Shown here one piece after another: positions 1 through 64,000 of a DNA stretch of 64,000 nt (within the stretch, counting starts at the first letter, position 1; every line of letters starts with the position of its first letter). Location of the stretch: positions 1 to 64,000 of the forward strand of contig JAADHN010000026.1 in assembly GCA_013151865.1 (NCBI GenBank), in the 5' to 3' direction. The notes under the pieces were generated by a model, which did no database searches, was not told the DNA's origin, and worked only from the letters and a program-made list of their open reading frames with translations. Origin of the DNA: Kiritimatiellota bacterium (lineage in GTDB: Bacteria > Verrucomicrobiota > Lentisphaeria > Oligosphaerales > JAADHN01). The translations under genes and the position numbers were made by a program.

Positions 1-117
1 CGATTTCGGTTCGGCAGGGCCCGCAGGGAATGAAAAAGTGTCTCAAAACGGTCCGGGAACCGTTGCAGCGCCTGCGGGTTGGCGTGCGTTCCAGATTGTT
101 TCGAGACGATCAGGAGT

Positions 118-1551
118 TCAGCCGGGGGGGGAGGCGCCCCGCGCATGAGGAAGCAGCGCGGTGTGCGGCCGCTCGGGGATCAGCCGGGCGCCGTCGGTGA
201 ACCCCTCGGGTCGACCGGCCAAGCGGTCGATCAAGCGCGCGCGCCAAAGCATCAGCCGTTCCCGCCATGCCGGCACGACAGCCAGGTTGCACAGTTCGCA
301 CGGGTCGGCGGTCAGATCGAACAGTTGCTCGGCGCCGTTGCTGGGAAACCACACGTATTTTTCGCGGCCGTCCGTCAGGTAGTGGTTGGCTTGAGTGTAG
401 CTGTAGCATGTCGCGTGTTCGCCGTGCAGGAATGTTCTGTCGAGCGTTTTCGCCTCCCCGCGCAGGATGGGGGCGAGACTGCGACCCTCGGCAGTTGCGG
501 GGATTTCGCACCCGGCCAAGTCCAGGACGGTGGGCATGATATCTTCCAGGCAGACGACCTGGTCGCAGACCACGCCCGATTTGACTTCCGGGCCCTGGAT
601 CAGCAGGGGAATGCGGGCGGAGCCTTCGTATGGGTAGCACTTCCTGAAGAGGTAGTGATCGCCCAGCATTTCACCATGGTCCGTGGTGAAGATAATGTAG
701 GTCCGACGACGTGTCTTCGGGTCCAGTCCGGTATGGGCGCCGAGCAGGCGATAGAGTTGGTCGTCCACGTGATTGATCAGCCCATAGTAGCCTGCCCGGG
801 CGGCGTGCAGGGCTTCGCCGCGCAGGTCCACGTGGTCGCTTTGCACGTCCGATCCGAGACCCCGGTCCGGGGGCGCCACGGCCCAATCGCCGATCGCGGG
901 TCCGGGCAGATCGAGTCGCAGGTAACGATCGAGATAGAACGCCGGAGGGGTCAGAGGCGGGTGCGGCGCGTTGAACGAGACCGTCAGAAAGAAGGGGCAA
1001 GCGGGGTCGCGTCGTTCCAGGAAGCGGAGGGCCTCGGTAACCGTCCAGGTGGTGAGGTGCAGTTTTTCGTCCAAGTGCCAGGGCCGGGCGGTCCAGCCGT
1101 TCCCGGATATGCCGTGGGCCATGCCCCCCATCCGGTCGCCGGTCTGGTTGTCCGCGACGTACCGATCATAGTCCGTGGGATGAATGACCATCTCGTCGAA
1201 GCCGTATCGGCGGCGGCGGGGGTAAAGGTGCATGTTGCGCCCCACGATGGCCGTGTGGTAGCCGGCGTTCCGGAGTACTTCGGGCAGGGTCGGCGGCGCC
1301 TCCCAGTGAACATTGTCGCGAAATCCCACCATACCGTGGGTTGCGGGGAATTGCCCTGCCATCAGTGACCGTCGGGCCGGAATACAGCTCGGACAGGTCG
1401 AGTAGGCCTTGCGGAAAAAGACGCCCTGTCCCCCGATGCTGTCCATGTTGGGCGTCAACAGGACCGGATGTCCCGCCAGCGAGAGACAGTCGCCCCGCTG
1501 CTGGTCGGTCATGATGAGAATGAAGTTCGGCCTGTCCGCGGTTTTGGTCAT
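118..1551 (-). CDS. Secreted-polysaccharide type sulfatase (formylglycine-dependent)
   Basis: Alkaline-phosphatase-superfamily sulfatase, 477 residues, which would hydrolyse a sulfate ester, probably on a polysaccharide or glycan. The N-terminus holds the metal-binding TDQQRGD stretch (about residues 15-21), followed by the sulfatase signature CIPAR at 56-60, whose Cys56 is the expected formylglycine precursor. A TTDHGEMLGDH stretch later in the protein is the second metal site. I place the start at the ATG at 1551 because family homology begins directly after it; the open frame extends 67 codons further upstream in unlike, Arg/Pro-rich sequence. No clear signal peptide is seen from this start. 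The beta-propeller gene ends 190 bp upstream on the same strand. No sulfatase-maturing enzyme is in the window. Substrate is unknown. Confidence 0.93.
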   Translation of the reverse strand: MTKTADRPNFILIMTDQQRGDCLSLAGHPVLLTPNMDSIGGQGVFFRKAYSTCPSCIPARRSLMAGQFPATHGMVGFRDNVHWEAPPTLPEVLRNAGYHTAIVGRNMHLYPRRRRYGFDEMVIHPTDYDRYVADNQTGDRMGGMAHGISGNGWTARPWHLDEKLHLTTWTVTEALRFLERRDPACPFFLTVSFNAPHPPLTPPAFYLDRYLRLDLPGPAIGDWAVAPPDRGLGSDVQSDHVDLRGEALHAARAGYYGLINHVDDQLYRLLGAHTGLDPKTRRRTYIIFTTDHGEMLGDHYLFRKCYPYEGSARIPLLIQGPEVKSGVVCDQVVCLEDIMPTVLDLAGCEIPATAEGRSLAPILRGEAKTLDRTFLHGEHATCYSYTQANHYLTDGREKYVWFPSNGAEQLFDLTADPCELCNLAVVPAWRERLMLWRARLIDRLAGRPEGFTDGARLIPERPHTALLPHARGASPPG

Positions 1552-1741
1552 GGGAATATCCACTTTCCGGGCCGGACTCGGCCGTTGGACACATTCTTTG
1601 CCGGTCTCGACGGGTTCGGGCGGCGGGACACGAGGAGAATGGCGCCGTTTCTGTGTCCCGCGGCTTGCTCGGGGTCTCCGCCTTGCGCCCGCCGGCGGTC
1701 TCGGAGAAGTCGTCCCCGGGTTGCGGCGCAAGACAGACGGA

Positions 1742-2665
1742 TCAATCATCAATGGGTTCGAGGACGTGAACGCGCTGATTCTGGTTGTCCAGGACGTACA
1801 CGCGTCGTCGCTTGGGCCCCACGCGGACGGTTACACGTCGACAGCCGGAGGGGATCGAGGCTTTCCCGATCACCTGGCGCAAGCGTCCGTTCAGGTCGTA
1901 CCGCTTGATCCGTCCGAGGGTGGCTTCCGAGGTGTAGACGGACCCGTCGGGTGTGACGCAGAGATTCATCGGGTTGCAACAACCGCCGAATCCCGCCGGA
2001 TCCGAACGACTTGCCGACCCCCATCGCTTCTGCAGGCGCCCGTCCCGGTCGTACACCCCCACTTGGTGCCGGGTGTTCTCGCCCACGAGCAGACGCCTCC
2101 TCGAGGCCGCGATATCGAGCTGCCCACAACACCCCCGCAGCCCCTGCAGAATCTCCTTTGCCCCGGACAGGTCGTCCGGGACCCGGTATACCGAATAGGT
2201 CAGGCGTACCCGGCAAGCCAGGAACAAATCGCGCCCCGAGCGGGTCAAGCCGGTGATCGTCTTGCCCGGGATTCCGAGAGTCGTCAGGGAGATGCGTCGC
2301 TGAATTTTGCCGTCGGCCGAGATCTTGGCCAGAATACCGGCCCCTGAAACGAAGACGCCGCCCGACCCGGTCCCGCATACGGCCTGGGGCGGAAAGTCGA
2401 GTTTCCACACCGACAAGAGACGGTCCTCGACCGTGACGACTCGAATCAGTTTTGCGCGGTCGTCGCAGAGCAAGATTCGTCCATCGGCGGCAGCCCAAAA
2501 CGTGTCCAGCCCCGAACAACGGGTCTCGGCCGAGGCGCCGAGCATGGATGTCTCCCGGTGCGTGGGGGACAAGCGCGACGACCGCGTCCCGGCCGGAACA
2601 CGAACCGCCAGGAAGAACAAAGTGAAGACGCCCGCAACGAGTCGCTTGATGGAAACGGTTGTCAT
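1742..2665 (-). CDS. Secreted NHL-like beta-propeller protein
   Basis: 307 residues with an N-terminal hydrophobic signal segment (about residues 7-25, ending in an A-G type cleavage region) and then repeated blade-like units. These include phrases such as GGVFVSGAGILAKIS, LLVGENTRHQVGVYDRDGR, GSVYTSEATLGRIKRYDLNG and RVYVLDNQNQRVHVLE. This spacing is typical of NHL/SMP-30-type propellers, which are binding scaffolds or occasionally enzymes. Two Cys-Cys pairs (GCCGQ, GGCCNPMN) are unusual and could form disulfides outside the cytoplasm. It lies just upstream of the sulfatase on the same strand, so they may share a transcript. The substrate or partner cannot be read from the sequence. Confidence 0.75.
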   Translation of the reverse strand: MTTVSIKRLVAGVFTLFFLAVRVPAGTRSSRLSPTHRETSMLGASAETRCSGLDTFWAAADGRILLCDDRAKLIRVVTVEDRLLSVWKLDFPPQAVCGTGSGGVFVSGAGILAKISADGKIQRRISLTTLGIPGKTITGLTRSGRDLFLACRVRLTYSVYRVPDDLSGAKEILQGLRGCCGQLDIAASRRRLLVGENTRHQVGVYDRDGRLQKRWGSASRSDPAGFGGCCNPMNLCVTPDGSVYTSEATLGRIKRYDLNGRLRQVIGKASIPSGCRRVTVRVGPKRRRVYVLDNQNQRVHVLEPIDD

Positions 2666-3607
2666 GTCGGTGACTCTCGGCGTTTTTCCCCGAGGTGATT
2701 CGATTCAATTGCCCGCAAACCTCGGGGTGGGCTTTTGCGGGGTAAGTGGAGGGGGCCGTCTCCAGGCAGAGGACGTTCCGGAAACGGCCGCAGCGCGGGC
2801 GGACCTTTTCTGGCCCGATCAATTCATGAACTTCGTGGCGAGAGGGCGCAGTTTACACGGATTCAAGTCATTGCCTCGGCCGATGAGCGGCGACAATGTT
2901 TGAAAAAGTGTGAGATGCGTCATCGCAGCAGATGGCTCATGCATTATTCAGGCTGGAATGCCGTCGAGTCCAAACCGTCCCGAACCAACCCGGAACACCG
3001 ACGCCTCCCGGCCATTCCAAATGTTGTCCAGCCAATTTCGAGTTACACTGTAACATTCAGGGCAACTGACGGCAAGTGCGGACCGGCTTGCTTCACAACG
3101 CCTCAGTCCTATTTGGGACTGAATCGGTAGCGACTTTGGCGCCGTACTCGTGGTTGCGGTCGATCCCGGTCCCGATATCGAGGCGTTTTCCCCCAAGAAA
3201 CCGACCAAGCACGTTGCTTCCTCGGAGGGACAACACGTCTGTGTTCGAAGGTGTTCGAGAAACACGTCGTCGGCACCTGCGACTTGCCTTTTCCACTCCG
3301 GGAAGACAAGTTGCGATGACGGGCGGACAGACCGGCCCCGGCGCCTGCTGCGATGTCTTGCCGGCCGGGCCCTTCTGGCCCGCGGGGGACCACGATCTTG
3401 CCTGGATTATGCGCGAACTTCATCGCGAGGGCGCGCGGCGACGGTTGTAAGCCGGGCGTCCGCTGGGACGCAGCGATCCCGCGACTGTGGGCGAGCGGCC
3501 TTTGGAATGCGGCAAGGCCGTCATCGGACGTAACATGCTGAGAACGCGTGCTCAGGACGGTTGCAGCAGGTGGTTTCGGGAATGATTCAAGGTTGGGGAG
3601 TGACGTC
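2666..3607. other. Gene-free stretch between divergent genes
   Basis: About 940 bp separate the minus-strand propeller gene from the plus-strand glycosidase. No open frame here shows protein-like composition or a ribosome-binding site. It contains one copy of the dispersed repeat (2817-2954) and a possible decayed fragment of the same repeat near 3405-3450. GC-rich inverted sequence occurs around 3345-3390. The promoters of both flanking genes should be here, but I see no convincing -35/-10 pair. Confidence 0.6.
2817..2954 (+). repeat. Dispersed repeat, copy A
   Basis: Two conserved blocks, about 2820-2873 and 2908-2954, reappear in inverse orientation at 38368-38541. By eye, block 1 differs at about 5 of 54 positions and block 2 at about 2 of 47. 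The middle is shorter here and unrelated. Block 2 ends in a stretch reading CTCATGCATTATTCAGGCT. The copy points towards the glycosidase gene that starts about 650 bp downstream. No open frame is conserved between copies, so it is not a coding fragment. Confidence 0.85.
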
Positions 3608-6367
3608 ATGAAACTGGTGCGGAAACGGTCTTGGTTTGCGGTTGGTTTCGGGATGTTGGTCGCATCCCTCTCGATCTTCGGCCGAGTGGAAGAGCTCCGG
3701 GGCGGGCCGTACAAAGCAGTGGTCGGGAAGCAGGGGAGGATGACCGTCTGGCGCGGGACCGTGCCCGTTGTGACCCGAAGTTACTCGGGCATGTTCGGTC
3801 GTCTGCCCACCGGGAGCATTCTGTATTACGCCAGCACGGGCTACGAGCTTTCAGTAAAGAAAGTCGTGGAGGGGAACGGTGTTCCATCCCCCAGGTTGGT
3901 CCTGGAAAACGGGGGCCGTAAGGGCGTTCGAATGCACCGGGAGATTATTCCCGGCCCGGCCGGCGTTGAAGTGATTCACCGCTTCAGGATTCCGCTTTCG
4001 CTCGGCGGCTGGATCGACACCGGATTCACTTTGAACCCCGACCTCTCCGTTTCCGGAACGGTCCGTTATTGGCCCAAATCCGGCGGCGAAGTCTGCACGG
4101 GCAGGGTGGGCGCCGGGGCGGATTGTCTTCCCTATTCAACCGCATTTCGGAAAGTGGAATTCATCAGCGAATGGGGAACGCTGCGCATTGAATTCAAGGC
4201 CGGGGAAGACCTGCAACCGTACGGGGCCTTGCTGAATCTGGCAAAATCGTCGCGCCGCCCGGGGCCGGAGGTCCAGGTTTTGCCTCTGTCCCAGGCGGTG
4301 CACAAGGGAAAGGGGCCTGCCTGCCATGCCTCGGATTGCATCATCTCTTTCGACCCGGTCCCTGGGAAACAGTACCTGCCCAAGGCGCGTAACGTCATCC
4401 TGAACGGCAGCTTCGAGGCATGGAGCAATCCGGACCTTCCGGACGGTTGGCGGCGCACGCCGTATGCGACCCAGGACACGGCCGCCCGGCTCGCGCCCGA
4501 TCCGGGAGTACATTTCCACGGCCGCCGCGGCCTGAAATGGACCGCCCCACAGGGAGCATTGACCCAGGTGCTTGCCCGTTCCGATTACAGAACGTCGGCG
4601 CCGTTGACCCCGCCGGTGGCATTCTCTCTGTACCTCAAGTCGGATCCGCCGGGTGTGCAGATTGCCCTGGTTTGCGGCGGCGTCCGCAAAACGGTGACCG
4701 CTTCCGGCGACTGGCAGCGGGCAATGGTGGTTGCCGCGTCCGGCAAACGTTTCCCGGTCGCCATCGAGAAAAAATCGCCCGGAACCCTATGGCTCGATGC
4801 GGTCCAGCTTGAGCGGGGGGAATCGCCCACTCCGTATGTCGACCGCTCGTTCTCCAGCTTGGTGGGCAAACCGCGTTTTCCCGCCGACCTGCTCCGAGAT
4901 GCTTTGCGCAAGGCGGAAACGAATCGGCCCGCCCTGACCGGTTGCGGTCCGGAGCGCTCGTGCTACACCACCGAAAAACGCGGCCGCCTGTTTTACCGCG
5001 TGGACCTCCCGCCGGAAGAGCGCATCGAAGCGGTTGTCCGCATCCGTATCGTCGGTCCGGACGGGCGTCTCATACGGGAATTCGAGAAACGTCCGGATGT
5101 GGAAGGCCGGATCGTTGCGGAGTTCGCAGTGAGCGATGTGCCTGTCGGGACATCCAAAGCGCGGGCGGAATTGGTCGTCCGCGGAAAGCCGCACCGGGAA
5201 TTGCAGCACAACCTGGTTCGGTTGCCGCCGCTCAGTGCCGGGACAGAAGTGAAGATCGACCGGCGTGTCCGAGTTCTTCTGCGGAACGGTTCTGCCTTTA
5301 TTCCCGTGGGCAGCGACGCGGCTTCGAGCGTGGCCCGGGCTTTGCAGGCCATCCGCGACCAAAAGGCGAACGGGTTCAACGTGATCCATGTATGGAGCGG
5401 CTTCGCGGAACGCGGTTATTCTGTCCCGGCGAAACTCCCTGCGTTCCACCCCGACGAACTCAAGACCGTTCTGGACGCCGCGCAATCCGCAGGCCTTGCC
5501 GTGATCGTTCATCTCGGCCACTGGCTCACGATCAATCATTCGGAACGCGATTACTACCGCAACTCGAACATCACGGATGCTCAGACACTGGCGGGGGCAC
5601 TCGAGGTCGTCCGTTTCGCCCGGCGCCACCCGGCCCTGCTCATGTGGTATCTGTACGACGAGCCCAGCCCGCGCCTGTGTTCCCCCGAGTACCTCGAACA
5701 GGTTTACCGCGCCGTGAAAGAGGCGGACCCGTACCATCCGGCCATGGTCAACTTCTGTGCTTCTGCGGAACGCATGCTGAGTTACCGGGACGCGACAGAC
5801 CTGATGGCCATCGACATCTATCCCGTGCCGCAGTCGCACATCGGCATCATCGCGCCGCACGCCCGGCTTATGTGGGTTACGGGCGGCTGGCGGCCGGTGC
5901 TTTGGTGGATCCAGTCTTGGGCGAGCCTGCGCGAGCCGACCGCCGCCGAAGAAACGTGCATGGCCTACCAGGCCTTGGTCGAGGGCACCCGTGCCATCCT
6001 GTTCTACAACTACCGGCCGACTTCGTATGCTGCCTGGGCCGGGCTCGGCAGGATTGCGGCGGAAATCAATGCCCTGCGGCCGGCGCTTGTCAGCCCGGAC
6101 CGCCATCCGGTCGAAGTCCGCGGAGGCAGCGGCCGGGTGAGTGCGGTCGCGTACCGCGTTGCCGGCGGTTTGGTGGTCGTGGCCGTAAACCGGGATCGGA
6201 TACCGGTGGATGCCGAGATTGTCCTGCCGACACAGCCGGCGGCAAAGAGCGCCGCCGACAAGGCCCTAGTCCTGTTCGAAAACCGGCGTGTCGACGTCGA
6301 GACGAGGGTGCTCCGGGACCGCTTCCCACCGCTGGGCCGCCACGTCTATCGACTCCGTACGAAGTGA
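3608..6367 (+). CDS. Large secreted glycosidase-like protein with carbohydrate-binding module
   Basis: 919 residues. An N-terminal signal anchor (about residues 8-25) precedes a beta-rich region. Around residues 260-415 there is a jelly-roll carbohydrate-binding-like module opening with LNGSFEAWSNP and closing with LWLDAVQLERG. A TIM-barrel region spans about 555-830 and contains LLMWYLYDEPSPR, where the acidic pair after a beta strand is the expected place of a catalytic acid. A C-terminal beta domain follows. The start at 3608 is preceded by a GGGGAG ribosome-binding site; an in-frame start 20 codons upstream lacks one. The same WYLYDEP signature recurs in the smaller protein at 19262. Role inferred: extracellular polysaccharide breakdown. 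I cannot assign a GH family. Confidence 0.8.
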   Translation: MKLVRKRSWFAVGFGMLVASLSIFGRVEELRGGPYKAVVGKQGRMTVWRGTVPVVTRSYSGMFGRLPTGSILYYASTGYELSVKKVVEGNGVPSPRLVLENGGRKGVRMHREIIPGPAGVEVIHRFRIPLSLGGWIDTGFTLNPDLSVSGTVRYWPKSGGEVCTGRVGAGADCLPYSTAFRKVEFISEWGTLRIEFKAGEDLQPYGALLNLAKSSRRPGPEVQVLPLSQAVHKGKGPACHASDCIISFDPVPGKQYLPKARNVILNGSFEAWSNPDLPDGWRRTPYATQDTAARLAPDPGVHFHGRRGLKWTAPQGALTQVLARSDYRTSAPLTPPVAFSLYLKSDPPGVQIALVCGGVRKTVTASGDWQRAMVVAASGKRFPVAIEKKSPGTLWLDAVQLERGESPTPYVDRSFSSLVGKPRFPADLLRDALRKAETNRPALTGCGPERSCYTTEKRGRLFYRVDLPPEERIEAVVRIRIVGPDGRLIREFEKRPDVEGRIVAEFAVSDVPVGTSKARAELVVRGKPHRELQHNLVRLPPLSAGTEVKIDRRVRVLLRNGSAFIPVGSDAASSVARALQAIRDQKANGFNVIHVWSGFAERGYSVPAKLPAFHPDELKTVLDAAQSAGLAVIVHLGHWLTINHSERDYYRNSNITDAQTLAGALEVVRFARRHPALLMWYLYDEPSPRLCSPEYLEQVYRAVKEADPYHPAMVNFCASAERMLSYRDATDLMAIDIYPVPQSHIGIIAPHARLMWVTGGWRPVLWWIQSWASLREPTAAEETCMAYQALVEGTRAILFYNYRPTSYAAWAGLGRIAAEINALRPALVSPDRHPVEVRGGSGRVSAVAYRVAGGLVVVAVNRDRIPVDAEIVLPTQPAAKSAADKALVLFENRRVDVETRVLRDRFPPLGRHVYRLRTK

Positions 6368-6537
6368 GGAAGTCGCAAGGAATGGGGATTCCGGCGGGCG
6401 TCTTGAGTCTGTCGAACGGTGAAGGCGAGAGCCGGATGCGGCGTCTTCTCCCCGCTTCCGCATCCTCGGGGGCGGCGGGTTGAGAATGGGCGTTCAGTTT
6501 GGCAGGTTCGTGGACTCGGACAACAAAGCCCTGGTCC

Positions 6538-7374
6538 TCACTCGCGACCGGCCTCGCGCTCCTCGCGCTTGCCCGCTTCCCACAACGCATCCAGCTCCGC
6601 CAACGTGCACTCCTCGGGCTTCTTTCCCCGCGTCCGCAGTTCCGCCTCGATCTTGGCGAAGCGGCGTTCGAACTTCCGAATCGTCTGCCGGAGGCGGTCC
6701 TCGGGTTCGCAGCCGATGAAACGGCTGAGGTTGACCACGGCAAACAGCAGGTCGCCGATCTCCTCGCCGGCCGCCTCCCGGTCCCCCTGTGCCAGGGCGT
6801 CCCGCACCTCCGCGAACTCCTCCTCGATTTTGGCCATTACGCCGTCGATCGTGGGCCAATCGAACCCGACTCGCGCCGCCTTCTTCTGGAGTTTGTAGGC
6901 CCGGTGCAGAGCCGGCAAATGCCGAGGTACGCCGCCTAGGGCCGAAGCATTTTCCGGTCGTTCGTTCCGTTGCTTCTGTTCTTCCCATTTGACTTCTTTC
7001 CAAAGCTCGAGCACGTCCGCAGCAGTGGCCGCTTGCCGGTCGCCGAAGACATGCGGATGTCGCCGGACGATTTTTTCGCAGCAGTGCCGGGCCACGCCTT
7101 GTAAATCGAACCGCCCGTCCTCCTCCGCAATCCGAGCATGGAAGACTACCTGCAACAGAACATCGCCCAATTCGTCCACGATCTTGGCGTCGTCCCCCTC
7201 GTCGATGGCATCGAGCAGCTCCGCCGATTCCTCGACCAGGAACCGTTTGAGACTTTCATGGGTTTGCTCCCGATCCCACGGGCAACCGTCCGGCGCGCGC
7301 AGGCGCGACATAATTGCAACCAACTCGCGCACCCAGTCCCGGCCCGGCTCTGTCCTTTGGATTTCGTCGGACAT
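6538..7374 (-). CDS. mazG: Nucleoside triphosphate pyrophosphohydrolase MazG
   Basis: 278 residues, the usual length of full MazG with two tandem all-alpha pyrophosphatase domains. MazG hydrolyses (d)NTPs to the monophosphate and pyrophosphate, a house-cleaning role. The N-terminal domain starts with RLRAPDGCPWDREQTHESL and carries EESAELLDAID and DELGDVLLQVVFHARIAEE. The second domain carries KIEEEFAEVRDAL and EEIGDLLFAVVNLSRF. These acidic clusters bind the magnesium ions. The ATG at 7374 is chosen because a GAAGGGAC ribosome-binding site lies just upstream and homology starts there; the frame is open 63 codons further back without similarity. It is divergent from the rhomboid gene. Confidence 0.95.
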   Translation of the reverse strand: MSDEIQRTEPGRDWVRELVAIMSRLRAPDGCPWDREQTHESLKRFLVEESAELLDAIDEGDDAKIVDELGDVLLQVVFHARIAEEDGRFDLQGVARHCCEKIVRRHPHVFGDRQAATAADVLELWKEVKWEEQKQRNERPENASALGGVPRHLPALHRAYKLQKKAARVGFDWPTIDGVMAKIEEEFAEVRDALAQGDREAAGEEIGDLLFAVVNLSRFIGCEPEDRLRQTIRKFERRFAKIEAELRTRGKKPEECTLAELDALWEAGKREEREAGRE

Positions 7375-7859
7375 CAATCGAGTCCCTTCTCTGCATGTTG
7401 CATCGACACGGGTCGTTCCGGGGTGCGCCTCGCGGGCGACCGGTCTTCCCGCCGCTCCGGACCGGACGCATCGGGCCGCAAGTCTATCGGATCGCGCGTC
7501 GCGATGGGGCAAACCTACCCGGTCGCCCGGCGCGTTGCAAGGCGCCGGCAATGCGGGTTGCAACGGTCAGTGCCGGCGAGGACCGCCCCGGCTCCAGGGG
7601 ACGCCGCTCGTACAGAACAACACGCCTGGAGGCGGCCGTCTCGGCGGTTTGACCCCCAAGACCAACCGATTGCCGCGCATTTGTTCGCAAGCCTTGCCTT
7701 CGTCGGCGTCTGGCGCAAGTCCCGGTCCGCAGGTATATTGCCGACACGTCCCAAGAAGCTTCTGTGACCTTGGGGCCGGTCGTGTATGGCAGGCGAATCG
7801 ATCCGGTCCCCCCTTCCGTATCTTTGCCGGGACAAAGACAACCAAGGAAGCGCACGTCA
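7375..7859. other. Divergent intergenic region mazG/rhomboid
   Basis: 485 bp without a supported gene. A TATATT box in the context GGTATATTGCC lies at 7734-7739 on the plus strand and could be the -10 element of the rhomboid gene, but no good -35 is correctly spaced. Nothing else stands out. Confidence 0.5.
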
Positions 7860-8771
7860 ATGCTTTCCGACCGCGATTACATGAGCGGCCGTCCCCGCCA
7901 CTCCTATCGGCATCCTTCCGGTCGCGAGACGTCGATCATCCTGCCGCTGATTATCGCGAACGTGGTGGTTTTTCTCTTTACCATGGCGGATGCCGGCCGG
8001 CGCGGTCCCGGGCTGATCGACGTCTTGGCGCTGAGTTCGTACGGCGTGCGGCACTATCAACTTTGGCGTTTGGGAACGTACATGTTCGTGCATGGTGGCT
8101 TCAGCCACATTCTGTGGAACATGTGGGGGCTGTATCTGTTCGGCCGACTGGTGGAGAGCCGGATCGGGCCGCGGCGGTTCCTCCAGCTCTACTTCACCAG
8201 CGGGATTATTGGCGGCGTGGTCTGGCTCTTGTTCAATTGGAACAGTCCCATCCCTGTGGTGGGGGCCAGCGGCGGAGTGTTCGGCGTCATGATGGCTGCG
8301 GCCATGATGTTCCCCAATCATATGATCATGCTGCTGTTGCCGCCGATTCCCATGCGGCTCAAAACGTTCGTGGCCGTCTACGCCGGTATTCAGGTGGTCA
8401 TGTCTATCAGTACGGCCCAGCATCGGGGAGGCGGCATCGCCTACATCGCCCACCTCGGGGGATTGCTCGGGGCATTCGTCTACATGCGATGGCTGCTGGG
8501 GCGACCCGGCCCACACCGAGCCGCACGGACAGGGCTGAGAGAGTGGTGGAAAAAACGGCGCGCCGCGGCCAAGCATCGCCGCTTCGACAACCTGGACGGC
8601 GACCGGCCATCGCCGGACGATGACGAGGGCGATACGCCCTTGAGCGTCGAGGTGGACCGGATCTTGGACAAGATCGGGCGAGAAGGATTGTCGAGTCTCA
8701 CACCCGCTGAAAAACGGACGCTCGACCGGGCCCGGGAACGGTTGCGCGGCGGCCGCCCTGGAGGCCTTTGA
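7860..8771 (+). CDS. Rhomboid-family intramembrane serine protease
   Basis: 303 residues with at least six hydrophobic segments between about residues 25 and 208. The catalytic serine is in GASGGVFG (Ser137) and its histidine partner in YIAHLGG (His198). The HGGFSHILWNMWGLYLFG stretch (78-95) is the typical rhomboid HxxxN-like region of the second transmembrane helix. Rhomboids cut membrane proteins within or near their transmembrane helix. The cytoplasmic C-terminal tail of about 90 residues is basic and then acidic, ending with a helix DRILDKIGREGLSSLTPAEK that is often found in rhomboids of this kind. The start is supported by an AAGGAAG ribosome-binding site. The gene converges on the PHP gene with a 39 bp gap. 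Confidence 0.93.
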   Translation: MLSDRDYMSGRPRHSYRHPSGRETSIILPLIIANVVVFLFTMADAGRRGPGLIDVLALSSYGVRHYQLWRLGTYMFVHGGFSHILWNMWGLYLFGRLVESRIGPRRFLQLYFTSGIIGGVVWLLFNWNSPIPVVGASGGVFGVMMAAAMMFPNHMIMLLLPPIPMRLKTFVAVYAGIQVVMSISTAQHRGGGIAYIAHLGGLLGAFVYMRWLLGRPGPHRAARTGLREWWKKRRAAAKHRRFDNLDGDRPSPDDDEGDTPLSVEVDRILDKIGREGLSSLTPAEKRTLDRARERLRGGRPGGL

Positions 8772-8810
8772 AGCCGCGCCTCTCCCGCTTGTCCCTCCTC
8801 GGTCGCGGTT

Positions 8811-10088
8811 TCAGCCGCCGCCCCAAAGCCGGTTGTACAGCGCGAGCGTGCGCCCCTGCAGGGCAACCAGGCGATTTGGCGCATGCGCCTCGCCGGCAAG
8901 GAATTCCCGCATCCACCGGCCCTCTTCCGCGCAGAGTTCGTCGTGCAGCGGGAAGATCTCCCGCAGCAGGAAATAAGCAAATTTGACTAAGCGAAATGGG
9001 CCGTACAGCCGAGGGAATTCCCCCTCGACCGCTTCGACCGCGACACAGCGTTCATCGAGAACGGCGCGGCGTACATCCGCGAAATCCGGAGTTGGGGCGA
9101 ACACGATACTGTAGTACCAGCCGAACAGTTCGCCCCGCTCGCATCCGTGCGCGTCCGACACGCCGACCACCGGCATCCTCCGACCCTTGCTCCGCTCTTC
9201 CTGCCAGCGCGCAACCGCCAGCGCGTTCGATTCCATTTGGTGGCGGTAGAACCCTCCGACAATCTCGAGGGCATCGAACGGGCATCTCGCGTAGAACGCC
9301 GCCTGCAACGGTTCGCTGATGTTGTACGCATCGCCGGTGATCCAGTACGGATGACACAACACCCCGATGCCGTCCGCTTCCCGAATGCGGTCGAAGACCC
9401 ACACACAGGAAGCAAAAGTCCGCTTCTCGCTTGGGGGCAGTTCGACATCCAACACCGCCTCCACCGCCTCGATCTCCGATTCGTAAACAGCAGGGTCGGC
9501 AAACATGGCGTTGATGCTCCTCGTGCCCCCGAAATTGACGATGTGCACCGGGTTGTCCGGCGGATGGACCTCCTCGCCGGGGAAGGTCCTCAGATCTGTC
9601 GCGACTTGGGCGAAGGCGTCGCGTGCCTCGAGGGACGGCTCGTATTGCCGGTGGTCGGTCAACGCCATGAAATCCAACCCAATGCGTCGGCAGGCCGCCG
9701 CCACGTATGCCGGCGTCTCACGTCCGTCGGACCGGTTGCTGTGAATGTGAAAGTCGCCTTTCCATGGGCGCAGCTCGTAAAGGTCCGCTTCGAGCGCATA
9801 AAGTGCGAACTCTTCGCGGCGAACGGTTTCATCGCCACGCGTTGCTGTTACGATGACCTCGTACTCCTGTTCCGTCGCCGGAGTGAAGCTCACTTCGAGC
9901 ACACCGCCTTTTCGCTTCACGTCAACGACGCACCGTCGGCGTGTGTCCTTCTCGGCGACCACCGTATCCAGGGAAGCCCCGTCCGGCGTCGTCACGTGTT
10001 CGAACAGCGGTTCGATGCGCACGGTGCAGGGCGCCCCTGCCCTCAGGACGGTCGGACTAACACGGTAAAAACGGAGACGCGGGTCCAT
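8811..10088 (-). CDS. PHP-domain metal-dependent hydrolase
   Basis: 425 residues. After an N-terminal beta-sandwich-like region (1-105) comes a PHP domain with the metal-binding signatures GDFHIHSNRSDG (about 112-122), ALTDHRQY (142-149), GEEVH (171-175), a His at 182, LCHPYW and GVSDAHG. PHP proteins are phosphoesterases or related hydrolases. The lack of polymerase or HisJ features and the extra N-terminal domain point to the CehA/McbA-like group of unknown substrate. The start at 10088 has a TTGGAG ribosome-binding site; upstream in-frame sequence is low-complexity. It is transcribed alone as far as can be seen. Confidence 0.87.
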   Translation of the reverse strand: MDPRLRFYRVSPTVLRAGAPCTVRIEPLFEHVTTPDGASLDTVVAEKDTRRRCVVDVKRKGGVLEVSFTPATEQEYEVIVTATRGDETVRREEFALYALEADLYELRPWKGDFHIHSNRSDGRETPAYVAAACRRIGLDFMALTDHRQYEPSLEARDAFAQVATDLRTFPGEEVHPPDNPVHIVNFGGTRSINAMFADPAVYESEIEAVEAVLDVELPPSEKRTFASCVWVFDRIREADGIGVLCHPYWITGDAYNISEPLQAAFYARCPFDALEIVGGFYRHQMESNALAVARWQEERSKGRRMPVVGVSDAHGCERGELFGWYYSIVFAPTPDFADVRRAVLDERCVAVEAVEGEFPRLYGPFRLVKFAYFLLREIFPLHDELCAEEGRWMREFLAGEAHAPNRLVALQGRTLALYNRLWGGG

Positions 10089-10675
10089 AACGAACTCCAA
10101 ACTTTTCGGCCGGCGGGGCGATTCCGTTCCCCGCGGAGGGCGTTCCGCCGTCGTTTTCCCGCCGGCCCTCGGAGATGCGTGCGGCCCCGGGCACCGTCCG
10201 AACACCGTTGGGTTGCGACCCCGCGCCGCCGGAACACGGTCGCCCAGGGGCGGGAAGTGCAAAAGGTACTCGGGCGGGCTTGAGGCGTCAATCACCCACT
10301 TCCGAGAAGTCGGCCGGGGGGCGGCCCCGCGAGCCGGCCGCTCCCATGCCGCCCGACGAGAGTGAACGGGGACAGCCCGGGGCCCCCGGGGCGCGCCGTG
10401 GATTGCGGGTTATATTGCCGGCCTGTTCGTTCGGCGCTACGCGAAGGCGCAGACGTGCCGGACACCCCCGTGCAGCGCGTCTCCGGTTTCTTTCGGTCGC
10501 ATTCCTGGGACGGACCGCTCGAAACGGGATCGCGGCCGCGAAGCGCGTTGTTGGTTTCGTGAGAATTTGTGAGAATCGGAGGGTTGCAAATCTGCTCCGC
10601 GATCAACCCGGCGGAGCCGCCCTCTCAATCATGTGCTCCTCGGTATACCGAGATGATCGGTGAAAGACGATCAGG
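10089..10675. other. Divergent intergenic region, no gene seen
   Basis: 587 bp between the PHP gene and the release-factor-like gene. A TATATT box in the context GGTTATATTGCC sits at 10411-10416 on the plus strand, similar to other -10 candidates in the window, but without a recognisable -35. No coding or RNA feature could be supported. Confidence 0.5.
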
Positions 10676-11182
10676 ATGTCGTGCGAACTCCGCAAACCGG
10701 GTCGGGACCGTGTGCTGTCCCTGTCGGATGCCGAGTTGCTGGCCGAGTGTCGGGAGGACCGTGCCCGGGGCTCCGGTCGGGGCGGTCAAAAGCGGAACGC
10801 AACCGATTCAGCCGTGCGCCTGACCCATTTGCCGACCGGCCTCCAGGCCAAATCGGATGCCACGCGGTCCCAGGCTCAGAACAGGCGGTCCGCACTGCGC
10901 CGACTCCGCCGGACAGTGGCGTTCGAGTGGCGGCAAGGGCCTCCGGCGGAGTGGCCTTTTTCGGGCGTCCCCGGCCGGCGCGACCGGCGTTATCCCCAAT
11001 GGGCGGCCGCCGTGCTCGACGTCCTCGAAGCGGCTGACTACAGGGCCCGGGACGCTGCGGCCTTTATGGGACTGGGCACCGGTCGACTGGTGCGGCTGCT
11101 GGCCGCGGACGCCGCTCTGTGGCAACGAGTCAACCAAGGGCGTCGGCGGCATGACCTGCCGCCGTTGCGGAAGCCGCAGTAA
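10676..11182 (+). CDS. Stand-alone GGQ-domain release-factor-like protein
   Basis: 168 residues. Residues about 28-90 match the class I release-factor catalytic domain: GSGRGGQKRN with the GGQ tripeptide at 36-38, then AVRLTHLPTGLQAKS. The Gln of GGQ drives peptidyl-tRNA hydrolysis on the ribosome. The protein lacks the stop-codon-recognition domains of RF1/RF2, so it resembles ArfB/RF-H-like rescue factors. Instead of the short basic ArfB tail it has about 75 residues with an Arg-rich first part, a helical middle (AAAFMGLGTGRLVRLLAAD) and a basic end. It precedes the ABC-F gene by 125 bp on the same strand, so both may be ribosome-related. Activity is inferred from the motif. Confidence 0.85.
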   Translation: MSCELRKPGRDRVLSLSDAELLAECREDRARGSGRGGQKRNATDSAVRLTHLPTGLQAKSDATRSQAQNRRSALRRLRRTVAFEWRQGPPAEWPFSGVPGRRDRRYPQWAAAVLDVLEAADYRARDAAAFMGLGTGRLVRLLAADAALWQRVNQGRRRHDLPPLRKPQ

Positions 11183-11307
11183 TTGCTCTCGGCCGTCGGC
11201 GCGACAGCGGCGATTATCCGGTCCGAGATTGTCTGAACCATTCCGCTGAGGACGTCGGTTCGCCGGCGCTCCAACCGATTCCGAGACGGTCAAGACTCCG
11301 GGCGCCG

Positions 11308-13284
11308 ATGATTATTTTCGAGAATGTTTGCAAGCAGTATGGCCCGCAAGTGGTCTTGCGGGACGTCTCATTCCGGGTGCATCCCGGCGAACGCGTCGGC
11401 GTGGTCGGGCCGAACGGCGCCGGCAAGAGCACCCTTTTCGGTATGATCACGGGCGCCGTCTCGCCGGATCGGGGTGAAGTCCGCCTGCGGAACGGATTAC
11501 GATTGGGGCACGTCCGGCAACAGTTGGGAAGACCGCCGGAGCGGCGGGCATCCGTGCTCGAGTACACGGAGAATGCGCTACCCGAATTGCAACGTATCGA
11601 GCGGGCGCTCGAGGAACTCGAGGAACGGTTGGCCCGGAACGGCCGGGGCGGAGAAGACGACCTGAGGCGACTCGGGGAACTGCAGACCCGGTTCGAGCAC
11701 TTGGGCGGTTATCGCCTGCGGAATCGGGCGGAAGCCGTGCTCTCGGGATTGGGTTTCGCAGCCGAGCAATTCCAACGACCTTTCGCCGAATTCAGCGGCG
11801 GTTGGCAAATGCGGGCGGAACTCGCACGCGCCCTCACCGCGACTCCCGATATCCTCCTGCTCGACGAACCTACCAATTACCTCGATGTCCCTGCGGTCGA
11901 GTGGTTGCAGGGTTTCTTGCGGGGGTTCACCGGAACGCTCCTGCTGATCTCCCATGACCGTTTCCTTCTGAACAGCCTGACCACCACCACGCTCGAGGCA
12001 CTGGCCGGGAATGTGACCCGATACCCTGGCAATTACGATGCCTACGTGGCCGGTCGGGGGCAGCGGCGCGAACAGGCGGAGGCGGCCCGGCGGAACAGTG
12101 AACGCCGCCGACGCCAAATCGAGCGTTTTGTCGAACGCTTCCGGGCCAAGAACACGAAATCGAGCCAAGTCCAAAGTCGTATCAAGATGCTCGAACGAAT
12201 GGATGCGGAGGAAAAAAAGGTCGCACCGGCCCCGCCGCCTCTGCCCCAATGGGACCTCCGCCTTCCTCAACCGGCACGGAGCGGTCTCGAGGTGGCGCGA
12301 CTCGATGACGTGGGGTTGAGTTACGACGGCGGTCGCACCTGGGTGTTTCGTGGTGTTTCGCTGCGCATCGAGCGCGGCGAGCGTCTTGCGGTCGTCGGAC
12401 TCAACGGAATGGGCAAGACCACGCTGCTCCGCATCTTGGCCGGGCGTCTCGAACCGAGCGAGGGCCGCTGCCGGATCGGCGCCAGGGTGCTCCGGGGCTA
12501 CGTAGCCCAGGACAGCTCGCAGACCTTGGACGGGAACCGGACGGTGTTCGAAACCGCCCTGGCGGCCCGGGGGGAACACGGATTGACGGCGGGCGAGGTC
12601 CGCAGTTTCCTCGGGGCTTTTCGTTTCTCGGCCGAAGCGATCGACAAGCCGGTAGACGTCCTCAGCGGCGGCGAGAAAGTCCGCCTCAGTCTGGCGTGCG
12701 TCTTGCTCGACCCGCCCAATTTCCTTATCCTGGACGAGCCGACCACGCACCTGGATATTCCCTCGCGTCAAGCCCTCGAACAGGCTTTGACGCGATATGC
12801 CGGAACTCTTTGCCTGGTCAGCCACGACATCGCTTTCGTGCGGGCCGTGGCCCAGGGGATCTTGTCGATGGACGAGCGCGGCGTCCGGCGCTACTTTGGA
12901 GGGTACGATTACTTTCGGGAAAAACGAGCGGCCGAACTGGCCGAATCGCCGCTGCCCGGCGAACGCCGCCGAGCGGAGGATCGCGCGTCGGCGGACGCCC
13001 GCCGTCTCAAACGGCAGCGCGCCGCCCGCCGCCGCCAGGAACTCTACCGTGAACGCCGTCCCCTCGAACAGCAAATGAACGCCGCCGAGGCACGCGTGAC
13101 TCGGCTCGAAGCGGAACGGGAGGACATACTGGCCGAACTCAGCACCGGCGCCGCCGCGGGCCGGCGCGCGGAATTGAACCGGCGCCTGGGGGAGATCGGC
13201 ACGGAAATCCAGCACGTCACAACCGAATGGGAAGACGCCGCCGTGGCTCTCGAAGACCTTCTTGAACAATTCGGCGGCAGTTGA
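11308..13284 (+). CDS. ABC-F family ATPase (Uup/EttA-like)
   Basis: 658 residues with two soluble ABC domains and no transmembrane segment, the mark of ABC-F proteins that act on the ribosome. Domain 1 has Walker A GPNGAGKST (near residue 36), signature FSGGWQMR and Walker B ILLLDEPTNYLD. Domain 2 has GLNGMGKTT, LSGGEKVRL and FLILDEPTTHLD. An Arg-rich linker (SERRRRQIERFVERFRAKN) lies between them, as in the P-site interaction motif region. The last ~110 residues form an Arg/Glu-rich coiled coil like the C-terminal domain of Uup. Family members regulate translation, protect the ribosome from drugs or bind branched DNA; the exact role here is open. The sulfatase gene starts 46 bp after its stop. 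Confidence 0.93.
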   Translation: MIIFENVCKQYGPQVVLRDVSFRVHPGERVGVVGPNGAGKSTLFGMITGAVSPDRGEVRLRNGLRLGHVRQQLGRPPERRASVLEYTENALPELQRIERALEELEERLARNGRGGEDDLRRLGELQTRFEHLGGYRLRNRAEAVLSGLGFAAEQFQRPFAEFSGGWQMRAELARALTATPDILLLDEPTNYLDVPAVEWLQGFLRGFTGTLLLISHDRFLLNSLTTTTLEALAGNVTRYPGNYDAYVAGRGQRREQAEAARRNSERRRRQIERFVERFRAKNTKSSQVQSRIKMLERMDAEEKKVAPAPPPLPQWDLRLPQPARSGLEVARLDDVGLSYDGGRTWVFRGVSLRIERGERLAVVGLNGMGKTTLLRILAGRLEPSEGRCRIGARVLRGYVAQDSSQTLDGNRTVFETALAARGEHGLTAGEVRSFLGAFRFSAEAIDKPVDVLSGGEKVRLSLACVLLDPPNFLILDEPTTHLDIPSRQALEQALTRYAGTLCLVSHDIAFVRAVAQGILSMDERGVRRYFGGYDYFREKRAAELAESPLPGERRRAEDRASADARRLKRQRAARRRQELYRERRPLEQQMNAAEARVTRLEAEREDILAELSTGAAAGRRAELNRRLGEIGTEIQHVTTEWEDAAVALEDLLEQFGGS

Positions 13285-13330
13285 CCGGCGCCGTCGGGCG
13301 GGGCCCGGCAGCCCACAACGGGGAAGAACC

Positions 13331-14824
13331 ATGAAGAAACGTCCGAACGTCCTTTTCCTGATGTCCGACCAGCACAACGCCGGCAGCTTGAGCGTGGCCG
13401 GCCATCCGAACGTCCGCACGCCCAACCTGGACCGGATCGCCGAGAATGGAGTTCGTTTTACCCGGGCTTTCTGCAATAATCCAATCTGCGCCCCGTCCCG
13501 GATTTCATTTGTCACGGGGCAGTACTGTCACACGCACCGGATCGTCGGGAACGACAATTTCGAACTGAACGACGTCAACCCGAATACACTCGGGGCCGTA
13601 TTCCGGCGCACCGGCTATCAGACGGCCCAGATCGGCAAGGCCCACATGGTGCGGAGGTGGGACGAGGAAGCCTATGAACACATCCGCTACTGCGACCTTT
13701 GCGATGCGGATCGGGACGACCCGCGGACCAACCACTACTTCAAATACCTCCTCGACCACGGCCTGGCCGATATGTACGAGGACGGCACGCTGCCCCCGGA
13801 CCACGAGGCAAGACGAAAAGGCTGTGCCGTCGCGGGATTGCCCTATGAGCACTCGATCGAGCACTGGACCGGCGAGGAAACCCTCCGTTTCCTCGAACGT
13901 CGCGACTCGACCCGTCCCTTTTTTCTGCACATGAGCTTCGAGCGGCCGCACCCGAATTGGACACCCGCGGCCGAGCATGCGGGCATGTACAATCCGGACG
14001 ATATCGTGCTCGGCCCCGACGCGGCCGACTGGTGGGAGAATCGGTGGGCCGGTCGCCCTGAATTCATTCAGCGAATGGTCGGGAATCGAATGGCCAGGTT
14101 CGACCTGGCCGGACTCCGCAAGGCACTCGCCTATCATTTCGCGCTGGTGAGCGTGATCGATATGGAAATGGGCCGCGTCCTGGATTGGCTGGCACGCCAC
14201 GGCGAACTCGACAACACGATCGTCGTCTACACTGCCGATCACGGCGATTTTGCCGGCGATCACGGGATTTGCGACAAGAACATCGGCATCTACGAGTCCA
14301 TCCACCGCATCCCGTTCCTCATTTCCATCCCGGGCGGCCCCCGGGGCGAGATCCGGGACGGTCTCATCGAGTCCGTCGACCTCTTCCCCACCCTCTGCGA
14401 ACTGGCCGACGTCCCGGCCCCGGACGGGATGGACGGCCGGTCCATTCTGCCGGAGATCGAGGGCCGCGGCGCCGGAAAACCGCAGGCGATCTGCGAGTGG
14501 GACTTTCCCGAACCGCAGCGGCGCGTCAGTGCGCTCCGCACTCCTCGTTACCGGCTGGTCTATTATTCGCACGAGGCCGGCGGGGAGCTGTATGACCACG
14601 AAACCGATTCCTGCGAGATGTTCAACCTGTGGGACGCCCCCGAACACCGCGAGGTTCGACTCGAATTGCTCGAGCGTCTCTTCGATGCCGTCAATCTTTA
14701 CGCGCGAAAGACCGACTTCGACGCCGACCGCCGCAAAGCGGAGGCGACGCGGCTGACTCCGACCCGACTCGTGCACAAGCACTGCAAGAAGTGGTCAGAC
14801 ATCGCGCGGCTCTGCCTGGAGTGA
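13331..14824 (+). CDS. Sulfatase (formylglycine-dependent)
   Basis: 497 residues of the sulfatase family. The N-terminus carries FLMSDQHN, with the metal-binding Asp, and the signature CAPSR at 53-57; Cys53 is the expected formylglycine precursor. YTADHGDFAGDHG in the second half supplies further metal ligands. The start at 13331 is chosen because the family region begins there and a GGGGAAGAACC stretch precedes it; the frame opens 69 bp earlier inside the ABC-F gene. It has no evident signal peptide. It is only distantly similar to the sulfatase at 118-1551. Sulfatases of this kind act on sulfated polysaccharides, sulfolipids or choline sulfate; the substrate here cannot be read off. Confidence 0.94.
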   Translation: MKKRPNVLFLMSDQHNAGSLSVAGHPNVRTPNLDRIAENGVRFTRAFCNNPICAPSRISFVTGQYCHTHRIVGNDNFELNDVNPNTLGAVFRRTGYQTAQIGKAHMVRRWDEEAYEHIRYCDLCDADRDDPRTNHYFKYLLDHGLADMYEDGTLPPDHEARRKGCAVAGLPYEHSIEHWTGEETLRFLERRDSTRPFFLHMSFERPHPNWTPAAEHAGMYNPDDIVLGPDAADWWENRWAGRPEFIQRMVGNRMARFDLAGLRKALAYHFALVSVIDMEMGRVLDWLARHGELDNTIVVYTADHGDFAGDHGICDKNIGIYESIHRIPFLISIPGGPRGEIRDGLIESVDLFPTLCELADVPAPDGMDGRSILPEIEGRGAGKPQAICEWDFPEPQRRVSALRTPRYRLVYYSHEAGGELYDHETDSCEMFNLWDAPEHREVRLELLERLFDAVNLYARKTDFDADRRKAEATRLTPTRLVHKHCKKWSDIARLCLE

Positions 14825-14915
14825 GGCACCGGGAACAGAGGCGGGCAGGTAGCGAAAAGTTGAAGGTCGAGGGAGCAAGTGAGGTAGGGCCCACGCGGGC
14901 GCGGGGAAACTCATC

Positions 14916-14942
14916 TTGTCCACTCCGTCCGCTCTGTCCAGT
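14916..14942 (+). repeat. Short tandem array, three degenerate 9-mers
   Basis: Three consecutive 9-base units share a GTCC core: TTGTCCACT, CCGTCCGCT and CTGTCCAGT. They lie in the 250 bp gap between the sulfatase and the convergent glycosyltransferase gene. The array is short, so chance cannot be excluded. Confidence 0.35.
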
Positions 14943-15076
14943 GAGGCCCATCAGGGCGCGGGCGGAATTGCAGCACGTGCCGCACTTCCGCCCCTCCGTG
15001 CACAAAAGCTTGCTCCGCGTTCGGGATCGGGCAGGCTGGCGCCAATCGATTCGCCGTTGGTCGCCGCAGGCGGCCC

Positions 15077-16090
15077 TCAGGCGGCCATTATCATGTGCCG
15101 GCCCTCGATCCAGCCGCGCCGCCGCAGTCGTTCCCGGATGTCTTCCCGAGCCCCCCGACTGCCGACGCACGATACGATGAAACACGCCCCGCGCGCCGGC
15201 AAGTCCTCCTGGGAAAGCACCGGTCGGCCCGTGACGACGTTGCCGATCTTCCGCGGATCGACGTCCACGTACGCGATAATCCGCACTCCGTGCTCGGTCA
15301 GCGCTTCCGCCCGCTTTCGGGTCTCCCGGCCGGCGCCCCAGACCACGACGCGCGGATGGTGCGGGTTGTTCCGCTCAAGCCAGCGGGCCAGGTACCGTGC
15401 CTTGCAGGCGAAAATGGCCCGGGCCGCATATCGTGCGTCCGTCCGGGTCAGGCGATCGCCGGAGTCGTTCCAAACCAGCAAGCGGTCCGGGAGCTTGGCC
15501 ATCTTCACTCCGGCATCGAGCCAGCGCAGCCACAATTCATAATCCTCGGGAAAGTTTCCCTCCCGGTATGCCCCGAAGCGTGCCGGCAATTCCCGGCGGA
15601 ATACCACGGACGGATGGACCAGGGGCGACTCGATGAATCGGTTCAGCTCGATCTGGTCGCAGGTGAGGAGTGAATTGTTCCAGGCCACGTACCGGGCGAA
15701 CCCTTGCCCGGCGGCCGCGTCGCCTCCGAACTGCACGGAGCAGGCCGCCAGTCCGATCTCGGGATGCGTATCCAGGAATTCGGCTTGGCGCTCGAGGCGT
15801 TCCGGCAGGGCCCGGTCGTCGGCGTCCATCCGCGCAATCAGGGGGGCCCGGGCCGCGTCGAGACCGGTGTTCAAGGCTGCGACGATCCCCCGATGCGGAG
15901 TTCGCAGCAGCCGAACCCGGGGATCGCGGCGGGAGAACTCCTCAAGCAGCTCGGGCGTAGCGTCCGTCGAGCCGTCGTCGACCGCAACCAGCTCAAGGTC
16001 GGGTTCGGTCTGGTCCAGGATGCTCCGGGCCGCGGTCTCGATCGTGGCCTCGGCATTCCAGGTCGGCATTACCACGGAGATTCGCGGCAT
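15077..16090 (-). CDS. Family 2 glycosyltransferase with Rossmann-like C-terminus
   Basis: 337 residues. The GT-A fold starts at residue 4 with ISVVMPTWNAEATIETAARSIL, followed by VDDGSTD and the metal-binding ARMDADDRALP, all typical of GT2 enzymes that move a sugar from a nucleotide donor. NFPEDYELWLRW is the usual acceptor-side acidic region. From about residue 245 there is a separate nucleotide-binding-like unit (VVVWGAGRETRKRAEAL, then AYVDVDPRKIGN), resembling the N-terminal domain of PglD-type proteins. I chose the ATG at 16090 with GAGGACA just upstream; a GTG three codons earlier is possible. Role inferred: cell-surface glycan synthesis. Confidence 0.9.
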   Translation of the reverse strand: MPRISVVMPTWNAEATIETAARSILDQTEPDLELVAVDDGSTDATPELLEEFSRRDPRVRLLRTPHRGIVAALNTGLDAARAPLIARMDADDRALPERLERQAEFLDTHPEIGLAACSVQFGGDAAAGQGFARYVAWNNSLLTCDQIELNRFIESPLVHPSVVFRRELPARFGAYREGNFPEDYELWLRWLDAGVKMAKLPDRLLVWNDSGDRLTRTDARYAARAIFACKARYLARWLERNNPHHPRVVVWGAGRETRKRAEALTEHGVRIIAYVDVDPRKIGNVVTGRPVLSQEDLPARGACFIVSCVGSRGAREDIRERLRRRGWIEGRHMIMAA

Positions 16091-16292
16091 TGTCCTCACC
16101 CCCGGACCTCCGGACCGATGACGGTCCCGACGGGTTGCCCTTCCGCGTACCGGCCGGTACGTGCAATGGGTTTCCGGCTTGCTCGAGCGTTTTTCAGCAA
16201 AACCTGCGGGTTCGTTCGCGCTCCGGATTGTTCGGTTCCGAGGCGATCAGTAATCTCGCCCGCTCGGCGGCCGCATTCAGCGACCGCCTCCG

Positions 16293-17597
16293 TCAACGGT
16301 CTGCCAGCGGCCCTGCCTCGAAGAAACGCAACCACTGCTGACGACGGGCCTCGGCCAAGGCCAAATCCTTGCGGATTTTGGCCGCCGTGCGTTCGAGTTT
16401 CTTCCGCTCGTCCCGCAGCTCGTCCTGTTGCCGGTCCCATTTCCGAATCAGGCTCCGGGCTCGGGTCGCCACCACCACTTCGACCGCGCCGGCCGGGCAC
16501 GGCGTGACGGTGTAGAAATCGGCGGTCCGGATGCCGACGGCCGGGATGGCGTTCCCGAGGGGGACGCGGGTCAGATTGGATTCGTACGTAAGGGAAAGTT
16601 GAAGAGATTCGAGCAACCGCTCCCGGTCCCGGCGCCGGTCGATCTCGGTGTTCAGATCGGCCAAGTGTTGCAGGCGTCGGGCGTGCGCCGCCGCGTATTC
16701 GTTTTCGATGTCCGTTCGACTTCGGAAGAAAACGCTGCGGGCATCGAACACGCCGCCGCGGTATTGGATGCGCATCCAGCCGGGCGTCTCCGGATTCGGC
16801 CGCCCGCGCACCACGGTATTGCGGAGAAGTTCGTACTTGAGGCGCTTGCCCTCGAACAGTTGGACTCGGTCCCGGCGCGTGAGGTAGAAGTCCACCAGAG
16901 TATCGCCGCGACTGCGTGCGAACTCCGCAAACAGACGCGTCTCCCGGTCGCGCGTCGCATCGAGACGGGCCCTGGCCATCAGGATTTCGCGTCGGCGCTT
17001 CAACTTCGCGGTAAGCCCGTCCTCGACGTCGTCAAGTTCCCGTTCCCAGCGGCGGGCCAGATTGGTCGACAGTCCGGGGGCGACTTTGTCGATGTAGTTG
17101 AAGACGGGCTGATAGATCGTCTGGCCCGACCCTCCAGACCCGGCACTCGCGCCGGCCGCCGAGACCGGAACCAAGACCTGGATTTTGTACTGAATCGTGG
17201 CGTCGAACCGAATCGACGTCGCCGCGGCGAAATACTCTGCCGCTCGCCGCCGGTCGTACTCGATATCCCGGTCCAGGCCGGCGAGTTTCTTTTCCAGCGC
17301 GGCGACCTGCCGGGCGCGCGATACCAGCAGTTCCCCCTGGGAGAGAAAAGACCGGCGGGGGGCGTCGTACTCGTCTCGCCCCAAGCGCAGCCTGAGCCAT
17401 TCGGTGTACAACGGATTTCGGCGGGCCTCGACGATTCGGCCTCGGCCCAGTCGTCTCACAATGCGGTGGCCCCGGTACAGCGGCGCCCGGTCCGCGACGC
17501 AGATGTACAGGTCGCCGTACAGGCGGAGACCGTGAATCGCGAGCACCGCCGTCAGCCTGTACAGCACATGCCGCCGTTTAATCTTCCCAAAGGACAT
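16293..17597 (-). CDS. Hypothetical coiled-coil protein
   Basis: 434 residues that I do not recognise. The N-terminus has a mildly hydrophobic stretch (VLYRLTAVLAIHGLRL, about residues 10-25) that may anchor it or be a signal. At least four long charged helices look like coiled coil: near residues 95-125, 195-240, 320-355 and 390-425, rich in Arg, Lys and Glu. Between them are two beta-rich stretches, one with a Gly/Ser/Ala run (AAGASAGSGGSG). The start at 17597 lies near an AGG-type site; upstream frame is low-complexity. It lies 275 bp downstream of the MscS gene on the same strand, so it could belong to the same transcript. An envelope role is only a guess. Confidence 0.6.
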   Translation of the reverse strand: MSFGKIKRRHVLYRLTAVLAIHGLRLYGDLYICVADRAPLYRGHRIVRRLGRGRIVEARRNPLYTEWLRLRLGRDEYDAPRRSFLSQGELLVSRARQVAALEKKLAGLDRDIEYDRRRAAEYFAAATSIRFDATIQYKIQVLVPVSAAGASAGSGGSGQTIYQPVFNYIDKVAPGLSTNLARRWERELDDVEDGLTAKLKRRREILMARARLDATRDRETRLFAEFARSRGDTLVDFYLTRRDRVQLFEGKRLKYELLRNTVVRGRPNPETPGWMRIQYRGGVFDARSVFFRSRTDIENEYAAAHARRLQHLADLNTEIDRRRDRERLLESLQLSLTYESNLTRVPLGNAIPAVGIRTADFYTVTPCPAGAVEVVVATRARSLIRKWDRQQDELRDERKKLERTAAKIRKDLALAEARRQQWLRFFEAGPLADR

Positions 17598-17871
17598 GTT
17601 CCGCTCCCGGCCGGGACCACGGTCTCGGCGCCTCTCGAGCCGGGGGGGCCGCCGCCCGCGCCCGTGCTTCGACGAAATGTACGCCCCCGACCGACTTTCG
17701 TCTTCGTCCGTCGTATCGGCAAGCGTGCGCCCCAAATCGCAATGGACAGACGTCCGTCGGGGCAGGGATATTCACATCGACGAACGCCCGCTTTTCGCTT
17801 GGCCCAAAAAACGCCGGCGTCTGCCCGCTTTGGGTCAGAGAACACGGCGGGCCCACGACGGCGACTGTCCG

Positions 17872-18870
17872 CTACCGCGGGGCGCCGACTCCCCCTTTCG
17901 GCGGCTCGGTCCCTGTCTCCTTGGACGTCGCGGCAGGGGCCGTGTCGAGGCGAACTCTCCCGCCGGCGCCGGGCTTGCCCTCGAGAGCGTTGTTGTAAAA
18001 CCGTTGAGTGGGATAGGCGAAATCCACGTCGTCGCATTTGCGGAATTCGCGCAGCACGTCCTCCCAGATTGCCGTTTCGACGCCGCGGCGTCTGCGGGGT
18101 TCGCACAGGAAGCGGAGGGTCAGGAGCACGCCGCTGTCCCGCACGGAGGTGTAGACGATGGGGGTGAGTTTCGAATAGAAAATGAGGTACTTTCGGGCCG
18201 CTTCCCGGATGCGGCGTGCGGCGGTTTCGCCGAGGTTCTCCGCGTGCCTTCGTCCGATTTCCAGGAGCAGTTCCTGCGCCCGTTCCCAATTGCTCTCGAA
18301 AGTGATCAAAACCGGGATTTCGTTCCAAATGAATTGAAAGCCCTTGCCGTAATTTGCGACCGGTTCGGTGAACACCTTCGAGTTCGGCAGGGCCACGACC
18401 CGACCGGTGCTCTGGTCCGCCTGTACCCAGTTGCCGATCTCAAGCAGGGTGAACTGGAACGGAGCGATATCGATGACATCCCCGGCCACATCCCCGACCT
18501 GGATGCGATCCTGCAACTCAAAAGGCCGACGCCAGATGATGAACAGCCAGCCCGCCAAATTGCTTACCGGATCTTTCAGCGCGATGGCAACGCCGGCGGA
18601 GAAGAGTCCGAGGAAAGTGGCTACCGAGTGGACCGACGGCAGCCAGAGCCGACCCACGAGTACCACGCCGAGGAAAAAGGCGGCGTACGCGGAACTCTTG
18701 CGCCAGACGTACCGGGTCCGCACATCATCCGTACGGCTCCAGACAGCACGAACGACCAAGCGGCGCAAGAACCAGAGAATGAGGCAGATCAGCAATGACG
18801 CAAGGATTCGCCCCTGTACCGCCGGGCTGATTCCCAGGTGCTGGTCGATCCAAAGGATGACGTTCTCCAT
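17872..18870 (-). CDS. MscS-family mechanosensitive channel
   Basis: 332 residues. Three hydrophobic segments (about 18-38, 60-80 and 82-100) precede the pore-lining helix with the small-residue pattern FLGLFSAGVAIALKDPVSNLAGWLFII, characteristic of MscS TM3. The beta domain follows: RPFELQDRIQVGDVAGDVIDIAPFQFTLLE and VVALPNSKVFTEPVANY. MscS channels release solutes on osmotic downshock. The C-terminal tail after about residue 290 is variable and Pro/Gly-rich. The start is the ATG at 18870 with the first transmembrane segment close behind it. It is divergent from the glycosidase at 19262. Confidence 0.92.
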   Translation of the reverse strand: MENVILWIDQHLGISPAVQGRILASLLICLILWFLRRLVVRAVWSRTDDVRTRYVWRKSSAYAAFFLGVVLVGRLWLPSVHSVATFLGLFSAGVAIALKDPVSNLAGWLFIIWRRPFELQDRIQVGDVAGDVIDIAPFQFTLLEIGNWVQADQSTGRVVALPNSKVFTEPVANYGKGFQFIWNEIPVLITFESNWERAQELLLEIGRRHAENLGETAARRIREAARKYLIFYSKLTPIVYTSVRDSGVLLTLRFLCEPRRRRGVETAIWEDVLREFRKCDDVDFAYPTQRFYNNALEGKPGAGGRVRLDTAPAATSKETGTEPPKGGVGAPR

Positions 18871-19261
18871 GCCGGGCGGACCTCCGATTGCAGGGCATCA
18901 GATGCGAGTTTCTCACCATACCCGGTCGAACTCGAGCCGGCCACTCCCCGGGCGCCCGCGGTCCCGGCAAAACCATTCCCGGGTTGTTCGCCGGGCTTCG
19001 GCACGACAAGTCCTGCCGGGCGACCGTGTGCATGCCGCGTGCCCGATGGGGGCCGAATTGCGGTCCATCGCCCGCCGTGCTCGACCGCGCCGAAAGCGCG
19101 ACCGAGAGAAGTCCTCACGAAACATCGCCCGCGATCGAATCGGTCGCCGCCCCCAATGCTTGCGTCGGGAAAAGAAACCTGTACGGTGCCGGTAAGGAAT
19201 GAAACATACCACGGGGCCTGCGAATCATCGAGCCCCTGTCTGCGGCACGGAGTTTGTGCGA
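18871..19261. other. Divergent intergenic region
   Basis: 391 bp between the MscS gene and the secreted glycosidase-like gene. It must hold both promoters, but I see no element I can name. An in-frame start at 19199 would shorten it by 63 bp. Confidence 0.4.
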
Positions 19262-20413
19262 ATGAGTTTGAAGCGGTCCTTGGCATGGGTTTTCTTTCCG
19301 TCGATTCTCCTTCTTGGCGGCATCAAAGCGGGCTCCCGGGAGTTTCCCATCGGCATCTTCAGCGCCGGGGACCCCACGGAGGCGAATTTTCGTTACGTGA
19401 AGGAGCTGGGGTTCGACTATGTCCATCGATACGGTCTGGCGTCTCGCGACGAAAAAACGGTGCAGGCTTACATGGACATGGCGGGGAAAACGGGGCTCAA
19501 GGTCATGTTGGACATCAGCGGTCCGTTGCGCGGGCTCGCCGCGGGGAAGATTTCCGACACACGGGCCTTGGCGGAAGTCGGCGCCATGCTCAGGCGGTGG
19601 AAAGATCACCGGGCGCTCGGGTTTTGGTATCTCTACGACGAACCGAACGACGCCATGCCGCCGGAAACATTGATGAAGTTCCATGCGTTGGTCAAGCGGG
19701 AAACCCCGCACATTCCCGATGCCATCGCCATGGCCTGGATCAAGAACTGGGACAAGTGGATGCAGTGCGCGGACATCATCATGCCGGACTTCTACCCGGT
19801 CCGCAACGAGGAGTTTCCCAAAGCAATGCTGAACAACCAGCCGATCTTCTTCGGCGCCGTCGGAAAACGATGCGATACCATGATTCCCATCGTGCAGTGT
19901 TTCGGCTTCCCACGGTATCCGAATGCCACCGAACTGCGGTATATTCTGTTCAGTACCCTGCCCCAGAAGTCGAGCGGCCTTTTTTTCTGGTCGTACTGGC
20001 GCAGCCGATTCCAGCCGTTGTCGAAACACACGAAACTTCAACCCGACTATCTCGAGAACACACTGAAACCGATTCTGGCGGACTTCAGACAATGCGTCCG
20101 TCGCATCGGCCCGGTGGAACGGGTTCGGTTCGTTCCCAGCCTGGCCGATAAACGTTATAGTTCCCGCCAAGTGCTGCTCGGGGTCTGGCGAAAGGGCGGC
20201 AAGACGTTCATCGTCCTGATCAACAACTGGCCGGAAGAGCGCGACCTTTCCATTCCTCTGCGTCCCCATGTCATTGACGCCGGACTACGGCCCATCTGCT
20301 CCACGCGTCCCATTCCCGACTTGGCTGCGGCGGGCGGCACGCTTCAACTTCATGCCCTGCCGTGGGAGACGTTCATTTGGGAAACCGTAGAACGGACCGA
20401 CGGCGCCGAATAA
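19262..20413 (+). CDS. Secreted glycosidase-like TIM-barrel protein
   Basis: 383 residues with an N-terminal signal peptide (hydrophobic about residues 8-22, then KAGS). The mature part resembles a glycosidase TIM barrel: ELGFDYVHRYGL, GLKVMLDISG, and ALGFWYLYDEPNDAMPPETL with the acid-bearing WYLYDEP signature shared with the large protein at 3608. Later come DIIMPDFYPV and GLFFWSYWRSRF, and a C-terminal beta region including KTFIVLINNWPEERDLSIPL. No GH family can be assigned with confidence. The start at 19262 follows a GGAG 12 bases upstream; an in-frame ATG at 19199 is possible but would place 21 polar residues before the signal. The creatininase-like gene follows after 83 bp, then GH32. 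Confidence 0.75.
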   Translation: MSLKRSLAWVFFPSILLLGGIKAGSREFPIGIFSAGDPTEANFRYVKELGFDYVHRYGLASRDEKTVQAYMDMAGKTGLKVMLDISGPLRGLAAGKISDTRALAEVGAMLRRWKDHRALGFWYLYDEPNDAMPPETLMKFHALVKRETPHIPDAIAMAWIKNWDKWMQCADIIMPDFYPVRNEEFPKAMLNNQPIFFGAVGKRCDTMIPIVQCFGFPRYPNATELRYILFSTLPQKSSGLFFWSYWRSRFQPLSKHTKLQPDYLENTLKPILADFRQCVRRIGPVERVRFVPSLADKRYSSRQVLLGVWRKGGKTFIVLINNWPEERDLSIPLRPHVIDAGLRPICSTRPIPDLAAAGGTLQLHALPWETFIWETVERTDGAE

Positions 20414-20496
20414 AGAGGCCGGTATGCTGTTGTGCTCGAGGTGACGTGGGTTGTTGCCCGGTTCGAAACAAGCCTTGGAGGACAGGAGTCGCAACG

Positions 20497-21204
20497 ATGA
20501 AATATGAAGAGATGAAGCCGCACGAAATCAATCGTGTTCTCGATAACTGTCCGCTGGCGTACCTGGTTTGGGGCTCGCACGAATGGCACGGGGTCCATAA
20601 CGCGGTGGGGTTGGACACGCTCAAGGCGTACCACATGACTCTCGACCTGTGTCGAGAGACGGGCGGGGTCGTTTTGCCGCCCGTGTATTGCGGGTACCAA
20701 ACCATGAAACCGTGGGCCCGTTGCCGGCACACCTTCGAGTTTTCGAAAGAATTGGTGATCCAGTTCGTATACGAGCACCTGGAAAACCTGTATGAAGAAG
20801 GCTTCAAGGCCATGGTGGTGATCATGGGGCACTATGGAAGCCGGCATGTCGAGGCGGTCAAGGCCGGGGTGGCTCGGTTCACGGAAAAGCATCGTTATCC
20901 GAAGGTGCTGGCCATGACCGACTATGAGCCCGCTTCATGGGTGGACGTGAAAGGAGGCGACCATGCGGGCAAGAACGAGACTTCCCTGCTGATGTACTAC
21001 CGTCCCGAGCTGGTGGACTTGAGCCGACTGCCGGACGGCGAATTGGATCAGGACCGGGAAGGCTGCACGCCGAACGCGAAAGAGGCGACCGTCGAGCACG
21101 GCGCCATGCTGGCCCGGCTGTTTGTCGAACAGGCCGCCCCGCGCGTCCGCGAACTCCTGGCCGAGGCGCTTCGTGGGTGGCCGAAAGAGGTGTCGAGCGG
21201 GTGA
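20497..21204 (+). CDS. Creatininase-family metal amidohydrolase
   Basis: 235 residues, close to the usual 240-260. The metal-ligand region is WGSHEWHGVHNAVGLDT (about 25-41) in place of the canonical S-T-E-Q-H-G-P-H-L-P-L-G-T-D, keeping the Glu, His and Asp ligands. MGHYGSRH replaces the usual GNGGN loop, and DHAGKNETS keeps the HAG..ETS metal/active-site motif. The family hydrolyses amide bonds in small cyclic or N-formyl compounds (creatinine amidohydrolase, FAPy deformylase, MftE-like peptidase). Substitutions around the loop suggest a substrate other than creatinine. A GACAGGAG ribosome-binding site fixes the start. It sits between two glycosidase-like genes at 83 and 58 bp, so it is probably part of the same carbohydrate-related operon. 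Confidence 0.85.
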   Translation: MKYEEMKPHEINRVLDNCPLAYLVWGSHEWHGVHNAVGLDTLKAYHMTLDLCRETGGVVLPPVYCGYQTMKPWARCRHTFEFSKELVIQFVYEHLENLYEEGFKAMVVIMGHYGSRHVEAVKAGVARFTEKHRYPKVLAMTDYEPASWVDVKGGDHAGKNETSLLMYYRPELVDLSRLPDGELDQDREGCTPNAKEATVEHGAMLARLFVEQAAPRVRELLAEALRGWPKEVSSG

Positions 21205-21262
21205 GACGACCTCGGGAAGGGGGGCAAGATTGACGCGACCGTCGCCCACGGAGGAAAGACCC

Positions 21263-22780
21263 ATGACCCCAAACGATCCGAAAACCGTGCAGGAGCTGAT
21301 CGGCTGCGCCCGCCGGCTGAGAACCAAGCTCCTCGCTGATCCCCACCGGCCCAGGTACCATTTGTGTGCGCCCGAGGGTATCGCCCTGCCCTTTGATCCG
21401 AACGGCTGTCTCTATTGGCGCGGCCGATATCATCTTTTCTACATCTTCCAGGACCCGAACCTGCCCCGCGGGGGCCATTGTTGGGGCCACGTGTCGAGCG
21501 CGGACCTGCTTCACTGGATCCAGCACCCCACGGCACTGACCCCGGCCCCGGGGGATCCGGAGATCGGGATCTTCAGCGGAAATGCCTTGCTGAACAAAGA
21601 CGGCGTTCCGACGCTTGTCTATTTTGGCGTGGGCGCCGGGATCTGCATTGCCACCAGCAGCGACAAGGATTTGAACCGTTGGACCAAACACTCCGGCAAC
21701 CCGGTGATTCCCATACCGAGAGAAGGCGAGCCGGGCCACGGTCTGTACAACGTTCACGATCCTCACGCCTGGCTCGAGAGGGACACCTACTACGTTATTC
21801 TGAACGGCAAGGTCCTCCCCAAGAAAGAATACGACACCACGTTCCTGTTCCGCTCCAGGGACCTTGTCCATTGGCAATACGTCCACCAGTTCTATCGGCC
21901 CAACCCCGAGTGGACGGGGCCGGAGGAAGACTGTGCCTGCCCGGATTTCTTCAAGCTCGGCGAGCGGCACATGCTGCTGGCGATCAGCCATGCCCGCGGT
22001 ACCCGCTACTACCTGGGGCGCTATGAGAATGAGCGGTTCCATCCCGAAGAACACCACCGGATGAATTGGCCGGGCGGCACATGCTTCGCACCGGAAAGTT
22101 TGGTCGACGACTGCGGCCGGCGCATCATGTGGGCATGGGTGCTCGACCGTCGTACTCCGGAACAGATGCATGCATCGGGGTGGAGCGGGACCATGACGCT
22201 CCCGCGCCGGCTTTCGCTCGCGCCTGACGGGTCGCTCCGCATTGAGCCGGTCGACGAGCTGAGGGGTCTGCGTACGAACCATCGGTCCATCGAGGGCTTC
22301 CAGTTGAGCGGCGAAACGGAGATCGACCTGCCGGACCTCCGAGGTGACTGCATGGAGATCGCACTCGATCTGGCGCCCGGAAACGCCGCCGAAATCGGCT
22401 TGAAAGTCCGCTGCTCGCCACATCGCGAAGAAGAAACGGTCATTGCTTACAGCATGGCGAACAACCGACTGCGGATCGATTTGGCCCGGTCGAGTCTGGA
22501 CGCGCGGATCGTGCATCGGACCTTCTGCATCCACCACGGCGATAACCCGGCCGTTACCGCACAGGAAGCACCTTTTGCGCTTGCGCCGGGCGAGCCGTTG
22601 CGATGGCGCGTGTTCCTCGACCGCTCGATCCTGGAGGTCTTTGCCAACGACCGGCAATGCGTCACGCAACGCCTCTATCCCACCCGTGCCGACAGCCTGG
22701 GAGTGGCCCTTTTCTGTCGCGGGAACGCCGCAGTGCGTTCGCTCGAGGCGTGGGACATGGCGCCGACGAATCCGTGGTAG
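21263..22780 (+). CDS. Glycoside hydrolase family 32-like protein
   Basis: 505 residues, with the five-bladed propeller plus C-terminal beta-sandwich layout of GH32 (invertases, fructanases). The nucleophile motif appears as LPFDPNG (Asp45), the second as FSGNA (104-108), and the transition-state Asp motif as HDP (165-167) instead of RDP. The acid/base EC motif is altered: EEDCACPDFF (221-230) has Ala directly before the Cys where Glu is expected, with Glu residues three and four positions earlier. The C-terminal module ends with the family-typical phrase FLDRSILEVFANDRQC. No signal peptide is evident, so action is probably cytoplasmic. A GGAGGAAAG site fixes the start. Specificity for fructosides is uncertain because of the altered motifs. 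Confidence 0.85.
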   Translation: MTPNDPKTVQELIGCARRLRTKLLADPHRPRYHLCAPEGIALPFDPNGCLYWRGRYHLFYIFQDPNLPRGGHCWGHVSSADLLHWIQHPTALTPAPGDPEIGIFSGNALLNKDGVPTLVYFGVGAGICIATSSDKDLNRWTKHSGNPVIPIPREGEPGHGLYNVHDPHAWLERDTYYVILNGKVLPKKEYDTTFLFRSRDLVHWQYVHQFYRPNPEWTGPEEDCACPDFFKLGERHMLLAISHARGTRYYLGRYENERFHPEEHHRMNWPGGTCFAPESLVDDCGRRIMWAWVLDRRTPEQMHASGWSGTMTLPRRLSLAPDGSLRIEPVDELRGLRTNHRSIEGFQLSGETEIDLPDLRGDCMEIALDLAPGNAAEIGLKVRCSPHREEETVIAYSMANNRLRIDLARSSLDARIVHRTFCIHHGDNPAVTAQEAPFALAPGEPLRWRVFLDRSILEVFANDRQCVTQRLYPTRADSLGVALFCRGNAAVRSLEAWDMAPTNPW

Positions 22781-23029
22781 CCGCTTCCAGGAGCGAACTC
22801 GCAGCCTCCGTGGCGACCCCCCGTCCAGCGCGGCAACCCGCAGCCCCGTTTTCAGGGGACGCGGGCGGGGATTTGCCCGGCCGGCGACGCGCCGGCGCGA
22901 AACGTCGTTGCGTTCGCTCGACATTCTTGCGGGCCGCCGACAGCCTTCTGCCTGTGGTCACAAACCGGTCCGCTGCTTTGATTCATTTCCTCGGGCGGCA
23001 ACTCGTTTCGACTCCAAGCCGCAACGCAT

Positions 23030-23980
23030 TCACTCCATGGCCGCCAGGATGTTCACATCTTCCTGGATCCATACGTTGAATTCGGCGGCGTGATCGATAT
23101 AGATCAGCGGGATGTCCGGTTCGGTCTCGTCGCGCCAGCCGCCCTCGGGATATTGGGTATCCAGCAGGAATTCGAGGAATGTGTACACGGCGTCTCTGGC
23201 TCGGATGTCACCGGTATTGAGATAATGAATGGCCGCGGCCAAGCTGCCCTTGCCGCTGCCCGCGTAGGTGAACCGGTCGTCGTGGCATTTCATGTACACC
23301 CCATAAAACCGCTCGGCCAAGTCGAGGTATCGTTCGTCGCTCGTGGCTTGGTAGAGCCGCCCCATGAGCATCCACGGCAGGCCGATTTCCCAATACGGCT
23401 GTTTCGGTTTGTCGAAATCAATGGCGCCGGCGGTTGGGTCCGCGGTCCACAGGCGACCGTCGCGTTCGGTCTGAAAATAGAAGAAACGCTCCGGCTCGGG
23501 CTGCTGCTCGAGCACCCTGACGCACCATTCGGCCGTGCGTTCCGCCACGTCCAGGCGACCGAAGTAGAGCGCGGAGATTCCTGCCCAGGCAGTGGCCAGC
23601 GAACGCAGGCGCTCGTCCTTCTCGAAATGGGGGAGCCCGCCGCAGGGGGTCTGGCAAGAAAGCAGGAACTCCATGATGGGATACGACACATCGACCCGGC
23701 CCATTCGGTGCGCGCCTTGGAAGAACCAGGACTGCTTGTACACATCGCCCCTGTAGTCGGCCAGTCCGCCCGTGGGTTGCAGCGTGGTTCTCTTCACCCA
23801 ATTCAGGAGTTTGTGCGCCGGAGCGTATACGCCGGAGACGCCCCATGAATACGGTTGCTTGTGATAGGCGTCGGGCACGAACCCGTCCCAGACATAACCG
23901 CCGTCCGGCTGTTGAAAGCCGACCGTGAACTCGACGGCCTTCAGCCCCATCTCCCGAAAGCGCTCCAGTCTGACATTCAT
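23030..23980 (-). CDS. Alpha/alpha-toroid protein (unsaturated-glucuronyl hydrolase or prenyltransferase-like fold)
   Basis: 316 residues made of about six helical-hairpin repeats rich in aromatic residues. Recognisable units are FTVGFQQPDGGYVWDGFVPD, FLLSCQTPCGGLPHFEKD, WCVRVLEQQP, LPWMLMGRLYQATSDERYLDLAERFYGVY and FLEFLLDTQYPEGGWRDE. QxPDGGY/PEGGW turns like these occur in toroid enzymes and in glycoside hydrolases with a six-hairpin fold. The catalytic residues cannot be assigned. An AAGGAG site eight bases before the ATG fixes the start. No signal peptide is present, so it is probably cytoplasmic. It converges with GH32 and lies 372 bp downstream of the alcohol dehydrogenase gene on the same strand. 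Confidence 0.7.
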   Translation of the reverse strand: MNVRLERFREMGLKAVEFTVGFQQPDGGYVWDGFVPDAYHKQPYSWGVSGVYAPAHKLLNWVKRTTLQPTGGLADYRGDVYKQSWFFQGAHRMGRVDVSYPIMEFLLSCQTPCGGLPHFEKDERLRSLATAWAGISALYFGRLDVAERTAEWCVRVLEQQPEPERFFYFQTERDGRLWTADPTAGAIDFDKPKQPYWEIGLPWMLMGRLYQATSDERYLDLAERFYGVYMKCHDDRFTYAGSGKGSLAAAIHYLNTGDIRARDAVYTFLEFLLDTQYPEGGWRDETEPDIPLIYIDHAAEFNVWIQEDVNILAAME

Positions 23981-24352
23981 GGTTGACTCCTTTTCTTGCC
24001 GTGCGGTTCTGTCGAATCTGCGGCGCACTTCATGATCTCATCTATCGTGACCGGAACGGGTTGCGGGGGTCGCATCCTCTTCTCCCGGCGTTGCCGGAGC
24101 CGCCGGCTGCGGGCCGCTCCGCTTCGGCGTCCAAGGCGCCTCGCGGTTTGATGGAACTCTCGGCGTCGTTCGCTGCGGGGACAGCGAGCGTTGGCCCCCG
24201 CGCCGGCCGTCCGCGGTTGCGGCCCCGCAGCTTTCCGTTTCCGGCAGGCGTGTCCGTCAGTTTCATGGCGCTCCGAAAAGAGGCGGGGACTGAGGCCTAT
24301 TGACCGGGGCGGAGGAGTCGAAGCGGCCCCCGCGCTTCGAACGAAAGTGAGA
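23981..24352. other. Intergenic stretch between same-strand genes
   Basis: 372 bp between the alcohol dehydrogenase stop and the toroid gene start, both on the minus strand. Short open frames occur on both strands but have no credible composition or start. I see no regulatory element. Confidence 0.4.
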
Positions 24353-25366
24353 TCAGTCCGCCTGCGGCACGAAAAGCACCTTGCCGCAACGTCCGGAATC
24401 GGCCAAACGTAGGGCCGCCGGCGCCTCGACCAGCGGAAAGCGGTGGGTGACGGCCGGTTCGAAACTGAGACCGGCTCGATCGCAGAGTCCCACCAGTTCC
24501 CAGGCCCAGGCGAGCGGGAACACCACCGAGCCCACGAGGGTCGCGGCTTTGCCGTGAATGTGTGTGGGATTGATGACTTCTTCGTCGCTGCCCACACCCA
24601 CAATGGCGGCACGGCCGCCGCGTCGCAACGACGGCAGAATGTTGCGCCGGCCCGCCGCGCTGCCGGAGGTCTCGATCAGACAGTCCGCGCCGCACCCGCC
24701 GCAGAACTGTTCTATAGCTGCAACCGGATCCTGTTCCGTGGCATTGACCGCTGCCGCTGCCCCGCACTTTCGCGCCAGCTCCACGCGTTCGGATACCACA
24801 TCCACCCCGATCACGTTCAACCCCAGGTTGCGCCCCACCAGGATGCAGCTCAGACCCACCGGCCCCAGGCCGAACACGGCCAGGAATTCGTGCGGTCGGG
24901 CGTCCAGACGCTTGAGGGCGCCGTACGCCGTGCCGCCCACACAGGCGATAAAAGCGCCGTCGGCGAAACTCATCCCGGCGGGCATCGGGATACAGTTGCG
25001 CTCCATGGCCACGGTGTACTCCGCGAACGAGCCGGGAATGGTCACGCCGAAAAGCCTCTTGTCGGAGCACCAGACCGGATCGCCCCGCGCGCATTCCCGG
25101 CAGACGCCGCATCCCTGGTGATGGAACACCGTTACCCGGTCGCCGAGCCGGAGCCGCCGCACCCCCGGACCCAGGGCCGCGACCGTGCCGCACGGCTCGT
25201 GTCCGCGGACTTGGTCCGAGGCCGTCGCGGCCCGGTAGACATGCAAGTCGCTTCCGCAAATGCCCGTTGCCCCGATTCGAACCAGCACCTCCCCGTGCCC
25301 GGGCGTCGGAACAGGAACGTTGCGGACTTCGCAATTCCGGTTGCCGGTGAAAACCACGCCTTTCAC
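24353..25366 (-). CDS. Zinc-dependent medium-chain alcohol/polyol dehydrogenase
   Basis: 337 residues from a GTG start at 25366, eight bases after a GGAGGGAG ribosome-binding site; the frame runs 19 codons further upstream without a site. Catalytic-zinc residues are Cys37 (GICGSDLH) and His55-Glu56 (GHEPCG). The structural zinc is held by Cys86, Cys89, Cys92 and Cys100. The NAD(P)-binding fold has GLGPVGLSCILVGRNLG followed by an Asp (GVDVVSERVELAR), suggesting NAD over NADP. Such enzymes oxidise secondary alcohols of sugars or polyols (threonine, sorbitol and galactitol dehydrogenase relatives). The carbohydrate-rich neighbourhood fits a polyol or sugar substrate. Confidence 0.93.
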   Translation of the reverse strand: MKGVVFTGNRNCEVRNVPVPTPGHGEVLVRIGATGICGSDLHVYRAATASDQVRGHEPCGTVAALGPGVRRLRLGDRVTVFHHQGCGVCRECARGDPVWCSDKRLFGVTIPGSFAEYTVAMERNCIPMPAGMSFADGAFIACVGGTAYGALKRLDARPHEFLAVFGLGPVGLSCILVGRNLGLNVIGVDVVSERVELARKCGAAAAVNATEQDPVAAIEQFCGGCGADCLIETSGSAAGRRNILPSLRRGGRAAIVGVGSDEEVINPTHIHGKAATLVGSVVFPLAWAWELVGLCDRAGLSFEPAVTHRFPLVEAPAALRLADSGRCGKVLFVPQAD

Positions 25367-25647
25367 GAGCACTCCCTCCTCGGTTGCGGCGGACGATACC
25401 TCGACACCGAAACAAGAAAACACGATGACCGGGGAACTCCGCCCGACGTGGAACGGTTGCGGATCGACAAGAACCTATTCGGGGGGGCGCCTCGCGTCAA
25501 GGTCAAACTCATCGATGGTTTCCTGTTGGCGGAGAACGGCCCGACTCACCGGCGCACGCTCGTCTCCGGCACCCGGGGCCCATCCTCCCGGCCGGTCTCG
25601 ACGCCGGATGCGCCGGCCCGGCGGGAGCGTTCTTTCCCCTTCGGCGC

Positions 25648-25675
25648 TTGACCCTCGGTGTCGGCGGGGTATCAT
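25648..25675 (+). promoter_or_regulatory. Putative sigma-70 promoter for apt
   Basis: TTGACC, a 16-base spacer and TATCAT, about 260 bases before the apt start, in the 570 bp region divergent from the alcohol dehydrogenase gene. Its form resembles the stronger promoters near 30463, 32197 and 33183. Apart from this site, the rest of that intergenic stretch (25367-25937) holds nothing I can name. Confidence 0.45.
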
Positions 25676-25937
25676 TGCGTCACGCCATGATTTGCCTACC
25701 GTCGCGACATCGTTCGGAGCGTCGCTGAAACCGCGGTTTCTTTCGATCCGGTCTGCCGGGCCTCTCGGCCGACTCGCCTCAAGACCGCTGGGGCGATTCC
25801 GAGATGGACGGCAACTGGACGCGATGGAAGGTCCGGACACCAATCTGACCGCGGGAGATTCGGGTCCGGCCGCCGAAGCGCGCCGCCACGGGACAGTCAG
25901 GCGATCCAAAACCACCATGGATAAGGAGGCACGCGCC

Positions 25938-26462
25938 ATGGATGCGCTCAAGAAAAAAATCCGCACGATTCCCGATTTCCCGAAGTCGGGGATCATGTTC
26001 CGGGACATCACCACCTTACTGAAAGACGGGGACGGATTTCACGATGCCGCAGACGCTCTCCTGGCCAGGTACCGTCCGATGCAGATCGACTTGGTCGCCG
26101 GTATCGAAAGTCGGGGTTTCATTATCGGCGGAGTTCTCGCCTACGAATTGAGCGTCGGGTTTGTGCCGCTTCGGAAAAAGGGCAAGCTGCCCGCCAAAAC
26201 GGCAAGTGCGAGCTATGAACTCGAATACGGCACGGACACCATCGAGGCCCACGTAGACGCCATTTGCCCCGGTAACCGCGTCTTGTTGGTCGACGATCTG
26301 ATTGCCACCGGCGGCACGGCCGCCGCCGCCTGCGAACTGATCGAAAAACTCGGCGGCGAGATCGTCGAGTGTGCCTTTATCGTCGAACTGCCCGAGCTGC
26401 AGGGCCGGCAGCGACTCGGCGCCAGGCCGGTTTTCACGCTCGTCTCGTTCGAGGGCGAATGA
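25938..26462 (+). CDS. apt: Adenine phosphoribosyltransferase
   Basis: 174 residues, the normal length. Makes AMP from adenine and PRPP in purine salvage, in the cytoplasm. The PRPP-binding motif VLLVDDLIATGGT is at about 115-127. Upstream are the family-typical IRTIPDFPKSGIMFRDITTLL (9-29) and DLVAGIESRGFIIG, and the loop FVPLRKKGKLP. The start at 25938 is set by an AAGGAGG site eight bases before it; in-frame upstream sequence is not family-like. The aconitase gene follows 105 bp later on the same strand. A promoter candidate lies at 25648-25675. Confidence 0.97.
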   Translation: MDALKKKIRTIPDFPKSGIMFRDITTLLKDGDGFHDAADALLARYRPMQIDLVAGIESRGFIIGGVLAYELSVGFVPLRKKGKLPAKTASASYELEYGTDTIEAHVDAICPGNRVLLVDDLIATGGTAAAACELIEKLGGEIVECAFIVELPELQGRQRLGARPVFTLVSFEGE

Positions 26463-26567
26463 GGAAACCGTCGGCGCTCGAGCGAGTCCGGCCCAGAACG
26501 GGCAGGGGACGGTCCGGCGAGAGCATTGCCGACACGACTGGAATGGAACAAGCGAAAGCCGTACATC

Positions 26568-29282
26568 ATGGGAAATAATTCACTGGGTGCGCGGGCGCGT
26601 CTCGACACCGGGCACGGACAGGTCGACTTCTTTCGTCTGCAGGTGCTGGAGGAGCGCGGGCTGACGTCGCTGGAGCGCCTGCCGTTTTCCATCCGCGTCT
26701 TGCTCGAGTCCGTGCTTCGAAACGAGAACGGTCGGGAAGCGACAATCGCGCATATCGAGCGCCTCGCTGCCTACGATCCGGAGGCCCCCGGCGAAATCGA
26801 AGTCCCCTTTCTGCCGGCCCGGGTTCTCCTCCAGGACTTTACCGGAGTTCCGGCGGTGGTGGACTTGGCGGCGATGCGCAGCACCGTGGCCCGACTGGGG
26901 GGCGACCCGACCCGCATCAATCCCCGTGTCCCGGTCGATCTGGTGATCGACCACAGCGTCCAGGTGGACGTTTTCGGGCGGGCCGATGCGGCCCGGATCA
27001 ACCTCGAACGCGAGTTCGAGCGCAACCGCGAGCGCTACGAGTTCCTGCGCTGGGGGCAGGAGGCGTTCGACAATTTCCGCGTGATTCCCCCGGCCTCCGG
27101 CATCTGCCACCAGATCAACCTCGAGTACCTGGCCCGTGTCGTCCAGTTGCGGGAGATCGACGGTGCGGTCACGGCCTTCCCGGATTCGCTGGTCGGCGCG
27201 GACTCCCATACGCCCATGATAAACGGCCTGGGAGTCGTCGGCTGGGGCGTCGGCGGCATCGAGGCCGAAGCCATGATGCTCGGCCAACCCATTGCCATGG
27301 CGGCGCCGCCCGTGGTCGGGGTCCGCATTACGGGCCGACTGCCCGACGGCGCCACCGCCACCGACGCTGTGCTCACGATTACGAATGTGCTGCGCAATCA
27401 CGGGGTTGTGGGCAAGTTTGTCGAGTACTTCGGCCCGGGCGTCGCCGAACTGCCTGTGCCCGACCGGGCCATATTGGCCAACATGGCGCCGGAATACGGC
27501 GCGACCATGGGGTTCTTTCCCGTGGACGAGCAGACCCTCCGCTACCTGCGCATGACCGGTCGGCCGGAAGAGCTGGTGGAGTTGGTCGAACGCTACTGCC
27601 GGGAACAGGGCCTGTTTCGCACCGTCGCGACAGCCGACCCGCTGTACGAGAGCGTCGTCGAATTCGACCTCGCCGGGGTGACTCCCTGTATCGCCGGGCC
27701 GAATCGGCCCCAGGATCGGGTGCCGCTTGCTCAATTGAAGCAGACCTGGGCCGAGACCTTGCAGCGCCCGCCGGCCAGGCGCGGGTTCGGCCTCGATGTT
27801 GCCCGAAAGAGTGGGCGCGCCACCATCGCGTTCGAGAGCGGCGAGCAGGTCGAGTTGACGCATGGCAGTGTGGTGATTGCCAGCATCACCAGTTGCACCA
27901 ACACCAGCAATCCGGCGGTCATGCTGGCCGCCGGCCTTCTCGCACGAAAAGCTGTCGAGGCGGGGTTGCGAACCAAGCCCTGGGTCAAAACCAGCCTGGG
28001 GCCGGGGTCCTTGGCGGTCACGGATTACCTCGACCGCGCGGGGCTTTCCCCTTACCTCGACAGACTGGGGTTTCACGCGGCCGGGTTCGGCTGCATGACC
28101 TGTATCGGCAACAGCGGTCCATTGCCCGACTCGGTCCGGAACGCCATCGAAGAGACCGGGCTCGTGGCCGCGGCGGCCCTGTCCGGGAACCGCAATTTCG
28201 AAGGTCGGGTCAGTCCGCACGTGCGGGCCGCGTACCTGGCCTCGCCGCCCCTGGTCGTGGCGTTCGCGCTGACCGGGACCGTCGACATCGACTTCGAGTC
28301 CGAGCCCGTGGGGCGTGCCGTGGGCGGGAGGCCCGTGTTCCTGCGCGATCTGTGGCCCGGGTCCGAGGAGATCCAGGCGGCGATGGCGGGCGCAGTGCGC
28401 GGCGAAGATTTTCGTAACGCATACGCAGACATAGAGAAGCGCAATCCGTTGTGGAACGCTATTCCGGTGGGCGGCGCCGCGCTCTACGAATGGCGCGCCG
28501 ACAGTACCTACATCCAGGAACCGCCGTTTTTTGCGGAGTTCGCACGCGACCTGCCGCCTGCCCCCCGAATCCGGCGCGCGCGCGTGCTGGCACTGCTCGG
28601 GGACTCGATCACGACCGATCACATCAGTCCGGCGGGGCCGATTCCGATGGACAGCCCGGCCGGGCGGTACCTTCGCGCCAACGGCGTGGCGCCCGAGGCG
28701 TTCAACTCCTACGGGAGTCGGCGCGGGAACGACCGGGTCATGAGCCGTGGCACATTTGCCAACATCCGGCTGCGCAACCGGCTTGCGCCCGGGACCGAAG
28801 GCGGCTGGACCACGCACTTTCCGTCCGGCGATGTGGTCAGCATCCACCAAGCCGCCGAGCGATACCGCGCCGCAGGCGAACAGGTCATTGTGATCGGTGG
28901 CTGCGACTATGGGATGGGCAGCAGCCGGGACTGGGCCGCCAAGGGGCCGTACCTGCTCGGGGTCCGGGCCGTCATCGCTCAATCGTTCGAACGCATCCAC
29001 CGGAGCAACCTGGTGGGGATGGGCATCCTGCCGTTGCAGTTCCGGGAAGGTGAGAACGCGCAAACCCTCGGGTTGAGCGGACGCGAGACGTTCGATATCC
29101 CGTTGGACGACCCACCGGTCCCGGGGCAGGACGTTCGGGTGACCGCGCATCGCTCGGACGGTCGCCGGGCCGAATTCGTCGTACAACTCCGGTTGGATAC
29201 GCCGGTCGAGGTCGAGTACTACCGGAACGGCGGCATTCTTCAGACCGTCCTCCGGCGTTTTCTCCGCGAGACCGACGGCTGA
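26568..29282 (+). CDS. acnA: Aconitate hydratase A
   Basis: 904 residues, the standard size of the AcnA/IRP1-type enzyme that interconverts citrate and isocitrate in the TCA cycle. Iron-sulfur ligands are Cys in [11 protein letters not shown] and the two Cys in [12 protein letters not shown]. The substrate-binding region [21 protein letters not shown] is intact, as is the C-terminal swivel domain with [35 protein letters not shown] and [16 protein letters not shown] chose the ATG at 26568, 14 codons into the open frame, since family similarity starts close to it; the ribosome-binding site is weak. It is likely in one transcript with apt. Together with citrate synthase at 30665 it supplies the first steps of the TCA cycle. 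Confidence 0.96.
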
Positions 29283-29466
29283 GTCCCGGGGACCTTTTCC
29301 TGGAATCCACGGAACACCGTCGCGAGGTTTGAAAGGGCCGCTGCAAGGCTTGCCGCCGAAGTTGAGCGCGGAGACTGCCCCGAGTCGTCGGTGCGATCTC
29401 GACAGTGGGTCGGACAGGGGCGCCGGCAACACCCCTGAAACCGATCCGTGCAACCGGAGAATGCCC

Positions 29467-30444
29467 ATGTTACCGAGGGAACGCGTCATCCAAGTGATCC
29501 GCCACGGCAAGCCGGACCGCGTGCCGATCTACGGCTGGGTCCGGGCCAACCTGGCCGAACGGATTACGGCGGCGTTCGGTTCGGTCGAAGCCTTCGAAGA
29601 CCGGTACGAGTTCGATTTCGCCCACCTCTTCGGGGGGCCGCAGATCTTCGATCCCGCAGCCGTCGCCCGGTTGCGGGCCGAACTCGGACGCCCCATCGAG
29701 CCCCGGGATCTCCTCGATGTACCGGTCGCGGACCCGAACCGAACAGACGATTACCACGACATCGTCGAACAGATTCGGCACCACAAGGAGGGACGGGGTC
29801 GGTTCGTTTACGTGCAGACCCCGGGCATCTTCGAAGCGCTCAACGGAGTCTTCGGGATCGAGAACCACCTGATGTATCTGGCGCTCTACGCCGACGACCT
29901 CCGGGAAGTCTACCGCCGTCAGGCGGAATGGAACCGGACTTTCGCCGAGAACTGCATCGATCTGGGTGTGGACATGGTCCACGTCTCGGACGATTGGGGC
30001 GCGCAAGAGGGCCTGATGTTCAGCCCACGGACTTGGCGGCAACTCATCATGCCGTTTCATCGCATCACCTGCGAGGCCGTCAAGCGCCGGGGCGTGTTTC
30101 TGAGTCTCCACAGCGACGGCAATATCTCCCAAGTCTTGGACGGTGTTATCGAACTCGGCTACGACGTGGTGCATCCATACCAGGAATCCGCAGGCATGGA
30201 CCTGAACGAGTTCCGGGAAAAGTACCGGAAAACGTTTACGGTCATGGGCGGGCTGGATGTGCAAACGACCATCGGCTTCGGTCGCCTGGACTTCCTGGCC
30301 GAGGAAATCGAACGTGTGCTGCGTATGTTCGCCGCCGGCGGCCTGTTGTATTGCACGAGCCACTTTGTCCAGGATCATTGCAGCATCGAAGAATTGCGGT
30401 TTGCGTTCGACCGAATCCATGCCGTGGTTCGCGAACTGTCTTGA
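29467..30444 (+). CDS. Uroporphyrinogen-decarboxylase-like protein
   Basis: 325 residues of the URO-D superfamily, which includes heme-pathway HemE and corrinoid methyltransferases such as MtaA/CmuA. Typical pieces are the start LPRERVIQVIRHGKPDRVPIYGW, DLGVDMVHVSDDWGAQEGLMFSPRTW, FLSLHSDGNISQVLDGVIELGYDVVHPYQ and the end region VMGGLDVQTTIG. The HSDGNI/GYDVVHP pattern is the one seen in the large uncharacterised branch common in PVC bacteria, not in true HemE, whose N-terminal RQAGRYLPEY-like motif is absent. The start at 29467 is seven bases after GGAG; an ATG two codons earlier is possible. It lies between aconitase and citrate synthase, 184 bp after the former. The substrate is unknown. 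Confidence 0.85.
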   Translation: MLPRERVIQVIRHGKPDRVPIYGWVRANLAERITAAFGSVEAFEDRYEFDFAHLFGGPQIFDPAAVARLRAELGRPIEPRDLLDVPVADPNRTDDYHDIVEQIRHHKEGRGRFVYVQTPGIFEALNGVFGIENHLMYLALYADDLREVYRRQAEWNRTFAENCIDLGVDMVHVSDDWGAQEGLMFSPRTWRQLIMPFHRITCEAVKRRGVFLSLHSDGNISQVLDGVIELGYDVVHPYQESAGMDLNEFREKYRKTFTVMGGLDVQTTIGFGRLDFLAEEIERVLRMFAAGGLLYCTSHFVQDHCSIEELRFAFDRIHAVVRELS

Positions 30445-30462
30445 CGACGCCGGGCCGCGGTC

Positions 30463-30490
30463 TTGACGTTCGTTCTTTCAAGGGTATATT
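30463..30490 (+). promoter_or_regulatory. Putative sigma-70 promoter for citrate synthase
   Basis: TTGACG, a 16-base spacer and TATATT, followed by a citrate synthase leader of about 170 bases. It starts 19 bases after the stop of the upstream gene, giving the citrate synthase gene its own start of transcription. Confidence 0.6.
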
Positions 30491-30664
30491 GGCATTTCCC
30501 GGCGTGGTTCAGCCTTGGCGCTGCCGTGTCCGGCAGGACCCGACGCTCACTTCACACGCTCGACGGATCGGCGGTTTTCTCTTCTTTTTTCAGCTTGCTG
30601 TGGTTGCAAACTGACAAGACCCGGCGCGTCTGGCAGCAGCGAACCCCCAAAACCGGAAAAGGCC

Positions 30665-32089
30665 ATGAAGAACCAGATGCACCGCCAAACAAAGCGAATT
30701 ACCGAGTTGATCCAAGAGGCCCACGCGGCCGTCCCCCCTTCGCCCGACGGGACGTCGGAGCTGGCCGGCTCGATCACTTGGCCGGTCGAGTGTACGGTCG
30801 GACCCGGGCTCGAAGGCGCCATCGCCTGTGCCACGCGCATCGGGTACGTCAACGGTCGACTCGGCCGACTCGTTTACCGCGGTTACGACATCTTCGACCT
30901 CTGCGCCCATTCCACGTTCGAAGAGGTCTCGTATTTGCTGCTGCACGGCATGTTGCCGGCCGAGGAACAGCTCGACCGTTTCCGGCGCAAGCTGGTCGAG
31001 TATCGGTTCATCCCCGACACCCTGCGCTTGATCATGAGCTTCCCGATTCAGGACATGAACCCCATGGCTGCGTTGCGTCTCGGGACAAACCTCATGCGGC
31101 AGCACCAGACCACCCGGGACATGTACACGGTCCTGCCTGCGGGGGCGAGAGTCATTGGGTCGGACGAAGATTCCGTGCCGGTCGATCCGGTCCGTGCGGG
31201 CGACAAGCGCGCCCGATACGAGTTCCGGGACCGGACCTTGGATCGGCCCCGGCCCCGAAAGGCGGCCCGGGACCAAAAAGAGGCTCGGGGGGTCGAGTCC
31301 TGCTACCACCTGATCGCGGGCGCGGCCACTCTCGCGGCCGCCATTGCCCGTTTGCGGGCCGGACGGCTGCCGATCGAGCCGGACCCCGAGCTGAGCCACG
31401 CGGCCAATTTCCTTTACATGCTCACCGGTCACCGTCCGGACCCCGTGGCGGAACGAGTCCTCGATGTGGCGCTGATCTTGCACGCAGATCATGGCATGAA
31501 CGCCAGCACGTTTGCCGCCATGGTGGTCGCATCGACTCTGTCCGATATTTACTTCTCGATCGGTTCGGGCATTGCCGCCCTGAACGGCCCGCTTCACGGC
31601 GGCGCCAACGAGCAGGTGCTGAAAATGCTGCTCGAAATCGGTCCCCCCGAACGAGCGGCGAAGTGGTATACGGGGGCACGAGCCGCAAAGCGCAAGGTCA
31701 TGGGGTTCGGGCATCGGGTCTACAAAACCTACGACCCGCGCGCCCGTATTCTCGGGCCCCTGGCGGCCTATTTGGTCGAACATTCCGGAAACAGCGACCT
31801 TCGAGCCCTGTACGATACAGCTGTGGCCCTCGAACAATGCGTTGTCGCCGACCTCGGGAAAAGGAAAGGGATCTTTACCAACGTCGATTTTTACAGCGGG
31901 ATCGTATACTCTTCAATGGGCATTCCGGTCGAGCTTTTCACGCCTGTGTTCGCGGTTGCCCGAGTGGCCGGCTGGACGGCGCGCGTACTCGAATATCTGA
32001 AGCACAACCGCATATTCCGGCCCCGGGCCATCTACACCGGCGAGTTCGGTCGGGAATACGTCCCGATCGAGGCGCGCCCGACTGAATGA
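30665..32089 (+). CDS. gltA: Citrate synthase with an internal insertion
   Basis: 474 residues. Condenses acetyl-CoA and oxaloacetate to citrate. Catalytic signatures are complete: LHADHGMNAST (His273-His276 region), GPLHGGANEQV (His311) and GFGHRVYKTYDPRA (Asp357). The N-terminal region CATRIGYVNGRLGRLVYRGYDIFDL is family-like. Between residues about 163 and 212 there is an Arg/Asp/Lys-rich stretch (SDEDSVPVDPVRAGDK, then RYEFRDRTLDRPRPRKAARDQKEARG) where typical type I enzymes have only a short loop, which accounts for the extra length over the usual ~430. The start at 30665 follows GGAAAAGG. A promoter candidate sits at 30463-30490. The insertion does not disturb the active-site motifs. 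Confidence 0.95.
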   Translation: MKNQMHRQTKRITELIQEAHAAVPPSPDGTSELAGSITWPVECTVGPGLEGAIACATRIGYVNGRLGRLVYRGYDIFDLCAHSTFEEVSYLLLHGMLPAEEQLDRFRRKLVEYRFIPDTLRLIMSFPIQDMNPMAALRLGTNLMRQHQTTRDMYTVLPAGARVIGSDEDSVPVDPVRAGDKRARYEFRDRTLDRPRPRKAARDQKEARGVESCYHLIAGAATLAAAIARLRAGRLPIEPDPELSHAANFLYMLTGHRPDPVAERVLDVALILHADHGMNASTFAAMVVASTLSDIYFSIGSGIAALNGPLHGGANEQVLKMLLEIGPPERAAKWYTGARAAKRKVMGFGHRVYKTYDPRARILGPLAAYLVEHSGNSDLRALYDTAVALEQCVVADLGKRKGIFTNVDFYSGIVYSSMGIPVELFTPVFAVARVAGWTARVLEYLKHNRIFRPRAIYTGEFGREYVPIEARPTE

Positions 32090-32196
32090 ATCGCCCGTCC
32101 CCCGGGACTGGTTGCACATCCACCAAGCCCACCGCGTCGTCCCGACCCTTCCTTTGCGGTCGCACACTTGTTGCCGCGCCCGCCGGGAAAACACCC

Positions 32197-32225
32197 TTGC
32201 CAACCGCTTCCGAGACGGTTATAAT
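32197..32225 (+). promoter_or_regulatory. Sigma-70 promoter of first prepilin-like gene
   Basis: TTGCCA, a 17-base spacer and a perfect TATAAT. The start codon is about 140 bases further on. The same arrangement is found before the second prepilin-like gene at 33183. Confidence 0.7.
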
Positions 32226-32362
32226 CAGAGTCGGTTCTTCTTGCCCGGGCCCCGCCGCATCTTCGATCTTGCTGTCGCGGTTCGGCAACAAGGGCGGGAA
32301 ACTGAACCGGACCATGGTGCGGCGGGTCCCCCGGTCGCACAGAAACAGAGAAAGGACGGAAC

Positions 32363-33103
32363 ATGAAAAAAGCACGGACAGTTCTTCGACGCGAATTCAC
32401 CCTGATCGAGCTGCTGGTGGTCATTGCCATCATCGCCATTCTGGCCTCGATGTTGCTGCCGGCCCTGCAAAAGGCGCGCGGCAAGGCGCTTCAGATAAGC
32501 TGCACGTCCAACCTGAAGCAATTGATGCTCTCGCTCACCATGTACATGGACGACAACGACGGACAATTCCCGATCGGCGGCGGGAATGCCGCCAGCGGCT
32601 GGCCGGATACGACGTACGACCGTTGGCACGAACTGCTCACCAAGGGCACGTATGTCAATGATGCCAAGGTCCTCAAATGCCCCTCGCAGGAAAACCCGAG
32701 TTGGGCTCGCGGCTATGCGCTGAGCTATACGCTTTGCCGTTGGGCGTTTTCCCGCAACCTCAATGACGTCAAGACGCCCTCCGGTACATCCCTTCCCGCA
32801 GACGCCGCCCAATGCAGCACCGGCGTCATCGGCAGGGACCCGACGACTTGGCCGACCTACGCTACCGGTCCGTCGGACTGGCAATGGACGCCTCCCTCGG
32901 ATTGGACCGGGGGCGGGGCCGGTGCGTATTACCAAAACACGAATGGAAACTACACGCGTCGACCTCTCGCTCGGCACAACCAGGGGATGAACGTCGGATA
33001 CGTCGACGGCCACGTGAAGTGGAGCACGCCGACGGCCTTCCTCGGGCCGTTGCCCGTCGGGTGGGCTTACGGGCACGAGAACAACTCCTGGGACAACAAA
33101 TGA
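32363..33103 (+). CDS. Prepilin-like secreted protein (type II secretion/pilin N-terminus), paralogue 1
   Basis: 246 residues. A short basic leader ends before [24 protein letters not shown], the class III signal helix of type IV pilins and pseudopilins, with the conserved Glu at mature position 5. The residue before the cleavage site is Glu11 (RREF), not the usual Gly. The exported part has paired cysteines and ends with [17 protein letters not shown], the C-terminal motif of the large pilin-like family abundant in PVC bacteria. A GAAAGGAC ribosome-binding site precedes the ATG. Function is unknown: probably a surface or secretion-system fibre subunit. It forms a pair with the gene at 33352. 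Confidence 0.88.
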
Positions 33104-33182
33104 GTCAAGGGTTCCGGGGGCGTACCGGACTCGGCCCCAGGGCGTCTCGCCTTGTTCGGCGCGCAAGCTGTCAAGAGAAAAC

Positions 33183-33211
33183 TTGACAGTCTCTACCGAC
33201 TTGGCTATAAT
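33183..33211 (+). promoter_or_regulatory. Consensus sigma-70 promoter of second prepilin-like gene
   Basis: Perfect TTGACA, a 17-base spacer and perfect TATAAT, about 140 bases before the start codon. It is the strongest promoter-like site I see in the window and predicts high constitutive expression of the downstream gene. Confidence 0.8.
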
Positions 33212-33351
33212 CGGGTTGACTGTATTGCAGCGCCCATTGCGCCGTCGCGTTTTCTGCCGTGTCGCCGGGGTCCGCCGGCGGATGCGGAGACAACAGCAGG
33301 CGATGACGCGACGGACACCCGGATCACACAGGAACAGAGAAAGGACGGGCC

Positions 33352-34041
33352 ATGAAAAAGGATCGAACTGCGAGAAGCGAATTCACTCTGATCGAACTGC
33401 TGGTGGTCATTGCCATCATCGCCATTTTGGCCTCAATGTTGCTGCCGGCCCTGCAAAAGGCACGGGACAAAGCGTTGACGGCTTCGTGCGTCTCCCAGCT
33501 CAAGCAGATCACCCTCGGCACCATCATGTATGCCGGCGATTTCGACAATATGATCGTGCCGAGCTATTCGGACGCTGCCAACGGCTTTTACGATGAGGTC
33601 TTCAAAGTCAACCGGACACGTTGGGTCCCCTGGTGGGCGCTGACGTTTTCGTACGTGGGCGACGTCAAGACCTTCTCGTGTCCGGCCAAACGTTCGACCA
33701 ACGACTATCACATCAGCCCGTGGGTGTCCACGCGTGGGTACGGCAGCATCACCATGCACGCCCAGAACGAGATCACCAACCCTTCCGAGACGATTCTGCA
33801 TTTCGAGACTTGGCGCGGTGACCGACCGTGCTCGTACCCGGAAGGCACGATTGCCAGCGGCCCGAACTGCCGCGGACGCGCCATCGGCATCTACCAGGGG
33901 ACCAACTACAACGACCGGCACAACGGCGGCGGCAACCTTGGGTTCTCCGACGGCCACGTGAAATGGCTCAAGGGCGGACCCGGCAACTGGAACCAATACG
34001 ACGCCAATGTATACGCGAAGTATTGGCAGATGACTCGCTGA
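33352..34041 (+). CDS. Prepilin-like secreted protein, paralogue 2
   Basis: 229 residues with the same architecture as the gene at 32363: basic leader, then [24 protein letters not shown] with Glu at mature position 5, and Glu10 instead of Gly just before the cleavage site. The C-terminal region has [23 protein letters not shown]. The first ~45 codons and about 30 bases of leader are nearly identical at DNA level to the first gene, while the rest has diverged. The ATG follows GAAAGGAC. It is expressed from the consensus promoter at 33183 and closed by the terminator at 34072, so it looks like a monocistronic, strongly expressed gene. Confidence 0.88.
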
Positions 34042-34071
34042 GAACGCACGGCGGCATTCCCGCGACATGAG

Positions 34072-34101
34072 ACGCGCCCGCAGGACCGGGCGCGTTTTTT
34101 C
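34072..34101 (+). terminator. Rho-independent terminator
   Basis: A perfect 9-bp stem (ACGCGCCCG with CGGGCGCGT), a 6-base loop and a run of T directly after it, 30 bases behind the stop of the second prepilin-like gene. Confidence 0.9.
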
Positions 34102-34233
34102 TTGGCCGGGTCTTGTTCTCACAAAGGCGGGGGTTGCGAGGCGCGAGCGACGAAAGAGACGGATCGGACCGCCTGCCAACAGGAACGTCGACGAGCCCGG
34201 CGACATCTGCGGGCCGTCTTTCCCGACACGGGG

Positions 34234-35463
34234 TTACACCTCGTGGTCGGCCCCGTCTTTGCTGCCGGACCGTCCGTGCAGGGCCAGGAACTCGAGCAGG
34301 GCCACGATCAGGAACACACAGACGGTTTGCACCCCCACGATCAACCCCACGGACACCCGCCCTCCGGCTTCGATTACCACCACGCCGCCCAGTGACGCCA
34401 CCGCGCTGAGGAACCAGATCGCCAACACGGTTTGCGCCCGGTTGAGGCCAAGTTGATTCAGCCGATGGTGCAGGTGGTCCCGGCCCGTGTACTCGATCCA
34501 TTCGCGCAGGTTGCGGACCCTGCCGGTGAGGACGCGGTTGACCGTGATGAAAACCATATCGTAAATCGGTACGGCCAAGACCAGGATCGGTACAAGGCCC
34601 GACACCCACACCGCACGGGGCGACCAGTTGCCCATGATCCCGAGACCCGCCATGAAAAACCCCGTGGTGACACTGCCGCAGTCCCCGAGGAAGACCCGGG
34701 CCGGCTTGATGTTGAAGCCCAGGAACGCCGTGTGCGCCGCCATCATGGCTACAGCCGAATACGCAAGAGCGCGCTGGCCCGTCCGCAGCGCCAAGACGGT
34801 GAATGTGGCGCAAGTGACAGCCGACAGCCCCGGGACCAGACCGTTCATGCCGTCCAGGAAATTTACCGCGTTGGCCAGTCCCACCAGCCAGATCACGGTG
34901 ACCGCGTATTCTGCGGCGTCCCCGGCCAATGACGGCGGGAAGATGGAGATCCGCAGCCCGCCCAAGATCAGCAAAATGCTCGCCGCGACTTGCACCAGGA
35001 GCCGCACCGGGGCCGAGACTCCCTGAACGTCGTCCAGGAAACTGATCAGGAAAACCAGTCCTGCGGCGCCGAGGAGGATGCCGCCGGAGGCGACGGCAGG
35101 CCATTTCAGCAGAAAGGCGGCGCCCACGCCGGCAAGAATGCCCACGCCGCCCAGGCGCGGGATGACGCCCCGATGGATATGGCGTCCGCCCGGACGGTCC
35201 ACAGCCCCGAATCGGTGAGCCAATCCGATGGAAAACCAAGTGCCGAGGCTGGCGGCCAGGACCGCGACAAAAGCCACGACGCACGCCTGCTGAAGAAAGA
35301 CGTTCTCGATCCAGCGCATGCGGCACAGGGCGTACACGACGGCGCAGAACAGGGCGGCCGCCACCGGAATGCCGAGGCCCCAGCGGGCGTCCGGGTGCGC
35401 CGGCCCCCCTGTCGGCTCGCGACCGGTCAAAACGCTTGCAAAATCTCGGATATAACCGAGCAT
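34234..35463 (-). CDS. WecA/MraY-family sugar-phosphate transferase
   Basis: 409 residues with about ten hydrophobic segments. Transfers a sugar phosphate from a UDP-sugar to undecaprenyl phosphate at the inner face of the membrane, the first step of many surface polysaccharides. Signatures: DRPGGRHIHRGVIPRLGG, FLDDVQGV (catalytic acidic pair), NAVNFLDGMNGL, VFLGDCGS and the C-terminal GRDHLHHRLNQLGL, a His-rich motif of the WecA/TagO branch. The start at 35463 is the ATG nearest the family region; it overlaps the end of the aminotransferase gene by 37 bp, indicating translational coupling. Last gene of the PIG-L/lipoprotein/DegT operon. Confidence 0.9.
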   Translation of the reverse strand: MLGYIRDFASVLTGREPTGGPAHPDARWGLGIPVAAALFCAVVYALCRMRWIENVFLQQACVVAFVAVLAASLGTWFSIGLAHRFGAVDRPGGRHIHRGVIPRLGGVGILAGVGAAFLLKWPAVASGGILLGAAGLVFLISFLDDVQGVSAPVRLLVQVAASILLILGGLRISIFPPSLAGDAAEYAVTVIWLVGLANAVNFLDGMNGLVPGLSAVTCATFTVLALRTGQRALAYSAVAMMAAHTAFLGFNIKPARVFLGDCGSVTTGFFMAGLGIMGNWSPRAVWVSGLVPILVLAVPIYDMVFITVNRVLTGRVRNLREWIEYTGRDHLHHRLNQLGLNRAQTVLAIWFLSAVASLGGVVVIEAGGRVSVGLIVGVQTVCVFLIVALLEFLALHGRSGSKDGADHEV

Positions 35464-36476
35464 AGCCTGTCCTCCTCGTCTGGAGTCAGGGCGGGATAGC
35501 ACGGCACGGAAACCAGGGCGTCGTAGAGTCGGTCTGCGTGCGGGCACGCCCCGCCGCCGTCCCGGTGCAGCGGCCGGAGGACCGGTCGGCGGCAGATGAC
35601 GCCCCGCCGATGGGCCGCTGCGATGAAGTCGGGGACACCGTCAGCCACGGCGATCAGGTAGCGGAACGGGCAGGCCTGATACTCACCATAACCCGGGTGT
35701 CGCCGCACGGCCCGATGCCCGCACACCGAGTCGAGCCGGCAGGATATCGCTTCCCGGCGTGCCAGTTCCGCCGGCAGCGCGGCCAAGTGGGGTCGAGCCA
35801 AAGCGGCGTGAAGGTCGCTCATCTTGAAATTGAAGGCCCCGTTCAGGGGGCCGGCCCGATCGCAATTGCGCCTCTCCCGAACTCGAGCTGCAATCTCCGG
35901 GTCCGCCGTGACCACACACCCCCCTTCCCCGGCCGGGACCAATTTGGTGGCATAGAACGACAGGATGGCGGCTTGGCCCCGGGTACCGAGGACCGCACCG
36001 TCGCGGCCGCGAACAGCGGGGGCATGGGCGCAGTCCTCGATGACGGGCAGCCCCATGTCGACGAACCTGTCCACATCGGCCTCGAAACCGAATTGGTGCG
36101 AGACGACCACCGCCGCAGTGCGCGGCGTAATCAGGCGACGGGCGGCCGTCGCCGAGAGATTGAGGCCGTTCGGCACCGAGTCCACCGGCACAGCCCGAGC
36201 CCCCAGAAGGGCCACGGCTGCGCGCACCGATTCGCAGGTGAAGGAGGGAACCAAGACGTCGTGTCCCGGGGCGGCGCCCACGGCCCGCAGGACCAAATAC
36301 AGCGCCGCGGTCCCGGAAGCCGTCGCCACAGCCGTCATCCCCGGAAACAGCCCGGCCACGGCCGTCTCGAGCGCCCGGACTTCATCGCCCTGGGATAGGG
36401 ACGCCCGACGAAGCGCATCGAGAACGGCGTCCATAGCTTCGCGTCGGACCAGGGGGCGGGAATGCGGAATATTCAT
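35427..36476 (-). CDS. DegT/DnrJ/EryC1-family PLP aminotransferase
   Basis: 349 residues. The family moves an amino group to a keto-sugar nucleotide. The PLP-binding lysine is in SFYATKLVPAGEGG, the Asp that holds the pyridine nitrogen in VIEDCAHAP, and the substrate-side ATASGTAALYLVL near residue 55. The N-terminal phrase IPHSRPLVRREAMDAVLDALR is typical. The start ATG at 36476 overlaps the stop of the lipoprotein gene by four bases (ATGA), so the two are translationally coupled. It is likely part of synthesis of an amino-sugar for the polysaccharide begun by the WecA-like enzyme. The exact sugar cannot be told. Confidence 0.92.
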   Translation of the reverse strand: MNIPHSRPLVRREAMDAVLDALRRASLSQGDEVRALETAVAGLFPGMTAVATASGTAALYLVLRAVGAAPGHDVLVPSFTCESVRAAVALLGARAVPVDSVPNGLNLSATAARRLITPRTAAVVVSHQFGFEADVDRFVDMGLPVIEDCAHAPAVRGRDGAVLGTRGQAAILSFYATKLVPAGEGGCVVTADPEIAARVRERRNCDRAGPLNGAFNFKMSDLHAALARPHLAALPAELARREAISCRLDSVCGHRAVRRHPGYGEYQACPFRYLIAVADGVPDFIAAAHRRGVICRRPVLRPLHRDGGGACPHADRLYDALVSVPCYPALTPDEEDRLCSVISEILQAF

Positions 36477-37354
36477 GGCGATTGGGCGGCGGCTTTCTCC
36501 GGTTGCCCGGCGGGCGGGGCGGTGCCTGTCGGAGAGTCTTGCGGCGGCTGGAGCGCCTTGAAATCCTTTTCCGGTTTCAGAATGCCGGTGTATGTCAGAA
36601 AGTTCGCCCAAAAGACATCCGCGTCGAACCCGTAAATGCCGAAGAACGGGTTGCGCTCTTCGGGGTCCACCGTCGCGGAGTCGAAAATGATCCGGCCGGC
36701 CCCGTATCGCAGCACGCCAAAGACGCAACCGCCTTTGGTTCGGAGCACGTCCTCCCAGCCGCTCCGAGACTGCTCGGTCAACGGCACATAATACCCCAGC
36801 CCCGCAATGCGAAGACTCCGCACCCCGCGCGTCAAATAGTGGACGGCGATTTCGTCCCGGTCTCGTAACAGGCGTCGGTCCAGCAGCGTGTACTTGTGGA
36901 GTGCGCGCCACTCGACCCCGAACCAGGTTTCGAGGCTTGCGTTGGTCCGGAGCCAAAGGATGCCGCCGTTCCGCACCCACTGCCGAATCAGGGCCGCGCC
37001 CTGCTCCGAGAGGTGGTGCGCCGTGAGGTTGCGCACCAGCAGCAGTCGCGGCGACCGGGCGTTTGCGCGAGCCAGCAACGCAGGAATATCGGTGGCGGTC
37101 TCCCGATCCAGTACAGTGATTTGCGCTTCGTCGAAGAACTGCCGAAGAATTTCATTGTTGGGCAGGTCGAGGCCCGGCCCGGCGTCGTGGTGCCCGAGCA
37201 ACGGGTCGATAAACCCTGCATCGCCGGGTTCGAGCACCCGCGACTTTCCCAGTTTCTTGCACGCCGAAAGGACCGACAGCAGGAGCAGCATGGCGGCGAG
37301 CAGTTGCACTGAAGCCCCGAAGCCGCGGGGAGGCGTCCGGTCTCGCATATCCAT
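36473..37354 (-). CDS. Lipoprotein of unknown function in the polysaccharide operon (DUF4159-like)
   Basis: About 293 residues. The N-terminus has a lipobox (LLLLSVLSACKK), so the Cys is expected to be lipidated after export. The mature part has LLLVRNLTAHHLSEQGAALIRQWVRNGGILWLRTNAS, AGLGYYVPLTEQS and RYGAGRIIFDSATVD, a pattern resembling DUF4159-like or ThuA/class-I-amidotransferase-like folds. The tail after about residue 250 is Pro/Gln-rich and probably disordered. The start is either ATG 37354 or 37348. It sits 38 bp after the PIG-L gene and overlaps the aminotransferase gene by 4 bp. Function is unknown; an envelope role in glycan handling is inferred from context. Confidence 0.7.
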   Translation of the reverse strand: MDMRDRTPPRGFGASVQLLAAMLLLLSVLSACKKLGKSRVLEPGDAGFIDPLLGHHDAGPGLDLPNNEILRQFFDEAQITVLDRETATDIPALLARANARSPRLLLVRNLTAHHLSEQGAALIRQWVRNGGILWLRTNASLETWFGVEWRALHKYTLLDRRLLRDRDEIAVHYLTRGVRSLRIAGLGYYVPLTEQSRSGWEDVLRTKGGCVFGVLRYGAGRIIFDSATVDPEERNPFFGIYGFDADVFWANFLTYTGILKPEKDFKALQPPQDSPTGTAPPAGQPEKAAAQSP

Positions 37355-37392
37355 TCTCCAGAATCCCGGCGGTAAACTGTGGCCGAAGGATT

Positions 37393-38016
37393 TCAAGACA
37401 CCAGAAAGGAACAGGAGAGTCGAAGAGGGTCGAACGGCTCGGCGTACCGCAGTGCACCCAGGTACCCGTAATAGTTCGCCAGAGCGCGAACACTCTCGAG
37501 CAGATCCATTCGAAAGGGTTGCTCGCGACTCACCTGCGAACGGTGACAACTCAGCAGCCGGCACTTGTCGTCCAGCACCGACTCGATATCCACGAAGTTC
37601 CTCGATTGAAACTCGATGGTAGTGTAATCGTGGTAGTAAAGGACATTCGGTACGTATCGGGCCGCCGACGTCGCACTCAACGCGGCCGCCTGGTGGTCCT
37701 GATGGCTGTCGTTCGGGTGGTTGACCATCACCAAGTCCGGAGAGCATTTCTGCACCACGGACTCGATGAAGCCGATCAGTTCTCGCCCATGGGCGAGGTA
37801 CGTGTCCCGAAAGGGGCCCCAGAACAAGTCCTTCGCCTCGACCATGGCGGCGGCGGTCTCCTGTTCTTGCCGACGGACCGCGGCATCGCCGCCGGCCGCC
37901 CCGTCCGTGAGAACGAGCAGAAAAACCTCATGGGCCGTCCCGCGAGTGAGCAGGAGTGTCCCGCCGCACCCGTATTCGATGTCGTCGGGATGTGCGCCGA
38001 CCGCCAGGACCCGCAT
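37393..38016 (-). CDS. PIG-L/LmbE-family deacetylase
   Basis: 207 residues. The zinc-binding motif is VGAHPDDIEYGCGGTL (His and the Asp pair), the third ligand is in NHPNDSHQDHQAA, and VLTDGAAGGDAAVRRQEQ is the typical region after the first motif. These enzymes remove N-acetyl groups from sugars such as N-acetylglucosamine derivatives. No signal peptide, hence cytoplasmic. The start at 38016 is placed where similarity begins. It is the first gene of the operon with the lipoprotein, DegT and WecA-like genes, and the dispersed repeat copy B lies about 350 bp before it in the same orientation. Confidence 0.9.
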   Translation of the reverse strand: MRVLAVGAHPDDIEYGCGGTLLLTRGTAHEVFLLVLTDGAAGGDAAVRRQEQETAAAMVEAKDLFWGPFRDTYLAHGRELIGFIESVVQKCSPDLVMVNHPNDSHQDHQAAALSATSAARYVPNVLYYHDYTTIEFQSRNFVDIESVLDDKCRLLSCHRSQVSREQPFRMDLLESVRALANYYGYLGALRYAEPFDPLRLSCSFLVS

Positions 38017-38555
38017 GATTCGCCGTCCCGTTCTGGAGCGTCGCCGCGGGCTCAAGCCGAAGCATTCGGAGATTGTCGCGACGGCGCGAAATGTTCCGCA
38101 GGGAGTCTGAAAGGGCGTTCGCCCCAGCCTGAGCCCGGTCAGAAGGAGTGCGTGTCCGCGCCCTTCCGCCTCCGTCCCGCACCTGCGGGACTATGGCGGA
38201 CAAGTCGAGTTGGGGCGGAGGGCAACCCTCCTCCGCCCCGGCGGCGTTTGTGGTTGCCTCCCAGGTAGCCACGTCACGCCACCGGGTCACGCCGAGGCGG
38301 ACAGCGATTCGCCCCTCGCGAAGAGCGACAACTCCCGCGGCTCACGCCCTCTTTGTGGCCGGGCTTTAGCCTGAATAATGCATGAGCCATCTGCTGCGAC
38401 GACGCATCTCGCACATCTTCAGAACAGTGCCGTCGCCCACCGACCGAGGCGGTGTTGAACCACGGCCTCGGCCTCCGTTCGACGCAATGACTTGAATCCG
38501 TATAAGCTGCGCCCTCTCGCGACGAAGCTCATGAATCAATCAAGATAGAAGGCGG
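38017..38555. other. Gene-free stretch holding repeat copy B
   Basis: 539 bp between the end of the aldolase gene and the PIG-L operon, all on the minus strand. The aldolase-side half holds the dispersed repeat (38368-38541). No promoter could be identified in the remaining 350 bp before the PIG-L start. Confidence 0.5.
38368..38541 (-). repeat. Dispersed repeat, copy B
   Basis: Inverse copy of the repeat at 2817-2954, about 174 bp because its middle is longer. Read on the minus strand, block 1 is 38541 down to about 38487 and block 2 about 38414 down to 38368. The middle contains inverted sequence (CCGAGG and CCTCGG arms). It points towards the PIG-L operon. Confidence 0.85.
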
Positions 38556-38571
38556 TCAGCTCCCGACCGCC
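38542..38571 (-). terminator. Possible terminator overlapping the aldolase stop codon
   Basis: On the minus strand a 7-bp stem (GGCGGTC with GACCGCC, 38551-38571) with a 7-base loop is followed by the moderately T-rich TTCTATCTTG. The aldolase stop codon lies inside the hairpin. The T-tract is broken, so this is tentative. Confidence 0.35.
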
Positions 38572-39506
38572 CGAGCGGCCGTGTCCAGCTTGCCCGCACT
38601 GCCCAGTTTTTCGTTCTTGTGCGCAATGAACTTGGCGTACTCGGCCATGAAGATCTTGCCGGGCTTGCGCAGGTCGATGCCGTCCGGATGCTCGAGGAAG
38701 AACTCGCGGTGGACACGGGTCCAGACCAGCCGACCATCGGTGTCGATATTGACTTTGGTCACGCCGAGCTTGGCGGCTTGACCAAACAAGTTCTCGTCCA
38801 CGCCCCGGGCGCCTTCGAGCTTGCCGCCGGCCCGATTGATTCGGGCCACCTCTTCCTGCGGGACCGAACTGCTGCCGTGCATCACCAGCGGGAAGCCGGG
38901 CAGGAGCTTCTGGATTTCTTCCAGCACGTCGAAGTGAATGGTCTGGCTGCCGGAGAATTTGAACGCGCCGTGGCTGGTCCCGATGGCGCACGCCAGCGAG
39001 TCGACTCCGGTGCGCTCGACGAACTCTTTGGCCTGCTGCGGGTCCGTCAGCTTGGCGTCTTCTTCCCGCACCGAAATGTGCTCCTCGACCCCGCCGAGCT
39101 GACCGAGTTCCGCCTCGACAACCAGGCCACGAGCGTGCGCGGCATCCACGACGCGCTTGGTGATGGCCACGTTCTCCTCGAACGGCTCATGGCTCGCGTC
39201 GATCATGACAGAGCTGTAGAAGCCGCTCTCGATGCAGTCGAAACAGCTCTGTTCGTCCCCGTGGTCCAGATGCACCGCGAAGATCGCGTCCGGGAAAATC
39301 TGGTCCGCGGCGCGAATGATGCTCTCGAGCATCAGCTTGTGCGTGTACGCCCGGGCCCCTTTGCTGATCTGAATGATGAACGGCGCACGGCTGTCCAGGT
39401 TTCCCTGAAACAATCCCATGCACTGTTCCATGTTGTTGATGTTGTATGCACCGATGGCAAACTTGCCGTAGGCCACGTCGAACAAGTCTTTGGTCGTTAC
39501 GATCAT
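38556..39506 (-). CDS. fba: Class II fructose-bisphosphate aldolase
   Basis: 316 residues, typical of class II zinc aldolases that split fructose 1,6-bisphosphate in glycolysis and gluconeogenesis. Signatures: VHLDHGDEQ (79-85, metal and catalytic region), VEAELGQLGGVEE, LVMHGSSSVP and VNIDTDGRL for phosphate binding. The ATG at 39506 has AAGGAC upstream; the very long open frame on this strand beyond it is antisense to the pseudokinase gene and not coding. Cytoplasmic. It is divergent from the pseudokinase gene. The related tagatose-bisphosphate aldolases cannot be ruled out by motif alone, but the IGAYNINNMEQ start fits Fba. Confidence 0.93.
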   Translation of the reverse strand: MIVTTKDLFDVAYGKFAIGAYNINNMEQCMGLFQGNLDSRAPFIIQISKGARAYTHKLMLESIIRAADQIFPDAIFAVHLDHGDEQSCFDCIESGFYSSVMIDASHEPFEENVAITKRVVDAAHARGLVVEAELGQLGGVEEHISVREEDAKLTDPQQAKEFVERTGVDSLACAIGTSHGAFKFSGSQTIHFDVLEEIQKLLPGFPLVMHGSSSVPQEEVARINRAGGKLEGARGVDENLFGQAAKLGVTKVNIDTDGRLVWTRVHREFFLEHPDGIDLRKPGKIFMAEYAKFIAHKNEKLGSAGKLDTAARAVGS

Positions 39507-39597
39507 GGGTCGCGCGTCCTTTCGTTTCGTTGCGGCAGGTCGGGTACGGCCCCTCGGTCCCCGCGGCGTCCCCGGCCAAAATGTCGCTCCGCGCCGG

Positions 39598-39626
39598 TTG
39601 CCGATCAAACCGGCAGCGAGTACTAT
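39598..39626 (+). promoter_or_regulatory. Weak promoter candidate before the pseudokinase gene
   Basis: TTGCCG, a 17-base spacer and TACTAT, about 170 bases before the pseudokinase start. It is the best-spaced pair in the gap between fba and the signalling cluster (39507-39797). It could drive the whole 39.8-50.9 kb gene string. Confidence 0.35.
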
Positions 39627-39797
39627 ATACCTGCGGACCGCGTTTTTCATCGCCTGGTTCGACGGAACTCGTTCGGACCGGCCGCGGCGTGTCTTCCGAT
39701 AGGCGGGGCGGCGGCGGGGAAACCCGGGGTCCGGTGCTCCCGCGGCATCCCCGACCGTTTCCCGTCCATGCACCGCCTTTTCAACGAGCAAGCCGCC

Positions 39798-42197
39798 ATG
39801 AGGTTTCAGTGCAGTCATTGTCTCGGGGTCTTGGCCATCGAGGACGCCGAAGCAGGTGAGCCGGTCGCCTGCGGGTACTGCGGCAGCGTGGTACTCGTTC
39901 CGGCGACACGGCTGTCGCCTCATTCGGTGGTCGGCGACTTCGTCATTCAGGCCCCGATCGGCCGGGGTGAAATGGGGACGGTTTTCCTGGCGCACCAACT
40001 CTCGCTGGACCGGCCTGTGGCCTTCAGGGCTTTGCACGACCGTTTCTGCGACGATCCCGAGTATCTTGCGGAGTTCGCGCGTACGGCGCATTCGGCCGCC
40101 CTGCTGAACCATCCCAACATTGTCCAGGTCTATGCGTCCGGAGAGGAAGACGGCGTACACTTCATGGCCGTCGAGCTGGTCCGGGGCAGAACACTCGGGC
40201 AAGTCCTGGAACACAGCGGCAGCATTGTGCCCGATCGCGTGCTCGAGATTGCCGCAGCAGTGGCGGCCGCCCTCGATTTTGCCTGGAGTAATCGCGAACT
40301 GGTGCACGGGGCAGTGCGCCCGGTGAATATCGTGCTGCACGAGCAAGGGCACGCGGGCTTGGTCGACTTCGGTTTGGCGCGCCCGGCGCTCGATTGGCTC
40401 ACCACTTCGGACGAATCCGTCCAGGGCGCACCCCAGTACATGGCGCCCGAGCAGATTATCGGCGGCCGGCCGGACCCTGCCGGGGACCTTTACGGCCTGG
40501 GGGCCGCGCTGTACCATGCCGTCACGGGTCGGCCGCCATACAGCGGCCCCACGACCCGTGTCACCGTGGAAAAACACCTCACCGAACCCTTGACGCCGCC
40601 GCGCGAAGTCGCGCCGGGTCTCCCCCCGGCCCTGGCGACCGTCATCGAGGCCCTTTTGGCGAAACGCCCCCCGCACAGGTACGCGTCCGCCGCCGAGTTG
40701 CTCGCTGACCTGCACCGGGTGCGGCAGGGCGAGGCGCCGGTGAAGGAGGTGCATCCGGATGCCCAGGCCCCGCTCGCTCTTCCGGGTAAGTCTGCGGCCG
40801 CCGCCCGCGCTTCGGGGACCCGGCGCCGCCTGCGACGGACCTCGGCCGCCGAGCCTACCGCATCCGATGCCGGGGTCGCCGAGACAGGGGCCCCCCCGCC
40901 CCCGGGAGTCGAGCACTTGGAGGCCGATGAGGCGCCCGAGGTCTCGGCCGCTTCGAAGCGGACTGGGCTCCGGCTGGCTGTCGTGTTGCTGTTCGTGCTG
41001 CTGGCGGCCGGCATCGGTTTCGGGTTGTGGTTCCTGCGTCGGTCTCCCGAGCGGCCCGGGGCCACTGCCGCCGGGCGTGCGCGGTCGTCCCGGGCGCGTG
41101 CTCAGGCCGCCAAGGCCCAAGGCCCGGCCGCGGAGATCCGGTCGCTTCTCGCCCGTCACGCCGCCCCAAAAGAAGTCCTGGCCCGCCTGGCGGCTTTCGA
41201 GCGCGATTATCCCGACAGCGGCGAGACGGCCGCCGCTCTGCGGCGGGAAGCCGCCGACGTCATCGAGCAGGAGGTCCGCGAACAAAGGGCGCGACGCCAC
41301 GAAGCCGAACTGGCGGAGTGGCAAAAGCGCGCCACGCTGCTCCGGGAACAGGCTCGCAAAGCGGCCGAGGAGCGGGTCCGCCGGGAACAGGCCGCCGCGG
41401 AAGAACGTCGGCGCCGCCGGGAAGAAGAGCGCCGGGCCGCGCTGCGCGAGAAGAAAGCCCGGGAATTGGCCAAAGCGCGGGAGAACCTGCGTTGGAAGGC
41501 CGTGGAACTTTGCCGAAAGCACCGCTTTGCCGACGCCCGGGCCCTTTTTGTCCCGCTGGTCGAGGCGGACGACCCCGAGACTCGGGCCTGGGCAAAAGCC
41601 AAGCAAACGTGTATCGACCTCGCCGAAAAGGCGTTCAAGCTCGTGGCCGGGTCCGGCAATAAACTGAAGGGTGAGCGACTGGCCGTACCCAAGCGCACCG
41701 GCAAAGGCCGCATCGATTACATCAGTACCGACGATATTTCAATTGTTTTTGCCCAAAAGGTCTTTAATGACAAAGGCGAGGAACTTGGCGAACGCATTGT
41801 CGACCGGGTCCATCTTCCGCTCACCGACGTCCCGGAAGCCGTGTTTTGGGAGCTGTGCCGGACGGCGTGGGAAAAAGACCACGACGATCCCGCCGATCTC
41901 CTTGAAATGTTCGGGGCTTACCTTCTCAGTCGAGGTCGGTACCTGGCCGACGCACGCCGGAACCTGATCCAGAGCGGCAAACCCGAGGCGACCGCTCCGC
42001 TGATCGAGGAGTTGGACGTCATGGCCGGGGAACTGCGCCGGCAGGAATGGAACGCGCACTGGAAACGCGTGGTCCTGCTGCGTCGGAATGGTAATATGAA
42101 AGGGGTCCGCCAGTATCTGGACTGGCTGAAGCTCCATTATCCCAAAGAGTACGAGGAACACGCCCGGGACATCCGGGAAACCCTTCAGGACCAGTGA
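39798..42197 (+). CDS. Zinc-ribbon pseudokinase with membrane segment and coiled coil
   Basis: 799 residues. A CxxC...CxxC zinc ribbon (Cys5, 8, 25, 28) precedes a Hanks-type kinase fold (about 43-308). The Gly-rich loop IGRGEMGTVF and DFG (190) are present. However, the ATP-anchoring Lys is Arg (VAFRAL, 77), the alphaC Glu is replaced by Thr (about 97), and the catalytic HRD is HGA (170-172). It is therefore probably a pseudokinase. A transmembrane segment spans about 391-413, then an Arg/Glu/Ala coiled coil (about 480-590) and an unrecognised C-terminal domain. The soluble kinase half should be cytoplasmic. The metallophosphoesterase start overlaps its stop (TGATG). The start at 39798 places the zinc ribbon first; an ATG at 39778 is out of frame. 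Confidence 0.85.
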   Translation: MRFQCSHCLGVLAIEDAEAGEPVACGYCGSVVLVPATRLSPHSVVGDFVIQAPIGRGEMGTVFLAHQLSLDRPVAFRALHDRFCDDPEYLAEFARTAHSAALLNHPNIVQVYASGEEDGVHFMAVELVRGRTLGQVLEHSGSIVPDRVLEIAAAVAAALDFAWSNRELVHGAVRPVNIVLHEQGHAGLVDFGLARPALDWLTTSDESVQGAPQYMAPEQIIGGRPDPAGDLYGLGAALYHAVTGRPPYSGPTTRVTVEKHLTEPLTPPREVAPGLPPALATVIEALLAKRPPHRYASAAELLADLHRVRQGEAPVKEVHPDAQAPLALPGKSAAAARASGTRRRLRRTSAAEPTASDAGVAETGAPPPPGVEHLEADEAPEVSAASKRTGLRLAVVLLFVLLAAGIGFGLWFLRRSPERPGATAAGRARSSRARAQAAKAQGPAAEIRSLLARHAAPKEVLARLAAFERDYPDSGETAAALRREAADVIEQEVREQRARRHEAELAEWQKRATLLREQARKAAEERVRREQAAAEERRRRREEERRAALREKKARELAKARENLRWKAVELCRKHRFADARALFVPLVEADDPETRAWAKAKQTCIDLAEKAFKLVAGSGNKLKGERLAVPKRTGKGRIDYISTDDISIVFAQKVFNDKGEELGERIVDRVHLPLTDVPEAVFWELCRTAWEKDHDDPADLLEMFGAYLLSRGRYLADARRNLIQSGKPEATAPLIEELDVMAGELRRQEWNAHWKRVVLLRRNGNMKGVRQYLDWLKLHYPKEYEEHARDIRETLQDQ

Positions 42198-43075
42198 TGC
42201 GAATCGTCCATTTTTCGGACATTCATGTGGGATGCCTCACCCGGGACATGACCGCCGTGGCGGACAAGCGTGCTTTCGGGTTGCTCAATTATTTCCTGCG
42301 CCGCCGTCGCATGTTCGACTACGAACTGGTCCCTCGGGCCATTCAGCGTATCCACGTGCTCAGCCCCGATGTGGTTGTTTGCACGGGGGACCTCACCTGT
42401 GTGGGCTCTCCCGAGGAGTTCGAACAGGCACGCCGTATGCTTCGTCCCCTGGTCGAGGCCGGAAACTGGACGTTCGTTTACGTCCCCGGAAACCACGACG
42501 CATACGTGCGGTCGGATGCCTGTGCCGCAGCCCTGCGGCAGACGTTTTCGGAGCTGAACAGCGAGCGATGGGACCTGGCCGCCCTGCCGTGCGAGTTCCG
42601 GGTTCGGGATTTGACCTTTTTGCTCGTCAACGAAGCGCGCCCCCGGGCGCCGTGGCTGTCCACAGGCGGCCTTCCCCCCGGCGACGCCGCGGCGCTCAAT
42701 GCGTGGTTCCGCGCCCCCCGTCGTCCCGGAGAAAAGCGTATTCTCGCCGGTCATTTTCCCTGCCTCGACGCAGGCGGGAAGCGCCTTTCGCTGCGTCGGC
42801 GCTTCGATCAGGACCGCTCTCTGTCCCAGGCATTGCGGAGTTCGCAAATCGACGTGGCCCTCTGCGGCCACATCCATCGCCCGTTCCTTCGCGACGAGGC
42901 CGGAGGCGCTCTCGAGATCTGTGCCGGATCGCTGACCGCCGCCGGGATCCTCAGTGTACTGGATTACGTGCCCGATGCAGACAGGTTCGCACATTTCTGG
43001 GTGGACGTCAAAGGCGGGGAACAGGCCCCTGCAGCGGTCCCCAAAGCCATGGCGACTGCGGGTGCGGTCGAGTGA
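42197..43075 (+). CDS. Calcineurin-like metallophosphoesterase
   Basis: 292 residues. All metal-binding blocks are present: HFSDIHVG (Asp8, His10), VVCTGDLTC, PGNHDAY, LAGHFPC and CGHIHRP. The family hydrolyses phosphomono- or phosphodiesters (cyclic nucleotides, dinucleotides, phospholipids, nucleic acids); the sequence does not tell which. It has no signal peptide, so it acts in the cytoplasm. The ATG at 42197 shares its A with the TGA of the pseudokinase gene, so the two are translationally coupled and very likely work together. A GTG one codon earlier is also possible. Confidence 0.92.
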   Translation: MRIVHFSDIHVGCLTRDMTAVADKRAFGLLNYFLRRRRMFDYELVPRAIQRIHVLSPDVVVCTGDLTCVGSPEEFEQARRMLRPLVEAGNWTFVYVPGNHDAYVRSDACAAALRQTFSELNSERWDLAALPCEFRVRDLTFLLVNEARPRAPWLSTGGLPPGDAAALNAWFRAPRRPGEKRILAGHFPCLDAGGKRLSLRRRFDQDRSLSQALRSSQIDVALCGHIHRPFLRDEAGGALEICAGSLTAAGILSVLDYVPDADRFAHFWVDVKGGEQAPAAVPKAMATAGAVE

Positions 43076-43151
43076 AACCTCCCGTGCGGAGAATGCCCCG
43101 CACGTCCGATCCGGCCGATGAAACCAAACCAGTGTAGAAAGGAGCTGCCCG

Positions 43152-44621
43152 ATGAAATCCTACCTTGCGTTCGACTTGGGTGCATCAAGCGGCAGGGCGA
43201 TCCTGGGCCAATTCCGGGCCGGGAAACTCGAGATCGAGGAAGTGCACCGTTTCGAGAACGGTCCGGTAGACGTGAACGGCAGTCTCCACTGGAACCTGCT
43301 CGGGCTCTTCGCGGAGTTGAAGACCGGTCTGCGAAAACTCCTCGACCGGGGCATTACCCCGAGGGGCATGGCCGTAGACACCTGGGGCGTGGACTATGCC
43401 CTGATTGACCGGACCGGCGCTTTCGTGGGCTTCCCGTTCCACTACCGGGACGCCCGGACGGCCGACGCGTACGAATACGTCTTCCCTAAAGTTTCCAAAA
43501 CGAAGATCTACGAACGCACCGGCATTCAGTTCATGAATTTCAATACCCTGTTCCAGCTGGCCGTCATGCGTCGCGACGCCAGTCCTGCACTCGAAATCGC
43601 CGACAAAATGCTCCTCATGCCCAATGCCCTGACGTATTTGTTGGCCGGGACCGTGACCGCCGAGTACAGCATCGCCACCACGACGCAGCTTTACGACCCC
43701 ATCGCCCGGGATTGGGCCTGGGACTTGATCGACGCCTTGGACCTGCCGCACCGGCTCTTTCCCGTCATCGTGCCGCCCGCTACCCTGGCGGGGGACCTGC
43801 GCCGCTCGATTCAGGCCGAATTGAACTGCGGGCCCTTGCCCGTGATCCTCTCGGCAGGGCACGACACGGCTTCGGCCGTGGCCGCGGTTCCGGCGCGGCC
43901 GGAACGCAACTGGGCCTACCTCAGCAGCGGTACGTGGAGCTTGCTCGGGGTCGAGTTGGATCGCCCTCTACTCACCCCGGAAGCCTTGGCGGCCAATTAT
44001 ACCAACGAGGGCGGTGTGGGCGGCAAGGTTCGCTTCCTCAAAAACATCATGGGGCTTTGGCTCGTGCAGGAATCACGGGCCACCTGGGCCCGACAGGGCA
44101 AGAAATGGAACTGGATCGAACTGGCGGAGATGGCCCGTACGGCCGAACCCTTCCGCTCCTTGGTGGATCCCAATGACGAAAGTTTTATCGCCCCCGGCGA
44201 CATGCCCGCCCGGATGCGGGCCTACTGCGCCCGTACCGGTCAGCCCGAACCCGACACCCCCGCCCGGGTCGTGCGATGCGCCTATGAATCCCTGGCACTC
44301 CGTTACCGGCAGACCATCGATGAACTCGAGGAATTGACCGGCGAACCCATCGAGCTGCTTCACGTAGTGGGGGGCGGCAGTCAGAACGAGGTCATCAACC
44401 CTTTCACCGCCAATGCGGTAAACCGCCCGGTCGTTACCGGACCGGCAGAAGCGACGGCCATCGGCAACATCGTTTGCCAGGCCATGGCTACGGGCGACAT
44501 CGGCAGTCTGGAACAGGCCCGGGAAGTGGTCCGTAATTCGTTCGAGACCCGGGTGTACGAGCCCGAGGACACCGTCGCCTGGGAGGCTGCCTACCGACGC
44601 TACCGCGCCTTGGTCGGCTGA
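43152..44621 (+). CDS. rhaB: Rhamnulokinase
   Basis: 489 residues, the normal length. FGGY-family kinase that phosphorylates L-rhamnulose at O1 in rhamnose breakdown. Diagnostic pieces: FDLGASSGRAILGQF (ATP-binding start), ENGPVDVNGSLHWNLLGLF, AVDTWGVDYALID, LLMPNALTYLLAG, SAGHDTASAVAAVP, YLSSGTWSLLGVEL and HVVGGGSQNEVINPFTA. A GAAAGGAG site fixes the start. No rhamnose isomerase, aldolase, transporter or regulator lies next to it. It sits 76 bp after the phosphoesterase and 81 bp before the FHA/GTPase gene, an unexpected place inside a signalling gene string. Confidence 0.95.
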   Translation: MKSYLAFDLGASSGRAILGQFRAGKLEIEEVHRFENGPVDVNGSLHWNLLGLFAELKTGLRKLLDRGITPRGMAVDTWGVDYALIDRTGAFVGFPFHYRDARTADAYEYVFPKVSKTKIYERTGIQFMNFNTLFQLAVMRRDASPALEIADKMLLMPNALTYLLAGTVTAEYSIATTTQLYDPIARDWAWDLIDALDLPHRLFPVIVPPATLAGDLRRSIQAELNCGPLPVILSAGHDTASAVAAVPARPERNWAYLSSGTWSLLGVELDRPLLTPEALAANYTNEGGVGGKVRFLKNIMGLWLVQESRATWARQGKKWNWIELAEMARTAEPFRSLVDPNDESFIAPGDMPARMRAYCARTGQPEPDTPARVVRCAYESLALRYRQTIDELEELTGEPIELLHVVGGGSQNEVINPFTANAVNRPVVTGPAEATAIGNIVCQAMATGDIGSLEQAREVVRNSFETRVYEPEDTVAWEAAYRRYRALVG

Positions 44622-44702
44622 ACTTCTCTCGCCGCCCATGCGCCGCTTCCGTCGTATCCTGGGACGGCCATCCACGCACAGTACCCGAGGCAGAAAAGCA
44701 CG

Positions 44703-46856
44703 ATGAAGAAAAGCAAGGTCTCATCCAACGGCCCGGAATACTCGCTCCGGGTCCACGGCCCGGGGGGCGAGGCCGGATATCCCTTGGACCGCTTCCCCTG
44801 CTGCGTGGGACGCAACCCCGACTGCGACGTGGTCATCGCGGATCCGTCCGTCTCCGGCCGCCACGCCACCTTCGAGCGGGACGCCGATGGAAACTTGGTG
44901 CTCGTGGACAATCGGAGCACCAACGGCACTTATGTGGACGGCTCTCCCATCTCGCGCCTCAAACTCCGTCCGCCGGTGCGGATCATCATGGGCAAGGTTT
45001 CGCTCGAAGTCCTCGAGAAGGGCGGCAAACCTCTCGCCTCTCACTCTCCGCGGCCGGGCCCGCTCCCCCTGCCGCCCGGCGTTGGGGCGGGACCTGGGCT
45101 CCCGGCGACCCGGTCCGACGGGGACTCGGGGGCCGCGCCGGGTGGCGGGGAGTGTTTTTACCGTCGCGCCGGGAAAGAACACGGTCCGTTCACTCGTGCG
45201 CAATTGCGGGAAATGGCGGCCAAGGGCCTTCTGCGTCGGACAGACCTTGTCTGGGTGGACGGTGCGGACGCCTGGTTGCGGGCGGACCTGGTTGAAGGGG
45301 TCTTCTCCGGAGTCCCTGCCGGCGAATCGCCCGCACCGGTCGTCGAGCAACCGGACAATCCCGCGGCCCAGACCTCCGGTTATTTCGAGGACTTGCTCGA
45401 GTTCCCGGTTCGCAAGGCCCGGGGCGAGATCACTTGTCCCCATTGCTGGCACACGTTCGACGTCGAGGAGTTTCTCTTCATCGCGCGGCACCAAGCCCTC
45501 GTTGGAGATCCCGTTTTGGGCCCGGACGCCCAGCAGCGTTTCTTGCCCTCCAAGTTTACGCCCGAGGGCAATGCCGTGGACAGCATGGGAATGAGTTGTC
45601 CGGACATGGCCTGCCCCAGGTGCCACCTGCGCATCCCGAAATCCGCCAGCGAGATGCCGCCGCTTTTTCTTTCGATCGTCGGCGCTCCGGCCAGCGGCAA
45701 ATCTTACTTCCTCACTGGGATGATCTGGAGACTCCGCAATGAGCTGGCCCAGAACTTTGCCATCGCCTTCACCGATACCGACGCCATCAACAACCAGATA
45801 CTGAACGACTTCGAGGAAACCCTCTTCCTCAATTCCGACCAGGACCAGCTCGTCACCCTCAGGAAGACCGAACTCCAGGGTGAGTTGTACAACCAAGTGT
45901 TGCTGGACGGCATGATCATCAACCTGCCCAGACCGTTCATGTTCAGCATCACCCCGGCCGAGCACCATCCCCAGTATGAGCAGGTCAAGGACAAGATGTC
46001 CCGGACGCTCGTGCTTTATGACAACGCCGGCGAACACTTCGAGCCCGGAATGGATTCCGTCGACAACCCCACCACTCGACATTTGCTGCACTCGGACATC
46101 ATTTTCTTCCTCTTCGACCCCACCAAGGACGTGCGTTTCCGCCAGCTCTGTCACGCCACCGATCCCCAGCTCGAGAAAGGAGCCCGCGTTCAGCGGCAGG
46201 AAATCCTGCTGACCGAAATGATCAACCGGATCAAGAAATACTCAGGCATGAAAGCGGATGCCAAGACGGCCAAGACCCTGATCATCGTGGTCCCCAAGTA
46301 CGACGTCTGGGCCGACCTGCTCGATTATCCGACCAGTCCCCAGCCGTGGAAATGGGAGGCCCGTTACCGGACCTGCGCGCTCGACGTCGAGGAAATCAAG
46401 AACGTTTCTTTTGCCGTCCGGGGGCTTCTCGAGCGGGTTTGTCCCGAGGTCGTGGCCACCGCCGAGTCCTTTGCCGGGGACGTACTGTATTTGCCCAATA
46501 GCGCGTTGGGTCGCAGTCCGGAAATCCAGCCGGACTCGGGACTGCTGGCGATTCGGCCGCGGGACATCCGGCCATTCTGGATTTCCATGCCCATGCTTTA
46601 TTTCTTTCACGAACGCGGCTTCATTCCGAGCCTGCCGCGCCGCAGTCTTCCCGACCGGGAAGTGGTTCCGGTCGAGTACAAGGTTTCCGGCGACGTGGTA
46701 TTCGTTTTCTTTCCGGATCGGGAAAAGCCGCTTCAAATCCCGGTCTGTTACATGGGGTGTCGGCTGCGAGATCCGCAGTCGGGAAAATGGTTCGAACTTC
46801 CCGCCCGGCGCAGACGCCGGAAAGGGACCTACCGGCGCGGCAGCTCGGGCGGGTGA
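44703..46856 (+). CDS. FHA / GYF-like / zinc-ribbon / P-loop GTPase protein
   Basis: 717 residues. FHA domain (about 13-103) with VGRN, SGRH and STNGTYVDG, which binds phosphothreonine. GYF_2-like domain (about 151-201: CFYRRAGKEHGPFTRAQL, then VWVDGADAWLRA). Zinc ribbon with Cys245, 248, 299, 304, 307. P-loop NTPase domain (about 320-600): Walker A GAPASGKS (327-334), DxxG-type YDNAGE (440-443), and PKYD (531-534) in the position of the base-recognising [NT]KxD. This order resembles the double-GTPase proteins described next to GAP1 proteins in predicted NTP-dependent conflict systems; that assignment is from memory of motifs. No transmembrane segment. The GAP1-like gene follows 41 bp later. 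Confidence 0.8.
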   Translation: MKKSKVSSNGPEYSLRVHGPGGEAGYPLDRFPCCVGRNPDCDVVIADPSVSGRHATFERDADGNLVLVDNRSTNGTYVDGSPISRLKLRPPVRIIMGKVSLEVLEKGGKPLASHSPRPGPLPLPPGVGAGPGLPATRSDGDSGAAPGGGECFYRRAGKEHGPFTRAQLREMAAKGLLRRTDLVWVDGADAWLRADLVEGVFSGVPAGESPAPVVEQPDNPAAQTSGYFEDLLEFPVRKARGEITCPHCWHTFDVEEFLFIARHQALVGDPVLGPDAQQRFLPSKFTPEGNAVDSMGMSCPDMACPRCHLRIPKSASEMPPLFLSIVGAPASGKSYFLTGMIWRLRNELAQNFAIAFTDTDAINNQILNDFEETLFLNSDQDQLVTLRKTELQGELYNQVLLDGMIINLPRPFMFSITPAEHHPQYEQVKDKMSRTLVLYDNAGEHFEPGMDSVDNPTTRHLLHSDIIFFLFDPTKDVRFRQLCHATDPQLEKGARVQRQEILLTEMINRIKKYSGMKADAKTAKTLIIVVPKYDVWADLLDYPTSPQPWKWEARYRTCALDVEEIKNVSFAVRGLLERVCPEVVATAESFAGDVLYLPNSALGRSPEIQPDSGLLAIRPRDIRPFWISMPMLYFFHERGFIPSLPRRSLPDREVVPVEYKVSGDVVFVFFPDREKPLQIPVCYMGCRLRDPQSGKWFELPARRRRRKGTYRRGSSGG

Positions 46857-46897
46857 GTCCCCCCGTCCGACGGTCCCTCCAATGATCGGAATAATGA

Positions 46898-47830
46898 ATG
46901 GCGAGTGAACTCATCTACACCTCCGCACCCCGCGGCGTGCGCCCCGGGACCAGCGGGTTTTGCACCGTGGCCTACACGCGTGGCATGTCGGCGTCCACCG
47001 TTCGCCTGCTCGAGTCCCTCAGCGCCTATAAACACCTCTACGCCGCCCACGATCCGCGGGCGGCCCGGAACCCGGTCGTTTACAGCCACTATCGGTACAC
47101 CATTTCCGGGCGCAGTCTTCATATCCTTTCCAGGATCAGCGCTGCTGCCGCCGATCACACCAACCGCAGCAATACCATCGCCCATCACCTCGTGGTTTCC
47201 CCCACGGAACGGCCCGACGGCGGTCCTGCCTGGCTCGCCCTGCAACCGGGCGTATTCGTCGAGAGCTGGGATCGGGAACCCGAGCGCCTCGAGGGCCCGA
47301 AACCCTTGCCCCGAGGGGACGCGGGATCTACCGTGGCCCGGACATGGCACGCGGCGGCCGGGGACGCCGGCTGGGCCGGCGTCCTCGCGTATGCCTTTCT
47401 GCGACGTCCTTCCGATCCCGCCTTTCTCCTCTTCGAGCCGGGGCAACCCATGCTCGAACTCATCGCCGAGGCCCTGGCCCTGCTGCCGCCGCGTCGGCGC
47501 TGGGACGTGACCTTCAGCACCTATTTCACGCTCCTGCCGGCCGGGACCACCTGCGCGTGGCGGTGCTGTGTTCCCGGTTCCGAGGCCGCTCGCGAGGTCC
47601 GTCGTTTCCCGCGCTCGCTCGTGATCGACCTGACCCAGCCCCCGGGGGCGCCGCCGGACAATCCCCTTGTCCAGGAGGCACGCCAGGGGGCCGCCGCCGC
47701 GCAAGTCCGCCGGCCCGACGGTCGTCGTCCCCCGCCTCCACCAGCGAGTACGCGCTTCAAGCTCCTCGAATCCAATCGGCGCCGAACAATCCGACTCAAA
47801 CCCGGCAAACCCGGAGGACGGCAACCATGA
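46898..47830 (+). CDS. GTPase-associated protein of the GAP1 (N2 + M) type
   Basis: 310 residues. The first ~135 residues (LIYTSAPRGVRPGTSGFCTVAYTRGM, then NPVVYSHYRYTISGRSLHIL and RSNTIAHHLVV) match my recollection of the GAP1-N2 domain. Residues about 145-245, with LIAEALALLPPRRRWDVTFSTYF and CAWRCC, match the following middle domain. Such proteins are found next to P-loop GTPases in multi-gene systems predicted to be in biological conflict or signalling. Biochemical function is not known. The C-terminal 60 residues are Pro/Arg-rich and probably disordered. The stop overlaps the start of the next gene by 4 bp (ATGA), so they are translationally coupled. A database profile search would settle the family. 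Confidence 0.78.
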   Translation: MASELIYTSAPRGVRPGTSGFCTVAYTRGMSASTVRLLESLSAYKHLYAAHDPRAARNPVVYSHYRYTISGRSLHILSRISAAAADHTNRSNTIAHHLVVSPTERPDGGPAWLALQPGVFVESWDREPERLEGPKPLPRGDAGSTVARTWHAAAGDAGWAGVLAYAFLRRPSDPAFLLFEPGQPMLELIAEALALLPPRRRWDVTFSTYFTLLPAGTTCAWRCCVPGSEAAREVRRFPRSLVIDLTQPPGAPPDNPLVQEARQGAAAAQVRRPDGRRPPPPPASTRFKLLESNRRRTIRLKPGKPGGRQP

Positions 47831-50800
47831 CGGCCGAAGAACGCCTCGTCGGTCAAATCCGCGATTTCCTCCGACGGTACAACCAAGAGAAAGACCCGGC
47901 TACCGAGGAACTCGCCGATCAGTACGCCGACCTGTGCCGCCAGATCAATGAGCGGCTGGTGAAATGCAACGACTTCCTCGAAAAAGGCATGCGCTCCGAG
48001 GCCGTGCAGGAGGCCCAGGTGCCGCCGCTCTTGATCGAACTGGTCGACACCGTCACTTTCCCCGAGGTCACCAAGTGGCGGAATATCTGCGCCGATCTCG
48101 AGATGACCGTCTTCCCGCCGTTGCGCATGGAAATCGTCGACCGCCTTCGGCAGGAATGCTCGACAGAAGAATTCCTCTCACCGTTGCTCCACGAGTATCG
48201 ACGGCTCGTGCACCAAGGCGCGCTGGACGAACGCATCCGTGTGCTGCGCAGGATCCGCGAACTCGACCCCGAAAACCCGGTTTGGGAAGAAAACCTGGCC
48301 CCGCTCGAAAAAGACCAACAGGAAAAACTCCTTCCCGTCGCTCGACGGGCTTTGACCGAAAACGACATTCCCCGGCTCCAAAAACTCTATGACGACCTCA
48401 CCGACCCCCGGCGTGTCGTTGAGCCGCCCGAACGTCTGGTCGGCAAGATCGGGGCCGTGCTCCGCAGGCATCGGGAACAACAGGCCCGGGAAGAAGGTGC
48501 ACGACTCGCCCGCGACTTGGAAGCCGCCCTGGCCGAGAAAGACCACGAGCAAATCCGGCAGCTCATCCGGCGCTGGGACCGGCTTTCCAAGTTCGAGGAC
48601 TTTCACCCCAGCGAGAGCGTGCGGAGCGTTGCGGCGCGCGCCCAACGCTGGTACAGCGAAGAGCGAGCCCGGCGGCAGGCGGACGCGGAGTTCGCAGCCG
48701 CCCTCGAAGAGCTGCGCGTTCAGCTTGACCTGCCGTTGCCCGACCCGGTCCATCTGCAGACCTGCCTCCTGCGTGTCCAGAGTTTCGGCAAACCGTTGCC
48801 GCCCGGTCTCGAGGATTCTGTCCAGGACGCCCGCGAGCGGGTTCGGGTCGCGGCCGCTCGCCGCCGGTTCCGCCGGACGGCGACCGTCCTCGTTTTCCTC
48901 GTGATTCTGCTGGCCGCCGGCGCCGTCGCGGGGGCGGTTCTGCTACGAAACATCCAGCGCCGAAACGCGATCCACACCGTCCAGGCGTTCCTGGACGTCG
49001 GTGACGAAGCCGGGTTGCGGCAGTACCTCGATGACTTGCGGCGCGAGCGCCCCCACATCTTCCGGGTGCCGGCCGTACAGCAGGCCCTGAAGCAGTCCCG
49101 GGCCGAAGAAGAAGCGCGCCGGACCAAAGCCGCCGAGTTCGAGCAGGTCATGGGGCAATTGGATAAGGTGCGCGGCAATAAGTACGACTTGCCCGGACCC
49201 CGGCTCCGCCAGTTGCTCGACCGCGCGGAAAAGCTCGCCGTGACGCCCCAGGCCCAGGCCAGGTTGAAAGGATGGCGGCTGGCGTTCGAGCTGTGGAACA
49301 CCAAGCGTCGGCAAGAACTCGACGACCGGTTTTCGGCCTTGCTCCGTTCCCTTGGAGATGCCGTGGTGCGAGCCCCTGCCTTGAAAGCCGGACCCCTCGA
49401 AATCGAGGGCAAAGCCCTCGAACAAGCCCGGAAGGAATTGCAGCAGGCCCTCGATTTGGCGCCGTCCGCCGCCGAAGACCGCCGGGCCGAACTCGCGCCG
49501 CTCGAAGAGGCCGTGAAAAAATGGGACGCCGATTACACGGCCAGGCTCGCCCGCCGTCGCGAGCAAGAGGCCCGGCGTCTGCGCACCCTGCGGGTCATGG
49601 ACCGCGCTCTCCCCGACATCGACGCCTACCGGGACTTGCTCCAGGGCTTTCTGGACGAGTTCCCCGGCAGTCCCGAGCACGCGGCCCTCCGGAAGGCCCT
49701 CGCCGAACTCCCCATGTACCAGGACGCCGTCGCGCTTCAGGCCCTGCAAGTCACCGAACTGCCGATGAGCGCTGCCATCCTCAAGCAAGCCCGGGACCTG
49801 CTCGCCAAACTCCAGGGCGGTCCGGCCCCCAGCATTTGGGCCGGCGACCTGCAACGGGCCGTGACCATCACCGAGGCACAGTCCGCCCTGCGCAAAGCCC
49901 TGCCGAGCCTGAGCAAGCTGGATTTCTTTTCGCTCCATGTTTTCTACATCCGTCCGAAAGGCGCCGCTGAATGGGAGCCGGTCTATTACCCCGACAACAT
50001 TATCAGCCAGGATCGTAAGCTGTCCGACGGCGCCACGATCACTTTGTACTGGGGCAAGGCGTTCCGCGGCGATCCGGAAGAGAAGGAGCCGATCCTTGAA
50101 CACGTCAAGTTCAGCACGTCCGAATACGACGTCAAAATCCGTCGCCGCCGGGAAAGCAACCTGATTCCCGCTGCGAAGTTCGCACGCGCGGTTTTGGCCG
50201 AGGGCGCCCGAGTCCCCCGCACGGACGACTTCCTGCTGGATGCCATGCAGCGTTTGCTGCGTTCCGAAGAGATCCAGCCAGTTCCAAAGTTGCTGCTTCT
50301 CAGGGCGTTGGGAAACATGTTGGCTGATGCCCTCGGCGCCGCCGAGCCCGAGATCGCCGGTCTCGGCGACCTCCTTGCCGACGTGCGGATCGAAGTGAGC
50401 TGGCTGAACCGGAAAAACCCGAACGTGCCGCTTCTGGAGCAAAGGGTCCGTGATCGGCTCGGGGCCTTGCCAGATTTTGCCGCGCTGAAAGCCGACGTGC
50501 ACCGCAATCAAGAACTGCTCCGTCTCGCGCTCGACCGCCGGGTCTCCTGTGTGGGGTTGGTCAAGCGCGATCCCGACACCCCGACTCGGCTCATTCCGAG
50601 CCTGCGCCTGCCCCATTTACGGACTGCATGGATCATTACCGTCGATCCCACCGGCCGCCGCCGGCAGTTCTTGCGGGCGCTCGAGGCCGATGCCGGCGGC
50701 GGATTGACCTTCACCCGAGACGTGCGGAACAAGATCTTCCTGGGACAACTCCTCTTTGCCCCGGGCGACGGCTTGCCCGCCTCCACCGTGCTGCGCAATG

Positions 50801-50877
50801 CACTCCCCGAGGCCCCTCACTCCCCGCGTTGGCCCCAGGCGTGGCCGGTCAACCAACGGGCACTGCCGAAAAAGTAA
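47827..50877 (+). CDS. Large membrane-anchored helical/coiled-coil protein of the GTPase module
   Basis: 1016 residues that I do not recognise. The N-terminal ~345 residues are helical and highly charged (Arg/Glu/Leu heptad-like), with no signal peptide. One transmembrane segment lies at about 351-373 (VLVFLVILLAAGAVAGAVLL). After it come further long charged helices (about 390-620). A more globular C-terminal part of about 350 residues contains aromatic beta-like phrases (FFSLHVFYIRP, ATITLYWGKAF, TAWIITVDPTGRRRQF). The layout cytoplasmic coil / membrane / outer coil / globular end fits a scaffold or signal-transmitting partner. The start at 47827 overlaps the GAP1-like gene by 4 bp. Same-operon location is the only clue to function. 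Confidence 0.75.
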   Translation: MTAEERLVGQIRDFLRRYNQEKDPATEELADQYADLCRQINERLVKCNDFLEKGMRSEAVQEAQVPPLLIELVDTVTFPEVTKWRNICADLEMTVFPPLRMEIVDRLRQECSTEEFLSPLLHEYRRLVHQGALDERIRVLRRIRELDPENPVWEENLAPLEKDQQEKLLPVARRALTENDIPRLQKLYDDLTDPRRVVEPPERLVGKIGAVLRRHREQQAREEGARLARDLEAALAEKDHEQIRQLIRRWDRLSKFEDFHPSESVRSVAARAQRWYSEERARRQADAEFAAALEELRVQLDLPLPDPVHLQTCLLRVQSFGKPLPPGLEDSVQDARERVRVAAARRRFRRTATVLVFLVILLAAGAVAGAVLLRNIQRRNAIHTVQAFLDVGDEAGLRQYLDDLRRERPHIFRVPAVQQALKQSRAEEEARRTKAAEFEQVMGQLDKVRGNKYDLPGPRLRQLLDRAEKLAVTPQAQARLKGWRLAFELWNTKRRQELDDRFSALLRSLGDAVVRAPALKAGPLEIEGKALEQARKELQQALDLAPSAAEDRRAELAPLEEAVKKWDADYTARLARRREQEARRLRTLRVMDRALPDIDAYRDLLQGFLDEFPGSPEHAALRKALAELPMYQDAVALQALQVTELPMSAAILKQARDLLAKLQGGPAPSIWAGDLQRAVTITEAQSALRKALPSLSKLDFFSLHVFYIRPKGAAEWEPVYYPDNIISQDRKLSDGATITLYWGKAFRGDPEEKEPILEHVKFSTSEYDVKIRRRRESNLIPAAKFARAVLAEGARVPRTDDFLLDAMQRLLRSEEIQPVPKLLLLRALGNMLADALGAAEPEIAGLGDLLADVRIEVSWLNRKNPNVPLLEQRVRDRLGALPDFAALKADVHRNQELLRLALDRRVSCVGLVKRDPDTPTRLIPSLRLPHLRTAWIITVDPTGRRRQFLRALEADAGGGLTFTRDVRNKIFLGQLLFAPGDGLPASTVLRNALPEAPHSPRWPQAWPVNQRALPKK

Positions 50878-51216
50878 CGCAGTGTGGCTCGACTCAGCAT
50901 CTTGCCGAATTGCCCCGGACTCCTCGCCCCGGGAAGAGTTGCCCCGGCGTTCCCGTCCCGTCCGTTCGGCTGCTGAGCGAACAAGCTCATCGGCGCGCCG
51001 CTGCACGAGTTGCGAAATCCGTGTTTCCGGGTACGGTACTTGCCGATCCCTCCAAGCCCGTGACCTCGGGGATGTCGCTCCGCACGCACGCCGCGGACCG
51101 TCCGAACCGTCGCCCCGCCTCTTCGGCCCGCCACAGACCCGGGTGCGATCAAGTGTCCGGCCGGCGACCCGGACCCTTTATCCGCCGCTCTGTCCCGGTC
51201 ACAAGGAGACCTGCAC
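50878..51216. other. Intergenic stretch before the isomerase gene
   Basis: 339 bp with no supported gene or RNA. No terminator hairpin with a T-run could be seen after the GTPase module, and no clear promoter before the isomerase gene. Confidence 0.4.
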
Positions 51217-52218
51217 GTGCAGCACGCGTTTGCCGCCAAAACCGTTTGTTCCGCGTTGTTCGCCCTTTCGCTGAGTGCAACGCTGCGCGGAGCTGAAGCC
51301 GGCAAGAAAGCCCCCGCTCCGGTATACTCGGACTCGATTGCCGCCGTGGTCAACGGTGAGGTCATCACCGTCTTCGACATTGTCCGGGAAACGGCTGCGC
51401 TCGAGGCCCAGATTCAGGAGCGGACCAAAGACCCGCAGGAGGCGCGCCGCAAAATCCTCGAACTGCGACGGTCCGCGGGCGAACGCCTGGTCGAAAGGGA
51501 ACTGCTCTATGCCGAGTTCCAGAAACTCGGCGCCACCGTCCCGGAGGAAATCGTTCAGGAACGCGTCAACCGCATCGTGCAGGCAAAAAGCATGGGCAAC
51601 CGGACGCGGTTCGAGGAAGAACTTCGCAAGCAGGGAATGACCATGAGCGAGTTCGAAAAAAAGGTTGCCAAAGACTTGGCCGTGGAGTTGCTTGTCCAGG
51701 AAAAAGTCCGGCGCTTCGTTCGCGTCGCCCCCTCGGCCGTGGCGGCCTACTACCGGAACCATCCGGATGAGTTCGGCGTTCCCGGACGCGTCAGACTCCA
51801 AATGATTCTGCTCAAGAAGGATGGAAGATACGCTGGGCGGCTCGATGCCGTTGACCGCGAGATTCGGCGGAAGGCCGCCGCAGGGACACACTTCGCCGAA
51901 TTGGCAAAGGAATACTCCGAAGCCCCAACCGCTTCGCGGGGCGGCGACTTGGGATGGGTCCCCGACTCCCAACTGCGCAAGGACTTTCGCGAGGCAATAA
52001 AAGGGGTGCCCCCGGGGAAACTGGCCAAAACGGTGCGCTCCGATGACGGGCGAATCCTCTTGCGTGTCGTCGAGCGCGAAGCGACCCGAGTGATCCCTCT
52101 CACGCCCGAGCTTGAACAGAAGATCGAGAGTCGGCTCCGCCGTCAGGCCGAAGACCGGCGATACAAAGAGTACGTCGCCGAGCTGAGCCGAAAGTACTAC
52201 GTTCGAAAATACTTCTGA
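51217..52218 (+). CDS. Secreted parvulin-type peptidyl-prolyl isomerase (SurA/PpiC-like)
   Basis: 333 residues starting with GTG at 51217, eight bases after an AAGGAG site. A signal peptide (hydrophobic about 8-24) sends it out of the cytoplasm. Residues about 38-150 form a SurA-N-like chaperone domain (IAAVVNGEVITVFDIVRE, then RKQGMTMSEFEKKV). A parvulin domain (about 190-290) contains GTHFAELAKEYSEAPTASRGGDLGWV and GKLAKTVRSDDG, the family core. These proteins help outer-membrane or secreted proteins fold in the periplasm. The PAS/sigma-54 activator gene lies 340 bp downstream with a repeat copy between. Confidence 0.9.
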   Translation: MQHAFAAKTVCSALFALSLSATLRGAEAGKKAPAPVYSDSIAAVVNGEVITVFDIVRETAALEAQIQERTKDPQEARRKILELRRSAGERLVERELLYAEFQKLGATVPEEIVQERVNRIVQAKSMGNRTRFEEELRKQGMTMSEFEKKVAKDLAVELLVQEKVRRFVRVAPSAVAAYYRNHPDEFGVPGRVRLQMILLKKDGRYAGRLDAVDREIRRKAAAGTHFAELAKEYSEAPTASRGGDLGWVPDSQLRKDFREAIKGVPPGKLAKTVRSDDGRILLRVVEREATRVIPLTPELEQKIESRLRRQAEDRRYKEYVAELSRKYYVRKYF

Positions 52219-52235
52219 TCTCCGATTTCGGGCTT

Positions 52236-52402
52236 GGGTTCGCCGTGAATCTTGGCGCGAGAAGCGGCCGCTTGTACGGATTATTCAGGTTATGGGTGAG
52301 GCCGTGGCGACACGCCGTCCTCCCGGCCGGCAGTCGGCGGCGCCACGCGGAGAATGTGCGAGATGCATCGTCGCGGCAGACGGTTCGTGCATCAGTCAGA
52401 GC
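52236..52402 (+). repeat. Dispersed repeat, copy C (diverged)
   Basis: More diverged copy of the elements at 2817 and 38368. Shared stretches are the GTACGGATT region near 52275, GAGGCCGTGG near 52299 and the right block GAATGTGCGAGATGCATCGTCG near 52351-52372, followed by GCGGCAGA. The order and spacing of the two blocks are kept. It lies between the isomerase gene and the sigma-54 activator gene and points towards the latter, about 155 bp before its start. The 340 bp gap holds no other feature I could support. Confidence 0.65.
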
Positions 52403-52557
52403 GGGCGTGACGTCCCGAAAAACGGGAACAACGGCCCCTACCCGCCCTCTGCGGCGGGGGCGCCGCACGGCTTCCGACCCGACGCCCTCGCGTGGAGCGG
52501 ATGCGGCTTGCCGCGGCAGGCCAGGCGGAGGCGCGTGCAGCAGCAGGAGTCCACGCC

Positions 52558-54021
52558 ATGCCCCGCAACGACACCCGGCTGGGAACCAACATTCCCCATC
52601 GGTCCGATCTTTTGGCCCGGGAATTGGCCGTCATTCTGGATACCATGCCGGACGGTCTGTTCACCGTGGACGCCGCGGGTCGGATCGAACTCTGGAATCG
52701 AGAGATGACGCGCCTGACCGGGCACGCGGCCCGGGACATCGTGGGCAAACCGTGCACCATCCTCGAATGCGAGAACTGTCGCGGAAAAGATCCCGGTTGG
52801 GTTCCGGAGTGCGATTTGCTCGGCGGCGAACCGGTCGAGCAGAAAGAGTGTTCCGTGCGACACCGGGACGGGCGTTTGATCCCGGTGATGAAGAACGCCC
52901 GGGCCATCCGTGACGCGACCGGCCGGATTGTCGGTGCGGTGGAAACGCTGACCGACCTGAGTTCCATCAAACGTCTCAAGGCGGAAATGGCCCGGTTCGA
53001 GGCCCGGGAATCGGCCGAAGAGCGCCTCGGTCGACTGGTGGGAAAAAGTCACGTCATGCAGGAGGTCTACCGTCGCATTCGGCTGGCGGCGAACTCCGAG
53101 GCGACCGTCCTGATTCAGGGGGAGACCGGCACAGGCAAGGAGCTGGTGGCCGAAGCCATCCACAACCTGGGCCGGCGTCGAGACGGTCCTTTGATCCGGA
53201 TCAATTGTTCCGCGCTCCCCGAGGGCCTGCTGGAGAGCGAATTGTTCGGTCACGTGAGGGGCGCTTTCACCGGCGCGGTACGGGACAAACCCGGCCGGTT
53301 CGAGCTGGCGGACGGGGGCACCATCCTCCTCGATGAGATCGGCGACATCAGTCCCCTGATCCAGTTGAAACTGCTGCGGGTGCTCCAGGAGCACGAAATC
53401 GAGCGCGTCGGCGATACGCGCGTTCGAAAGGTCGACGTCCGCGTTGTGGCGGCCACGCACCGGGACTTGCGCGAGCTGGTGGCCCTTGAACGATTTCGTG
53501 AAGACCTCTATTATCGGCTTCGGATCTTTGTCGTCTCTCTTCCCCCGCTACGTGCCCGAAAAGAAGACATCCCCCTGCTGGTGGATACGTTCATCGAACG
53601 GTTCAATCGGCAGACCGGCAAAAAGATCGAGGGCATTTCCGCGGAAGTCGCCCTCTGCCTGATGGACTACTGCTGGCCGGGAAACGTCAGGGAATTGGAG
53701 AACGCCATCGAGCACGCGTTCGTCACCTGTCCGGGCGGCCGGATCGGTCTGTTCGATTTACCCGTGGAGATCCGTATGACCGAATTGCGCCGGATCGAAT
53801 GCGAACGCCGGGCCCCCGGTCCATTGCTCGAAACACGCGGTCGGACCGCGGGGGTGCGACCGGCGCGGCCGGCCTTGACCCGCGAGAACTTGTTGGCGGT
53901 ACTGCGCGAGAGCAACTGGAACAAAGCCGAAGCCGGCCGACGACTCGGGGTGGCCCGGACTACCGTTTGGCGCAAGATGCGCCAGTGGGGCGTCCCCCTC
54001 GAACCGCCCGCGGCCACCTGA
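52558..54021 (+). CDS. PAS-domain sigma-54-dependent transcription activator with cysteine cluster
   Basis: 487 residues. PAS domain (about 18-135), then the sigma-54 AAA+ domain (about 157-390): Walker A GETGTGKE (188-195), the sigma-54 contact loop GAFTGA (235-240), Walker B ILLDEIGD, and the CWPGNVREL arm. A Fis-type helix-turn-helix (about 438-477: NKAEAGRRLGVARTTVWRKM) binds the enhancer. Inside the PAS domain, five cysteines (66, 71, 74, 85, 98) sit where flavin/heme PAS domains normally have none, suggesting metal, Fe-S or redox sensing. No receiver domain and no cognate kinase nearby, so it probably senses its signal directly. AGCAGGAG precedes the start. Confidence 0.93.
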   Translation: MPRNDTRLGTNIPHRSDLLARELAVILDTMPDGLFTVDAAGRIELWNREMTRLTGHAARDIVGKPCTILECENCRGKDPGWVPECDLLGGEPVEQKECSVRHRDGRLIPVMKNARAIRDATGRIVGAVETLTDLSSIKRLKAEMARFEARESAEERLGRLVGKSHVMQEVYRRIRLAANSEATVLIQGETGTGKELVAEAIHNLGRRRDGPLIRINCSALPEGLLESELFGHVRGAFTGAVRDKPGRFELADGGTILLDEIGDISPLIQLKLLRVLQEHEIERVGDTRVRKVDVRVVAATHRDLRELVALERFREDLYYRLRIFVVSLPPLRARKEDIPLLVDTFIERFNRQTGKKIEGISAEVALCLMDYCWPGNVRELENAIEHAFVTCPGGRIGLFDLPVEIRMTELRRIECERRAPGPLLETRGRTAGVRPARPALTRENLLAVLRESNWNKAEAGRRLGVARTTVWRKMRQWGVPLEPPAAT

Positions 54022-54130
54022 GGCCCGCCTCCGCTCCAAAGCAGCCGGCCCGGCCCGGTCCGCAACGGGAGCGAGATGCTCCTTCCCGCTCCCGAGGCCC
54101 CTCATCTCCGTTGCCGGGCGGTCCGTGACT

Positions 54131-56134
54131 CTACCGAGCCCCGGTCGCTCGGTGCCCCGCTTTCCGCGCCCGATGGCCGGCCAGGTCGCCGGCGTCGCGG
54201 ACGGGCGGCGCGACAAACCAGTCGGCCAGGAACTCGGAGAGTGAACTCGCATACGTTTTGCGCTTGACGTTCATCCAGGTCAGTTGGTCGCCCACGGCGT
54301 AATACAGGTGCGTGACGCCGCCGACCTCGATCAGCTCCGGGTCCGAGGCATTGACGCCCTCATCCAGCCCGGTCGGGGCAAGGACCGGGTTCGCCGAACT
54401 GAGGGACCATTCAACGAGGTCGCTCGAACGGGTGATGTAGGTCTCGAAGTAGTGCCGGGGCGACCGCCTCTCGAGGTACAGGACATAGTAGTACCCGTTC
54501 GCGTACCGGATGCAGGGGCAGGCCGTGTAGCGGTTCGTGCCGAATGCGGCGTTCGGCAGTTTCGTCCAGGTCCTGAGATCCTCGGAACGCGCGAACTTGA
54601 TCGTGAATTGGGGGTAGCGGCCGTCGCTGGATTCGTACGCCATCACGAACCCGTCGGGTCCGGCGCATACCGAGGTATTGAAAAGATGCTCCCGTTCCTG
54701 ACGGATCACGACCGATGACTCCCACTGGCGGAGGTCCGCTGATCGGAACAGGGTCACATCATTCCACGATCCGTTCTCGAAGCGTGAGGCGAAGGCGTAA
54801 AAGACGCCCTCGTGCACCAGGGCGCATCCCAAACCGTAGCCTTCCGCGAAACGTGCGAGCACGTCGCCGGTCTCGGCATCGCGAAGTTCCAGAAAGTAGT
54901 CCGCCTTCTCCCCGCCGCGTGCCGGTCGGATACAGGCCAGGTGGCAAAGCCGTCCGCGCCACAACACGGGACTGAGTTCACACAGGTCCCGGCCGACCAG
55001 TTCGCACGCGACCGCCGCCGGCCGAGACGAGGCCGGTGCGGGTGGTACAAGAGAACGGAATACCTCGGCAGGCCAGTGACCCAGCCTGTGCATGTCCGCC
55101 GGGACGTCCTGCTGGAACTGGACATAGGCGCGGACGGACCCCGATACGGAGTGTCCGAGAGCAGAGACGGAGTCCTTGTCGACTTTGACCCCGAACACCT
55201 TGTAGCCCATCAGGGTGGTGTCCGCGAGGTCGACATGCAGGTACTTGCCATTCTGGACACTTTGGATGATCCCATCGGTGGGAGTCCCTGCCGGCTGAGA
55301 AAAGTTGAGTGTCACCAGGCGACAACCGTCGACTTTGACCCGCGTGAACGTGTGCAGCCCGTAATTTCCGCCCTTGAGCGCGCACTGCGGGCTGACCAAC
55401 GTGCAGTCTTCGAACACCACGTCGTGCCGGTCGGGCATGCTCTTGTTCTCGACGCGCACGTAGGCCCCGGCCGTATCGCCCCACCAGTCCAGCGACCACA
55501 GCGTGCAGCGTCTGAACGTGATGGGTTCATCCGGCCGCGACAGACAACTGGCGACTCCGCCGCCGAACGCTCGACCAATCCCCACGCAATCCTCCACCAC
55601 CACGGTGAACGGCTCGATCCTGTTCGTGCAGTCCCAGAACAGGCCGGCGTCGCTGCCGGTCACGTACAGCTTGCGGAGGACCCAACGGTCCCAGACAATG
55701 GCCGAGAAAGTGGGGGCCGTGTGCGCGGGCGACCAGCCTTTGGACGTGGCCCGGATGGTCGACCACCAGTCGTAGCTCTTGAAGCCCTTGCCAGGGGCCC
55801 CGGAATCGACGATTACGTCACCGGTCGCGCCCGACCCCAGGCTCCCGTCCGTATCGCCGATCAGTTCGTTGTAGGCGCCGGCCGCGCCGCGGTGCGCCGG
55901 AGCCAGCATGGCCTCCATGTACGTGTCCGGCCGCACCACGATGCGGTACCCTCCCTGCGCGTCGGGGACGGCATCGAGCGCTTTCTGGATGGTGGTGAAC
56001 GCCGTGGCCCACGTCAATCCGTCCGTGTTGCTGCCGAGCTTCGAAACGTGGAATGTCGTCCCTCGGCGGGCCGCACCGGCCGACGTCGAACGAACCGTAC
56101 CGGCCGCCATCATGCACGCCAGAATCAGTCGCAT
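54131..56134 (-). CDS. Secreted beta-helix / beta-propeller fusion (putative glycan-active)
   Basis: 667 residues. A short signal peptide (LILACMMAAGTV) precedes a region (about 25-340) with the right-handed beta-helix pattern of pectin-lyase-like proteins (FHVSKLGSNTDGLTWATAFTTIQKAL at the start, then repeats such as ITFRRCTLWSLDWWGD and VVFEDCTLVSPQ). From about 370 to 640 there is a five-bladed-propeller-like region resembling GH43/GH32/GH117 relatives (FRSADLRQWESS, FARSEDLRTWTKLP, ITRSSDLVEWSLS, NASDPELIEVGG). Such fusions suggest polysaccharide binding or cleavage outside the cell. An AAGGAGG site directly before the ATG makes the start firm. The catalytic residues are not certain. It converges with the sigma-54 activator gene. 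Confidence 0.8.
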   Translation of the reverse strand: MRLILACMMAAGTVRSTSAGAARRGTTFHVSKLGSNTDGLTWATAFTTIQKALDAVPDAQGGYRIVVRPDTYMEAMLAPAHRGAAGAYNELIGDTDGSLGSGATGDVIVDSGAPGKGFKSYDWWSTIRATSKGWSPAHTAPTFSAIVWDRWVLRKLYVTGSDAGLFWDCTNRIEPFTVVVEDCVGIGRAFGGGVASCLSRPDEPITFRRCTLWSLDWWGDTAGAYVRVENKSMPDRHDVVFEDCTLVSPQCALKGGNYGLHTFTRVKVDGCRLVTLNFSQPAGTPTDGIIQSVQNGKYLHVDLADTTLMGYKVFGVKVDKDSVSALGHSVSGSVRAYVQFQQDVPADMHRLGHWPAEVFRSLVPPAPASSRPAAVACELVGRDLCELSPVLWRGRLCHLACIRPARGGEKADYFLELRDAETGDVLARFAEGYGLGCALVHEGVFYAFASRFENGSWNDVTLFRSADLRQWESSVVIRQEREHLFNTSVCAGPDGFVMAYESSDGRYPQFTIKFARSEDLRTWTKLPNAAFGTNRYTACPCIRYANGYYYVLYLERRSPRHYFETYITRSSDLVEWSLSSANPVLAPTGLDEGVNASDPELIEVGGVTHLYYAVGDQLTWMNVKRKTYASSLSEFLADWFVAPPVRDAGDLAGHRARKAGHRATGAR

Positions 56135-56747
56135 TTCCGACCTCCTTGATTCCCGATCAACCGCCGGGGGGCCACGTCACCGACAAGATACACGGTGTTT
56201 TTCGGACGCGCGCCGGGACAGTCCGACTTTGTTTTCCCGTGGTGCACCGATGGCCCGCCGGAATCAACAAGGTGCGGTTCGCGTGCTGCGCACCCGGAGG
56301 GTGAAGCTCATCCGCATTGTCGCTCTTCCGGCGCAAGCGCCGGGAATCGAGTCCGGTCGCAGCATCGTCCGCAACCGTTTTCCGTTCAATGTGGATCGAC
56401 ACAATATCGTCGGCTTCATGGGAGATCGTTCGGGATAACTTGGTGCGGAGGCGAAATCGCTGCCTCTGCAGAACAGGCCGGACGATTCTGAGGCGGTCGG
56501 TATAATAATTCCCACGCGCCCCTTGTCATTTCCGTCCGGCGCCGCTACATTCTCAATGCGTTGGCCCCGTTGGTTCAGGGGCGTGGGTGGTTATTCCGCG
56601 GGATTGGAATACATGGCCGCCGGTCCGGAGAGCGGCCGCGGGCGGTGAGAATTCTGAACAGGGCATAGCCCGTTCAAGGGGGTGTCCACGTTGCTTTCCG
56701 CCGGCGTGTTCGCCTGCCGGGGCGAGTGGACATACGGGAACAGCAGG
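56135..56747. other. Divergent gap with promoter-like box and leader hairpin
   Basis: About 610 bp between the beta-helix protein and the large TPR gene. The only structure I see is the TATAAT plus hairpin at 56501-56588. The rest has no supported gene. Confidence 0.5.
56501..56588 (+). promoter_or_regulatory. TATAAT box followed by a long 5' hairpin
   Basis: A perfect TATAAT (56501-56506) lacks a good -35 at the right distance. About five bases after it, arms CCCACGCGCCCCT (56511-56523) and AGGGGCGTGGG (56577-56587) can pair over about 11 bp with a 2-base bulge, around a 53-base middle. If transcribed, the message of the TPR gene or a short RNA would begin with this stem. Confidence 0.4.
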
Positions 56748-59700
56748 ATGTTTTTACGGCCGCATTTTTCTTCGGTCCGCTCCTTCCATCGGTCCGGCCG
56801 GCGGGCTCGAGCCGGCGCGCGTCCACCTCGGCTTTTCTTCCGCTATCTCTTTCCGGCAGGCTGTCTTCTCGCCGGTCTTTCACTGCCGTTGCGGGCCCTG
56901 GACGAGTATCGGTACGACTATCGGCTTTCCAGGGCCCTTCAGCGGGTCCGGATGTACGATTTCGCGCAACGACATCTCGAGGCCATGCTGCGGAGATATC
57001 CAGACAAACGCGATGCAATCCTGCTCGAGCAGGCGCGCACCTTTTTTCTCATGGGCAAAGCGACTCAAGGCGAGAAATACCTGGGCCGGCTCAAGTCCTC
57101 CAGTCCCGTTTACGGTCGGTCCAGACTCTTGCTGGGGCAGATGGCCTATCGCCGCGGGGACTATGCGGCCGCGGCCGCCGCTTATGCCGGTTACTTCAAA
57201 CGGCACACCAAACCGCCGGGCAACGGCCTTCAAGACCGGGAAGAATTCCGACGTGCCGTCCACGAGTACGCCGCGGTACTCAGAAAGAAAGGCCAAGGCG
57301 ACAAGGCTGCGGAGGTGCTCGGGTACCTCGCCAACGTCGGCGAGGGTATGGGGACCCGGCAGTTGACGGTCCTGAAAGGACAGGCCATACTCGCCGCCGA
57401 GGACGAAAAGGTTCGAAAGGGCGGCGCGATCGACCGGGCGGCTGTCGAGCGGGCGCGGCGACAACTCGAAGCCCTGCAATGGCAGGGGGTCGACGCGGCG
57501 ACGGCCGCCGCGTTGGTGGAAGTCGCTCACGCCTATGTGTTGCTCGGACAGTATGACAAGGCCATCACTGCGCTGTCCGGCGGATCGGAGATTTTCGGCG
57601 AGGTGGAAAGCGCTCTCCGCCGCCGTCGCAAACTGGCGGCTTCTCCGGTCGCCGGAGCACATTACTATTACGGACGGGCGCTCAAGGGGAAGGCGTTCAA
57701 AGCGTTCAAGGCGGGGAAGCGCGATGAGGCCAAGAAGTACTTGATTTCCGCTCTCAAACATTTCTACCGGATAGCGAAGGAGTACGAGGGTTCCACTTAC
57801 TCCACCGAAGGCCTGGCAGAGTTTGGGAAATGTCGAAATCTCCTCCAGAAGCAGTTCGGGGTGAAAGTGAAGCTCAAAGCCGGTTCGGCCACCGCCGAGG
57901 CCGCCGTGAGAAAAAAGCAGGCGGACGCCTTTTATATGTCCAAGCGCTTTTCCGACGCCTTGCCGCTTTATCTGGAGATCGTGCGCACCGGGCCTACGGT
58001 GCGCGGTTTTACCGAGTCGGCTGCCCGGTTGGCGGCATGCTATGGTCGTTTGGACCGTTTTCTCGAGGCCGAAGCGGTGGCCGACTACCTCGCCGACGTG
58101 TTTCCGAAATCCGAGTTCAGCGCCCGCGCTCTGCTCCAATTGGGGGCTCTCCTGTACAAAAAGGCCCGCGCAGAAAAAAATCCGCGCCGGCAAGAGGCGT
58201 TGAATGCCGATGCCATGCGGGTGTGGGCTCGCTTCGTGGAAATCGCACCGACCGATCCCAAGGCCCCGGAGATCGCGTTTGCGATTGCCGAAAACGCGTA
58301 CGGTCGGGCGGCGCGGGTCGCCGCGAGGACCGTCAAGATGAAATCCGGCCCGGAAAAGGAGAAACTCAAGGCCCGGGCCCGGGAGCTGTATGCCCAGGCC
58401 ATCCCGGCTTACCGGCGGGTCATCGACACCTTTGCTTCATCCGCCCAGGGGGTGCGGGCTCTGTATAAATTGGGCTGGATCTATTACACGCTCGAGCGCA
58501 AAAAAGAAGCCGCACCTCTGTTTGCCCGGTATGCCGATTCCGAATCGGACCCGGCCCATACGGTGGACCGACTTGAAGCGCAGTTCCGCTGTGCGGAATG
58601 CCTCATGTTTAGCGAGCAGGCGGAAAAAGCCGTCCCGCGGCTCGAAAAACTCCTGGCATGGACCGCCCCCGGCAACGACCTGGGAATCGACCCCGGGCAG
58701 GCCAAAGTGAAAGATGTGCGCGAACGTGCCGCAAGTTATCTGGGTTGGGCTTGGGACTTGGCTGCCGAGGCGTTTCGGGGGCGTTTGGACAAACTGACCG
58801 CCAAATTGCAGGACTTACGCGAGGAAAAAGGCGTCAAAGTCGCTGCCGTCGAAAAAGCGCTTGGCCGCCGAAAAAGTGCGGAGGCGGAAATGGCTGCGGC
58901 GCGCGTCGCGTATGCGGAGATCGAAAAAGCGTATTTCGGTACCGGACCCGGCGCCGCCGAATTGGCCGCGGCTGCGGCGAAAGCGCAGGGAAAAGATCCC
59001 GCGAAACTGACGGCCGAAGAACGCGAGGTGGCTCAAAGGGACGCCGCCGCCTTGGCAAAGCGTCTCGCGGCCGGCATGGCCTCTCGGGACCGGGACCGGC
59101 TCCTGGGGGAAAAGATTCAACTCGAGAAAGAGCGGGAGGAGGTCAAGCGAGAGTTGGCCGCGGCCGTAGAGGCTGAGGCCGCGGGGGCGGGGACCGTCGC
59201 CGCTGACATCGCTCGAAAACGAACAGAGTATTTTCGCGCCAGACTCGCCGCCCTCGCGAGTGCCTTGCGTAAGAATGCCATGGAGAATAAGTGCCTCCAA
59301 GCGCCGCCGGAACGGCGGCCTGCCCTGCAAGCCGAAGCCGTCAAACGTACCCGGGAGGCCCTTGCCGCGTGGAAGGGGGCATTAGAGAAGCACCTTGACT
59401 ACCTGGGCGTCCTCGCGCGGAATGCCGAAACCGCTCGCAAGGAAGCGGAAGCCGCCATCGAACGCATCGATGCCGAAATCGTCCGAATAGAAAAGGAACT
59501 CCGGCCGCTCAGGGAAGACTTCGAGAGACGCAAGAAATTGGCGCAACGGCAGTTTGAGAGTTTCATCAAGGCCTACCCAACATCGACGTTTGTCCCCGAC
59601 AACATGGCCAGGCTCGGCACCATCTTCGTCGAGTTGGGCCAGTATGACCGTGCCGCGGAGGTCTTGGGTGACTTGGCGGCGCGGTTCCCGAAGTCCGAAG

Positions 59701-60512
59701 CCGTGCAGCGGGCATTCTTCACTTTGGGACGGTCCGAGTGTGAGCTTGGCCAATTCAAGCGCGCGGCCAAAACGTTCGACCGTGTGCTGCGCGACGCCGC
59801 GAACCAACCGCTGGCCAATCTCCTCTACATTTCCGGAAAAATGCTCGAAGCCGATCAGCCTTCGCAAGCCCTGATTGCCGGTCTGGAAATCGTCCGCCGG
59901 ACCGCCGAGAAAGTTGAATCGGACCGGGAATTCTCACCGGCTGTGCGGGAAAATGCACTCTTCCGGGTGGGCCGGGCGTATTTTGCCCTCGGGAAGTACA
60001 AGAATGCCCTCGAGTTTTTCGACAAACTCCTGGCGGAACGACCCAAAACCGCCTATTTCTTCCAGGTCAAGCTCCTGTCGGGGATCGCCCGAGCCCGTAT
60101 CGAGCCCGCGGATACCGCCGGGGCCCTTCAGGATTTCGGCGAGGTCCTGAGGTACGCAGGAGACAGGTCCGATTTGGTCAACCAAGCACTGTGCGAATCC
60201 GGGGCGGTCTATCAGAAGCTGGGGACCGAGAAAGACCTCAAACTCGCCTTGGCCCGCTATCAGCAAATCGCCCTGCTTGCCGATCCCCGAGTCAAAGAGA
60301 ACCGACCGTGGATCGAGGCGGCCCTTTTTCGGAGTGCGCAATGTTTCGATCGTCTCGGCCGGACCGCGGATGTGCTGGAAATGGCAGGACGATACCGTAA
60401 GGAATTCCCCGCCGGTGCGCACCTTCAGGCGATCAAGGACCTGGCTGATCGCGCCCGAACCAAGGCTGGAACCGGCGCCGCCGCAAAAGCCGCTTCTTCG
60501 ACCGGGGGGTGA
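56748..60512 (+). CDS. Giant secreted TPR protein of the Tol-like operon
   Basis: 1254 residues from the ATG at 56748; a GTG 22 codons earlier (56682) is also open and the true start is uncertain. A basic N-region and hydrophobic stretch (LFFRYLFPAGCLLAGLSLPLRA) act as signal peptide or anchor. The remainder is TPR repeats (for example EAMLRRYPDKRDAILLEQAR, LPLYLEIVRTG, NALEFFDKLLAERPKTAYF), interrupted at about 670-930 by a long Glu/Lys/Ala-rich coiled coil. The C-terminal half again has tandem TPR hairpins (AAEVLGDLAARFPKSEAVQRAFF). TPRs bind proteins. The next TPR gene follows 29 bp later, then TolQ/TolR genes, so it is probably the periplasmic scaffold of that energised complex. Confidence 0.85.
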   Translation: MFLRPHFSSVRSFHRSGRRARAGARPPRLFFRYLFPAGCLLAGLSLPLRALDEYRYDYRLSRALQRVRMYDFAQRHLEAMLRRYPDKRDAILLEQARTFFLMGKATQGEKYLGRLKSSSPVYGRSRLLLGQMAYRRGDYAAAAAAYAGYFKRHTKPPGNGLQDREEFRRAVHEYAAVLRKKGQGDKAAEVLGYLANVGEGMGTRQLTVLKGQAILAAEDEKVRKGGAIDRAAVERARRQLEALQWQGVDAATAAALVEVAHAYVLLGQYDKAITALSGGSEIFGEVESALRRRRKLAASPVAGAHYYYGRALKGKAFKAFKAGKRDEAKKYLISALKHFYRIAKEYEGSTYSTEGLAEFGKCRNLLQKQFGVKVKLKAGSATAEAAVRKKQADAFYMSKRFSDALPLYLEIVRTGPTVRGFTESAARLAACYGRLDRFLEAEAVADYLADVFPKSEFSARALLQLGALLYKKARAEKNPRRQEALNADAMRVWARFVEIAPTDPKAPEIAFAIAENAYGRAARVAARTVKMKSGPEKEKLKARARELYAQAIPAYRRVIDTFASSAQGVRALYKLGWIYYTLERKKEAAPLFARYADSESDPAHTVDRLEAQFRCAECLMFSEQAEKAVPRLEKLLAWTAPGNDLGIDPGQAKVKDVRERAASYLGWAWDLAAEAFRGRLDKLTAKLQDLREEKGVKVAAVEKALGRRKSAEAEMAAARVAYAEIEKAYFGTGPGAAELAAAAAKAQGKDPAKLTAEEREVAQRDAAALAKRLAAGMASRDRDRLLGEKIQLEKEREEVKRELAAAVEAEAAGAGTVAADIARKRTEYFRARLAALASALRKNAMENKCLQAPPERRPALQAEAVKRTREALAAWKGALEKHLDYLGVLARNAETARKEAEAAIERIDAEIVRIEKELRPLREDFERRKKLAQRQFESFIKAYPTSTFVPDNMARLGTIFVELGQYDRAAEVLGDLAARFPKSEAVQRAFFTLGRSECELGQFKRAAKTFDRVLRDAANQPLANLLYISGKMLEADQPSQALIAGLEIVRRTAEKVESDREFSPAVRENALFRVGRAYFALGKYKNALEFFDKLLAERPKTAYFFQVKLLSGIARARIEPADTAGALQDFGEVLRYAGDRSDLVNQALCESGAVYQKLGTEKDLKLALARYQQIALLADPRVKENRPWIEAALFRSAQCFDRLGRTADVLEMAGRYRKEFPAGAHLQAIKDLADRARTKAGTGAAAKAASSTGG

Positions 60513-60541
60513 GCCCCGCGTGAAGCAGGAGGATCGTCAAC

Positions 60542-61297
60542 ATGCAGTGGAAACGGCAATGGGCGCCGTACTGTCTCGCCGTCATCATGGGCCTTGCTGC
60601 GCTTCGCCTGCAGGCCGTGCCGAGTGGATGCTGGGTCATCGACCGCGCCGGACGCCGCACCGTCGGCGCAGTCCTGACGGCAGAACCCAACGGCACTCTT
60701 CACCTGCAGCTCAAGCGCGGCGGTCCTACCCAGACGTTCAAACCCGGCACCTATCGCTATGCATACATTCCCAAGCCCGTGGCGGTCGCCCAATTGGAGC
60801 AACTGGCTGCTGCCGGCAAAGACGCCGCCGTCGTCCAGAAGGCCCCGGCACTTTTCAAGCAGTTCAAGTTCCTGGGCTGGGGGGACCATATCGCCTGGCT
60901 CCACGGCAGTGCGCTGTTTCGTCAGGGCAAGGCGGCGGAGGCCCTCAAGGTATTTGACCTGGGCAAGGCCTACACTGTTCTGCACGGCGTCGAACTGCTC
61001 GAGGGGCGGGTCGAGGCCCTGATCGCTCTCGGCCGCGACGACGACGCCCGACAAGAACTTAAAACACTGGCGAAATCCGACGACCGCGCCGTGGCGGCCT
61101 TTGTCTTCAACGCACGCGGCAAACTCTTGGCGCGTCAGGGCAAGAAAAAGGATGCGGCCCTCGAGTTCCTGAAAACCCTGCTGCTTTTCAAACCCGGGGA
61201 GGCCACCGGCGCTCGCAAAGAGGCCCGTAAACAGGTCGTTGCTTTGCTCAAGGAATTAAAAGATCCACGGTATAAGGACTTTGAAAAGTTCAAGTAA
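60542..61297 (+). CDS. Small secreted TPR protein
   Basis: 251 residues. A signal peptide (hydrophobic about 8-24, RLQA-VP) precedes a short beta-rich part containing WVIDRAGRRTVGAVLTAEP (about 30-75) and then helical TPR-like hairpins (AALFRQGKAAEALKVFDLGKAYTV, RVEALIALGRDDDARQELKTL, GKLLARQGKKKDAALEFLKTLLLF). An AGGAGGATC site supports the start. It lies 29 bp after the giant TPR gene and 174 bp before the TolQ-like gene. A periplasmic accessory role in the Tol-like complex is inferred from position and composition. Confidence 0.82.
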   Translation: MQWKRQWAPYCLAVIMGLAALRLQAVPSGCWVIDRAGRRTVGAVLTAEPNGTLHLQLKRGGPTQTFKPGTYRYAYIPKPVAVAQLEQLAAAGKDAAVVQKAPALFKQFKFLGWGDHIAWLHGSALFRQGKAAEALKVFDLGKAYTVLHGVELLEGRVEALIALGRDDDARQELKTLAKSDDRAVAAFVFNARGKLLARQGKKKDAALEFLKTLLLFKPGEATGARKEARKQVVALLKELKDPRYKDFEKFK

Positions 61298-61471
61298 AGC
61301 TTCGCTTCGACTCGGCGTCGGCCCGGCAAGGCCTGCCAGCGGTTGTTGCGGGCGGACTTCCCCCGGTCGAGGGTCGGAAACTCGAGTCCGGAAGACAGAG
61401 CGGCGCCTCCGGTGCATAAAACCGCGTGTTGTGCTCCCGGGATCGCCGCAGAAAAGAGCAGGAGAGAAAAA

Positions 61472-62281
61472 ATGAGGCTCGGACGCAAAACTCGAAAATG
61501 CTGTGCCGTCGGCCTGCTGGCCGGAACCATAATTGCTGCGGGATTGAATGCCCGGGCTGAGGAAAAGGGCGCGGCCGAGGCGCCCAAACCCCCTGCCGCA
61601 GAAACCAAGGCGGTCGCCGAAACAGCCTCCGCCGGTCCCTCCTTCATGGATGTGGTCTTTCGGGGCGGCATCGTCAATACCATTATCTGGTTGATGATCT
61701 TCGGCACGTCCGCCGCAACGGCCGCGTTCATCATCGACGCCATGGTGTCCATCAAGCGCAGCAAGCTTCTTCCAGACGACGTCATCGAGGGCGTCCGGCA
61801 ATCCCTCGATCAAGGCGAACTCGATGCCGCCATCGAAACCTGTGAAGCCAACCCCGGCCCGCTGTCGAATATTCTCATGGGCGGGTTCAGCAACATTACC
61901 GAAGGCTACGAGGTGATCCAGGAAGCGGTGGCCTCCACCGCCGATATGGAAAGCGAGCGCCTCATGCAACGGGTCAATTTCTTGAACCTTTGCGGCCAAA
62001 TCGCCCCCATGCTCGGACTGATGGGGACCGTGACCGGGATGGTGCGTGCTTTTGCCAGTCTCGGCGGTGCGGCCGGCGCGGCGCGTGCCAAGCTCCTGGC
62101 CATGTCCATCTCAACCGCACTGTGGACGACCGCCGTCGGACTGCTGATCGCCGTACCCGCACTACTCGCCTACACACTCGTACGAAACTACGCCACCCGC
62201 CTCGTCCTGGAAACCGAAGCCACGGTGCTCGACCTGATCAAGGTGCTCCGCAATGCAGAAGTCGAAGAAGATCTGGAATAA
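61472..62281 (+). CDS. MotA/TolQ/ExbB proton-channel protein with N-terminal periplasmic extension
   Basis: 269 residues. An N-terminal signal-like segment (about 11-28, ARAEE) and an Ala/Pro/Glu linker (30-55) are followed by the TolQ/ExbB core: GGIVNTIIWLMIFGTSAATAAFIID (TM1), a cytoplasmic region and the two long C-terminal helices with MLGLMGTVTGMVRAFASLGG and SISTALWTTAVGLLIAVPALLAYTLV. With TolR/ExbD it uses the proton gradient to energise an outer-envelope process. Extensions of this sort before TM1 are known in PVC bacteria and Bacteroidota. AGGAGAG precedes the start. It is followed by two TolR genes. Confidence 0.92.
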   Translation: MRLGRKTRKCCAVGLLAGTIIAAGLNARAEEKGAAEAPKPPAAETKAVAETASAGPSFMDVVFRGGIVNTIIWLMIFGTSAATAAFIIDAMVSIKRSKLLPDDVIEGVRQSLDQGELDAAIETCEANPGPLSNILMGGFSNITEGYEVIQEAVASTADMESERLMQRVNFLNLCGQIAPMLGLMGTVTGMVRAFASLGGAAGAARAKLLAMSISTALWTTAVGLLIAVPALLAYTLVRNYATRLVLETEATVLDLIKVLRNAEVEEDLE

Positions 62282-62317
62282 ACCGACGCCGCCGGCGGCG
62301 AAAACAGGATAGTCGCT

Positions 62318-62746
62318 ATGAGACGCCGTCCACAAGAAGAACTCGAAACCCCCGTCGCTTCACTGATCGACGTGGTGTTCCTGCTGATAATCTTCTTCGT
62401 GGTCACCGCCACCATCGACCGCGACGTGGTGGACGACACGATTCACCTCGCTCAAGCGCGCTTCAGTCCGGCCGTGGACAAGAAAGACCCCCGCACAATC
62501 ACCATCAACGTCCGCAGCAACGGACGGGTGAATATCGCGTTGCAGCCACTGACCCTGAACCAGTTGCAGCAGATCCTCACGGCAACCGTGGCCGAAAGCG
62601 GCAACCAAGTGCCCATATTGGTGCGCGCGGACCGGAACACCATTTATCACGAGATCGACAAGGTGATGGAGGTCATTGGCAAAGCGGGCCTCTATCGGGT
62701 CCGCCTGGCCGCCGTGGCCACGGAGAAGAAATCGGCCTCACCGTAG
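62318..62746 (+). CDS. ExbD/TolR biopolymer transport protein, first copy
   Basis: 142 residues, the typical length. The single transmembrane helix near the N-terminus (ASLIDVVFLLIIFFVVTA, about 14-31) has the conserved proton-carrying Asp18. The periplasmic domain follows with TITINVRSNGRVNIALQPL and VPILVRADRNTIYHEIDKVMEVIGKAGLYRVRLA. The TolR/ExbD dimer sits inside the TolQ/ExbB pentamer. The gene starts 36 bp after TolQ. A second, distinct copy follows 70 bp later, so the complex may hold a heterodimer. Confidence 0.93.
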   Translation: MRRRPQEELETPVASLIDVVFLLIIFFVVTATIDRDVVDDTIHLAQARFSPAVDKKDPRTITINVRSNGRVNIALQPLTLNQLQQILTATVAESGNQVPILVRADRNTIYHEIDKVMEVIGKAGLYRVRLAAVATEKKSASP

Positions 62747-62816
62747 ACGAGCGGTCCAGGGAGGCGTCGGGACCTGTCGGCGGTCCGCACACCGGACCGG
62801 TTCGGAGTGATCGTCC

Positions 62817-63227
62817 ATGAAGAAAAGTCGGAAACGCAAGATCGGCGCGACTGTTCTGAGCGTGCCCATGTCGTCCATGATCGACGTGGTCTTCCTTTTG
62901 TTGATTTACTTCATCGTAACCCAGAAAGACGAGATTTCCGAGGCCCACCTGGCAGTCAACCTTCCTGCGCCGGACCAGGCGCAGCAGAGTGAGACCAAGC
63001 CCAACCTGCTCGAAATCGAGATCCAGCCAGGCCAAGTCTTCGTTCAGGGGGCGCCTCGCTCCCTGGAAATGGTCAGGAAGACCCTGACCTACCTGTCGGG
63101 GCTCGATCCGGATCAAACCGTGATCGTGAAGATCAGCCAACTCGCCCACGTCGACGAAGTCGTGCAAGTCCTGGACCTCTGCCGCGGAGTCGGCCTGAAC
63201 AACCTCAGCATCATGGCCCTCAAATAG
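62817..63227 (+). CDS. ExbD/TolR biopolymer transport protein, second copy
   Basis: 136 residues. The N-terminal part is basic, then the transmembrane helix MSSMIDVVFLLLIYFIVTQ with the conserved Asp23. The periplasmic domain (LLEIEIQPGQVFVQGAPRSLEMVRK, QTVIVKISQLAHVDEVVQVLDLCRG) differs clearly from the first copy. Two non-identical ExbD genes with one ExbB gene are a recurrent arrangement in planctomycetes and relatives. It lies 70 bp after the first copy and 83 bp before the TonB-like gene. Confidence 0.93.
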   Translation: MKKSRKRKIGATVLSVPMSSMIDVVFLLLIYFIVTQKDEISEAHLAVNLPAPDQAQQSETKPNLLEIEIQPGQVFVQGAPRSLEMVRKTLTYLSGLDPDQTVIVKISQLAHVDEVVQVLDLCRGVGLNNLSIMALK

Positions 63228-63310
63228 CCCCCTCGGCTTGGCCGGGCGCGTACCGGCGATTCAGCAGGGGCACGGACCAATGTCGGCGCCACCGGGAGAA
63301 GTGCGAGACC

Positions 63311-64000
63311 ATGCAAGAGGCTTCACCACAAATCGATGCTGGCGGTGAAATCGACTACGCCGCCATCCTCGAGGACTACCGTCGCCGCCAGATGCTCGAG
63401 CATCTGGCCGGGCCGGTGATCTCGGTGGTCTTGCATATCGTGCTCATCACCGCCTGTGCCATTTTCCTGGTCCAAAAACCGCGCAAGATCGTGGCCGAAA
63501 CCGAGATCAATATGGAAAAAATGGTCGTCAAGGAGTTGGATCCCAAAGTACTCGAAAAACTTCGAAAACTCGAGGAAATCCCCGAAGACGTGGTGCCGAC
63601 GGTCGAAAAACCCGACATCCCGACAGAGGCCGCGGCCGACGTTCAGACCGAAGACTTCGATACCGCCGCTGTCCAGACCGATGCGGATGTCGACTTGACC
63701 AGCGTGCTCGATATCAAGCCCAACCAGACCCCGCTCAAACTTTCAGCCCTCTACTCCACTCGGACAACGGCCGGCCGGCAGACCAGCCTGAAAAAGTTCG
63801 GCGGCTCCTACGCCGGAGAGAGTGCGGTGATCAAGGCGCTCGAGTGGTTGAAACGCCACCAGAACCCCGATGGCTCCTGGTCCAAGAGCGAACCCCTGGG
63901 CATGGCAGGACTCGCGACCCTCGCTTTCCTCGCTCACGGCGAGACGCCGCTGTCCAAACAATACGGCCGGACTGTACAAAAAGCCCTCCAGTACCTCGCC
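63311..64000 (+). CDS. TonB-like anchor fused to toroid (squalene-oxidase-repeat) domain, truncated by the window end
   Basis: Open from an ATG at 63311 to the window edge (230 codons, no stop). A cytoplasmic N-terminus is followed by one transmembrane helix (about 33-55), a Glu/Pro/Val-rich spacer of about 90 residues (for example KLEEIPEDVVPTVEKPDIP) like that of TonB, then from about 165 a repeat domain with ALEWLKRHQNPDGSWSKSE, the QxxDGSW signature of prenyltransferase/squalene-oxidase toroids, and a second repeat beginning at the edge. The TonB-like topology and TolQ/TolR context suggest the ExbB/ExbD motor acts on an outer toroid domain in place of a C-terminal TonB domain. Whether a catalytic site exists is unknown because the gene is cut. 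Confidence 0.8.
   Translation, partial: MQEASPQIDAGGEIDYAAILEDYRRRQMLEHLAGPVISVVLHIVLITACAIFLVQKPRKIVAETEINMEKMVVKELDPKVLEKLRKLEEIPEDVVPTVEKPDIPTEAAADVQTEDFDTAAVQTDADVDLTSVLDIKPNQTPLKLSALYSTRTTAGRQTSLKKFGGSYAGESAVIKALEWLKRHQNPDGSWSKSEPLGMAGLATLAFLAHGETPLSKQYGRTVQKALQYLA

Follow-up and report, generated by a model that had tools for sequence, protein, structure and literature searches.

The two sequence blocks that an earlier note had picked out as a dispersed repeat are the inverted ends of one hairpin element. This is very likely a mobile element that combines ends of the IS1380 type with a one-strand hairpin conserved at the level of lineages. As judged from their sequence, the blocks appear to be copies of a non-autonomous transposable element of the MITE type.

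Copies of the hairpin element in the window

The window, by which we mean the whole 64-kb stretch of DNA that was analysed, carries the features listed in Table 1. The left and right end blocks are present as had been stated, each pattern giving two exact matches in the window versus none in 100 dinucleotide shuffles, while the limits of both copies were corrected from the tips and the flanking duplications. The earlier note had also held that the middles of the two copies differ fully. Copy 1 is, however, the 175-bp element minus approximately 36 bp of its centre, and since the remainder aligns after this central loss, the middles do not differ fully. End-to-end folding is seen in both window copies and in the consensus of the source genome, with a minimum free energy of -84 kcal/mol and a z-score of -4.9 for copy 2. 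A degraded third copy and a possible fourth remnant had been missed; the third was recovered with nhmmer, and no match to it was reported by the covariance model.

Table 1. Positions of the hairpin elements and their parts in the 64-kb window.
Feature	Position	Strand	Remarks
Copy 1 left target-site duplication, CTGG	2810-2813	+	
Copy 1, hairpin element, 139 bp, centre deleted	2814-2952	+	end-to-end fold retained; covariance model 86.8 bits, E 2.5e-19
Copy 1 right target-site duplication, CTGG	2953-2956	+	
Possible fourth remnant, tip and left box only	3401-3591	+	covariance model 15.1 bits, E 0.09, weak
Copy 2 right-end flank, CTAA	38366-38369	-	
Copy 2, hairpin element, full length, 175 bp	38370-38544	-	covariance model 111.7 bits, E 2e-25
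Copy 2 right box, approximate, CGTCGCAGCAGATG region	38388-38402	-	conserved internal-loop side
Copy 2 left box, approximate, CTTCGTCGCGAGAGG region	38512-38526	-	conserved internal-loop side
Copy 2 left-end flank, CTAT	38545-38548	-	decayed duplication, 3/4 bases as in the other flank
Copy 3, degenerate, between two + strand genes	52244-52404	+	nhmmer 51.7 bits, E 3.6e-14

A gene for a class II fructose-bisphosphate aldolase, on the same strand as copy 2, has its stop codon 11 bp before the start of the element. In another genome (G009; L181, G009:C200), an element tip is again close to a gene for this enzyme, lying approximately 240 bp upstream of it. The proximity of an element to an aldolase gene in both that genome and the window (38370-38558) is probably a coincidence.

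Inverted ends and target-site duplications

Terminal inverted repeats of approximately 16 bp (CCTGAWTAATTCATGA) are located at both ends of the element, the tips reading CCTGA...TCAGG. When the flanks of 57 full copies from the source genome were compared, identity at a width of 4 was 0.50 versus 0.39 in shuffled pairings (0/2000), whereas identity at widths of 2, 3, 5, and 6 was not significant; the flank consensus of these copies is YTRR. Elements from other genomes are younger, and 40 of 55 are bounded by exact 4-bp duplications, as compared with 18 after shuffling (maximum 28 in 2000 shuffles). The duplicated sequences include CTAG, TTAA, TTAG, and CTAA. Because the TTAG/TTAG and CTAA/CTAA pairs are direct and not inverted, they represent target duplications and are not part of the palindrome. 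The check for target-site duplications that had been proposed thus returned a length of 4 bp, the only significant width, with CTGG on both sides of copy 1 as the example in the window.

The element therefore has inverted repeats at both ends, a duplication of fixed length, many dispersed copies, and no internal transposase, as is expected of a MITE; with a length of only 175 bp, it has no room for a transposase gene. Of the explanations put forward in the earlier note, that of a mobile non-autonomous element is borne out by the inverted repeats, the 4-bp duplications, the high copy number, and the IS1380 ends.

The hairpin is conserved between lineages and decays within the source genome

Pairs of tips in public contigs led to elements in Lentisphaeria, other Verrucomicrobiota, and Bacteroidales, which together represent about 15 lineages. 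Their length is nearly always 172-178 bp, with 174-177 bp for those reached through pairs of tips, and they fold along the whole length, with inner z-scores of approximately -4 to -9, while the element interiors are near random identity between lineages. The Bacteroidales copies have a high AT content and occur in large numbers, which makes stray contigs an unlikely source, with binning errors possible for single contigs. The plasmids, phages, and viral contigs that were searched gave no relevant match.

An alignment of 25 elements, scored like the others against a pairing structure predicted from the same alignment, had 85.0% of its cells paired, versus 66.1% when shuffled and 35-42% when slid, and two-sided changes were found in 54 of 73 pairs. 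The same pairing picture was obtained with eight single representatives. With one alignment of 15 lineages, whose rows are not fully independent (four are from G049 and two from G324), 85.2% of cells were paired, as compared with 63.2% shuffled and 37-41% slid. Two-sided changes were present in 64 of 72 pairs, and the covariation score was 0.63 versus 0.23. A covariance model built without the genomes G003, G014, G235, G272, G316, G324, and G372 found the held-out elements in all of them, with lengths of 173-178 bp. The G003 element spans 175 bp between CTAG and CTAG and folds with -108 kcal/mol, and its inner identity to the other elements is at the level of shuffled sequence. In the hairpins of G235, G272, and G372, the two tips have diverged in concert, the variant tips including CCCGCATTTCTCAC and CGGCCATTTCTCAC, and the box described below, the length, and the YTAR flanks are kept.

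Among the copies of the source genome, 87.5% of cells were paired versus 87.1% after shuffling. The two arms here change almost independently of each other, and the copies decay without compensation. RNAalifold with default scoring gave almost no consensus for these copies (-0.72 kcal/mol), which we take to reflect decay and gapped columns; the direct count of pairs settled the question. The covarying stems for which the earlier note had suggested a search are thus found between lineages and not among the copies of the source genome, and the description of the repeat as structured holds for the element family but not for the copies of this one genome.

One strand of the hairpin and an internal box are conserved

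A box is positioned approximately 20-33 nt from each end of the element, with the sequence TTCGTNRCGAGAG on the left and CTCGYAGYAGA on the right. All 15 lineages show no variation, or almost none, at the bases left unpaired, which are G, U, and GA in the left box and G.A and A in the right one. As far as the sequences can tell, it is the internal loop formed by the box, and not the tip, that marks the family. The box sequence was not found in the open-access papers searched.

For a comparison of the two strands, the box, and not the folding, was used to orient the elements. In 14 of 15 lineages, the more stable fold is that of the box strand, with a mean of -84.7 versus -63.2 kcal/mol, and the 15 lineages have 120 G-U pairs versus 43 A-C pairs on this strand. 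Calculations with DNA parameters gave the same strand preference (sign test 0.001, to be read with caution, as four rows are from one genome). No such bias was seen in the decaying copies of the source genome with the pairs found on both strands (124 versus 137). A preference for one strand together with a number of G-U pairs far above that of A-C pairs indicates selection on single-stranded RNA or DNA, and not on duplex DNA. A cruciform in the duplex, or correction by template switching, would treat both strands alike; hence, the constraint would be on the single-stranded form of active elements. We consider an RNA made from the element to be more likely than one DNA strand exposed in the course of replication, and from the predicted folds we would judge the proposal that the hairpin strand acts as RNA to be evenly poised.

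One alternative is that the conserved strand is single-stranded DNA, present as a hairpin either at the replication fork or in a circle formed by excision, and that the element moves in the manner of attC cassettes or IS200/IS605, or by means of a DDE enzyme that requires a hairpin. The hairpins of attC and IS608 carry conserved unpaired bases inside the stem, which those of our element resemble, and the strand preference holds when DNA energy parameters are used. However, the direct 4-bp duplications point to a staggered double-strand cut, the tips match IS1380 and not the attC core sites, and the excess of G-U pairs suits RNA better. We regard this alternative as possible, but unlikely.

A second alternative would dispense with selection. 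Template-switch correction is known for imperfect inverted repeats, and such correction of quasi-palindromes at replication could keep the arms complementary while their sequence changes, as is observed. It predicts perfect Watson-Crick arms and equal treatment of both strands, yet one strand is favoured in nearly every lineage and G-U pairs are well above A-C pairs. Furthermore, internal loops with invariant bases persist, the length is constant at 172-178 bp, and the copies of the source genome give no sign of such correction. We therefore consider covariation without selection to be improbable.

The ends are shared with IS1380-family insertion sequences

Complete elements of the IS1380 family, approximately 1.6 kb in length, bear the same tips and YTAR duplications in the same class, in the same order (G019), and beyond. 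Exact YTAR duplications flank 10 of 16 such elements with the same tips, and the transposases of the tip-matching elements are named IS1380 by NCBIfam NF033539, well above the cut-off. The hairpin element thus resembles the IS1380-family insertion sequences (PF13701 / NF033539) in its inverted ends of approximately 16 bp (CCTGAWTAATTCATRA) and in its 4-bp YTAR target duplications. It differs in being approximately 175 bp long without a transposase, whereas the insertion sequences are approximately 1.6 kb long and carry the transposase gene, and the internal box and the full-length hairpin belong to the hairpin element only. With respect to membership in IS1380, then, the tips and duplications agree, but the interior does not appear to be derived from IS1380, as the box was found near the ends of none of the 16 IS1380 elements. 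IS1247, a member of IS1380, is listed with a duplication of 5 bp and not 4 (PMC3281130), so that the clade with 4-bp YTAR duplications is a matter of subgroup.

An IS1380 transposase with matching tips was not found in the source genome or in G015, G049, and G051, and no autonomous copy was present within the approximately 1.2 Mb of the source genome that was examined. Most of the genomes are fragmented MAGs, and missing helpers are therefore weak evidence either way; mobilisation by IS1380 is something that we infer from the ends and the duplications. Single tips in G002, G009, G010, and G016 were considered as autonomous elements and rejected, their neighbours being ordinary genes or contig ends. 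G049, the richest carrier of the hairpin, has an IS1380 of its own (L418:400-1890), whose tips differ (CCTGAATCCGTGA), whose flanks are TTTA, and whose reading frame is interrupted by a stop; in view of the tips and the stop, it is unlikely to be the helper. A 3.1-Mb Verrucomicrobiota genome (G276, loci L389-L417) has 87 IS1380 profile matches, in most of which one or two stop codons interrupt the frame, and these represent a burst of decayed IS1380-like transposases.

The hairpin elements could also be plain internal-deletion derivatives of IS1380, in which the hairpin is a by-product of the inverted ends. The tips and the YTAR duplications are held in common, and one real derivative exists, a 650-bp IS1380 with an internal deletion in G010, a genome of the same order (locus L187), which has the arrangement CTAG-TIR...TIR-CTAG. 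This explanation is very unlikely, given that the hairpin runs the full 175 bp of the element, with z-scores of approximately -4 to -9 for the inner part of axial elements, and that the box, which the 16 IS1380 elements lack, is conserved across lineages together with the length.

Abundance, age, and gene context in the source genome

The source genome is a MAG of 6.2 Mb in 176 contigs that is 97% complete; it belongs to the same order as G015 and would thereby fall in the Lentisphaeria group. There were 40 scored matches among 168 candidates in this genome, searches by pattern gave 53 right ends and 90 left ends, and four long contigs taken in full gave a density of approximately 40 copies per Mb, or approximately 250 per genome. 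The scarcity of further copies that the earlier note had named as grounds for giving up the family is therefore not seen. A covariance model of the kind that it had recommended, built here on the aligned elements from different lineages, recovered all 47 of the candidates scored in the source genome. Copies diverge from the consensus by 12.7% on average (range 4.6-21.7%), and a mean of this size indicates that the family is old in the source genome.

Taking the element out left a site spanned by a coding run in 1 of 55 cases, as compared with 448 of 600 random positions; the copies are almost all intergenic. With gene orientation taken from the local six-frame score, the right-hand gene is co-oriented with the element at 26 of 43 copies and opposed at 17 of 43, and in tandem gene contexts the element has the same orientation in 17 cases and the opposite one in 14. 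The orientation of the element to its neighbouring genes is random. The claim that every copy has the direction of its downstream gene is consequently true of the two window copies only and does not extend to the genome. The structured RNA leader or regulatory module that the earlier note had also offered, a cis-acting element of host genes retained for its function, would fit the strong transcript hairpin, the intergenic sites, the covariation across lineages, and the position of copy 2 directly behind the aldolase gene, but the random orientation, the near-independent arms in the source genome, where copies decay without compensation, target duplications on copies that are 5-22% from the consensus, and the lack of an Rfam family leave it the least probable of the alternatives, with hardly any likelihood.

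At two loci of G015 (L072:1683 and L070:1334), elements abut the remnants of other copies with a CTAG in common. Earlier insertions there supply new YTAR targets.

Comparison with known repeats and RNA families

The window has no match to Rfam (Rfam 15) at the gathering score, and a search of seven loci at E 0.1 gave one sub-threshold match, far below its gathering score, and nothing relevant. Integron attC sites have one strand that folds more stably than the other and bears conserved extrahelical bases, and the hairpin element is alike in both respects. It differs in having no attC core sites, no cassette arrays, and target duplications; identity with attC was rejected because RYYYAAC / GTTRRRY core sites are not at its ends, which have the tips given above.

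REP and REPIN sequences are also intergenic palindromes that are moved in trans and have conserved imperfections in the hairpin (PMC3733652, PMC3116915). REPs are, however, 20-40 bp long, carry a GTAG or CGTC tag on one side, and have a Y1 (RAYT) helper (PMC3733652, PMC3116915), whereas the hairpin element has ends of the DDE-type IS1380; its length of 172-178 bp and its direct 4-bp duplications on both sides rule out identity with REP/REPIN.

Among described repeats, ERIC and YPAL are the most similar in size and folding, the latter with a model length of 168 (PMC2267715). ERIC, YPAL, and Correia/NEMIS are palindromic MITE-like repeats of enterobacteria or Neisseria, and copies of Correia and of ERIC influence mRNA by way of RNase III or of their position (PMC10969869). 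Like the hairpin element, these repeats are intergenic, 100-170 bp long, present in hundreds of copies, and folded end to end. They occur in narrow host groups as far as reported, whereas the hairpin element keeps the same architecture, length, and box in different classes and in no fewer than two phyla, with stems of unrelated sequence. A review of prokaryotic MITEs makes no mention of IS1380 or Verrucomicrobia (PMC10969869).

Two further kinds of element were encountered. One, of approximately 230 bp, has IS1380-type tips and another body (CATGCGAATTYGGCC ... GGCAAACTTGGCTCGTG) in G002 (L177:11995-12227 and L179:14640 onward), with similar tips in G009. As it has a different body and does not fold along the axis, it looks like a separate MITE family of the same order. 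The other is found in Marinimicrobia contigs (L262, L263, and L293), where elements of 177-195 bp with TTAA/TTAA flanks and extra internal copies of the tip fold as two adjacent hairpins, as if an element had inserted in an element.

Discussion

The hairpin elements form a new family of a known kind of element and are more than deletion derivatives of insertion sequences. In the model that we propose, a transposase of the IS1380 type would act in trans by binding the two tips, cutting a staggered 4-bp YTAR site, and inserting the element. A protein might then bind the hairpin strand through the box, with RNA as the more likely ligand and an exposed single DNA strand as the less likely one, and this recognition could promote the movement of active copies or make them better tolerated. 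The copies of the source genome, once inserted, would no longer be maintained, and they decay. A broader proposal is that the elements belong to a widespread family of mobile hairpins of approximately 175 nt, which have borrowed their ends from resident IS1380 elements and added a strand-specific structured RNA or single-stranded DNA of their own with an invariant internal-loop motif, and whose structure has persisted across phyla while the sequence, and in some lineages even the tips, was replaced. We see the prospects of this broader proposal as balanced between right and wrong.

Bacterial MITEs are usually read as the wreckage of insertion sequences. Here, one architecture, consisting of a length, a one-strand hairpin, and a loop motif, is kept in distant lineages while the stems and sometimes the tips turn over, which suggests that the hairpin itself is selected. 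The family would thereby offer a testable case of an element that parasitises a DDE transposase and whose structure is functional, and it would account for approximately 250 repeats in the source genome that lie outside any annotation.

Follow-up and report, generated by a model that had tools for sequence, protein, structure and literature searches.

The closest described relatives of the locus reported here are the GAP1-N2 GTPase systems defined by Kaur et al. 2020, for which a role in biological conflict was predicted. According to the available text, FNIII sensors and GAP1-C domains are typical of these systems, which also include membrane-bound components and vWA and GYF-TM proteins (PMC7159879). 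Their assignment to immunity was derived from genomic context alone, and our literature search on GAP1-N2 systems turned up that 2020 prediction but no experiments on the family. DO-GTPases are also found in some psp envelope-stress operons, with a predicted role in membrane stress (PMC11237479). In Myxococcus, MglA acts on type IV pili via SgmX, a TPR protein (PMC7519303), and the Agl/Glt gliding machine, which is under MglA, includes the FHA protein GltG together with one TolQ-type and two TolR-type proteins, AglRQS (PMC3169522, PMC12288465).

The window analyzed here is a stretch of 64,000 nt (positions 1 to 64,000 of contig JAADHN010000026.1) from a Kiritimatiellota bacterium genome (GCA_013151865.1, hereafter G000; 6.2 Mb, 176 contigs, 97% complete). 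It contains three consecutive genes on the plus strand: a GTPase of 717 aa (44703-46856), a short GAP1 protein of 310 aa (46898-47830), and a membrane protein of 1016 aa with one TM helix (47827-50877), for which we coined the name MCC in this analysis. The first two genes are separated by 41 bp, and the last two share a 4-bp ATGA overlap, exactly as an earlier note on this DNA had described. The conserved neighborhood that the note anticipated was also found: the order GTPase-GAP1-MCC was kept in approximately 30 other loci (tblastn and HMM maps), so the arrangement is not due to chance. The nearest named locus was on the Victivallales MAG contig LVAZ01000299 (76% identity in the best GTPase segment). 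The trio is a DO-GTPase/GAP1-N2 system with a new partner protein. Two operon types were distinguished. Type A, to which the trios of the window and of other Victivallales belong, consists of a GTPase with an FHA domain, a GAP1 protein of approximately 300 residues, and MCC, whereas type B (other Lentisphaeria and Verrucomicrobia) consists of a GTPase usually lacking the FHA domain, a GAP1 protein of 640-1060 residues, and MCC. Both types were present in one genome in two cases (loci L054 and L056 of genome G018; L026 and L051 of G022).

The window GTPase comprises an FHA domain (residues ~34-96; Pfam FHA, 1.7e-17), a GYF_2 domain (residues ~152-198; Pfam GYF_2, 3e-11), a zinc ribbon (C245/C248 and C304/C307; weak Pfam match only, 0.3), and a P-loop GTPase domain with Walker A GAPASGKS, G3 DNAGE (440-444), and KxD (532-534). 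The last domain matched Pfam DO-GTPase2 (3.6e-06) with a marginal score (27.3 bits, cut-off 27), which was taken as real because all 18 aligned relatives matched the family, and the DO-GTPase call of the earlier note was thereby upheld. The P-loop, DNAGE, KxD, and the four zinc-ribbon Cys were all invariant in the alignment of 18 sequences, giving the protein the conserved Walker B Glu and zinc ribbon of a TRAFAC DO-GTPase. The FHA domain was detected by Pfam in 12 of the 18 aligned relatives and in every type A GTPase whose N-terminus is complete, with the key Arg and Ser invariant; it was also found in the GTPase of one type B locus (L087). The window FHA scored weakly against the GltG model (1.3e-06), far below the model cut-off, and other FHA proteins would score likewise. 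A second small FHA-domain protein is encoded 3 kb upstream of the GTPase in locus L033 (1671-2219). The GTPase tree placed type A on one side of a branch with low support (67/64), which suggests that type A GTPases may be monophyletic.

The GAP1 call of the earlier note proved correct for both domains: GAP1-N2 spans residues 1-131 (PF20013, 6.3e-27) and GAP1-M residues 152-246 (PF20014, 1.6e-15). No Pfam match to GAP1-C was found in the window protein, the sequence of which stops 64 residues past GAP1-M in a low-complexity tail, and no C-domain match was found in the long GAP1 proteins of deeper relatives. A sequence search of the PDB with the GTPase and GAP1 found no relative, and no Pfam or NCBIfam match to the MglA-type small GTPase or MglB GAP families was found in the trio.

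MCC begins with an all-helical N-terminal domain (residues ~1-201; 47827-48429 on the plus strand, defined by alignment A2 of 25 sequences and used in the phylum profile search), followed by more helices to residue ~345, a TM helix at ~350-374 that was seen in both the alignment and the AlphaFold model, a helical region at 380-700, and small beta domains at ~704-770 and ~907-980. AlphaFold scores were pLDDT 86.3 and pTM 0.49 for the whole protein, and pLDDT 91.8 and pTM 0.83 for the C-terminal part alone. The earlier note had called it a membrane coiled-coil protein. The single hydrophobic helix stood, but in place of the coiled coil a more fitting description is that of a protein with two helical halves and, toward the C-terminus, a pair of small beta domains. 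Pfam gave no match for MCC, in which the note had seen no recognized domain, and no family membership was found in PADLOC or the PDB. The sequence search of the PDB returned coiled-coil noise, and Foldseek searches of the PDB with the whole protein and the C-terminal part returned generic helical or poor matches and no homologue. No FNIII/Ig fold was found in the C-terminal beta domains, for which Foldseek gave no PDB fold at E ≤ 0.001. To call the module an uncommon or undescribed variant was fair, as the membrane partner is not described in the available text of Kaur 2020 and has no Pfam family.

Of the 60 relatives, 42 had an MCC homologue, which in most cases covered the full length at 27-34% identity. 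The first ~200 residues were the most conserved and the sole part well kept between types A and B; L107, L120, L140, R141, W153, E161, and L191 were invariant in the 25 sequences of alignment A2. Because of this conservation across both types, the first 200 residues are likely to be the docking site for the GTPase switch. In a survey of 241 Verrucomicrobiota genomes, 32 carried the MCC N-terminal domain, 36 carried GAP1-N2, and 28 carried both (Fisher test, P = 3e-25, a value that overstates the case, as the genomes are related and not independent). The coordinates are free of that problem: for 26 of these 28 genomes, MCC and GAP1-N2 lie on the same strand and no more than 4.2 kb apart, and in the remaining two they are on separate contigs of draft genomes. 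MCC is a near-constant third gene of the module. A search of 151 Chloroflexota genomes with the MCC N-terminal domain profile gave no match, a result that says little, as it had no positive control.

The family placement of the window proteins in GAP1-N2, GAP1-M, and DO-GTPase2 brings with it the conflict role predicted by Kaur 2020. In such a system, the GTPase and GAP1 would set a threshold, and MCC would serve as the membrane effector or scaffold by which an infected cell is killed or walled off. The vWA and GYF-RDD genes of type B loci, which resemble the components listed in that work, and a weak ZorA match of the type B ExbB protein (PADLOC, 3.2e-06) agree with this role. We nevertheless regard it as rather unlikely, and the conflict role implied by the earlier note was left unsupported. 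The window trio has no effector or toxin domain and no PADLOC match, GAP1 had no tblastn match in a phage collection or a plasmid collection, and no FNIII sensor was found in the trio or in the nearby genes scanned with Pfam (no FN3 match). Unlike a hypervariable mobile locus, type A is widespread, with a slowly evolving GTPase; its trio and downstream genes, among which no effector domain was found, are syntenic across families f2, f8, f9, and f10. The modules of relatives are instead tied to pilus/secretion-platform genes or to an ExbB-type channel.

The first of these partner sets characterizes type A. PilM/N-like genes were found after MCC in 20 of the 24 type A loci with enough downstream sequence, the exceptions being the window, L024, L027, and L033. 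The module-linked PilM/N-like protein has approximately 610 residues (PilM_2, PF11104; 7.5e-11 and 1.9e-15) and, where the contig extends far enough, is usually joined by two proteins with one TM helix each, the first PilO/GspM-like and the other PilP/GspC-like. These PilO- and PilP-like calls are weak by Pfam and are based on position, the single TM helix, and profile similarity to the secretin-operon genes, and that of PilP additionally on an HR-like C-terminus. A pseudopilin with a [12 protein letters not shown] motif was directly next in at least three type A loci. In L030 (8335-10184), the PilM/N-like gene is split across two overlapping frames of a draft contig (frameshift or assembly error).

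A search for PilM/N across the order gave a match in all 48 genomes, many of them with two good copies. The second copy sits in a Secretin-PilMN-PilO-PilP-GspE operon, which was confirmed in two loci (Pfam Secretin, 5.1e-34 and 4.8e-31; T2SSE, 1.6e-130 and 1.7e-130) and identified by profile in nearly all other regions examined. No secretin or assembly ATPase was found beside the module-linked PilMNOP-like copies, the complete set being a separate operon. In the PilM/N tree (41 sequences), label changes numbered 4 for MODULE and 2 for T2SS, compared with approximately 14 in shuffles, with some deep forks open; the module-linked copies thus group together much more strongly than shuffled labels do. 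The module-linked PilMNOP-like genes duplicate part of the secretin-PilMNOP-ATPase operon and form a set distinct from it. This duplicate need not function as a pilus, since it is accompanied by neither a secretin nor an ATPase.

The second partner set was found in most type B loci. It consists of a protein of the MotA/ExbB family (PF01618) and of two short proteins, each with one TM helix, which occupy the ExbD position but had no match to Pfam ExbD. Among the type B loci there are also genes for GYF-RDD and vWA proteins, examples being the GYF-RDD membrane protein of L051 (10473-11366) and the vWA protein of L049 (540-1238), both resembling components that Kaur 2020 lists for GAP1-N2 systems. 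Weak PADLOC matches of the ExbB protein to ZorA2 (3.2e-06) and of an ExbD-position protein to ZorB (0.03) raise the alternative that type B may be a motor defence resembling Zorya, of which the window trio would be a motorless relict. Such weak matches fit any MotA/ExbB protein, ZorC, ZorD, and ZorE were not seen, and no motor gene adjoins the window trio; we hold this alternative to be highly improbable.

In the window, the gene adjoining the trio downstream encodes a SurA-like PPIase, and no pilus genes are next to the trio. Conserved neighbors were sought among the flanking genes. The SurA-like PPIase and a sigma-54 activator downstream were discarded, as neither is kept in relative loci (tblastn). 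Upstream lies the gene for a 1192-aa Ser/Thr protein kinase (38619-42197), after which come genes for a calcineurin-like phosphoesterase and for an FGGY kinase; this group is not kept next to the trio in relatives, and the Ser/Thr kinase was ruled out as a conserved FHA partner, with no tblastn match in any relative locus. PilMNOP genes near the window trio were likewise ruled out, the complete copy being on another contig in a secretin-ATPase operon. This secretin-PilMN-PilO-PilP-GspE operon (locus L083, contig C113 of G000, 4663-12306) is the only complete secretin-PilMNOP-ATPase operon of the window genome, and a similar operon is found across the order. Farther along the window (56682-63227), a large TPR protein, a short gene, a MotA/ExbB protein (61343-62281), and two ~140-aa genes form what looks like an ordinary TPR/ExbB-ExbD energy-transfer operon, approximately 6-12 kb from the trio.

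The bare trio, without either partner set, was found in the window and in lineages f1, f3, and f5, and the pilus/ExbB link may therefore be a later add-on. These bare trios would also suit a general envelope-integrity or cell-division signaling module, responding for example to wall or membrane stress, for which the linkage to pilus or ExbB genes would be incidental co-regulation. The large, presumably periplasmic part of MCC is compatible with such a module, as is the membrane-stress role predicted for DO-GTPases of psp operons (PMC11237479). However, linkage to one or the other trans-envelope set recurs over many families, and the platform genes are a distinct duplicate, which exceeds the expectation for incidental neighbors; we judge this explanation distinctly unlikely.

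The best explanation, to which we give somewhat less than an even chance, is that the trio may act as a GTPase switch which, through MCC, governs a machine spanning the envelope, by analogy with MglA in Myxococcus. The DO-GTPase would cycle between states, GAP1, in its short N2-M form, would partner and perhaps regulate it, and the FHA domain would read a Ser/Thr-phosphorylation signal that determines where or when the switch is on. The N-terminal domain of MCC would bind the switch in the cytosol, and MCC would pass the signal over the inner membrane via its one helix to the large helical and beta part, which is presumably periplasmic. The output would concern a trans-envelope complex, either its assembly or its activity. 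For most relatives, this complex would be the platform encoded by the dedicated PilM/N-PilO-PilP duplicate, which is of the type IV pilus/type II secretion kind; for the deeper branch, it would be a channel of the MotA/ExbB type, usually with two ExbD-position proteins. The window genome has no linked duplicate; its trio would work in trans, with the secretin-PilMNOP-ATPase operon as the target, or the output may differ. We infer the GTPase-GAP1 interaction, the direction of control, and the biological output of the module from these comparisons. More tentatively, it is possible that the GAP1-N2/DO-GTPase modules of Verrucomicrobiota serve less as immune devices than as MglA-like switches, in which the FHA-GTPase would license, via MCC as a new family of membrane transducers, interchangeable machines that span the envelope (the pilus/secretion platform duplicate in some cases, a proton-driven motor of the ExbB type in others).

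What is new here is the near-constant third component, MCC, and the two recurrent partner sets, which point to control of trans-envelope machinery. The available text of Kaur 2020 makes no mention of PilM, pilus, ExbB, MotA, or TolQ, and MCC is likewise absent from it, although an earlier listing in the supplement is possible (PMC7159879). Through the partners of MCC, the role of DO-GTPase/GAP1 pairs becomes a directly testable question.

Compared with the GAP1-N2 systems in the available text of Kaur 2020, the window shares a DO-GTPase2 (DxxGE, zinc ribbon) upstream of GAP1 N2 and M domains, and a membrane-linked partner (PMC7159879). It differs in having no GAP1-C and no FNIII protein, an FHA domain fused to the GTPase, and the new third protein MCC; type A is conserved, in contrast to the hypervariable mobile neighborhoods with effectors described there. 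With respect to Zorya, a ZorAB motor with ZorC/D or ZorE was not found: the window trio had no PADLOC match, and type B had weak ZorA/ZorB matches only. In most relatives, the genes that follow MCC duplicate the inner-membrane platform of type II secretion/type IV pilus systems (GspL-M-C or PilM-N-O-P; PilM_2, 7.5e-11 to 1.9e-15), but the secretin and ATPase are missing from the linked copy, and no such copy is linked to the trio of the window.

MglB, the GAP of MglA, has another fold. The likeness to MglA-MglB-SgmX is one of working principle only, in that a GTPase, a regulator, and a helical effector would act on a PilM-containing machine (PMC7519303); no sequence relation was shown, and SgmX is a TPR protein, whereas MCC is a membrane protein in which no repeats were called. 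The Agl/Glt machine differs in that its domains are spread over other proteins, the linked genes of type B are not Pfam ExbD, and no Glt outer-membrane genes were seen. Its likeness to the module lies in the FHA domain of GltG, the TolQ and two TolR proteins, and the GTPase, which parallel the FHA-GTPase and the type B ExbB gene with its two ExbD-position genes. GltJ also has zinc-ribbon and GYF domains.
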